27,063 nucleotides of DNA from a virus: IMG/VR virus record IMGVR_UViG_3300028889_000027, positions 1-27,063 of that record. One strand, given 5' to 3'. The first letter of the stretch is position 1; each line of letters starts with the position of its first letter. A program made the translations under genes and the position numbers. The notes under the pieces were generated by a model that worked only from the letters and a program-made list of their open reading frames with translations, ran no database searches and had not been told where the DNA came from. Positions 1-27,063 of the stretch are shown piece after piece.

Positions 1-2846
1 GCCTTACGATCAAATTCTTCCAATGCCCCTGCGAGTGTGGTAGTATCATGAGTAGCAGCGAACAACCGATCCTCGAGCGACTGCGTGGCACTGGCTAGCT
101 CTTCTGCCGAGCGCTTAACCGAGTCAGTAAACTCGTGTACAATCCCCTTGAGTTGCGGGAACAGCTTAATTAGCTCCTCAAACTCAGGACCAGTGAGCTT
201 GGCGCTATCAACAACTTTCTGTACGGCCAGCACGAGCCACTTGGACAAGATCTCAGGATCCGCCAGATTGTTGACAGATAGCTCGTTAAACTTTTTGACA
301 ATGTCGGTGAGATCGTTGATCCATCCCTTACCCTGAAGCTCATTGATCTCGGCAAGCAAATCCTTGTTGATAGAATCACGTAGCTTCTTCATCGCACCTT
401 CAAACGCATCTCCGATTAGCTTAGCCGTTTCTTCAGCGCTGAAACCAGCCTTGACCAACTCCTCACTGAGGCCGGTAAATTGATCCGTAACGTCCTTCAA
501 CCTCTGCTCAAATTCACCAAGCTCAGGTGCACCCTCGGCCATCTCGGTCAGGATACGACGAATACCATCCAACAGCTTTGCCTGCAAATCGCCAGCAAAA
601 TTATTAGCGATGTTGCCACCACCTCGTGCCGAGGCACCTCCACCAGTACCACCTTGAGCAGCCTGTTGCGCCTTGATCAGCTTATCAAATTCTTCACGCC
701 ACTCACGAATCTGACCGGCTAGATCACCGACTTCAATTCCCTTCAGCGTGTTGACGAAGTCATGCAACTCCGTCTGCATTGCAGCCCATGCGTCCTGCGC
801 CTGCTTAAGCTTCTCCGCCGCCTCCTCAGCCTTCTTCTTTGCCTCCTCCGCCTTCTGCTTAGACTCCTGCATCTTCTGGCCAATGAACCCAATGGCTAGA
901 CCAATGCCAGCGATGGCCAGCCCAATCGGTCCCCCGGCTGCTCCACCTAGTAGACCAGCACCCACGGCGCCGCCAGCGGCATTCCCCAACAGACCACTGA
1001 GGGCCGCTTGTGTACCCATCTTGATCAATTGGCTAGATAGTCCACTGAGTGCGTTTGCCAGGGACTCTGACAGACTCTTGCCCTTCGCCAAGCCTTGCAG
1101 GAATGTATTGAAAAAATCTTCGGTCAGCCCCTTCATATCCCTCATCGCTGCCGTCATCCGCATCGTGGCAGCAACACCATCGTTCATGTGAGAGGACCAA
1201 TCCTCTCCGTAGATCCTCCGCATCTCCTGAGCAATACGCAAATCAGTAGGGGAAAAGAATACCGTGTCACGTTCAAACTGCGCACGACTCTTTAATTGAA
1301 ACTCTGCCGCCGCTTGCGCAGCACCCCGGATTTCATCAGCAAGCGATTTGAACTTCGCAGCCTGTTCTGCCGTCATCTTGCTGGTTAGATCAATGCCGGC
1401 CGCTAAAAGAGCTTGCTCCGAAGTCAACTCTCTATTATGTTCACGCGCTTCAACGTACGCCTTGATCTGCTTGTCAGTCACTCCTAGGTCTGCATTCTTG
1501 GCCGCCTCGAGCAACTGCAATTCAGTACGAAGTGACTCCTGCTCACCAATGGAATCTTTTAAGGCTATTCGTTGTGCTTGCAATCGAAGAATGTGCTTTT
1601 CAATAGATTCAGTTGCACGGTCCCATTGGTCTTTTGCATCAGATCCGCCACCCGCTCCAGGCTTGCTAGGATCAGCAAAAGTAAGATTCAAGCCTGAAAT
1701 TGAATTCTGCATTGCTAAGACACCACGAGCAACCTCCATTCCAACTTCAGCGCCCTTAGCGAGATTTTGGAAATACGTATTGATGAAGTTCGCACCAATC
1801 TGCAACTGAACATTCAAGGTTTGCGTTTGATTAAAAAGAGCACGCAACGCAGCTTCAACACGATCAGACTTACTGGCAAAGTTGGTGCTTTCATCAGTCA
1901 TCATCTTCCAAGCTTCAGCAACGTTATTCAAGATTTTGTTGAGATTTTCTGTTTGCTGCTGATCAAGTAAGATTGGACCGACCTGAGAACCACCTTGAGC
2001 CTTGAGCTGTTCTATCTTGGACTTCGCCTGCATGATAAAGTCATCGATCGCAGGCAATAACCCGGCTAACTGAGACCTGATCCAAGTAGAGAATACAGCC
2101 CCCGCTTCAGTCCATTCCCTGTCAAATTCTTTTGCCTTCTCAATAACGTCACGATCAATGATCAATCCCAACGCACGGGCCTTCTCACCAATCTTGGCAA
2201 ACTCCTCGGCGCTCTTGTCTAAGAGGGGTATCAAATCTTTTCCTACGCCAAGTTGCTCTGCAATCTTGACCTGATCTGCTGCATTGCCCGCGCGGAAGAT
2301 CAAATCTCGAGCAACCTCGAGCATTCCATTCATATCGAGGATGAGCTTGTTTCCATCCTTCCACTTGACGTTGTTCGCCTCCAACACCTTGGTTAATTCG
2401 TTCTCATTGCGGACTGAGTCTGCCAATCGAGCAGCCATTGTCTCGAAACCCTTGGCCATCTCCTTTGGTCCAACGCCTTCAGCAGCCGCACCAAATTGAA
2501 GCTCCTGAAAACGATCAAGCTCGATCATCGCCAACCGCGCGCTCTTAGCCATATCGGCAAGCTCGTGATTGAACTCTACGATCGTGTCCAATGCTCTCTT
2601 AGCCGCAAAGACAAAACCTACCGCCACACCAGCAAGACCAGCAAACAGCAACACATTAGATTGCAACGAACGCTGCTGACGGGACACCGCAGCGTCAAGA
2701 GCATCCTGTGCCTTTGTCGCAACGTCAGAAGCCGATGCCAACTCGCCAGTGGACCTAGCAAGATTATCAACATCACGAGCAGCCTCGTCTACACCTTTAG
2801 ACTCAGCTTGAATGGTGACTTTGCGAATGACGTCTAAACTTGCCAT
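1..2846 (-). CDS. Tail tape measure protein (3' end outside window)
   Basis: The frame opens with ATG at 2846 and stays open to the window edge in every part I translated (about 948 codons), so the C-terminus is missing. Tape measure proteins set tail length and help DNA ejection. Seen here: a long, mostly helical, Lys/Glu/Ala-rich protein with a hydrophobic stretch near residues 65-85, a second Gly/Ala-rich hydrophobic segment near residues 627-655, and directly after it a strongly charged coiled-coil (KQKAEEAKKKAEEAAEKLKQ). The start lies one base after the TGA of the chaperone T-type ORF, and the position right after a G/GT chaperone pair is the classical one for a tape measure gene. A purine-rich GAGAAAG precedes the ATG. 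Function is assigned from length, composition and position rather than from a catalytic motif. Confidence 0.9.
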   Translation of the reverse strand, partial: MASLDVIRKVTIQAESKGVDEAARDVDNLARSTGELASASDVATKAQDALDAAVSRQQRSLQSNVLLFAGLAGVAVGFVFAAKRALDTIVEFNHELADMAKSARLAMIELDRFQELQFGAAAEGVGPKEMAKGFETMAARLADSVRNENELTKVLEANNVKWKDGNKLILDMNGMLEVARDLIFRAGNAADQVKIAEQLGVGKDLIPLLDKSAEEFAKIGEKARALGLIIDRDVIEKAKEFDREWTEAGAVFSTWIRSQLAGLLPAIDDFIMQAKSKIEQLKAQGGSQVGPILLDQQQTENLNKILNNVAEAWKMMTDESTNFASKSDRVEAALRALFNQTQTLNVQLQIGANFINTYFQNLAKGAEVGMEVARGVLAMQNSISGLNLTFADPSKPGAGGGSDAKDQWDRATESIEKHILRLQAQRIALKDSIGEQESLRTELQLLEAAKNADLGVTDKQIKAYVEAREHNRELTSEQALLAAGIDLTSKMTAEQAAKFKSLADEIRGAAQAAAEFQLKSRAQFERDTVFFSPTDLRIAQEMRRIYGEDWSSHMNDGVAATMRMTAAMRDMKGLTEDFFNTFLQGLAKGKSLSESLANALSGLSSQLIKMGTQAALSGLLGNAAGGAVGAGLLGGAAGGPIGLAIAGIGLAIGFIGQKMQESKQKAEEAKKKAEEAAEKLKQAQDAWAAMQTELHDFVNTLKGIEVGDLAGQIREWREEFDKLIKAQQAAQGGTGGGASARGGGNIANNFAGDLQAKLLDGIRRILTEMAEGAPELGEFEQRLKDVTDQFTGLSEELVKAGFSAEETAKLIGDAFEGAMKKLRDSINKDLLAEINELQGKGWINDLTDIVKKFNELSVNNLADPEILSKWLVLAVQKVVDSAKLTGPEFEELIKLFPQLKGIVHEFTDSVKRSAEELASATQSLEDRLFAATHDTTTLAGALEEFDRK

Positions 2847-2847
2847 A

Positions 2848-3249
2848 TCACTTTCTCAAAGAACGCTCTTTCATGCGTTCCATCTGGCTGCGCATCCCCG
2901 TAGCATCAGACGGTGAAGTCATCGTCTTACTATTAGGATCGGTTTTCTTGTTGACGACTGAGAGGAAATCCGAATCTGTATCACGAATAATCCCCCAGAA
3001 CAATTCCCACTCTCTGTCAGTGAGTTCGTATCGATCCGCATAGGAACGCGCTGCGGAAATTGGGATGGGACCAACCCCCATCCCGAACATGCGCTCTGAT
3101 CCCAGATCGCAGAACGCTCTGAAATAGAACTGATGCTCTGGATGTACTTCGGGCTCGTCGAGGAACGGGGGAGGCACAGGCCTCCCCAACGCAAGTTGAC
3201 TGTCCCAGTGTTCACGCGTGGCGCTCCAGTCCTGGTTCCACCGGAGCAC
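2848..3249 (-). CDS. Tail assembly chaperone, T-type extension ORF (probably made by -1 frameshift)
   Basis: This 133-residue frame begins formally at a GTG at 3249 but is open further upstream and lies in the -1 frame relative to the preceding 143-aa chaperone ORF. A slippery heptamer at 3264-3258 would fuse the two, adding Leu-Thr-Glu and then this frame, for a product of about 279 residues. Two-ORF chaperones of this kind (lambda gpG/gpGT) bind tail tube and tape measure protein during tail assembly. The middle part (SYADRYELTDREWELFWGII) is acidic and aromatic-rich, as is common in these small phage proteins; the tail is basic. It ends one base before the tape measure start. Independent initiation at the GTG is possible because GGAG overlaps it, but the spacing is poor. 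Confidence 0.75.
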   Translation of the reverse strand: MLRWNQDWSATREHWDSQLALGRPVPPPFLDEPEVHPEHQFYFRAFCDLGSERMFGMGVGPIPISAARSYADRYELTDREWELFWGIIRDTDSDFLSVVNKKTDPNSKTMTSPSDATGMRSQMERMKERSLRK

Positions 3250-3254
3250 CTCCG

Positions 3255-3686
3255 TCAGTTTTTTACCGCGTCTTCCTTGAGCTCCTGGTCCGTCTCGCCG
3301 ACGATGGTAGCTGCCCAGATAACCGCGTCACGGAACCGACGGTACTGCCGCTCGAACAGCAGTTTCTCCGCCATCTCCTTGCTGTACGGCACAGGGACTT
3401 CGCCCACGCCGTTTTGCTCAGTGATGCCATCCCAGTCCAAGAGGATGGTGTTGAGCAAGCATCGGCTTGTGATCTTGTCTTGAACCTCGGGATCCATTGT
3501 TCCCCCCGGTCCACGCATGCGTTGGCCGCGTGGCACAGCGGCGATCAACTGCCGCTGAAGCTTCTCATATGCCTTGTTGTTCAATCCACGGACTTTGAGG
3601 CGGACGCCCTCCAGTTCTGGAACGTTGTCCACCCAGTCACCATCTTCTTGCTTTGCTACGTCAACTTTTAGTTCATCGAGACGCAT
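3255..3686 (-). CDS. Tail assembly chaperone, G-type
   Basis: 143 residues, starting at ATG 3686 behind a clear GGGAG about seven bases upstream. It contains a segment LEGVRLKVRGLNNKAYEKLQ followed by basic and helical regions, typical of small chaperone-like proteins found between the tail tube and tape measure genes of siphoviruses. It ends GTA AAA AAC TGA; the last codons form a slippery site, see the separate entry. It would be translated in excess over the frameshifted long form. Family assignment comes from position and the frameshift; the primary sequence alone is not diagnostic to me. Confidence 0.75.
   Translation of the reverse strand: MRLDELKVDVAKQEDGDWVDNVPELEGVRLKVRGLNNKAYEKLQRQLIAAVPRGQRMRGPGGTMDPEVQDKITSRCLLNTILLDWDGITEQNGVGEVPVPYSKEMAEKLLFERQYRRFRDAVIWAATIVGETDQELKEDAVKN
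3258..3264 (-). promoter_or_regulatory. Programmed -1 ribosomal frameshift site A AAA AAC
   Basis: The minus strand reads GTA AAA AAC TGA, so the heptamer A AAA AAC sits in the correct X XXY YYZ phase immediately before the stop codon. Slippage by one base continues as CTG ACG GAG GTG into the 133-residue downstream frame without a stop. A short stem (CGGAG-GTG-CTCCG, minus strand from 3254) follows three bases after the heptamer and could act as a weak stimulator. Position between a G-like and a T-like ORF and just before the tape measure gene matches the well known lambda arrangement. Confidence 0.8.
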
Positions 3687-3719
3687 TGTATTTCTCCCTT
3701 GGCAAGTCGCTGCCTGTGA

Positions 3720-3747
3720 TGGCTGACTTTGTTAGGACGGTCAGCCA
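3720..3747 (-). terminator. Inverted repeat after the tail tube gene (attenuator or processing hairpin)
   Basis: Perfect 8-bp arms at 3720-3727 (TGGCTGAC) and 3740-3747 (GTCAGCCA) with a 12-base loop, in the roughly 100-base gap between the tail tube and chaperone genes. No T-run follows on the minus strand, so a strong intrinsic terminator is unlikely. An RNA-stabilising or partially attenuating role that lets tail tube protein exceed the chaperones is possible. Confidence 0.35.
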
Positions 3748-3789
3748 ACGTCCCACTCGGCTGTCGTGTTCGGGGGCGACAACGAGGGC

Positions 3790-4314
3790 TTAGGTCGTGA
3801 ACACGCCAGCTTTCTTGACGATTGCCGAGTTGACACCCACGTTGTACGTACGACGCATGATGTTGTCGTTGGTGCCAACATTCAGCCGCTGGCTCATGAC
3901 AAGCCCGCGGTAATAGTAGATGGTATTCGTCCACGAGGACGGAGCGGTCGCCGACGGTGCGTCCGGAACTTCGACCTTGACGCCGTAGTTCAGGTTTGTC
4001 CCTTCGGCTGCGATCATCGCAAGTTGACCAGGATCCGTCGGATCGTGGAACACGATGAGCGACTGAGTGCCGGCATCGCGAGCGCCCTTCGCTTTGCGGA
4101 TACGACCGTCACCGAGAGCGGCACCCGTCACCGCAGCCGACTCGTCGCCGAACTCGCCCGCGTTCTCGACGAGCGCGATCTCGGTCCACGTCAGAGCATC
4201 GAACTCTCCAACAGTGTCAATATTAGATGCCACCGCCGACGGAGTTGATCCATTGAGAGTAGTCGTGCTGATCGAGATCTTAGTACCCGATGCAGTTTTA
4301 ATGTCGCCTGGCAT
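3790..4314 (-). CDS. Major tail tube protein
   Basis: 174 residues, starting at ATG 4314 behind a strong AAAGGAG seven bases upstream, as expected for an abundant structural protein. The sequence is Thr/Ser/Ala/Gly-rich and predicted beta-rich (start MPGDIKTASGTKISISTTT; later YYYRGLVMSQRLNVGTNDNI followed by a basic patch), as seen in siphovirus tail tube proteins that polymerise as stacked hexamers. It lies directly after the tail terminator gene and a 55-aa ORF, and before the chaperone pair, which is the usual place. It has inverted repeats in the gaps on both sides. Alternative: another virion beta-protein, less likely given the position. Confidence 0.85.
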   Translation of the reverse strand: MPGDIKTASGTKISISTTTLNGSTPSAVASNIDTVGEFDALTWTEIALVENAGEFGDESAAVTGAALGDGRIRKAKGARDAGTQSLIVFHDPTDPGQLAMIAAEGTNLNYGVKVEVPDAPSATAPSSWTNTIYYYRGLVMSQRLNVGTNDNIMRRTYNVGVNSAIVKKAGVFTT

Positions 4315-4341
4315 GAGTTGCTCCTTTAGCTAGGCGGAGCT

Positions 4342-4393
4342 GCTGCCCACGCAGCCGATTGACTCAATCCCGAGGGCGGGCGACTCCCTCAGG
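4342..4393 (-). other. Gap before the tail tube gene with two hairpins
   Basis: The gap 4315-4396 holds a 9-bp stem with one G-U pair (core arms at 4369-4376 and 4386-4393, 9-base loop) and a 5-bp GC stem (4342-4346 with 4351-4355, 4-base loop). Neither is followed by a T-run on the minus strand. The tail tube Shine-Dalgarno lies just beyond. They may protect or process the tail tube mRNA 5' end; nothing else is seen in the gap. Confidence 0.3.
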
Positions 4394-4396
4394 AAT

Positions 4397-4564
4397 TCAC
4401 GAACCCTTGTTACTCTCTTCCTTCAGACTATCAATGAACTCACGGTGAGTCATCTGAACAGTCTGCGTCGGCATGAGCCGATCTGCGATAATGACGAGGA
4501 GTTGATTCGTCCGCTTCAACTCGGAAACGATCATCTCAAGCTTGCGAGTATTTGCATCATCCAT
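4397..4564 (-). CDS. Small helical protein, unknown (55 aa)
   Basis: A short frame starting ATG GAT GAT at 4564, overlapping the stop of the tail terminator gene by eight bases and ending TGA at 4397. It encodes 55 residues (start MDDANTRKLEMIVSELKRTN, end EESNKGS) with heptad-like spacing of hydrophobics, suggesting a short amphipathic helix or coiled coil. Small ORFs between tail terminator and tail tube genes occur in other siphoviruses, but I do not recognise a family. The tight overlap and sensible composition favour a real gene. Confidence 0.6.
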   Translation of the reverse strand: MDDANTRKLEMIVSELKRTNQLLVIIADRLMPTQTVQMTHREFIDSLKEESNKGS

Positions 4565-4976
4565 TGAACTGATACCTGTATGGAATGATCACAGAGAACG
4601 ATAGCCAATTGCCGTTCTCAATGTTATCATCGATGATTGGGCTCTCTGGCGTGAACGTTTCCAGCCCTGGTCCCAGAGTATCCGTACGAAACAAGGCGGC
4701 CAATGCATCGGCCCACTCTAAGCCTTGCGCCAGCCCCATGCCACGCTTGATGTTGAGAACAATGCGTGCAGCACCGTCCTCAAAGTACCGACGCCCGAGT
4801 CCCGGCTTATCAGACGATGAGACAGGAAACTGGAGAACGATGAACGCCTCGGCATCATCCGGCGGCTCGGGTATTGTGTCAATAGCTACGACAGGCAATC
4901 CATTCCAATTATCTGGCGGCGAATTGCCTGCCACCAACTGTGCCGTGAATGCTTCTGCTACAACCTTGGAAACCAT
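4557..4976 (-). CDS. Tail terminator / tail completion protein
   Basis: 139 residues. The ATG at 4976 overlaps the TAA of the upstream gene (TAATG). The sequence has the layout of phage tail terminator-like proteins: helical N-terminus, then YFEDGAARIVLNIKRGMGL, a helix with LEWADALAALFR, and a C-terminal strand pair ending VIIPYRYQFNG. Such proteins cap the growing tail tube as a hexamer and join it to the head. The position between the gp10-like and tail tube genes supports the call. It may belong to the DUF4128-like terminator group; a profile search would decide. Confidence 0.75.
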   Translation of the reverse strand: MVSKVVAEAFTAQLVAGNSPPDNWNGLPVVAIDTIPEPPDDAEAFIVLQFPVSSSDKPGLGRRYFEDGAARIVLNIKRGMGLAQGLEWADALAALFRTDTLGPGLETFTPESPIIDDNIENGNWLSFSVIIPYRYQFNG

Positions 4977-5626
4977 TAGATCTTCTTCAGTGCTCTGCTT
5001 CTTAACCGAACAACGATTGCAGGATTACGATCATCTCTTCCACCCGTCGCTTGTGGAGGACGGTAGGATTCATAGCTAAACGACAGGCTACTGGCTTGAT
5101 CAGCAAACCTGCGGCGCGCCAGCACAGCAACAACCTGATAGACCCCGTGTGGTGCCTGCGGCGAAATCCCCCGCTCAATCTTGCGTGCATACGGCGCGTT
5201 ATTGACAAACACGAATTCAGTTGCGTCTACTGGAGGATCTTCACCTTGTGTTAGAATCCTGCCGTTTGCCAATACGACATGCGACTTGGCGTAACGACCA
5301 GAGCGACCAACAGGGGAATGCCGCTCGAGCTGATCGGAGATCCACGCCACGAACTCGAGATTGACCAACACATCAAACACGAGCTCGATAACGCTGTCTT
5401 CCTTGACATCGTCGGCGCTCAAGCGTGCCCTCTTCTCAACACCGTCAACATAGATCTTGGGAAAATTCACGCTCTTGCCGAGCGCCTGTTGATTTTGACG
5501 AATGGCTTGAAGAGCAATGTCGTTCACGGCTATGCGCAGTTCGTCTGTCGCGCCGCGGTGCTTATTATTCTTCAGCGCCACTTCCAGATTAGGAATGCTG
5601 TCTTCGAATTTGACTGAGAACACCAT
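4976..5626 (-). CDS. HK97 gp10-like head-tail / minor tail protein
   Basis: 216 residues from ATG 5626, overlapping the stop of the head closure gene (TGATG). Features include an N-terminal helical part, a central WISDQLERHSPVGRSGRYAK segment with the P-V-x-x-S-G-x-x-x-x-S/H motif common in gp10-like proteins, then FVNNAPYARKIERG, a signature of this group (NNxPYAxxIExG). These proteins sit at the head-to-tail interface of siphoviruses. The order connector, closure, gp10-like, terminator, tail tube is canonical here. Confidence 0.75.
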   Translation of the reverse strand: MVFSVKFEDSIPNLEVALKNNKHRGATDELRIAVNDIALQAIRQNQQALGKSVNFPKIYVDGVEKRARLSADDVKEDSVIELVFDVLVNLEFVAWISDQLERHSPVGRSGRYAKSHVVLANGRILTQGEDPPVDATEFVFVNNAPYARKIERGISPQAPHGVYQVVAVLARRRFADQASSLSFSYESYRPPQATGGRDDRNPAIVVRLRSRALKKI

Positions 5627-5970
5627 CAGCCGCGAACCTGTACTTCGTACGCGATCAACACATCACCCACTCTACGCGTGGATGCATCAACCGCCACGAT
5701 TTGTAGCTCACGTCCATACTCGATGATCTTATCCGATGCCTTGAGAGGGCCCAGCGCGCTACCATCCACATCATCTGCGTAGAGCACGGCACGCCTGTCG
5801 CCCTGTTGGATCGTACCGATCAACTCGGTCGGTGCATAGCCCACGATACGCGCTCTAATGTTGTCAATCTGCGTAGAAGGTCGGCTCGTACCGACGCCAG
5901 TGTAGCGGCGCACGGAAACATGACCCTTCAGCGCGCGACGATATGAAGCTTTCACCTGATCAGGTGTCAT
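5626..5970 (-). CDS. Head closure / head-tail joining protein
   Basis: 114 residues, start ATG 5970 overlapping the stop of the gp6-like gene by four bases (ATGA). It is a small beta-rich protein with a basic N-terminus and the segment VSVRRYTGVGTSRPSTQ, then IVGYAPTELIG and GDRRAVLYADDV, ending in alternating strands (LIAYEVQVRG). This fits the stopper/head-closure protein that seals the connector after packaging. Assignment rests mostly on size and place between gp6-like and gp10-like genes. Confidence 0.65.
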   Translation of the reverse strand: MTPDQVKASYRRALKGHVSVRRYTGVGTSRPSTQIDNIRARIVGYAPTELIGTIQQGDRRAVLYADDVDGSALGPLKASDKIIEYGRELQIVAVDASTRRVGDVLIAYEVQVRG

Positions 5971-6593
5971 GCAAAGCAGATCTCTTTATACGAAGAGAGG
6001 AGCGCCTGTACTTCTGGCGGTAGATTTGATTCGGTCCGTGCTGAAGGACCAAAGCCATATGCAAAACTGGCAACGCCAGGAATATCCTCTGATCGTAGAA
6101 ACGGATCAACCGCCACGTTGAAATAATACTGTTTGACCAGCATCAGGCACGCGCGCTCAATGTCGTATGGGAGATCACCGAGCAGCGCATAACCAGCTTC
6201 GTATTGAACAAGGATCTCACCTTGCCAAAATGGATAACCGTTCCAACCCAGAGAGCTAGTTGCACGCTGCAGAATGCCGCGCTTCTCATCGAGGCGCCAC
6301 TCTGAAGAATCTATTCCACTACCTGCGAGCTCAACAGAGATAACGTCGCGCACTGGACGACGCCGCAATGGCAACGCGTTCTTGAAGTTTGCATCGTACC
6401 AATGCTCTTCGACTGTCTCGAGGCCGAACACACGATTACAATAGGCGGCGATCTGATCGCTGGCTTGCCGAATGTGGTTTAGAATCTTGTTATCGTCGGT
6501 AGTGCCGGTCACTCCAAGCTCAACCTTCGCCGTTGCAAGCGTTGTCAAGTCTTGGGTACTGGCCGGCGTTATGACTGTGACTACGGAGCCCAT
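5967..6593 (-). CDS. gp6-like head-tail connector (adaptor)
   Basis: 208 residues. It has the helical fold signature of HK97 gp6-like adaptors: N-terminal segment starting TTLATAKVELGVTGTTDDN, then ILNHIRQASDQIAAYCNR, a beta insertion (LRRRPVRDVISVELAG), and a C-terminal helix rich in Tyr and Pro (DLPYDIERACLMLVKQYYF). The adaptor forms a ring below the portal. The start overlaps the end of the upstream 93-aa gene by 13 bases. The connector module is separated from the portal gene by about 16 kb here, which is unusual. Confidence 0.85.
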   Translation of the reverse strand: MGSVVTVITPASTQDLTTLATAKVELGVTGTTDDNKILNHIRQASDQIAAYCNRVFGLETVEEHWYDANFKNALPLRRRPVRDVISVELAGSGIDSSEWRLDEKRGILQRATSSLGWNGYPFWQGEILVQYEAGYALLGDLPYDIERACLMLVKQYYFNVAVDPFLRSEDIPGVASFAYGFGPSARTESNLPPEVQALLSSYKEICFA

Positions 6594-6862
6594 TGCTCAC
6601 GTTCCTCTGCTTGATCTGTTATGCTTCTTGAAATTGCCTGTGCGTGTGCAGCCCTAGCACCTGCCTGATCTCTTACGCCCCGAGCAATTGCCTGTACACG
6701 AACTGGACGAGCATTAGCCTGATTATATCCTGGACGATTACTCGAGGTGAGATGTGCTCGTCCTGATCCAGTTGCTACAGCTACACCAATGCCTACTACC
6801 AGCACATCGGTAATAATCTCACCGGTACTAATCTCAACCCATGTTACTTTGGCCTTAGCCAT
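6581..6862 (-). CDS. Small repeat-containing protein, unknown (93 aa)
   Basis: Start ATG directly abuts the TGA of the 345-aa repeat protein; it ends inside the connector gene. The N-terminal 30 residues end in VVGIGVAVATGSGRAHL, which resembles one unit of the Gly/Thr repeats of the upstream neighbour. The C-terminal half shows about three weak 18-residue units with the pattern QAIAR-x-V-x-DQA (QAIARGVRDQA, then QAISRSITDQA). I do not recognise a family. The repeat likeness suggests the gene shares an origin with the upstream repeat protein, or evolves by the same slippage or duplication. Confidence 0.6.
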   Translation of the reverse strand: MAKAKVTWVEISTGEIITDVLVVGIGVAVATGSGRAHLTSSNRPGYNQANARPVRVQAIARGVRDQAGARAAHAQAISRSITDQAEEREQWAP

Positions 6863-7900
6863 TCAAGCCGCATCCGCTTGGAGTTCAACACGCAAGTCGT
6901 TGAAGTTTGAGATTGAACTGAACTGAGGCGTTGTCAAGGTCTGTGTCGTTGTCGTCAACGTGGATGATATATTATTGTGTGTCCAAGTGGCAATCGTCGT
7001 TCCACCCTGCAACAGCCTGACTATCAAATTGATGTTTCCACTTCCTGTCTTGGCGTAACGATAACGTACTCTGAAAGGCTCACTGACTGGCGTGAGGGTT
7101 GGATCTGAAAATCGCAATCGCGTTATATCGGCAGAAGGACTCTCACCGGACTCAATGTAATCATTATCGTTTGCCGATGTTTCGTCAACAGATGCGAACA
7201 AGTTGGTATTGTTGCCCAGCTCATTCAACCAATTACCATCTAGGAGATCTGAATCCGGCCTGAGGAATTGTAGAATAAGAGCAAGACCGACGGCCGAACC
7301 TGTGGCTGTCGCAGCGCCAGTACCAACAGACCCAGATCGACCGACACCTGTTGCAACAGTCGCACCAGTACCAACCGACGATGCTTGACTACTCGCTGCT
7401 CCTGTCGCAGTCGCAGTGCCCGTAGCGACAGATCCAGCCCGACCAGTGCCCGTCGCAACAGCAGTGCCAGTTGCGACAGAACCTGATAGACCAGCGCCAG
7501 TCGCAACAGCAGTGCCGGTACCAACCGAACCCGATTGACCGGTACCAGTCGCAACAGCAGTACCAGTAGCGACCGAGCCGGCCCGACCAGTGCCAGTCGC
7601 AACAGCAGTGCCGGTACCGATTGAGCCGGGTTGACTGCTCGCTGTTCCAGACGCAACAGCAGTGCCGGTACCAATCGAACCTGATTGACCGACGCCAGTT
7701 GCAGTCGCAGTGCCGGTACCAACCGACGCTGCTTGACTGCTCGCTGCTCCTGTCGCAGTCGCAGTGCCGGTACCAATCGAACCTGATTGACCGACGCCAG
7801 TTGCAGTCGCAGTGCCGGTACCGGCAGCAGTGCCAGTAGCTTCCTCATCTATAGGTCCACCGGCTAGTGGACCAGAACCTAGTGGACGGAAGCCAAGCAT
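6863..7900 (-). CDS. Virion surface protein with GTGTAVATG repeats and beta C-terminal domain
   Basis: 345 residues. The N-terminus (MLGFRPLGSGPLAGGP) is short and hydrophobic. Residues about 20-205 consist of roughly ten imperfect units of 16 or 18 residues such as GTGTATATGVGQSGSI and GTGTATATGAASSQAASV. From about residue 208 a non-repetitive domain follows (VSEPFRVRYRYAKTGSGNIN, then LLQGGTTIATWTHNN), predicted to be a beta sandwich; similar domains occur in phage surface proteins. The repeats would form a low-complexity stalk. Position next to the glycine-rich protein and fibre suggests a tail-fibre or decoration role; no direct functional motif is seen. Confidence 0.7.
   Translation of the reverse strand: MLGFRPLGSGPLAGGPIDEEATGTAAGTGTATATGVGQSGSIGTGTATATGAASSQAASVGTGTATATGVGQSGSIGTGTAVASGTASSQPGSIGTGTAVATGTGRAGSVATGTAVATGTGQSGSVGTGTAVATGAGLSGSVATGTAVATGTGRAGSVATGTATATGAASSQASSVGTGATVATGVGRSGSVGTGAATATGSAVGLALILQFLRPDSDLLDGNWLNELGNNTNLFASVDETSANDNDYIESGESPSADITRLRFSDPTLTPVSEPFRVRYRYAKTGSGNINLIVRLLQGGTTIATWTHNNISSTLTTTTQTLTTPQFSSISNFNDLRVELQADAA
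7290..7840 (-). repeat. In-frame 48/54-bp tandem repeat array
   Basis: The array encodes the Gly/Thr/Ala units of the 345-aa protein. Units are 48 or 54 bp, so gain or loss of a unit keeps frame. The longest exact copy I can see is 62 bp, at 7659-7720 and again at 7761-7822, offset 102 bp (one 16- plus one 18-codon unit). The array creates a long spurious frame in another phase. Confidence 0.85.
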
Positions 7901-7908
7901 TGATCAAC

Positions 7909-8337
7909 TCAAGGCATGCCCTTCAGAAGAGGAATCAGGACACTCAGTACCGTTCCCGGTATTGGATTCTTATCAAGCTTCAATTCCGTCTGATCAATTT
8001 CGATCAGTTCCACTTCTACCTCGTTGTCCAGCAACGCACGCTCAGCCTTCATGAAGTCAACGGCTTTGTCAGGCGAGATCCTGTTCTCACCATTGCTATA
8101 CTGCATGAAAGTTTCGTTGCGAGCTTTCTCCAACGCTTTGAGCTCCGGCTCAATGCGGTTCAAGTTCCTAGCGATCAACAAGCGTAGACCGCCTCCAAGT
8201 TCATAATAGACACGAGCGGTCTTCTCACGCTCCCCATCTTTTATGACTTTATCATAGCCATCTAACGCCATGAGACCCTTTTGAAGATCGATCATGGCCT
8301 GGACAGTCATTTTCATTTTACCCTCCGTCTTTTTCAT
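7909..8337 (-). CDS. Conserved-looking phage protein of unknown function (142 aa or shorter)
   Basis: The first ATG at 8337 overlaps the stop of the glycine-rich gene by four bases (ATGA). Later ATGs at 8316 and 8310 lie behind a good GGAGGG, so the real start may be there, giving 133-135 residues. The protein is mostly helical and charged (AMIDLQKGLMALDGYDKVIK near the N-terminus; DKAVDFMKAERALLDNEVEV near the C-terminus), then a short Pro-containing strand region. No signal peptide or membrane segment. I recognise no catalytic motif. Its place among fibre genes could suit a fibre chaperone, but that is only a guess. Confidence 0.7.
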   Translation of the reverse strand: MKKTEGKMKMTVQAMIDLQKGLMALDGYDKVIKDGEREKTARVYYELGGGLRLLIARNLNRIEPELKALEKARNETFMQYSNGENRISPDKAVDFMKAERALLDNEVEVELIEIDQTELKLDKNPIPGTVLSVLIPLLKGMP

Positions 8338-9317
8338 AGGACTAAGAACGAACTATCATTATTAACTGCGGTCTGAGTAAACGTGAGACCAATCAATCCA
8401 CCTGCACCTGTTCCAGCGTTCTTCGTTCCAGTTGTTGACCGCTGGCCGCCAGCACCACCACCCCCGCCACCATAGTTCCCGCCATTGCCCCCGCTGGTAA
8501 TCGCATTAGCAGTATTGACGGAGTTGCCGCCACCCGCACCGCCGCCACCACCCGGTCCATGTGTCGAGTCAAAAGTCGTAGCGCCTATGGCGTTGCCGCC
8601 GTGTGTGTCAGCGGACGCCACGCCGGAGTGGAACCCGCCGCCGCCGCCCGCACCTGTGGTGCCTGTGGCGTTGGCGCCTGCTGGCGTGCCTGACGTACCC
8701 CCAGCACCCCCGCCAGTGCCCGCGCCAGCCGTGCCTGACGTCGTAGAGGCGTTGGAGCTAGTACCCCCGCCATTTGCACCGCCGCCGCCAGTGCCTCCCA
8801 GAGTGCCGGCAATCGTCCCGCTACTGCCACCGACGCCTGATGGGCCACCCGCGGCGCCTCCCCCGGTCCCAGACCTAGGCGTTGTCGAGGCAGTCCCGGA
8901 GGCTCCCCCATTATTTTGCTGCGATGCGGTATAAACAACAACAGGGGAACCCGTCGTCGTGATTGTACCCGATCCGCCCGTCTGGCCAGTCTGCGCATTG
9001 CCAGCAAGGCCAGACTGCACATCATAAGAATTGGATTGGGTAGCGCCTTCCCAGATTGTCCGGTTGCGTGTAGACGTACTCGTGCATTCGGCTGCGACGG
9101 CGAAGGCGATGGTGCTTGGCACAGTGCCAGAACTATAAGTCAACAGCGCATGGCCGCCGCCGCTGCCTCCTGCTCCGCCGAGATAACCAGTGCCCGTCGT
9201 TCCTACAACGCCTCGACCGCCCGACGCAAGAAGGTTAACAGTATGCGCGGCAGTGACGAACCCGCCTGGAACTACCCAAGGTGACGTACTGCCAGTATCT
9301 AAGAATACCTGAGCCAT
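8334..9317 (-). CDS. Glycine-rich adhesin-like virion protein
   Basis: 327 residues, start ATG 9317 overlapping the upstream stop (TGATG). The N-terminal ~30 residues (MAQVFLDTGSTSPWVVPGGF) resemble the start of glycine-rich tail-tip domains. From about residue 35 on it contains many runs such as GGTGGGGANGGGTS and GGNGGNYGGGGGGAGG, separated by Ser/Thr/Asn/Ala linkers. Such glycine-rich motifs build polyglycine-helix sandwiches in phage adhesins (known for Salmonella phage S16 Gp38). The C-terminus (LIGLTFTQTAVNNDSSFLVL) is a conventional strand. Likely a host-binding tip or a structural lectin-like domain; the adhesin role is inferred from composition. Confidence 0.7.
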   Translation of the reverse strand: MAQVFLDTGSTSPWVVPGGFVTAAHTVNLLASGGRGVVGTTGTGYLGGAGGSGGGHALLTYSSGTVPSTIAFAVAAECTSTSTRNRTIWEGATQSNSYDVQSGLAGNAQTGQTGGSGTITTTGSPVVVYTASQQNNGGASGTASTTPRSGTGGGAAGGPSGVGGSSGTIAGTLGGTGGGGANGGGTSSNASTTSGTAGAGTGGGAGGTSGTPAGANATGTTGAGGGGGFHSGVASADTHGGNAIGATTFDSTHGPGGGGGAGGGNSVNTANAITSGGNGGNYGGGGGGAGGQRSTTGTKNAGTGAGGLIGLTFTQTAVNNDSSFLVL

Positions 9318-9658
9318 CAGTGCAAATCAGGAATGTGAATAGAGGGTCGTGGTGGATCTTGTTTCTTGTTGAACTCCGTGCGAATCATGTAAGCTGAAAT
9401 GCACGGATGATTTAGATCTTCAGGGTCGTTGCGCGACTCCATCCATCTCTCAATATGCTTTCTCGTTCTCGATGTGAGATATGGAATAGCCTCCCATGGC
9501 ACCGGCTCCTGCACCATCCACAATGACCCATCATCCTCAGTGACGAGGAAGCACAGCTCACTGGCATTCACATGGGCGAACATGAGTTCAAACTCGGCAA
9601 CGACGAAACGGATGCCGCCCCATTGATCAAGAATGCCAGCGACAGTGCTGAGTGTCAT
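9317..9658 (-). CDS. Hypothetical protein (113 aa)
   Basis: Start ATG overlaps the upstream TGA (ATGA) and the stop overlaps the next ATG (TGATG), so it is embedded in a coupled gene string. The protein is mixed alpha/beta with many Trp/Glu/Pro residues (LDQWGGIRFVVAEFELMFAH near the N-terminus; SRTRKHIERWMESRNDPEDL in the middle). No known motif. Between fibre and adhesin genes, it may be an assembly factor; I cannot support more. Confidence 0.7.
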   Translation of the reverse strand: MTLSTVAGILDQWGGIRFVVAEFELMFAHVNASELCFLVTEDDGSLWMVQEPVPWEAIPYLTSRTRKHIERWMESRNDPEDLNHPCISAYMIRTEFNKKQDPPRPSIHIPDLH

Positions 9659-9912
9659 GTTCGCACTGGAGCGGGCGTCGCGTCAATTGCTGCTTTAGAG
9701 GCAACAGTCTTTTCACGATTGTAGACTGTTTTCCACGTCTCATTCATCACGGCACGTGCCCATTCATTCAGTACGTCCGCATCAGTTCGATTGTCTGGAT
9801 TCATGGGACGCGTAGCACGCCACCAATTCAAGAACTTCGTCTGCTCTGTCCCACTGAACGTCTCGGTGAAGGACACACCAGAGGGTGAATGGGTTATGGT
9901 CAGTGTCGGCAT
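9655..9912 (-). CDS. Hypothetical protein (85 aa), downstream of the tail fibre
   Basis: 85 residues, starting two bases after the fibre stop and ending with ATGA overlap. N-terminal strands (MPTLTITHSPSGVSFTETFS) precede a helical Trp-rich part (KFLNWWRATRPMNPDN, then LNEWARAVMNETWKTVYNRE). No motif recognised. Small proteins just after long fibre genes can be fibre chaperones, but there is no direct sequence evidence here. Confidence 0.65.
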   Translation of the reverse strand: MPTLTITHSPSGVSFTETFSGTEQTKFLNWWRATRPMNPDNRTDADVLNEWARAVMNETWKTVYNREKTVASKAAIDATPAPVRT

Positions 9913-9914
9913 TA

Positions 9915-12900
9915 TCAGAATCCTTTACTGTAGCTGACAACATCCCAACGGTCATCAGCTTGATTGAACACACACCCGATGTAGTCAACTAGACCGTTTG
10001 TAGTCGCAGTCAAGGCAGTGATATCTGTACCGAAGCGGAATGCACCAGAACTACCAGTGGTCAGCGCCAACGTTCTATCTGCGCCAGACGCTTCATGCAT
10101 GATGATGATGCGCTGCGTTTCGCCAGATGCTGGCTTGTTTGAAGGAACTGCGATCGTGCGGTTGCCTGCGGCCACCAACTTGAAAACGTTACCAAGCTTG
10201 GCATCGAGAGCAGGCGTCGCACCATCGGTGAGGGTCTGCACCTTGTTTATCTCTCGCGTCGATGGCGTGATGCCATTTTCACTAATTCGCAATCTCTCCG
10301 CAGCGGTAGCGCCAGCCGCCATCGTCTTGACAACATAATCAAAATCTTCCGACGTGCTGGTAACGTCCGTGACCACTGCCTCGAGTGAAACACCGACCTC
10401 GAAATTGGCTGATGTCGTCTCCACTTCAAAATCAATTCCGACGCCTATGCCATTGGCAGGCGTTCCTGTCGTTTCGTGGGTAAGGCGAAGATTACGGAGA
10501 ACCGTATTCGTGATCGCAGTTTCGTTCCAGACGTTCACACGACCATGCGTGCCGGTGCCGTAAGCCTTGCCGCCATACAGATACAGATGACCGCCGTGTG
10601 CGTTGCCAGACGCGCCAGAGGCCCCGTCGCCAGGATGAATGCGGATGTTGCCACCAACTAGATTCGTGGTCGCACTCGTCTTTGCCGCTGCACCTGTGAG
10701 CCACGTATCAAACTTTGCCTCGTCGATAGTTGGGCGCCCTGGACCCATATAGTACACATCAGCAGAGTGCTGAATGAGCCCCACCCCCACCCGTCGCGTG
10801 CCTGTATGATCAAACAACAATGAAGCAGCGTTCGGAGTACCACCATTGACATCAAACTGTCCTCCAGTGGCTCCCGCTATGTTGTTCCAGAGCGAGATCA
10901 TGCCGGAGGCGGCTTCGAGTGATAACCATGAACCAGTATTGCCATCCTGCCGCAGGCGCATGTGCAGGCCGTTGGTAGGATCGTTCGTGATCAATGGATC
11001 ATTGCCATCGTTCTTGAGATATAGCTGTGGCCGACCCGTATTGATCCGGATAGATTTATCACTAGTAAAGCGAAGCACTTCCGCTGCTGCTGCGCCAGCC
11101 GCCATCAAACAAAAGACTAGATCAAAATCCTCCGATGTAGAAGTGACATCCGTAGTCACGGCATTGATAACCGCACCAACTTCAAAATTTCCGGAAGCTG
11201 TTTCTTGTTCCAGTTCAATGCCGACACCAATGCCAGCAGCCGGCGTGCCAGTCGTGTTATGACGAAGGCGAAGCGCTGGATTGATCGTATTGGTGAGTGC
11301 AGTTATTCCTTCTAAGCGTGCACTCCCAGCAGCCAAGCGGGTGAATGCCAGATCAACAGCACCACTGGTCGGATCTGTGGTGCTCGACCACACGAAGCCA
11401 CGATCAGAAGGAGCTATATATCCGGGATTGCCAATCATAAAGATCCCACCGAACCCGTCGAGAATCCCGAGTTGTCCACCACCAGGATGTGTGAACAGGG
11501 GTCCAGTATTGATCTGCAATTGTCCCGATGACTTTACCCTCACACTCTCCGTTGCCGTGGCACCATTCGCCATCAACTTGAATACTAGATCAAAATCCTC
11601 CGACGTTGAAGTGACGTCCGTCGTCACTGCCTCGATGGCCGCGCCGATTTCATTATTGCTGGCGGTTGTCTCAACCTCGAACTGTATACCCACGCCGATA
11701 CCGTTGGCGGGTGTACCACTAGACGACGAGATGAGCTTAAGAACGTTGGTGACCGCGTTGGTAGCCGCAGTATCCCCGCCAATAGTGAGCTTGTTATTGG
11801 TCTTATCATAAACCAACCCACTATCACCACCGAAGGAAGAACCACCATCGTTAAATTGAACAAACGTATCACTACCCCCAGGTGATCCGCCACCACCGCC
11901 AGCACCCAGAAGCGTCTCAGTACCAGCGCTATCGAGAATCGCAAGCTTGGTAATGCCACTGCTGTCCTTGGCGTAGACCTTCAGGTAATTGGCTGCTGGA
12001 TTGGATGGTGTCGAGATTTCTGGAGTCAAAATGAACGCACCAATCCCGAGCTCCACTCGGCTATCACTGCCCAAAACTAAACGCTGCACAAGGGAAGCTG
12101 AACCTTGCTCCGTCGTCCAGAACTCCATACGACCCGGCATTTCATCGACATCTGGTGTGCCGTCAATCGACCACACCAACTCGCACATGGGAATGTCGTT
12201 TACACCGTCACTACCGTAGCCGCGCATAAGGAGAACATCGTCGCCTGATTGGACGATGGTCTGACTAGTCGGAGTTGCGTTGCGAGTCTTGGTGAAGATG
12301 TAGTAATTGCCGAACGCGTGGTTGCCGAACACGTTGAAGCGTTGAGTATAAGTATTGTTGGTGTTCGACGAGAGGCCGAACATAACTGGGAAGCCTTGGA
12401 AAGCAGTGACGCTGCTTGGAGTAGGACCAACAGCGAGGGCGGGAAGAGCGTCGCTGCCACCGGGGATGGTGACTAGACCAGTGCTGTCGATCCGCATGCG
12501 CTCTGTGACGCTGGCCGCGCCATCGGCTGACGTAGAGAACGCCAGTCGTCCGGGCATGTCGCCCGCACCGGGCGTCCCGTCAACGAACGCCGCGATCTGC
12601 GCCGACGAGCGGAAGTTGGTGCCGTCCGAGCCCTGGAACTCGATGACGCCAATCTCATCGCCGCTCTGAAGGACAGTCTGCGTGCCTAACGTGTCGCTGC
12701 GTGAATGACCGAATAGTAAGATCGGTCCCGCTGTGAAGGCACGATAACGAGTAAACGCGATACTAGCTTCGTCAGTCGCTACACCTTTGATCTGAAAATA
12801 AGGAGTGCTGCCGCCGTTCGAGAACGTTGCGTCCGCTGTTGGACTGCCGATGATGATATTGCCGGAGCTATTGACTGCGATTCTTTCAAATATGCGAGCC

Positions 12901-13199
12901 TCTTCTTGATGCACATCAAGAAAGACACGCGGCGCTGCGGAGAAGTTTACCGCTGAACCAGAATTAGTGCTGCGCCTGACAGTGGTTCGTTGGAGTGTCG
13001 TAGTGCCAGAAACGTAGGTGCCGAGTCCCTCTTCCCACTGTGTCCTGTCCGCCGACTCAGCAATATAAGTAACGATAGTGCTGTTAGGAATACTCGCTCC
13101 CGCTGGCGTCAAATAACCAGTTACGGCACTGGCGACAACAAAGTCACCAGTTCCGCTGGATGTAGCGTTGAAGTAAACGCGATCGAAATAAGCACTCAT
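9915..13199 (-). CDS. Long tail fibre / spike protein with internal duplications
   Basis: About 1094 residues counting from ATG 13199, which forms an ATGA overlap with the upstream stop; an in-frame ATG three codons earlier at 13208 is the alternative. The N-terminal ~110 residues (SAYFDRVYFNATSSGTGDFV; later QRTTVRRSTNSGSAVNFSAA) resemble baseplate-proximal domains of many phage fibres. The middle has beta-rich repeats: two copies with GSDG-DGTP-DMPGR motifs and three longer copies with TSEDFDLVF. A Gly-rich hinge (TETLLGAGGGGGSPGGSD) lies between. The C-terminus (FRFGTDITALTATTNG, ending VVSYSKGF) is a common fibre end. Probably a trimeric receptor-binding fibre; no depolymerase motif seen. 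Confidence 0.85.
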   Translation of the reverse strand: MSAYFDRVYFNATSSGTGDFVVASAVTGYLTPAGASIPNSTIVTYIAESADRTQWEEGLGTYVSGTTTLQRTTVRRSTNSGSAVNFSAAPRVFLDVHQEEARIFERIAVNSSGNIIIGSPTADATFSNGGSTPYFQIKGVATDEASIAFTRYRAFTAGPILLFGHSRSDTLGTQTVLQSGDEIGVIEFQGSDGTNFRSSAQIAAFVDGTPGAGDMPGRLAFSTSADGAASVTERMRIDSTGLVTIPGGSDALPALAVGPTPSSVTAFQGFPVMFGLSSNTNNTYTQRFNVFGNHAFGNYYIFTKTRNATPTSQTIVQSGDDVLLMRGYGSDGVNDIPMCELVWSIDGTPDVDEMPGRMEFWTTEQGSASLVQRLVLGSDSRVELGIGAFILTPEISTPSNPAANYLKVYAKDSSGITKLAILDSAGTETLLGAGGGGGSPGGSDTFVQFNDGGSSFGGDSGLVYDKTNNKLTIGGDTAATNAVTNVLKLISSSSGTPANGIGVGIQFEVETTASNNEIGAAIEAVTTDVTSTSEDFDLVFKLMANGATATESVRVKSSGQLQINTGPLFTHPGGGQLGILDGFGGIFMIGNPGYIAPSDRGFVWSSTTDPTSGAVDLAFTRLAAGSARLEGITALTNTINPALRLRHNTTGTPAAGIGVGIELEQETASGNFEVGAVINAVTTDVTSTSEDFDLVFCLMAAGAAAAEVLRFTSDKSIRINTGRPQLYLKNDGNDPLITNDPTNGLHMRLRQDGNTGSWLSLEAASGMISLWNNIAGATGGQFDVNGGTPNAASLLFDHTGTRRVGVGLIQHSADVYYMGPGRPTIDEAKFDTWLTGAAAKTSATTNLVGGNIRIHPGDGASGASGNAHGGHLYLYGGKAYGTGTHGRVNVWNETAITNTVLRNLRLTHETTGTPANGIGVGIDFEVETTSANFEVGVSLEAVVTDVTSTSEDFDYVVKTMAAGATAAERLRISENGITPSTREINKVQTLTDGATPALDAKLGNVFKLVAAGNRTIAVPSNKPASGETQRIIIMHEASGADRTLALTTGSSGAFRFGTDITALTATTNGLVDYIGCVFNQADDRWDVVSYSKGF
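10285..11745 (-). repeat. Three ~200-bp diverged direct repeats inside the fibre gene
   Basis: Copies lie near 11745-11540, 11280-11080 and 10500-10285. Each encodes about 70 residues with the order TGTPA-GIGVGI-(E)VET-VTTDVTSTSEDFDLVF-MA-GA. The segment TDVTSTSEDFD is identical in all three. Similarity is also visible in the DNA, so recent duplication or recombination is plausible. A separate pair with DGTPGAGDMPGR / DGTPDVDEMPGR occurs near 12650-12480 and 12240-12060. Confidence 0.8.
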
Positions 13200-13633
13200 T
13201 TCTTCCATCCAATTCGAGATTCACCGCCACGCTCTTTCGCACGCGCCATCTGCATTCGACGACTCACCTCGGACGCTTCATAGTCAATGTCGATGCCAGC
13301 CTTGATTGAACACTCAACAGCATCAACCATGGCCGCTTGCACGTTACTCGCACGCGTCTTGTTCTCAGGAGACAGAGCCATGACCCCAACGCCGACCGCC
13401 TTGGCCACTAATCCCTGACGCTCCATCAACCATTTTTGTGAGTACTTCTTCTTATTGTCAGGAATGTTCTTCATCTTTACACGAGCGATGTGCATCGAAT
13501 AGACACACTCTTCTCGTGTCTTTGGTTGAGGATAGTGCGGCCACACCTGACTATGAAGTCGCCGCATACCCTCGACGTCCATTTCGAGCAAGCAGCGACG
13601 AACTTCCGCTGCATGATCCAAGGGGCTGCCCAC
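13196..13633 (-). CDS. Hypothetical protein upstream of the fibre (145 aa)
   Basis: Starts with GTG at 13633, three bases after the previous stop; no better start is evident. The protein is helical and basic: DHAAEVRRCLLEMDVEGMRR, then a motif-like PHYPQPKTREECVYSMHIAR, then KKKYSQKWLMERQGLV, and a helical C-terminus ending RIGWKK. No signal peptide. The ATGA overlap with the fibre gene suggests coupled expression. Family unknown to me. Confidence 0.65.
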   Translation of the reverse strand: MGSPLDHAAEVRRCLLEMDVEGMRRLHSQVWPHYPQPKTREECVYSMHIARVKMKNIPDNKKKYSQKWLMERQGLVAKAVGVGVMALSPENKTRASNVQAAMVDAVECSIKAGIDIDYEASEVSRRMQMARAKERGGESRIGWKK

Positions 13634-13636
13634 GGC

Positions 13637-14071
13637 TCAATCTATAGAAAGAGTCGTTGCCGTGGTCAAGGTTGGAGTGACACCAGCACCACCGATAGGA
13701 ATGGTTGGAGAGATTGCTCCGTAGATGAACATCTCCGCAGCACCACCACCAGTCTTGCCAGTAGCAAAGTCAGTGACAGTTGTCGCCGATCCGCTGCTGG
13801 CAGGAAACACAAGATTAGCGGCTAACAGCGTTGAGCCACCACTGGCAGACGTCCAACCAGTAGACCGCGCCACGTTTTGTCGCGCATAGTTTCCATACGC
13901 TGATTCGTTGGTTGATAGTGTTCCGGAGTCACCCGGAGAAGCCGTATGGAGGCTCACATGTATGTTGGTCAACGGAGAAGACGCCGCGTTGTCCGCGACG
14001 TTCGCCCATGCAGTAGCGCGGTAGATAAGATTGAGAAGAGAGTTCTCAGCAGTGTCGCCGAAACCAGCCAT
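13637..14071 (-). CDS. Short tail-fibre-family protein (144 aa)
   Basis: Starts at ATG 14071 behind GAGGAG eight bases upstream. The sequence follows a widely occurring phage family: N-terminal MAGFGDTAENSLLNLIYRAT-AWANVADNAASSPLTN, then HVSLHTASPGDSGT, YARQNVARSTGWT, and VFPASSGSATTVTDF. These small beta-rich proteins are annotated as phage tail fibre proteins and probably decorate or join fibres. It is the first virion gene after the sugar cassette and has its own ribosome binding site after a short 20-base gap. Confidence 0.75.
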   Translation of the reverse strand: MAGFGDTAENSLLNLIYRATAWANVADNAASSPLTNIHVSLHTASPGDSGTLSTNESAYGNYARQNVARSTGWTSASGGSTLLAANLVFPASSGSATTVTDFATGKTGGGAAEMFIYGAISPTIPIGGAGVTPTLTTATTLSID

Positions 14072-14091
14072 GATAATTTCTCCTCAGGCTG

Positions 14092-14763
14092 TTAGTTGTG
14101 ACGTGGGCCGGTCGCGGCCAGTGACACCCAGTGTTGTTGAACCCAGGGCAAATGAGTAAACTGTGATGGATCTCGCCAACCAGGGAATACGATCAGGCGC
14201 GCATCACGTGGTAGATCGTCGCCGCGCGGCCATCCCGGCTTCTTGAACGCGAAGATACCGAATCCCGCCTTCCAACCAGAAGACTCTGGAAGCATATGCC
14301 AGATCCAAGCTTGATCGTCGGGGTAATGATGCCATCGCGCCTTGGCGTGCAGGTCCTCGAGGTTGAACTTGGTCCACACGTCCTCATGATACCCGGCTTT
14401 CAGCATCATCAACGAACCGTTGAACGGGTTTGGATTCTCGGAGTTCGCGCCACGCAGGATCAAGAACCTGTCGTCGCGCTCGAAGAACGGCTCGATCGGC
14501 CCTGTCACGATCGAGTCCAGATCCATACACACGATTCTGTCACCACGCTGGATACCTTGTCGCTCTTGCCACTCGCGATCGAACATGCGCAGCCGGCACA
14601 AGCATCCCGGGAGATCGGTCAGGTGAACATCGTGTGGCTCTGGCTTGAACACACGCCACTCGTACGGCTTGCGATGCCACTTCTCCACGCCGAGACGCAA
14701 GCGTTCAATGTACTCCGGACCATACTTCTTGCCCCAGTGCCACGTCGTGATGAACAGGGTCAT
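14092..14763 (-). CDS. GT-A glycosyltransferase-like protein (DLD motif)
   Basis: 223 residues; the start overlaps the preceding stop by four bases (ATGA). Residues 76-86 read RIVCMDLDSIV, where DLD at 81-83 matches the DxD metal/nucleotide-sugar motif of GT-A enzymes, and TGPIEPFFE follows as in GT8-like proteins. Later FNGSLMMLKAG (asparagine-glycine acceptor-side loop) and a His/Trp-rich part (ARWHHYPDDQAWIW) occur. No membrane segment, so probably cytosolic. It is the last gene of the cassette. Donor and acceptor are unknown. Confidence 0.75.
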   Translation of the reverse strand: MTLFITTWHWGKKYGPEYIERLRLGVEKWHRKPYEWRVFKPEPHDVHLTDLPGCLCRLRMFDREWQERQGIQRGDRIVCMDLDSIVTGPIEPFFERDDRFLILRGANSENPNPFNGSLMMLKAGYHEDVWTKFNLEDLHAKARWHHYPDDQAWIWHMLPESSGWKAGFGIFAFKKPGWPRGDDLPRDARLIVFPGWRDPSQFTHLPWVQQHWVSLAATGPRHN

Positions 14764-14960
14764 ACCGGACGAATCCTAAAATCCACGATACACGTAATCG
14801 GACCAACAGACTCGGCTGTAACTATGTGCTGTGCACATAACGCCTGGATTGGATCACGCCAACAAATACAGCCAAGCGGCATATGGAATATGCCAACCGG
14901 AGCGTCACATCCAAAACGACAGCGCAACTCAGCCAACTCAGGCTGTCCAGCGATTTTCAT
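14760..14960 (-). CDS. Small Cys/His-rich protein (66 aa)
   Basis: Both ends show ATGA overlaps with its neighbours, which argues for a real gene. It has six Cys and two His, ordered CRFGC, then H, CIC, ALCAQH and a later C, which could bind a metal (zinc-ribbon-like). No signal peptide is apparent. Lying between a FkbM-like methyltransferase and a glycosyltransferase, it may be an accessory factor. I do not know a named family. Confidence 0.6.
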   Translation of the reverse strand: MKIAGQPELAELRCRFGCDAPVGIFHMPLGCICWRDPIQALCAQHIVTAESVGPITCIVDFRIRPV

Positions 14961-15628
14961 ACATCAACCCATTCACGGGCGAGTACCCCAGCATCACGAT
15001 GCCGCTTCCACTGATCGTCGGGCCATGGGCGAAAGAGATCATCGTAAGTAAAATCTTCCGGGTTGGCGAGAAGATCATCCATCACGAAGAAGGCGTTCAC
15101 CCCATTGGCATAGACGAGATGATATCCTTTTGTGTTGGCGAGCTTGTTCAGTGCCAACAGACTTGCGCCATAATACTGAGTACGATCCCAATGCCAATTT
15201 GAGTTCATGGGAACACTGCAAGAACGCTCTGATGGAAGAATACTGTTGTACTCGATCACTACCAGCGCCGGACGATATTCACAAGAAATCGCTTCCCATA
15301 CCCAATAATCCTGCCCGTCAATGTCGATGGAGAGTACACCGAATATGGGAGGAATCTGATACTTCTCGAACAACCTGTTCACATTGTCCGGTGCAACGTG
15401 CTCACGTTTGATAAAATCTCCATCACCACGAATATCCATCAACACATGCTGCCAGCCCTGCCTCACCAAATGCAGGCAGTTGGCCTCCCATGAAACAACA
15501 CCGATTTCAACGCAGGTCTGAGGCGGCTGCAATCGAGAGGAGATGACCCCAATGATACCATCTTCATCATTCTGAGACAGCACCTTATGCCCGAACTGAC
15601 CCAACGGATATGGAAGAACGGCTTTCAT
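14957..15628 (-). CDS. FkbM-like methyltransferase-fold protein
   Basis: 223 residues from ATG 15628, chosen because it forms an ATGA overlap with the upstream stop; a start nine codons earlier is also open. Motifs: SQNDEDGIIGVI near the N-terminus, CVEIGV (Rossmann glycine-loop analogue, shortened), VLMDIRG (acidic end of strand 2), VLSIDIDGQDYWVW and VVIEYNSILP. This order belongs to a group of FkbM-related proteins with the signature DIDG-DYW, often near polysaccharide genes. It likely methylates a sugar, but the usual GxGxG is degenerate (EIGVVSWEAN), so activity is not certain. Confidence 0.7.
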   Translation of the reverse strand: MKAVLPYPLGQFGHKVLSQNDEDGIIGVISSRLQPPQTCVEIGVVSWEANCLHLVRQGWQHVLMDIRGDGDFIKREHVAPDNVNRLFEKYQIPPIFGVLSIDIDGQDYWVWEAISCEYRPALVVIEYNSILPSERSCSVPMNSNWHWDRTQYYGASLLALNKLANTKGYHLVYANGVNAFFVMDDLLANPEDFTYDDLFRPWPDDQWKRHRDAGVLAREWVDV

Positions 15629-16266
15629 TCGAAAGGCTTCGTGAGAGCGCGGCAACTGTAGTCAACCACCTGCATCTCCGGGATGCCGCGGTCTTCGAAG
15701 TATTCATCAACTGCTTTCTTGCAACCCATCCAATGGCCATAGTCGTCGATGATCAACACTCCACCTTCTACGAGGCGAGGATACAGAATTTCGAGCTCAA
15801 CCTTTGTGGACTCATACCAATCGGTATCAAGCCGCAACAGCGCAATTCTGTCAGGGATGTTGTCTTCATTCTGCAACGTCAACTCGACAGGACCCTCGAC
15901 AAAGCGCAACAGCTTTTCACTGTAGACACCGGCCTGACTGAGATTGAACATCACCTGAGGAAGAGACACGGCATCCTTGCCCACTTTGCCGATCATACGA
16001 TACATGCCTGGAGTATGATCAAAATCACCAGGCTTAGGCATTCCAGTGAACGTGTCGTAGAGCCAGCAGGTGCGCGTCGGGCACAGAAACCGTGCGAGGA
16101 TAATGTTACCGCCCTTCCACACGCCGCATTCGACGACGTCGCCAGGGACTCCCTCGTCCTCGATGTACTGCAAAGCGCCAGCCATCGCAGCCAAGCGCTT
16201 CGGTCCGCTCTTCGTATATGAGAGCGCAACCTCGATCGGGTTAACGCCAGAGAATCCCAATTCCAT
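15625..16266 (-). CDS. TylF/MycF-like sugar O-methyltransferase
   Basis: 213 residues from ATG 16266; longer upstream frame would overlap the previous gene by more than 150 bases and has random-looking sequence. Motifs: GDVVECGVWKGG (SAM-binding loop, residues ~42-53), CWLYDTFTGMPKP, LRLDTDWYEST and VLIIDDYGHW, the metal-ligand Asp pairs of the macrocin O-methyltransferase (TylF/MycF) family. These enzymes are Mg-dependent and methylate sugar hydroxyls. It sits between two other methyltransferase-like genes. The family call is strong; the substrate is unknown. Confidence 0.85.
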   Translation of the reverse strand: MELGFSGVNPIEVALSYTKSGPKRLAAMAGALQYIEDEGVPGDVVECGVWKGGNIILARFLCPTRTCWLYDTFTGMPKPGDFDHTPGMYRMIGKVGKDAVSLPQVMFNLSQAGVYSEKLLRFVEGPVELTLQNEDNIPDRIALLRLDTDWYESTKVELEILYPRLVEGGVLIIDDYGHWMGCKKAVDEYFEDRGIPEMQVVDYSCRALTKPFE

Positions 16267-16822
16267 TATCCCGACCTGTGTGGCACATCTTGATCTCGCG
16301 GTGCCGGTATTGCTGCTTGATCTCGTTCCATACACGAGGGACCTCGATGGGCATCTTCTTTGTCGGTCCTTCCCGCGGTATCCACCCAATGTCATGGAAG
16401 CAGACTATCCTTTTGGACATCGGCCCGTAATTCGCCCAATCCTGGCGAACATACGGCTCGGTGTGATTGGCATCGATCAGGATCGCATCATACGGACCCA
16501 ATGCCCGCGCCTTCTCGATCGTTTCCGGATTGGTGCTATCGCCGAGGATAAGGTGCGCGTCAAAGCCGATCGCCTTGAGATGCTGAACGCACGCACGCAA
16601 GTTTTCCTCAGTCTCCTTGAAGGAAGTGTCGCCGTGTGGTAGGTCCACCGACACGAGGCGCGAACCCTTGGGCAGCGCGTTGTTAGCAATGCGCCACAAG
16701 CTGCCACCATTCTTTGATCCAATCTCAAGGTAGCTCTTGACTCCTTCCTCACGCAACAAAGTGAAGAAGTGATTGAGCTCCACGGGATCCTGAAGGACGT
16801 GTGTCTCGTACTTAGCTGGCAT
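16241..16822 (-). CDS. Class I SAM-dependent methyltransferase (CmcI/Methyltransf_24-like)
   Basis: 193 residues. Motif I is YLEIGSKNGGS (residues ~31-41), followed by LVSVDLPHGD (motif II acid), AHLILGDST, YDAILIDANHTEPYVRQDW and the late IVCFHDIGW. This order fits class I methyltransferases related to cephalosporin hydroxylase CmcI and rhamnosyl O-methyltransferases. An AGGAG five bases upstream of the ATG lies in the end of the preceding 50-aa ORF. Cytosolic, no membrane segment. Substrate probably a sugar, from context. Confidence 0.8.
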   Translation of the reverse strand: MPAKYETHVLQDPVELNHFFTLLREEGVKSYLEIGSKNGGSLWRIANNALPKGSRLVSVDLPHGDTSFKETEENLRACVQHLKAIGFDAHLILGDSTNPETIEKARALGPYDAILIDANHTEPYVRQDWANYGPMSKRIVCFHDIGWIPREGPTKKMPIEVPRVWNEIKQQYRHREIKMCHTGRDNGIGILWR

Positions 16823-16823
16823 C

Positions 16824-16976
16824 CTAGCTCCTAGATATTTTGTTCATAGCCCACCAAGTTCCTAGCGACAAGCTCAGGAAGCCGAGCGCAATGCCAAATG
16901 ACACTACAGCCCAGGTCGCCACATGCTTCTGAACTGGATCAAGCTGAATAACTGTTTTCACTTTTCGTTCTGTCAT
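16824..16976 (-). CDS. Small single-pass membrane protein (50 aa)
   Basis: ATG at 16976 to TAG at 16824. The N-terminal ~18 residues are charged (MTERKVKTVIQLDPVQKH), followed by one hydrophobic segment at residues ~20-44 (TWAVVSFGIALGFLSLSLGT plus WW) and a short basic tail (NKISRS). It overlaps the upstream glycosyltransferase end by 38 bases and stops one base before the next ATG, whose Shine-Dalgarno lies inside it. It may anchor a glycosyltransferase or methyltransferase at the inner membrane. A holin is an alternative, but it is far from any visible lysis gene. Confidence 0.65.
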   Translation of the reverse strand: MTERKVKTVIQLDPVQKHVATWAVVSFGIALGFLSLSLGTWWAMNKISRS

Positions 16977-17763
16977 TTGGAACGCTGTGTGGATGCGACA
17001 TCATATGAATCGAAGCCTTGTATACCTCTTCGACACTGATGCGATCCATTGCGGCGCGACAGTGTGCGCATCGGTATAGTGAACCACAAAACTGCGGTTC
17101 GCCACCTGTCAAGTTGATGTGGGTGTCGTATCCGGTAACTTGCGGGGGAATGAAACCACCGAAGAGGACGACGGCACGCGTACCGACTGCGGCTGCTCCA
17201 TGATGGAGTCCACCTTCTGGAACGATCGCAAGGCTAGCTCGTGCAAGAATAGCCAGTGCATCGCGGAAGCCGTGTGTGCGGACAACGCGAATTCCTGCCA
17301 TATGATCCCGGCCATGCGCAAATTGAACCACATTGAAGTCCTCCTTCAACTTTCCAGCGACTTCGTAGTAGTTCGCCAGACCCCAGTCCTTGTTGACCGC
17401 GACGGACTTCTGCCACGGCACGTTCGGCTCGATCAAGATGAAATTACTGCCTACTCGCTCGGCCGCTTTCAACTCTTCTTGAGTAAAGAATATCTCTCCA
17501 GGCACAGGTTTGAAACTGAAGTCCCACACCCAATGTCCATTGCCGAGTTTGTTGTACATGCGATGCCCCTTGTAATGGGGTATCCACTCGAGATCATTAC
17601 ACTGCTCCTCACCTGGACGAGCAATGTTTGGATTACGCCGAAAGATCTCCTCAGACCACGGACCCCAGATAATTTTTTTACGATCACCAAAAGCTGCTCG
17701 TTTCCCGCGCGTTGCAAGACCCCGCGCCAGACCAGATGCCATGATATCGTCGCCGTAGCCCAT
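16939..17763 (-). CDS. GT9 heptosyltransferase-like glycosyltransferase
   Basis: 274 residues from ATG 17763, which overlaps the upstream TAA (TAATG) and starts with the expected GYGDDIMASGLAR loop of GT-B enzymes; an ATG six codons earlier is less likely. The C-terminal half has FNVVQFAHGRDH, ALAILARASLAIVPEGGLHH, GAAAVGTRAVVLFGGFIPP and the Cys cluster CGSLYRCAHCRAAMDRI, all features of ADP-heptose:LPS heptosyltransferase relatives (GT9). No membrane segment. With the HldD-like epimerase in the same cassette, heptose or a related sugar is a reasonable donor guess. Confidence 0.8.
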   Translation of the reverse strand: MGYGDDIMASGLARGLATRGKRAAFGDRKKIIWGPWSEEIFRRNPNIARPGEEQCNDLEWIPHYKGHRMYNKLGNGHWVWDFSFKPVPGEIFFTQEELKAAERVGSNFILIEPNVPWQKSVAVNKDWGLANYYEVAGKLKEDFNVVQFAHGRDHMAGIRVVRTHGFRDALAILARASLAIVPEGGLHHGAAAVGTRAVVLFGGFIPPQVTGYDTHINLTGGEPQFCGSLYRCAHCRAAMDRISVEEVYKASIHMMSHPHSVPNDRTKSENSYSA

Positions 17764-18608
17764 TACTGGATCAATCGCCAAAGCGTTCCGTCAACGAGCT
17801 CTTGTTCGTTGAATTGACAATAAGCCAAGGAGTTAAGCCACTGAACTCGGTCTGGGTAAACCGGATTCTCAATATCGTCGAAGCCAACTTTCCCCACCAA
17901 CGCAGCCGCCGATTCTTGGTCAACAAAAACAGGGCAACCGAATACCGCAGCCTCGACAGCGGCGATGGACCCATGTGCCACGAGGCAATGAGCATCAGCA
18001 AGTTCCTCGTGCAGCGGTATAGAGCTTTCCTTGTGACGAATGATCACTTGATATTTTGGATAACGCTTCTGTAGCTGCATTGCGAGTGCATGCGACCACG
18101 TGATAGGCAACCCACGCACTAGCCAATAGTCCGGCAACGTATCGGCAATCACGATCTTGCGTCCACCCCTGCGCCATGGTCTCACTTCGTGCTCAAGATT
18201 GAGAGCCTTCCAGCGGTCAGCCGGTACCTGACGCACGCTGGACATTTGAAATTCGTTGATGTGCCATCGGTAGTATCCACCGGAATCTCCACGAGGGAGC
18301 CAGGTCGCAAATACTCTTCTAAGGTACCCACGGTCCCAATAGATGAAGGTACGACCACTCGCCCGCCACTGTCGTAGATAGGGCTCGAGCGGAGGGGAGC
18401 ATCCAACGATTGGGATACAATCATCGTCAAGCCTTCCGAGGAGATCGTAGTCATGACGAATGACCCTACCTACCTTAGCGCCTATTCGCTCGAAGAGGTT
18501 AAGCTTGAATTTCTTGAGTCCCGGAGGAATGAAGAGAGCGACCTTCGACGGATCGATCTTCCATTTCCATGAGGAGGAGGGAGACGAGATGGAGGGTAGA
18601 CTTAGCAT
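17763..18608 (-). CDS. GT-B-like glycosyltransferase / polysaccharide biosynthesis protein
   Basis: 281 residues from the ATG at 18608 (GAGGGAAG lies upstream). The first ~20 residues are Ser/Pro-rich and may be untranslated or weak; recognisable sequence begins at KVALFIPPGLKKFKLN. The C-terminal part CLVAHGSIAAVEAAVFGCPVF followed by acidic residues resembles the donor-site helix of capsule-type transferases and other GT-B proteins; WLNSLAYCQFNEQELVDGT follows and is shared by phage proteins of this type. Donor and acceptor unknown. The TAATG overlap couples it to the GT9 gene. Confidence 0.65.
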   Translation of the reverse strand: MLSLPSISSPSSSWKWKIDPSKVALFIPPGLKKFKLNLFERIGAKVGRVIRHDYDLLGRLDDDCIPIVGCSPPLEPYLRQWRASGRTFIYWDRGYLRRVFATWLPRGDSGGYYRWHINEFQMSSVRQVPADRWKALNLEHEVRPWRRGGRKIVIADTLPDYWLVRGLPITWSHALAMQLQKRYPKYQVIIRHKESSIPLHEELADAHCLVAHGSIAAVEAAVFGCPVFVDQESAAALVGKVGFDDIENPVYPDRVQWLNSLAYCQFNEQELVDGTLWRLIQ

Positions 18609-18765
18609 ACGTGATTCTTCCCTCGTCCACTGCCTGCACCGCTGCCTTCAAATATATGATAGTCAATTCTTTGGGATCAACGTCCGTAATCGCCAAATGG
18701 GTTTGGGTTTCGATAGTTGTCGATTGCGTAGCCGGCTGCTTGAGCTTCTGCGAGCGTATCGTCAT
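18499..18765 (-). CDS. Possible small helical protein overlapping two neighbours (88 aa)
   Basis: This frame overlaps the 3' end of the GT8-like gene by about 90 bases and the 5' end of the next gene by 110. Its central part (KELTIIYLKAAVQAVDEGRI, then STLHLVSLLLMEMED) is a credible amphipathic helix, but the last 20 residues look like out-of-frame reading of the next gene. It could be a real gene that fills the 68 bases between its neighbours, or a shadow. No good Shine-Dalgarno is visible. Confidence 0.35.
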   Translation of the reverse strand: MTIRSQKLKQPATQSTTIETQTHLAITDVDPKELTIIYLKAAVQAVDEGRITYAKSTLHLVSLLLMEMEDRSVEGRSLHSSGTQEIQA

Positions 18766-19465
18766 AGAGCTTCACCGCGTCTTGACGTGGATGGGGAGAC
18801 ACCGGCTGCTTATTGTACCAATGGACTATGCCCTCACTCTTGCAACGAGGCAGGGCATACTTGAGATGGGGTTGCCAGGGTATGGCAGTGAAATGAAGGA
18901 GTTTAATATCTGGATCGTCAATGGAGGAGTACTCTCCACCTTGATCGCGTCGCATATCGAGACAATTCCAATTTCCTTGGTAGCGCCGAATAACATCAGG
19001 ATGTGAAAACTGCTTGCGAACATTACGATACGCTCCTGCCTGCTTGATTATATGCAGCGGCGGCAGCAAGTTCTTCATCGCTGCATTATCATACATCGAC
19101 ACACAGATGGCTTCGGGCTTACTGACCATGGGCTTTCCATTGAAGGGAGTATCCCACAATTCGGCAATGTCGGCCTTGACCAATTTGTCCAGGTCCATGT
19201 AGATCGCCTTGCCCTGGAAGTTACACGCGGCAGGAATGCCCCAACGCAAGGCTGAAAACGGAGTCGCCCAGCCTTGCGTCTGCCAGCCTTCACGGGTTCC
19301 AGGGTTCGAGTACCAAAACGAACTCGGGTCTTTGGACAGTCGCATCCACGTGATGTCGAGCGGTCGGCTGGCATGTTTTTCCAGTGTATAGTGAACCGTG
19401 CAATCAAACTCAATGTCTTCATTGTTCGCTGAAGTACCAATGAAGATACGGATAGGGTCAGTCAT
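18677..19465 (-). CDS. GT8-like GT-A glycosyltransferase
   Basis: 262 residues; ATG at 19465 overlaps the upstream TGA by four bases. Start IRIFIGTSANNEDIEFDCTV is typical of GT8-like enzymes. FQGKAIYMDLDKLVKADIAE gives the DxD motif at residues 91-93 and the W-D that follows. Later: GNWNCLDMRRDQGGEYSSID, KLLHFTAIPWQPH (the HF-x-x-x-x-PW helix-strand end common in GT8). It resembles the 223-aa enzyme of the same cassette in its DLD position. A cytosolic sugar transferase of unknown specificity. Confidence 0.8.
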   Translation of the reverse strand: MTDPIRIFIGTSANNEDIEFDCTVHYTLEKHASRPLDITWMRLSKDPSSFWYSNPGTREGWQTQGWATPFSALRWGIPAACNFQGKAIYMDLDKLVKADIAELWDTPFNGKPMVSKPEAICVSMYDNAAMKNLLPPLHIIKQAGAYRNVRKQFSHPDVIRRYQGNWNCLDMRRDQGGEYSSIDDPDIKLLHFTAIPWQPHLKYALPRCKSEGIVHWYNKQPVSPHPRQDAVKLYDDTLAEAQAAGYAIDNYRNPNPFGDYGR

Positions 19466-20118
19466 CGCAGTGCCTCAGCAATCGTCATCTTTGGATATGA
19501 TGTCAGCGTACTGACGGGGGAGCAGTTGATGACGCGGACACCAAGGGTGGTGAGCTTCTCGAAGGAACCGTCCAACGACTTCTTCCAACGATCGAAATTG
19601 ATCTGACTTGGATTTCCGCACGGGGGAAGATGACGCCCGTGCCAATGGGTGTCGAGATCTGATCGCATGTCAAATCCAACAAGTAAGATTTTCCTGGCTC
19701 CAAATTGTACAGCAAGATTGAGCGCTTGGAATCCAGAGCAGCCGCCTGCGCCAACAACTCCAGCCTTGTCGACGAGTATGACATCGCTGCTTTCCCTGAT
19801 CATAATCTTGTTGATGCCAACGTGGAACAAGGCCAACGTGGAATCATAGCACAGCTTCAAGCCATCAAACTGCGGATTGCGGGAGTTCCACCATTTCACG
19901 TCACAACCATACAGCACGTCGGCCCACGGACAAAGCTGATAACTCTCATTAACCACAACGACCTTGGCGTGCCCTCTAAGCTGATCAACGCCCGCGCTCT
20001 TGGCTGAAGGACCAGCGCCCACGATTGCCGCTGTCTGACCACGCCAATCTTTCCACCAGGGATGGAGCGCTGGTCCCTCATCTTGTGCAACGTTGGTCGG
20101 GAGGGTCAGCATATCCAC
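19462..20118 (-). CDS. Maf/DUF115-like glycan-modification protein
   Basis: The longest frame starts with GTG at 20118; the ATG at 20112 is an equally good start (216 residues). The sequence AAIVGAGPSAKSAGVDQL, VVVVNESYQL, DVLYGCDVKWWN, ILLVGFDMRSDLDTHWHG and NPSQINFDRWKKSLDG is the pattern of the DUF115/Maf (6-hydroxymethylpterin-pyrophosphokinase MptE-like) fold. Members with GFDMR-x-HWHG are seen in phage and surface-glycan loci and are related to flagellin glycosyltransferases. The role here is probably glycosyl transfer or a related nucleotide-dependent step. Cytosolic. Confidence 0.75.
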   Translation of the reverse strand: MDMLTLPTNVAQDEGPALHPWWKDWRGQTAAIVGAGPSAKSAGVDQLRGHAKVVVVNESYQLCPWADVLYGCDVKWWNSRNPQFDGLKLCYDSTLALFHVGINKIMIRESSDVILVDKAGVVGAGGCSGFQALNLAVQFGARKILLVGFDMRSDLDTHWHGRHLPPCGNPSQINFDRWKKSLDGSFEKLTTLGVRVINCSPVSTLTSYPKMTIAEALR

Positions 20119-20213
20119 CAGAGTTGCAATTCCGCGCGGTACCGGGGACGCAACAATCTAATGCCACGTCCTGACCAATGCCGATTAGCGTAGTATGTGA
20201 TCTTGCGTGGCAT
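20106..20213 (-). CDS. Possible very small basic protein (35 aa)
   Basis: An open frame of 35 residues (start MPRKITYYANRHWSGR, end LQLWWIC) with the ATG overlapping the epimerase stop (TGATG) and the TGA lying just inside the next gene. It fills the only ~95-base gap in this part. Both ends sit at positions typical of coupled genes, but the length is too small for confidence. It could be a leader peptide that couples translation. Confidence 0.4.
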   Translation of the reverse strand: MPRKITYYANRHWSGRGIRLLRPRYRAELQLWWIC

Positions 20214-21181
20214 CAAGCTGCCTCTACCTGTAGCTGCTCATATGCCGCGACGGTCCGTTGCACACCCTCTTCCATGGACATGAACGCAGAGTGATAACCA
20301 GCGTCGCGCAACTTCCGCATGTCGGCTTCCGTGCGATACTGATAGTTACTGCGAATGTCCTCAGGCATATCAATATATTCAATCTTCGGATAACGCCCGA
20401 AGCTGTTGGCAAGAGCAATCATCACCTCGTTGAACGTGCGTGCATAGCCGGTACCGACGTTGTAGATACCCGACGATCGTGCACCATTCAGGAACCACCA
20501 GATGATCGCGCAAACATCGTCTACATGAATAAAGTCGCGCGACTGTTGACCATCCTTGACCATGTGACGATGTGACTTGAACAGCGTTACCGGTTGATCG
20601 TTCTTGATCTGCTCGAGCCGCTGCGACACGATGCTCGCCATCGGTCCCTTGTGATACTCACGCGGTCCAAAGACATTGAAAAATTTCAAACCTACCCACC
20701 ACGGCGGGCACTGATTCATTGACTTCTCAGCAACAAACATATCAAATGCTTGCTTGGACCAGCCGTAAGTATTTAATGGACGAAGAAAACGCAACGGCGT
20801 CTTTTCACTGAAGCCATAATCACCACCACCATATGTGGCAGCAGAACTGGCGTAGATCATTGGCACACGATTTTCGGTACACCAGCGGAATAGCTCTGTC
20901 GGCAAACAGAAATTGACAACAAACATCTCTCCATCATGACGACGCGTATCAGTTATGGCACCAAGATGAATGAACGCATCAAGCTTGCGATTGCGCAGCC
21001 AATCCGTCAATCCCCAAGGATTTACCCGTTCCTTGATCTTCGTGTCGGCAAGATTTTGGCACTTGTTGAAAGACCGATTGACCAGGGAATCACAGATCAC
21101 AACGTCCGTCACCCCACGCTGATTCAAATAATGAACCAGATTGGAACCTATAAAGCCCGCTGCCCCAGTGACGAGTATCAT
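20213..21181 (-). CDS. HldD-like ADP-glyceromanno-heptose 6-epimerase homologue (extended SDR)
   Basis: 322 residues. Glycine loop GAAGFIGSN (6-14), YASSAATYGGG (Ser/Thr catalytic area, ~110-120), YGWSK (Tyr139, Lys143), KFFNVFGPREYHKGPMAS (166-183), RDFIHVDDV and IYNVGTG. The GPRE-x-HKG-MAS and TYGGG signatures are those of HldD/RfaD, which interconverts ADP-D- and ADP-L-glycero-D-manno-heptose for LPS core synthesis. All catalytic residues appear present. It is the first enzyme of the cassette, start overlapping the secreted-protein stop (ATGA). Because substrate preference in SDR enzymes varies, another NDP-sugar is possible. Confidence 0.88.
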   Translation of the reverse strand: MILVTGAAGFIGSNLVHYLNQRGVTDVVICDSLVNRSFNKCQNLADTKIKERVNPWGLTDWLRNRKLDAFIHLGAITDTRRHDGEMFVVNFCLPTELFRWCTENRVPMIYASSAATYGGGDYGFSEKTPLRFLRPLNTYGWSKQAFDMFVAEKSMNQCPPWWVGLKFFNVFGPREYHKGPMASIVSQRLEQIKNDQPVTLFKSHRHMVKDGQQSRDFIHVDDVCAIIWWFLNGARSSGIYNVGTGYARTFNEVMIALANSFGRYPKIEYIDMPEDIRSNYQYRTEADMRKLRDAGYHSAFMSMEEGVQRTVAAYEQLQVEAA

Positions 21182-21543
21182 GGCAACCGCTTGACAACTT
21201 TATTCAGCGTGGTGCTGACATAGCATGCAAAGTTGGTTTCCCATCCCTCGCGCAGACGGGTTGTCCCTCCGTGTATTTCACCATCAGCGTTGATACCGAT
21301 GATGACGATATACGAGCCATGCCACAAGTAGGGAGACGAAGGAGGAATATCCGGACTATCGTAGAGAATATATCCACCTGCCAATAAACGCGGTACCGAT
21401 GTGGCCTCGATATAGGCAACCTGCTCCGCGGTAAACGCAGAGACGGCGCCATTCGCCAGAAACTTTCCACCACCAATAACGCATGACGCAGCTTGAGTCT
21501 GAACCGGAAACGCCATCAGCATTACTATAAGCAACCACTTCAT
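21178..21543 (-). CDS. Small secreted protein with signal peptide, unknown (121 aa)
   Basis: Starts at ATG 21543, followed by a classic signal peptide: basic MK, hydrophobic WLLIVMLMAFPV, and a likely signal peptidase I site at QTQA/AS. The Cys at residue 21 is not in a convincing lipobox. Mature part (~100 residues) has GGGKFLANGAVSAFTAEQVA, then a strand-rich middle (YILYDSPDIPPSSPYLWHGS) and a basic C-terminus. Two Cys in the mature part may form a disulfide. No family recognised. It could act in the periplasm (for example superinfection exclusion or fibre maturation); that is a guess. Confidence 0.7.
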   Translation of the reverse strand: MKWLLIVMLMAFPVQTQAASCVIGGGKFLANGAVSAFTAEQVAYIEATSVPRLLAGGYILYDSPDIPPSSPYLWHGSYIVIIGINADGEIHGGTTRLREGWETNFACYVSTTLNKVVKRLP

Positions 21544-21553
21544 GTTTTCTTCC

Positions 21554-22837
21554 TTATGGATTATTCACCCACACCCGCTCGCCCTGCTTGCCTTGCGGAC
21601 CTTGCGGCCCCGGAGCTCCATCCCTGCCGTTCTTACCATCTTTGCCCGATGCGCCACGCTTGGTAGATAGCGTCCATTCTTTATGACCATCGCGAGGGCC
21701 TGTAGTCGTCGGCACTTGGCACGTCCACATGGAACCTGACCATGTAACAGTGTCGCCACGAAGATAATTCTGGCCTTCCTTATAGACACCACGATAAATC
21801 GGTATGCATGTCGTGAACTTAAATTCCTTGAGAACCTCACCGTCCCGAATATATCGGCGAATCAAGATGCGGCCATCGTCCTGGTATTCTTCTTCCAGGT
21901 CATCAATACCCAATCCTTTTTCACCACGTTCACCAGGATCGCCCTTCTCACCACGCTCACCGGCATCACCCTTCTCGCCGCGATCTCCACGATCTCCACG
22001 GTCGCCCCGCTCACCACGGTCGCCCTGATCGCCTTGATCACCTTTGTCACCCTTCTCGCCACGAGCACCAATCTCGCCAACTAATCCTTGCGCGCCTTGC
22101 TCGCCAGCATCACCCTTCTCGCCGCGATCTCCAGGATCGCCTTTCTCACCCTTTTCACCTTGAGTCCCAACTAATCCTTGCTCTCCTTGCTCTCCCTTTT
22201 CGCCTCGATCTCCTCGTTCGCCTGCATCCCCCTTGGGTCCCTGAATTCCAACGTCACCTGGATCACCCTTTTCCCCTCGCTCACCACTAGCACCTGTCTC
22301 TCCAGGGTCGCCTTTCTCACCTCGAGCCCCAATTTCTCCAGGGTCGCCTTTATCTCCAACAGGTCCTTGCAGTCCTTGAATTCCTTCGGGACCAACATCC
22401 CCTCGGTCACCTTTCTCACCCTGAACGCCTTGAGTACCGCGTTCTCCTGGGTCTCCTTTGTCGCCCTTTTCACCGCTTGCTCCTACAGCCCCATCCGCCC
22501 CTTGCGCGCCTATTTCACCCTTTTCGCCACGCTCGCCCGCGTCGCCTTTTTCGCCACGCTCGCCCGCGTCGCCTTTCTCCCCTTTCTCGCCGGGCTCGCC
22601 CCGATCACCTTTTTCACCGGCGATGCCAGCAACGCCTTGCTCCCCGCGATCACCCTTCTCACCAAGCTCGCCTTTTTCGCCTTTCTCACCACGATCTCCT
22701 TTGATTGGAGTACGCGCTTCAACCACGGCCAAGCGCTCAAGGACCGGTGCGAGTGACTCCCGTACCGACTGCACAACATAGTTCCTGATGACAGGGGCCA
22801 TACCCTCCATCAACAATGATACTGAATGCTGATTCAT
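21554..22837 (-). CDS. Collagen-like phage fibre with carbohydrate-binding-like module
   Basis: 427 residues from ATG 22837, which overlaps the portal stop (ATGA). Residues 1-46 are helical (RNYVVQSVRESLAPVLERLA) and probably form a trimeric coiled coil. Residues ~47-307 are about 87 uninterrupted Gly-X-Y triplets rich in GEK, GDR, GDP and GER, so a triple helix is expected. Residues ~308-394 form a folded module with YRGVYKEGQNYLRGDTVTWS, GSMWTCQ and EWTLSTKRG, resembling CBM5/12-type modules in phage proteins. Residues ~395-421 are nine more triplets (GKDGKNGRDGAPGPQ). Likely a virion fibre that binds glycan. Head or tail location is not shown by sequence. Confidence 0.85.
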   Translation of the reverse strand: MNQHSVSLLMEGMAPVIRNYVVQSVRESLAPVLERLAVVEARTPIKGDRGEKGEKGELGEKGDRGEQGVAGIAGEKGDRGEPGEKGEKGDAGERGEKGDAGERGEKGEIGAQGADGAVGASGEKGDKGDPGERGTQGVQGEKGDRGDVGPEGIQGLQGPVGDKGDPGEIGARGEKGDPGETGASGERGEKGDPGDVGIQGPKGDAGERGDRGEKGEQGEQGLVGTQGEKGEKGDPGDRGEKGDAGEQGAQGLVGEIGARGEKGDKGDQGDQGDRGERGDRGDRGDRGEKGDAGERGEKGDPGERGEKGLGIDDLEEEYQDDGRILIRRYIRDGEVLKEFKFTTCIPIYRGVYKEGQNYLRGDTVTWSGSMWTCQVPTTTGPRDGHKEWTLSTKRGASGKDGKNGRDGAPGPQGPQGKQGERVWVNNP

Positions 22838-24270
22838 GCTGCGATATCCCGAGCAACCGGGGGAAGATTGCGTAGACAACTATCCAACTGCCACGCGCCA
22901 AACTGCTTCAATGCAGCCGCTTCTATCTGAGCTTGTTCATCGGTCGGTTGCACTACTGGCTGCGGTGCTGGAGCAGGCAGCAATGGACTGTTCTTATCAC
23001 GCTCGGACAATGCTTCCAGCGAATAGTTCTGCTGTTGCATCCAGATAGATTCACCACCTTCGATCGGCGGCAAATCTAGCTTCTTACGCGCGGCATTGAT
23101 CTCCATGACTGGAGTGCCTGTAGCCTTGGTCAACACTTCCATCTGAGTTGCCGAATCCATGCGCAGCAACCCATCAAGATCCAACTCTGTACCATAGATC
23201 TTGCCCGGAACTGTGGTCAAGCTAAGACCTTCATCTAGCGAAAGTTCGAGTTTCTCGATAAGCTTCTGCAGACACTGCGAATAATACTGTTGATTCAATG
23301 CTTCAATATTGTTGTAGCTCGGTGGTTGACCAACACCCACCATGTGCGGCGGTACATGAAACGTTGAACACACGATCTCCGCTGAAAGCTTCAACTGCTC
23401 AATCAATTGCGCATCGATGGCGGTCATTGTCAAACGTTCAAACTTGAGCCCATCGCCAGCAACGACAACGCGCCCAACATTCGCACCAGATGTTGCCGCT
23501 TCAAAGTAAGTCGTCAAACGCTCGGCCACATCATCGCCGATGTGTCCGGGTGCAGTAAGCACACCGCCAGGGGAAGACTTGTTGGCGAAAAACTGCACAG
23601 ACTGTTGTTGGATATTCATTCCCTGTGCCGCTGCAAGGAAACTCGCGGTCAATGGCGAGACCCCACACAATGGATGATAAAGCGGCACCATCAGATCGTG
23701 AATGATTTCACTCGCAGGCACTTTCGTTTGATCTTCCGCACGTCCTGTGCCCACGCCAGCGAGCACATCGTAGCCGAGATCATAATAGATATCACCGTTG
23801 TCCGCCTGTAACGGTCTGACGCGATTAGGATCGAGGATATGCAGCGCTACAACGACGCCACGGTTATCGCGCTCCTTGAGCACGTACGTATTTCCATTGA
23901 TCAACTTGGAAACGATCCACTGCTCTAAGAACGTAATTCGATTCTGATAATTATTCGGCTTCCTGAGGACAGGCCAGAAAGGCGAGTCGCGATTCACTTC
24001 GGACCAGATGCCGTTTCTATCTTGCTCAACGAGCTTGATCCTCAGCTTGCCAACGTCCGAAGCAATCAGCGTGATACAAGAAAACACCGCGCTATACGAC
24101 AGCACGTTCTCGGTGCGTAGCTCCATATTGCGTTGCCACGCACCAGTAAACGGTTCACGGATGACGGGGTGCCACCATCGCCCCCGATCACCCGTAATAG
24201 GTATGGGCAACTGCTTCTCGCTGACGTTGACGTCAGCAGCGTTGCGCCCGAGCCAGCTCAGGAATCTCAT
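22834..24270 (-). CDS. Portal protein, HK97 family
   Basis: 478 residues. N-terminal short basic part, then VLSYSAVFSCITLIASDVGK, KLINGNTYVLKERDNRG, VPASEIIHDLMVPLYHPLCG, GVLTAPGHIGDDVAERLTTY, FHVPPHMVGVGQPPSYNNIE and LQKLIEKLELSLDEGL, all typical of HK97/lambda-type portals. The dodecameric ring forms the DNA gate at the capsid vertex. ATG overlaps the TGA of the 119-aa gene. The C-terminal ~50 residues are a Pro/Gln-rich extension (LPAPAPQPVVQPTDEQAQIE) and a helical end. Position after the capsid rather than before the protease is unusual. Confidence 0.92.
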   Translation of the reverse strand: MRFLSWLGRNAADVNVSEKQLPIPITGDRGRWWHPVIREPFTGAWQRNMELRTENVLSYSAVFSCITLIASDVGKLRIKLVEQDRNGIWSEVNRDSPFWPVLRKPNNYQNRITFLEQWIVSKLINGNTYVLKERDNRGVVVALHILDPNRVRPLQADNGDIYYDLGYDVLAGVGTGRAEDQTKVPASEIIHDLMVPLYHPLCGVSPLTASFLAAAQGMNIQQQSVQFFANKSSPGGVLTAPGHIGDDVAERLTTYFEAATSGANVGRVVVAGDGLKFERLTMTAIDAQLIEQLKLSAEIVCSTFHVPPHMVGVGQPPSYNNIEALNQQYYSQCLQKLIEKLELSLDEGLSLTTVPGKIYGTELDLDGLLRMDSATQMEVLTKATGTPVMEINAARKKLDLPPIEGGESIWMQQQNYSLEALSERDKNSPLLPAPAPQPVVQPTDEQAQIEAAALKQFGAWQLDSCLRNLPPVARDIAA

Positions 24271-24626
24271 CGGCCGCGCGGCTTTGCAGGACCACGAGCA
24301 GTACGCGCTTGCATATCCTCCCGTTCATATTCGCCGCCACTGACAGCGCGCCCAGACGCTCGCTTGTGGCCAGCACCCGCGGCCTCCATCACCTTCGTCT
24401 CCTCAACAGGCTCCTCTTCAGTTTGAGGTGTCTCTTGAGGTGTCTCCGGTTGAGGTGCCTGCGGCGCCGGAGCAGCCTTCTCTTGCGGCGTTGCCTCTGT
24501 GATCTTGCCGAGTACCTTGAGCACGCCGATCTCCTGATCGGTGTCCTCGGCATCAAACTCGTCGCCCTTTTTCATGGGGCGACCATAGTTCAACTCCGTG
24601 TCTTTCACGACGAATCTTTTCTGCAT
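24267..24626 (-). CDS. Small head-module protein, unknown (119 aa)
   Basis: The true start is ATG 24626 behind a strong AGGGAG eight bases upstream; the frame is open 36 codons further but that part lies in the hairpin gap. Residues 1-45 (MQKRFVVKDTELNYGRPMKK, then GDEFDAEDTDQEIGVLKVLG) look like a small beta-barrel or SH3-like domain; residues 45-80 are Pro/Gln/Glu-rich and disordered; the end is basic (GHKRASGRAVSGGE). Between capsid and portal genes, it may be a decoration or adaptor protein. No family recognised. Confidence 0.75.
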   Translation of the reverse strand: MQKRFVVKDTELNYGRPMKKGDEFDAEDTDQEIGVLKVLGKITEATPQEKAAPAPQAPQPETPQETPQTEEEPVEETKVMEAAGAGHKRASGRAVSGGEYEREDMQARTARGPAKPRGR

Positions 24627-24661
24627 AGTTAATTCTCCCTTGTGACCCCAAGCCCCAAAAG

Positions 24662-24689
24662 GGTGACGAGGGGAGTCGGCCTCGTCACC
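24662..24689 (-). terminator. Perfect 10-bp inverted repeat after the capsid gene (likely attenuator)
   Basis: Arms at 24662-24671 (GGTGACGAGG) and 24680-24689 (CCTCGTCACC), 8-base loop. On the minus strand it is followed by CTTTTGGGG, a weak T-run. It probably ends or slows part of transcription after the very highly expressed capsid gene, or stabilises the capsid mRNA 3' end. Followed only then by the strong ribosome binding site of the next gene. Confidence 0.45.
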
Positions 24690-24696
24690 AAGTAAA

Positions 24697-24722
24697 GGAG
24701 ACGCTGCCCGCGCAGCGTCCCC
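24697..24722 (-). terminator. Second hairpin directly after the capsid stop
   Basis: Arms GACGCTGC (24700-24707) and GCAGCGTC (24712-24719), 4-base loop; the stem can extend by three pairs including one G-U, to 24697-24722. It stands 15 bases after the capsid stop codon and precedes the 24662-24689 hairpin in transcription. TCTCCTTTACTT follows, so a weak terminator or an RNase-protecting structure is possible. Confidence 0.4.
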
Positions 24723-24737
24723 CCAGGGAGGCAACTA

Positions 24738-26135
24738 TCAACCGCCGACGTACTTGGCGTAGTTGATGTAGGCGACGGCGGTGGCGCGCCGCTTGACCCA
24801 GTTGATGTACCGCTCGGCCTTGACCGCGATCAAGTTGTGCTGCCACAACGAGACGAGGACGGTGGAGGCGGTCGGCGGCGAATCAGGCGTCGAGTCCATC
24901 TGCAGCGAGGCCTCGCGGCTCACGTCGATGGACACTTGGCCGTCATCTGCCAACAGGATCTCGGGCGCCTTGACGAGAAGGATACGACCGCCGTTGTTGG
25001 GCGAATCGCCGACGTCCGGGATATTCTCCGACGTGACAACCGGCAAGCCGAGCAAGGTGCCGCCCTCGCCGGTGATGCCGGGATACAGCGGCACACCGAG
25101 AGAGTTGAGCATCATGCCGATGGCGAGCGCCTGCGTCGACGTCATGATCCACACCGCTCCCGCGAGACCCAGGTTATTGTCGAGGAACGATTGGGTCAGC
25201 GAGAGAATGTCGGCGCGGAACGCCGCAGCGTTGATACCAGTCGCCGTGACCGGAGTCACACCGTTGGTGATCGAAGCCGGCGAGACAGTCGCCTGCAACG
25301 CCTTCGTCGGATCGACGAAGTCACGATCCATCAACTGGATCACGGCGCGACTGAGATCATCGCGAACGATGGCCTCGGCCGACGGCGAGCTGAACCTGAC
25401 GAGTTCCTCCGACAGCGGAATGATGCCGGCGATCTTCGTGAAGTCCAGAGTCACCTGGTCGAACGCGAGAGCGCTGAGGGGCTTGACCTTGGTTTCACCC
25501 ACCCAGTTGACCGACGCACCGGTCGTCTGCCGCGGCACCTTGATATTGAACGGCACGTTGCGAAGACCGGGGATGCGCCCGATGATCGTTGCCGGCCGCA
25601 GGAACTCCGCGAACTCGCCCGGAAGATTCTGCGCAACGACGAGCGGTGCTGCCCAGGTGGTGTTCGTGGTGGTGCCGGAGGCGACCGCCGCCTTGTGCCG
25701 CAGATAGCTCTCGATTTCCGGATTCTCCGGCCACCGATTCTTGGCGACTTCGTACGGAGGAACGTGTTCCTTGTACGCGACGATGGATGCGATGATCGCT
25801 CGGGTAAAGCGAATACCCGGAGGCAGTTGATCGCGCATCTGAGTGACGACCGGAGCACGACTGCCGGCTCGAGACTCGGACGCTGCCGCAGGCGTGGTCC
25901 CATTGATCGGGGCCGCCTTCTGGACGTTCAGCTTCTCGAGGGTATTGAGCCGCTCGAGATGATCGTCGATCTGCTTGATCTCGTCCTTGAGTCCATCGAA
26001 CTCCTGGGACTCGGACTCGTCCATCGTCTCGCCTTTCTCGCCGGACGAATCGGCGAGCTCTTGCATCCGCGCGGCTTTCGCCTGACGGGTCGCTTCGTAT
26101 GCGGAGATCTGATCCGCAAGGGACTTCCTGGCCAT
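24738..26135 (-). CDS. Major capsid protein, HK97 fold, from internal start
   Basis: An in-frame ATG at 26135 (MARKSLADQI) is preceded by a perfect AAGGAG at 26150-26145 with a 9-base spacer, inside the fusion frame. The product is 465 residues: a delta/scaffolding coiled coil of ~70 residues (DGLKDEIKQIDDHLERLNTL), a cleavable linker region around AAPINGTTPAAASE, N-arm and then HK97 capsid fold (GRIPGLRNVPFNIKVPRQTT, LAGAVWIMTSTQALAIGMML, PDVGDSPNNGGRILLVKAPE). Cleavage by the protease would remove the delta domain. This arrangement permits excess capsid over protease. Region is GC-richer than its neighbours, with G/C-ending codons. Confidence 0.8.
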   Translation of the reverse strand: MARKSLADQISAYEATRQAKAARMQELADSSGEKGETMDESESQEFDGLKDEIKQIDDHLERLNTLEKLNVQKAAPINGTTPAAASESRAGSRAPVVTQMRDQLPPGIRFTRAIIASIVAYKEHVPPYEVAKNRWPENPEIESYLRHKAAVASGTTTNTTWAAPLVVAQNLPGEFAEFLRPATIIGRIPGLRNVPFNIKVPRQTTGASVNWVGETKVKPLSALAFDQVTLDFTKIAGIIPLSEELVRFSSPSAEAIVRDDLSRAVIQLMDRDFVDPTKALQATVSPASITNGVTPVTATGINAAAFRADILSLTQSFLDNNLGLAGAVWIMTSTQALAIGMMLNSLGVPLYPGITGEGGTLLGLPVVTSENIPDVGDSPNNGGRILLVKAPEILLADDGQVSIDVSREASLQMDSTPDSPPTASTVLVSLWQHNLIAVKAERYINWVKRRATAVAYINYAKYVGG

Positions 26136-27062
26136 CGTCTGTTTCTCCTTGACTTTGACCGGTTTACGGAGGCCAGACGCGGCCGGTGGTGAACGTCGCT
26201 CGTCACTCTGCTCATTGCCTGACGCGGCGGCGAGCTCTTGAGTAACGATTGATCGGATCTGAGTAATGGTGCAGTCTGCGTTCGCAGGAATGGTGACAGC
26301 ACTCAACTCCAGCCATTCCCACTCTTTGATGTCGAGCCCTGAAGCCCAATCATCTTTGTCAATCATCTCGTGCTTGAGAATCTTGAAGCCAATTGAGACC
26401 GCCTTGACCAACCCGTACTTGACGGACTGCCACGCTTCATCGATGCGATCCTTGAGGCGACCCGGTTCTGGAATACTGGCGAAGCGGGCAGTAAAAGGAA
26501 TTCCATTATCCGTTGGCTCAGCGAGCTCGACCCATCCAACGGGCTCACGACCGTTGTGTTGCCACAACAACGGCATTGGAACTTTGAACTTGGCTCCACG
26601 AGGACGAACAATGTCGCCAACCCTATCGACGGTCGGTGTCGAGGCAATACCTTTGATCACTCGCTCGTCATCTTTTCCAATGCTCTTGATCTCGAGCATT
26701 GAATAGGCGCGCTGCATTCCGCTCACATCACGCTGCTGCATTCCACTCATGCCCTTTTCCCAATCATTGAACTCTGCTTTGTGCTTGATGAGCCACTTGC
26801 GCATCGCTTTCGCGTCGCTGGTGGAATATGAAAGCCCGTCGTCAGACTCGGCTTCCCATTTCTGCGCGATGTCTTCCCAAGTAACTTCGATCGTATCGGG
26901 CTTGCCATCGCTGTTTATGTAATCGTAGACAGCGGCACCCTGTTTCTCTTTGTCGGGCAGCGGATAGTCCGGATGCTTGGACTGCTTGCCGTCCTCGCCT
27001 TCGAGACCAGCAGCGTCATCACCCTCGTCGTCTCCATCACCGTCGCCGGAGATGAACTGTCC
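24738..27062 (-). CDS. Prohead protease-major capsid protein fusion ORF (5' end outside window)
   Basis: The frame is open from the window edge at 27062 to TGA at 24738. An ATG at 26804 gives 688 residues; 86 further residues upstream are open (acidic GDGDGDDEGDDAAG, then KHPDYPLPDKEKQGAAVYDY), so the true start may lie outside. Numbering from 26804: protease domain ~35-165 with IKGIASTPTVDRVGDIVRP, LLWQHNGREPVGW (His83) and LVKAVSIGF (Ser137), the HK97 U35-type catalytic residues; then a linker; at 224 MARKSLADQI begins the capsid delta/coiled-coil region (to ~295) and the HK97 capsid fold from ~365 (EFAEFLRPATIIGR, PRQTTGASVNWVGETKVKPL). Proteases and capsids are usually separate genes. Confidence 0.85.
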   Translation of the reverse strand, partial: GQFISGDGDGDDEGDDAAGLEGEDGKQSKHPDYPLPDKEKQGAAVYDYINSDGKPDTIEVTWEDIAQKWEAESDDGLSYSTSDAKAMRKWLIKHKAEFNDWEKGMSGMQQRDVSGMQRAYSMLEIKSIGKDDERVIKGIASTPTVDRVGDIVRPRGAKFKVPMPLLWQHNGREPVGWVELAEPTDNGIPFTARFASIPEPGRLKDRIDEAWQSVKYGLVKAVSIGFKILKHEMIDKDDWASGLDIKEWEWLELSAVTIPANADCTITQIRSIVTQELAAASGNEQSDERRSPPAASGLRKPVKVKEKQTMARKSLADQISAYEATRQAKAARMQELADSSGEKGETMDESESQEFDGLKDEIKQIDDHLERLNTLEKLNVQKAAPINGTTPAAASESRAGSRAPVVTQMRDQLPPGIRFTRAIIASIVAYKEHVPPYEVAKNRWPENPEIESYLRHKAAVASGTTTNTTWAAPLVVAQNLPGEFAEFLRPATIIGRIPGLRNVPFNIKVPRQTTGASVNWVGETKVKPLSALAFDQVTLDFTKIAGIIPLSEELVRFSSPSAEAIVRDDLSRAVIQLMDRDFVDPTKALQATVSPASITNGVTPVTATGINAAAFRADILSLTQSFLDNNLGLAGAVWIMTSTQALAIGMMLNSLGVPLYPGITGEGGTLLGLPVVTSENIPDVGDSPNNGGRILLVKAPEILLADDGQVSIDVSREASLQMDSTPDSPPTASTVLVSLWQHNLIAVKAERYINWVKRRATAVAYINYAKYVGG
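26145..26150 (-). promoter_or_regulatory. Internal Shine-Dalgarno for the capsid protein
   Basis: AAGGAG on the minus strand, nine bases before the in-frame ATG at 26135. The site lies exactly where protease sequence ends and the capsid coiled coil begins, which decides the internal start. It is the strongest ribosome binding site I noticed in the fusion ORF. Confidence 0.75.
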
Positions 27063-27063
27063 A

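Follow-up and report, generated by a model that had tools for sequence, protein, structure and literature searches.

Gene content of the locus

The window (the whole stretch of 27,063 nucleotides of viral DNA that was analysed) contains a sugar and methyl-transfer cassette at positions 14092–21181, on the minus strand, as are all the genes whose coordinates are given below. The ORFs lie where a preliminary description, made from the letters only, had placed them. The coupling that it noticed is real: most junctions are tight, with overlaps of 4, 19 or 31 nt for example, though two are gaps, of 94 and 68 nt. Its list of genes (an epimerase, transferases and methyltransferases) agrees with the profile and fold calls, one methyltransferase being recognised by a motif alone.

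Virion genes flank the cassette on both sides. Upstream are a fusion of the maturation protease with the major capsid protein (24738–27062, phrog_617 and phrog_80), which runs off the window, the portal protein (22834–24270, phrog_2271, 1e-114) and, still in the head module, a collagen-like protein (21554–22879; phrog_1289; PF01391, 1.5e-51) with a C-terminal CBM5/12-like module (PF02839, 1.2e-4, below cut-off). Downstream are a Gp80-like fibre or head protein identified by its profile match (13637–14071, phrog_240/PF23140), a tail fibre and the head–tail adaptor (5967–6593, phrog_442, 8e-34). Between the collagen gene and the epimerase gene, a 121-residue protein with a hydrophobic N-terminus resembling a signal peptide (21178–21543) matches no family in Pfam or PHROGs. 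The cassette also includes a 50-residue protein with one hydrophobic segment (16824–16976, maximum Kyte–Doolittle value 1.83) and a cysteine-rich ORF of 66 residues (14760–14960), which overlaps both its neighbours by 4 nt and has no family match. At the nucleotide level, the cassette matched none of the annotated phages searched.

Heptose-type enzymes

The first enzyme gene (20213–21181) encodes HldD, the ADP-L-glycero-D-manno-heptose 6-epimerase. The protein scores 355.8 bits against NCBIfam TIGR02197 (curated cut-off 274.6), and its best PDB match is a solved HldD structure (1eq2, 1e-58), with which its nucleotide-binding and S/Y/K motifs line up (SSAATY, YGWSK and HKG are aligned). An HldD above cut-off is also encoded in all four host genomes considered, which are those of hosts of related phages. 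In a survey of 20 relatives only two had an epimerase match, any epimerase being counted, whether HldD or not. HldD is a window-specific addition to the cassette.

The GT9 heptosyltransferase relative (16939–17781) passes the PF01075 gathering cut-off marginally (23.5 bits versus 22). The best PDB match of its profile is heptosyltransferase II (1psw, 2.5e-6), and it scores 15.7 bits against the equivalog model of LPS heptosyltransferase II, TIGR02195, whose cut-off is 134.6.

Glycosyltransferases with folds nearest to Kdo- or sialyltransferases

The DUF115/MptE-like protein (19462–20118; phrog_4603, 1.4e-41) scores 23.6 bits against PF01973, below the gathering cut-off of 34.6. According to its AlphaFold2 model (pLDDT 90), it has a GT42 sialyltransferase-type fold, of which CstII is the nearest PDB relative (E 5.9e-4, probability 1.00, TM 0.57); a GPS motif and H158 are invariant in the alignment. 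Sialylation was considered and rejected, since the Mesorhizobium hosts have no NeuB. This enzyme of the nonulosonate donor pathway is absent from three of the four host genomes, including both Mesorhizobium (the hosts are those of the relatives, not of the window phage). A CTP_transf_3 gene of the KdsB type is found in the two Mesorhizobium hosts.

The second protein, GTx (17763–18608), has no sequence match in Pfam, NCBIfam or PDB searches. Its model suggests a GT-B glycosyltransferase nearest to the β-Kdo transferases KpsC and WbbB: the best Foldseek match is 6mgd (1.1e-5, probability 1.00, TM 0.54) and the nine best folds are all KpsC/WbbB, yet with TM values of 0.42–0.54 and a model pLDDT of 77. 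The best fold matches of GTx and of the DUF115-like protein are thus both moderate (TM 0.54–0.57).

GT-A enzymes and methyltransferases

Two GT-A glycosyltransferases carry an MDLD motif. The GT8-like enzyme (18677–19465) matches PF01501 at a sub-threshold 2.3e-4, and its DxD is invariant across 11 aligned sequences; the other, GTD (14092–14763), matches phrog_1962, a glycosyltransferase family, at 7e-9, and its D81 and D83 are invariant across 10 aligned sequences.

Regarding the methyltransferases, MT24 (16241–16822) is a SAM O-methyltransferase-like protein that passes the Methyltransf_24 cut-off (PF13578, 5.5e-9, 37.3 bits versus 26.3) and whose profile matches many O-methyltransferases in the PDB. 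A relative of the TylF-type sugar O-methyltransferases (15625–16395) scores 137 bits against PF05711 (8e-40, gathering cut-off 23); its true start may be codon 44 of the ORF, at about 16266. The third protein (14957–15655) matches nothing in the Pfam, PHROGs and NCBIfam libraries and has no relative among the fetched loci; its EIG motif makes it a probable methyltransferase, and it is specific to the window. Profile searches, which the preliminary description had proposed as a check, bear out the calls of HldD and GT9 and of two methyltransferases (TylF and Methyltransf_24), whereas the GT8-like and DUF115-like assignments fall below the Pfam cut-offs.

Conservation of the cassette across phages

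Seven families form the core of the set: the DUF115-like protein, the GT8-like enzyme, GTx, GT9, MT24, GTD and MT11, a second small methyltransferase that is absent from the window. They were followed across a non-redundant set of 73 GT9 loci, most of them from IMG/VR contigs and the others from Mesorhizobium, Bradyrhizobium and Phenylobacterium genomes; at least five of the seven core genes are present in 63 of the loci. The comparison of related phages that had been called for thus shows a conserved set, and its recurrence in these loci means that the cassette is not a product of chance. All core genes have the same orientation (601 same, 0 opposite), as do nearly all virion genes (223 same, 2 opposite). 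No polytopic membrane protein is encoded by the window set, nor among the unassigned ORFs of 88 cassettes. The claim that a soluble sugar and methyl-transfer set is co-oriented with virion genes accordingly holds, and the two are kept together in many phages.

The cassette usually sits inside the head module, at one of three alternative sites (on the capsid side in 10 cases, at the portal/collagen genes in 16, after the adaptor in 24). It is found with at least three portal types, including beside the unrelated portals phrog_21 and phrog_145. The accessory genes of other loci encode FkbM methyltransferases or hexapeptide acyltransferases. The cultured Caulobacter jumbo phages CcrColossus and C1 have a homologous set directly after the tail genes (in CcrColossus, between tail and lysis genes), and Bertelyviruses also carry it; phiCbK and its close relatives were not seen among the matching records. 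In the Pelagibacter phage Mosig, a cluster of glycosyltransferases and methyltransferases that includes GTx adjoins nucleotide-reductase genes rather than virion genes. We found no prior description of this module in the literature, mainly in openly accessible papers.

The variation of content and insertion site between phages is what one would expect of a passenger cluster without a role, retained by chance at a spot that tolerates insertions. This is the least probable of the explanations that we considered, since dN/dS is low in every core gene (medians 0.09–0.17, against 0.105 for the portal), indicating purifying selection, and the same core set recurs in several head backgrounds. The comparison of cassette and portal distances by the mirror-tree approach was noisy. 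We consider it an even bet that this conserved, soluble phage cassette serves oligosaccharide assembly and is expressed together with the late virion genes.

Phage glycosyltransferases that act on hydroxymethylated bases exist, and the cassette enzymes could in principle produce hypermodified DNA with glycosylated and methylated bases. We rejected this very improbable hypothesis: no thymidylate-synthase-family protein is encoded in 20 records that carry the cassette (a number of these records are fragments), TylF and the heptosyl- and Kdo-type relatives act on saccharides, and the multi-enzyme set stands among virion genes.

Which molecule receives the glycan

The preliminary description proposed either glycosylation and sugar methylation of virion fibres or a custom host-surface glycan. 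The retention of a soluble set with virion genes favours the former; two of the supporting points have become weaker. First, the collagen repeat, suggested as acceptor, is a poor candidate: its GXY region has mostly 0–7% Ser/Thr, and it is dispensable, the cassette-bearing phages L005 and L051 having no GXY repeat. There are, too, phages that have the collagen/CBM protein and no detected cassette. Proteins with Gly/Ala repeats were discarded too (7 of 101 cassette loci, 1 of 49 loci without cassette). Second, the lack of flippase and GtrB genes does exclude periplasmic O-antigen conversion, but it is compatible with modification of the LPS core, because the Kdo and heptosyl transferases of the core also act in the cytoplasm.

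The main rival is therefore that the cassette remodels the host LPS core late in infection, by adding or methylating Kdo, heptose or hexose on the cytoplasmic side; we regard it as rather unlikely. The transferases resemble core enzymes (heptosyltransferase-like GT9, Kdo-transferase-like GTx, GT8), the synthesis genes of the donors ADP-heptose and CMP-Kdo occur in hosts, and the GTx, GT9 and DUF115-like proteins of the cassette set are basic proteins with a median pI of about 9, as would suit peripheral-membrane LPS-core enzymes too. The place of the cassette among late genes could be a matter of timing alone. Against remodelling of the LPS core, the cassette lies in the late head and tail region and not among lysogeny genes, an integrase is detected in just 6 of 20 records, the Caulobacter jumbo phages keep the set between tail and lysis genes, and the cassettes encode no membrane-anchored enzyme. 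The purpose of such remodelling, at an equally low probability, would be to mask receptors, so that progeny are spared loss on debris or infected cells resist superinfection.

The glycan might instead be carried by some other late product of the phage, cytoplasmic or secreted, such as the signal-peptide-like protein, or a free soluble saccharide might be made. In the window, the signal-peptide-like ORF directly adjoins hldD, and the position of the CcrColossus set before the lysis genes would fit. This ORF has no relative among the portal-survey loci, which makes it unlikely as a general acceptor, and we consider the hypothesis improbable.

Proposed pathway

The best reading, to which we give a probability of about one half, is the cytoplasmic assembly of a putative methylated Kdo/heptose-type glycan on virion proteins. 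The cassette enzymes would draw on the nucleotide sugars of the infected cell: CMP-Kdo for the DUF115-like protein and/or GTx, ADP-heptose for GT9, and nucleotide hexoses for the DxD enzymes. A short chain would be built stepwise on an acceptor in the cytoplasm, the likeliest being a virion protein, and the TylF- and MT24-type enzymes would then O-methylate its sugars. Accessory genes may alter the chain; in the window these are HldD, which would increase the supply of ADP-L,D-heptose, and two further methyltransferases. It may be, speculatively, that the decorated particle adsorbs differently or escapes binding by debris or defences.

Comparison with known systems

Large algal viruses such as PBCV-1 glycosylate their capsids with a self-encoded set of glycosyltransferases and methyltransferases, and the sugars are O-methylated; the virus is eukaryotic and its enzymes differ, the likeness being one of description. 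Sugars are also transferred or modified by phage genes in the O-antigen conversion loci of the gtrABC, oac and wzy types. Those loci depend on membrane proteins (GtrA/GtrB, polymerase, acyltransferase), which the cassette lacks, and their substrate is the lipid-linked O-antigen. The pathway that assembles the LPS inner core by means of HldD, GT9 heptosyltransferases and Kdo transferases shares the enzyme families and the likely donors, whereas the phage enzymes are distant, linked to virion genes and accompanied by several methyltransferases. Maf acts on a protein acceptor. The DUF115-like protein shares the fold of the flagellin Maf/DUF115 and GT42 transferases, but differs by its score below the PF01973 cut-off and by the absence of NeuB from those Mesorhizobium and Bradyrhizobium hosts that were tested. 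Last, virion glycosylation has been reported from experiment in actinobacteriophages (Freeman et al. 2023, as cited in PMC13313380); phage-encoded glycosyltransferase and methyltransferase genes are likewise involved there, with chains on virion proteins. Hosts and genes differ, the present system being a seven-gene core with Kdo/heptose-type relatives, whose glycan is predicted from the genes.

Significance

We tentatively suggest, as a possibility well below even, that phages of a widespread alphaproteobacterial lineage coat their particles with a putative LPS-core-like, O-methylated Kdo/heptose glycan by a dedicated seven-enzyme cytoplasmic pathway. If this is true, tailed phages that infect Alphaproteobacteria would commonly glycosylate their virions in several steps, drawing the donors from LPS-core metabolism, and the virion would be dressed in a modified version of the surface chemistry of its host. 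CcrColossus and Bertelyviruses, which have the set, and phiCbK and its close relatives would offer a comparison within one laboratory host, and the finding would bear on phage adsorption and superinfection.

Proteins of the cassette

All genes that could be assigned in the IMG/VR virus record (27,063 bases) lie on the minus strand. In the direction of transcription, a protease–capsid fusion (24738–27062; the maturation protease and the major capsid protein share one reading frame) precedes a small protein, the portal, a collagen-like protein, a signal-peptide-like protein and the cassette of sugar- and methyl-transfer genes, which is followed by a fibre protein, a tail fibre, small proteins, a head–tail adaptor and a long protein whose position and length suggest the tape-measure type. 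The cassette extends from 21181 to 14092, as the preliminary description had it, with mostly tight or overlapping junctions; it includes a cysteine-rich ORF of 66 residues (14760–14960) with a 4-nt overlap at each end. Low-complexity Gly/Thr/Ala-repeat proteins are encoded at 6863–7900 and 8334–9317; repeat proteins of a related type occur in seven loci with a cassette and one without.

The epimerase (20213–21181) aligns with solved HldD across the catalytic motifs and scores above the NCBIfam cut-off for HldD, by which it is a true HldD. The DUF115-like protein (19462–20118) falls below the Pfam cut-off; the solved fold nearest to its model (pLDDT 90) is that of the GT42 sialyltransferase CstII. 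No sequence family was found for GTx (17763–18608), whose model (pLDDT 77) is GT-B and has the KpsC and WbbB beta-Kdo transferases as its nine best solved matches. The GT9 protein (16939–17781), closest to heptosyltransferase II, is a marginal but real member of its family. DxD is invariant in both GT-A proteins. TylF (15625–16395) and Methyltransf_24 (16241–16822) both exceed the cut-off. The protein encoded at 14957–15655 matches nothing, and only a motif marks it as a putative methyltransferase.

A conserved module

Viral contigs were surveyed from the portal, DUF115, GTx and GT9 (about 170 loci, partly overlapping), and scanning bacterial genomes for GTx added five loci, one each in Bradyrhizobium, two Mesorhizobium genomes, a Hyphomonadaceae MAG and a Phenylobacterium MAG. 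Genes were counted with family profiles made from these viral and bacterial loci. By these profiles, the GT9 gene is present in 94 loci other than the window; the seven core families (DUF115, GT8, GTx, GT9, the Methyltransf_25/12-like MT11, MT24 and GTD) are all present in 44 of them, six in 24 and five in 15. All 601 core genes (601/601) are co-oriented on one strand. When near-identical loci are removed and the window is counted, 63 of 73 loci have at least five core families. The usual order is DUF115, GT8, GT9 and MT11 (either order), MT24, GTD, GTx. The window deviates from this arrangement: GTx precedes GT9, MT11 is absent from the cassette, and the HldD, TylF and 14957 genes are additional. 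The profiles detect no counterpart of the HldD and 14957 genes in the other surveyed loci, and an epimerase-family search of 20 fuller records gave two matches only.

A second, diverged DUF115 gene lies downstream of the head–tail adaptor in one relative (L084, 17591–18190), and likewise in several others. In the two Mesorhizobium genomes (L186, L187), which perhaps carry decaying prophages, the GTx relative is broken over two overlapping frames.

Cultured and annotated relatives

In CcrColossus, the profiles identify gp126 as DUF115, gp127 as GTx-like, gp128 as GTx, gp129 as GT8 and gp131 as GT9 (E-values 1e-37 to 1e-58; gp127 weaker, 2e-12); gp130 is an annotated methyltransferase. These genes come after the tail genes gp122–gp125 and before the endolysin, and Bertelyvirus C1 resembles CcrColossus in this gene set. 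The accessible part of the phiCbK paper describes a structural module, then lysis genes, and does not discuss these sugar- and methyl-transfer genes.

The annotation of Dishui Lake phage DSL-LC06 lists, in a single stretch, heptosyltransferase II, KpsC, a sialyltransferase, glycosyltransferases and methyltransferases, which independently agrees with our fold results; the DSL-LC06 paper refers broadly to a possible glycosylation system. A related set, with two DUF115 genes, stands between capsid-region genes and head closure in Tetraselmis virus S20 (Tetraselmis viridis virus S20). The host recorded for this virus is an alga, but the viral genome, which has terminase, portal and tape measure genes, is of the tailed-phage kind. 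In Pelagibacter phage Mosig (12833–18667), a GTx relative is clustered with glycosyltransferases, methyltransferases and a sulfotransferase-like gene, next to ribonucleotide reductase genes.

Sugar donors

HldD is over the cut-off in all four host genomes of relatives, and each has a CTP_transf_3 gene, in single copy in each Mesorhizobium. Since NeuB is absent from three of the four, both Mesorhizobium among them, CMP-Kdo would be the only evident CMP-ulosonate in Mesorhizobium; the window phage's own host may differ. This gene content speaks against a donor of the sialic type for the DUF115-like protein, and a supply of CMP-Kdo fits the GTx fold.

Acceptor

The collagen-like protein (21554–22879) directly follows the portal and has a CBM5/12-like C-terminus. 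The collagen repeat, a poor candidate acceptor, is mostly 0–7% Ser/Thr across the loci, some cassette phages have no collagen repeat at that place, and the same protein is present in relatives in which no cassette was detected. Phages of this group very commonly encode such a collagen-like protein, with the CBM5/12-like C-terminus, immediately behind the portal, cassette or not; its PHROG, phrog_1289, carries the name portal protein, apparently a mislabel.

None of 88 cassettes contains a polytopic membrane protein, which rules out the usual kind of O-antigen conversion. Modification of the host LPS core is compatible with this absence, since LPS-core enzymes act in the cytoplasm, and it fits the basic character of GTx, GT9 and DUF115 (median pI about 9). 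The late-region placement and the presence in Caulobacter jumbo phages tilt towards a virion acceptor, so that we regard modification of the LPS core as rather unlikely and give action on a virion acceptor a probability of about one half.

Position in the genome

Large algal viruses are known to encode the glycosylation of their own capsids. Among phages, virion glycosylation has been reported for actinobacteriophages (as cited in PMC13313380). A conserved Kdo/heptose-type module in the head operons of alphaproteobacterial phages is apparently undescribed in the literature searched.

Counting non-redundant loci, the module is found to the portal side of the capsid gene in 10, after portal and collagen in 16 and after the head–tail adaptor in 24, while in 20 no window-type virion gene is seen within the stretch covered. 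Among those of the 20 that were examined, L093 and L164 (phrog_145) and L122 (phrog_21) have other portals upstream, and L132 also has another portal upstream (phrog_21). Proteins of head completion, tail completion and the tail tube are among the families that recur downstream of cassettes. The median dN/dS is 0.09–0.17 per core gene (0.105 for the portal). These ratios, the alternative positions and the varied portals show that the module is functional and that its link is with the late structural region rather than with a single type of capsid.
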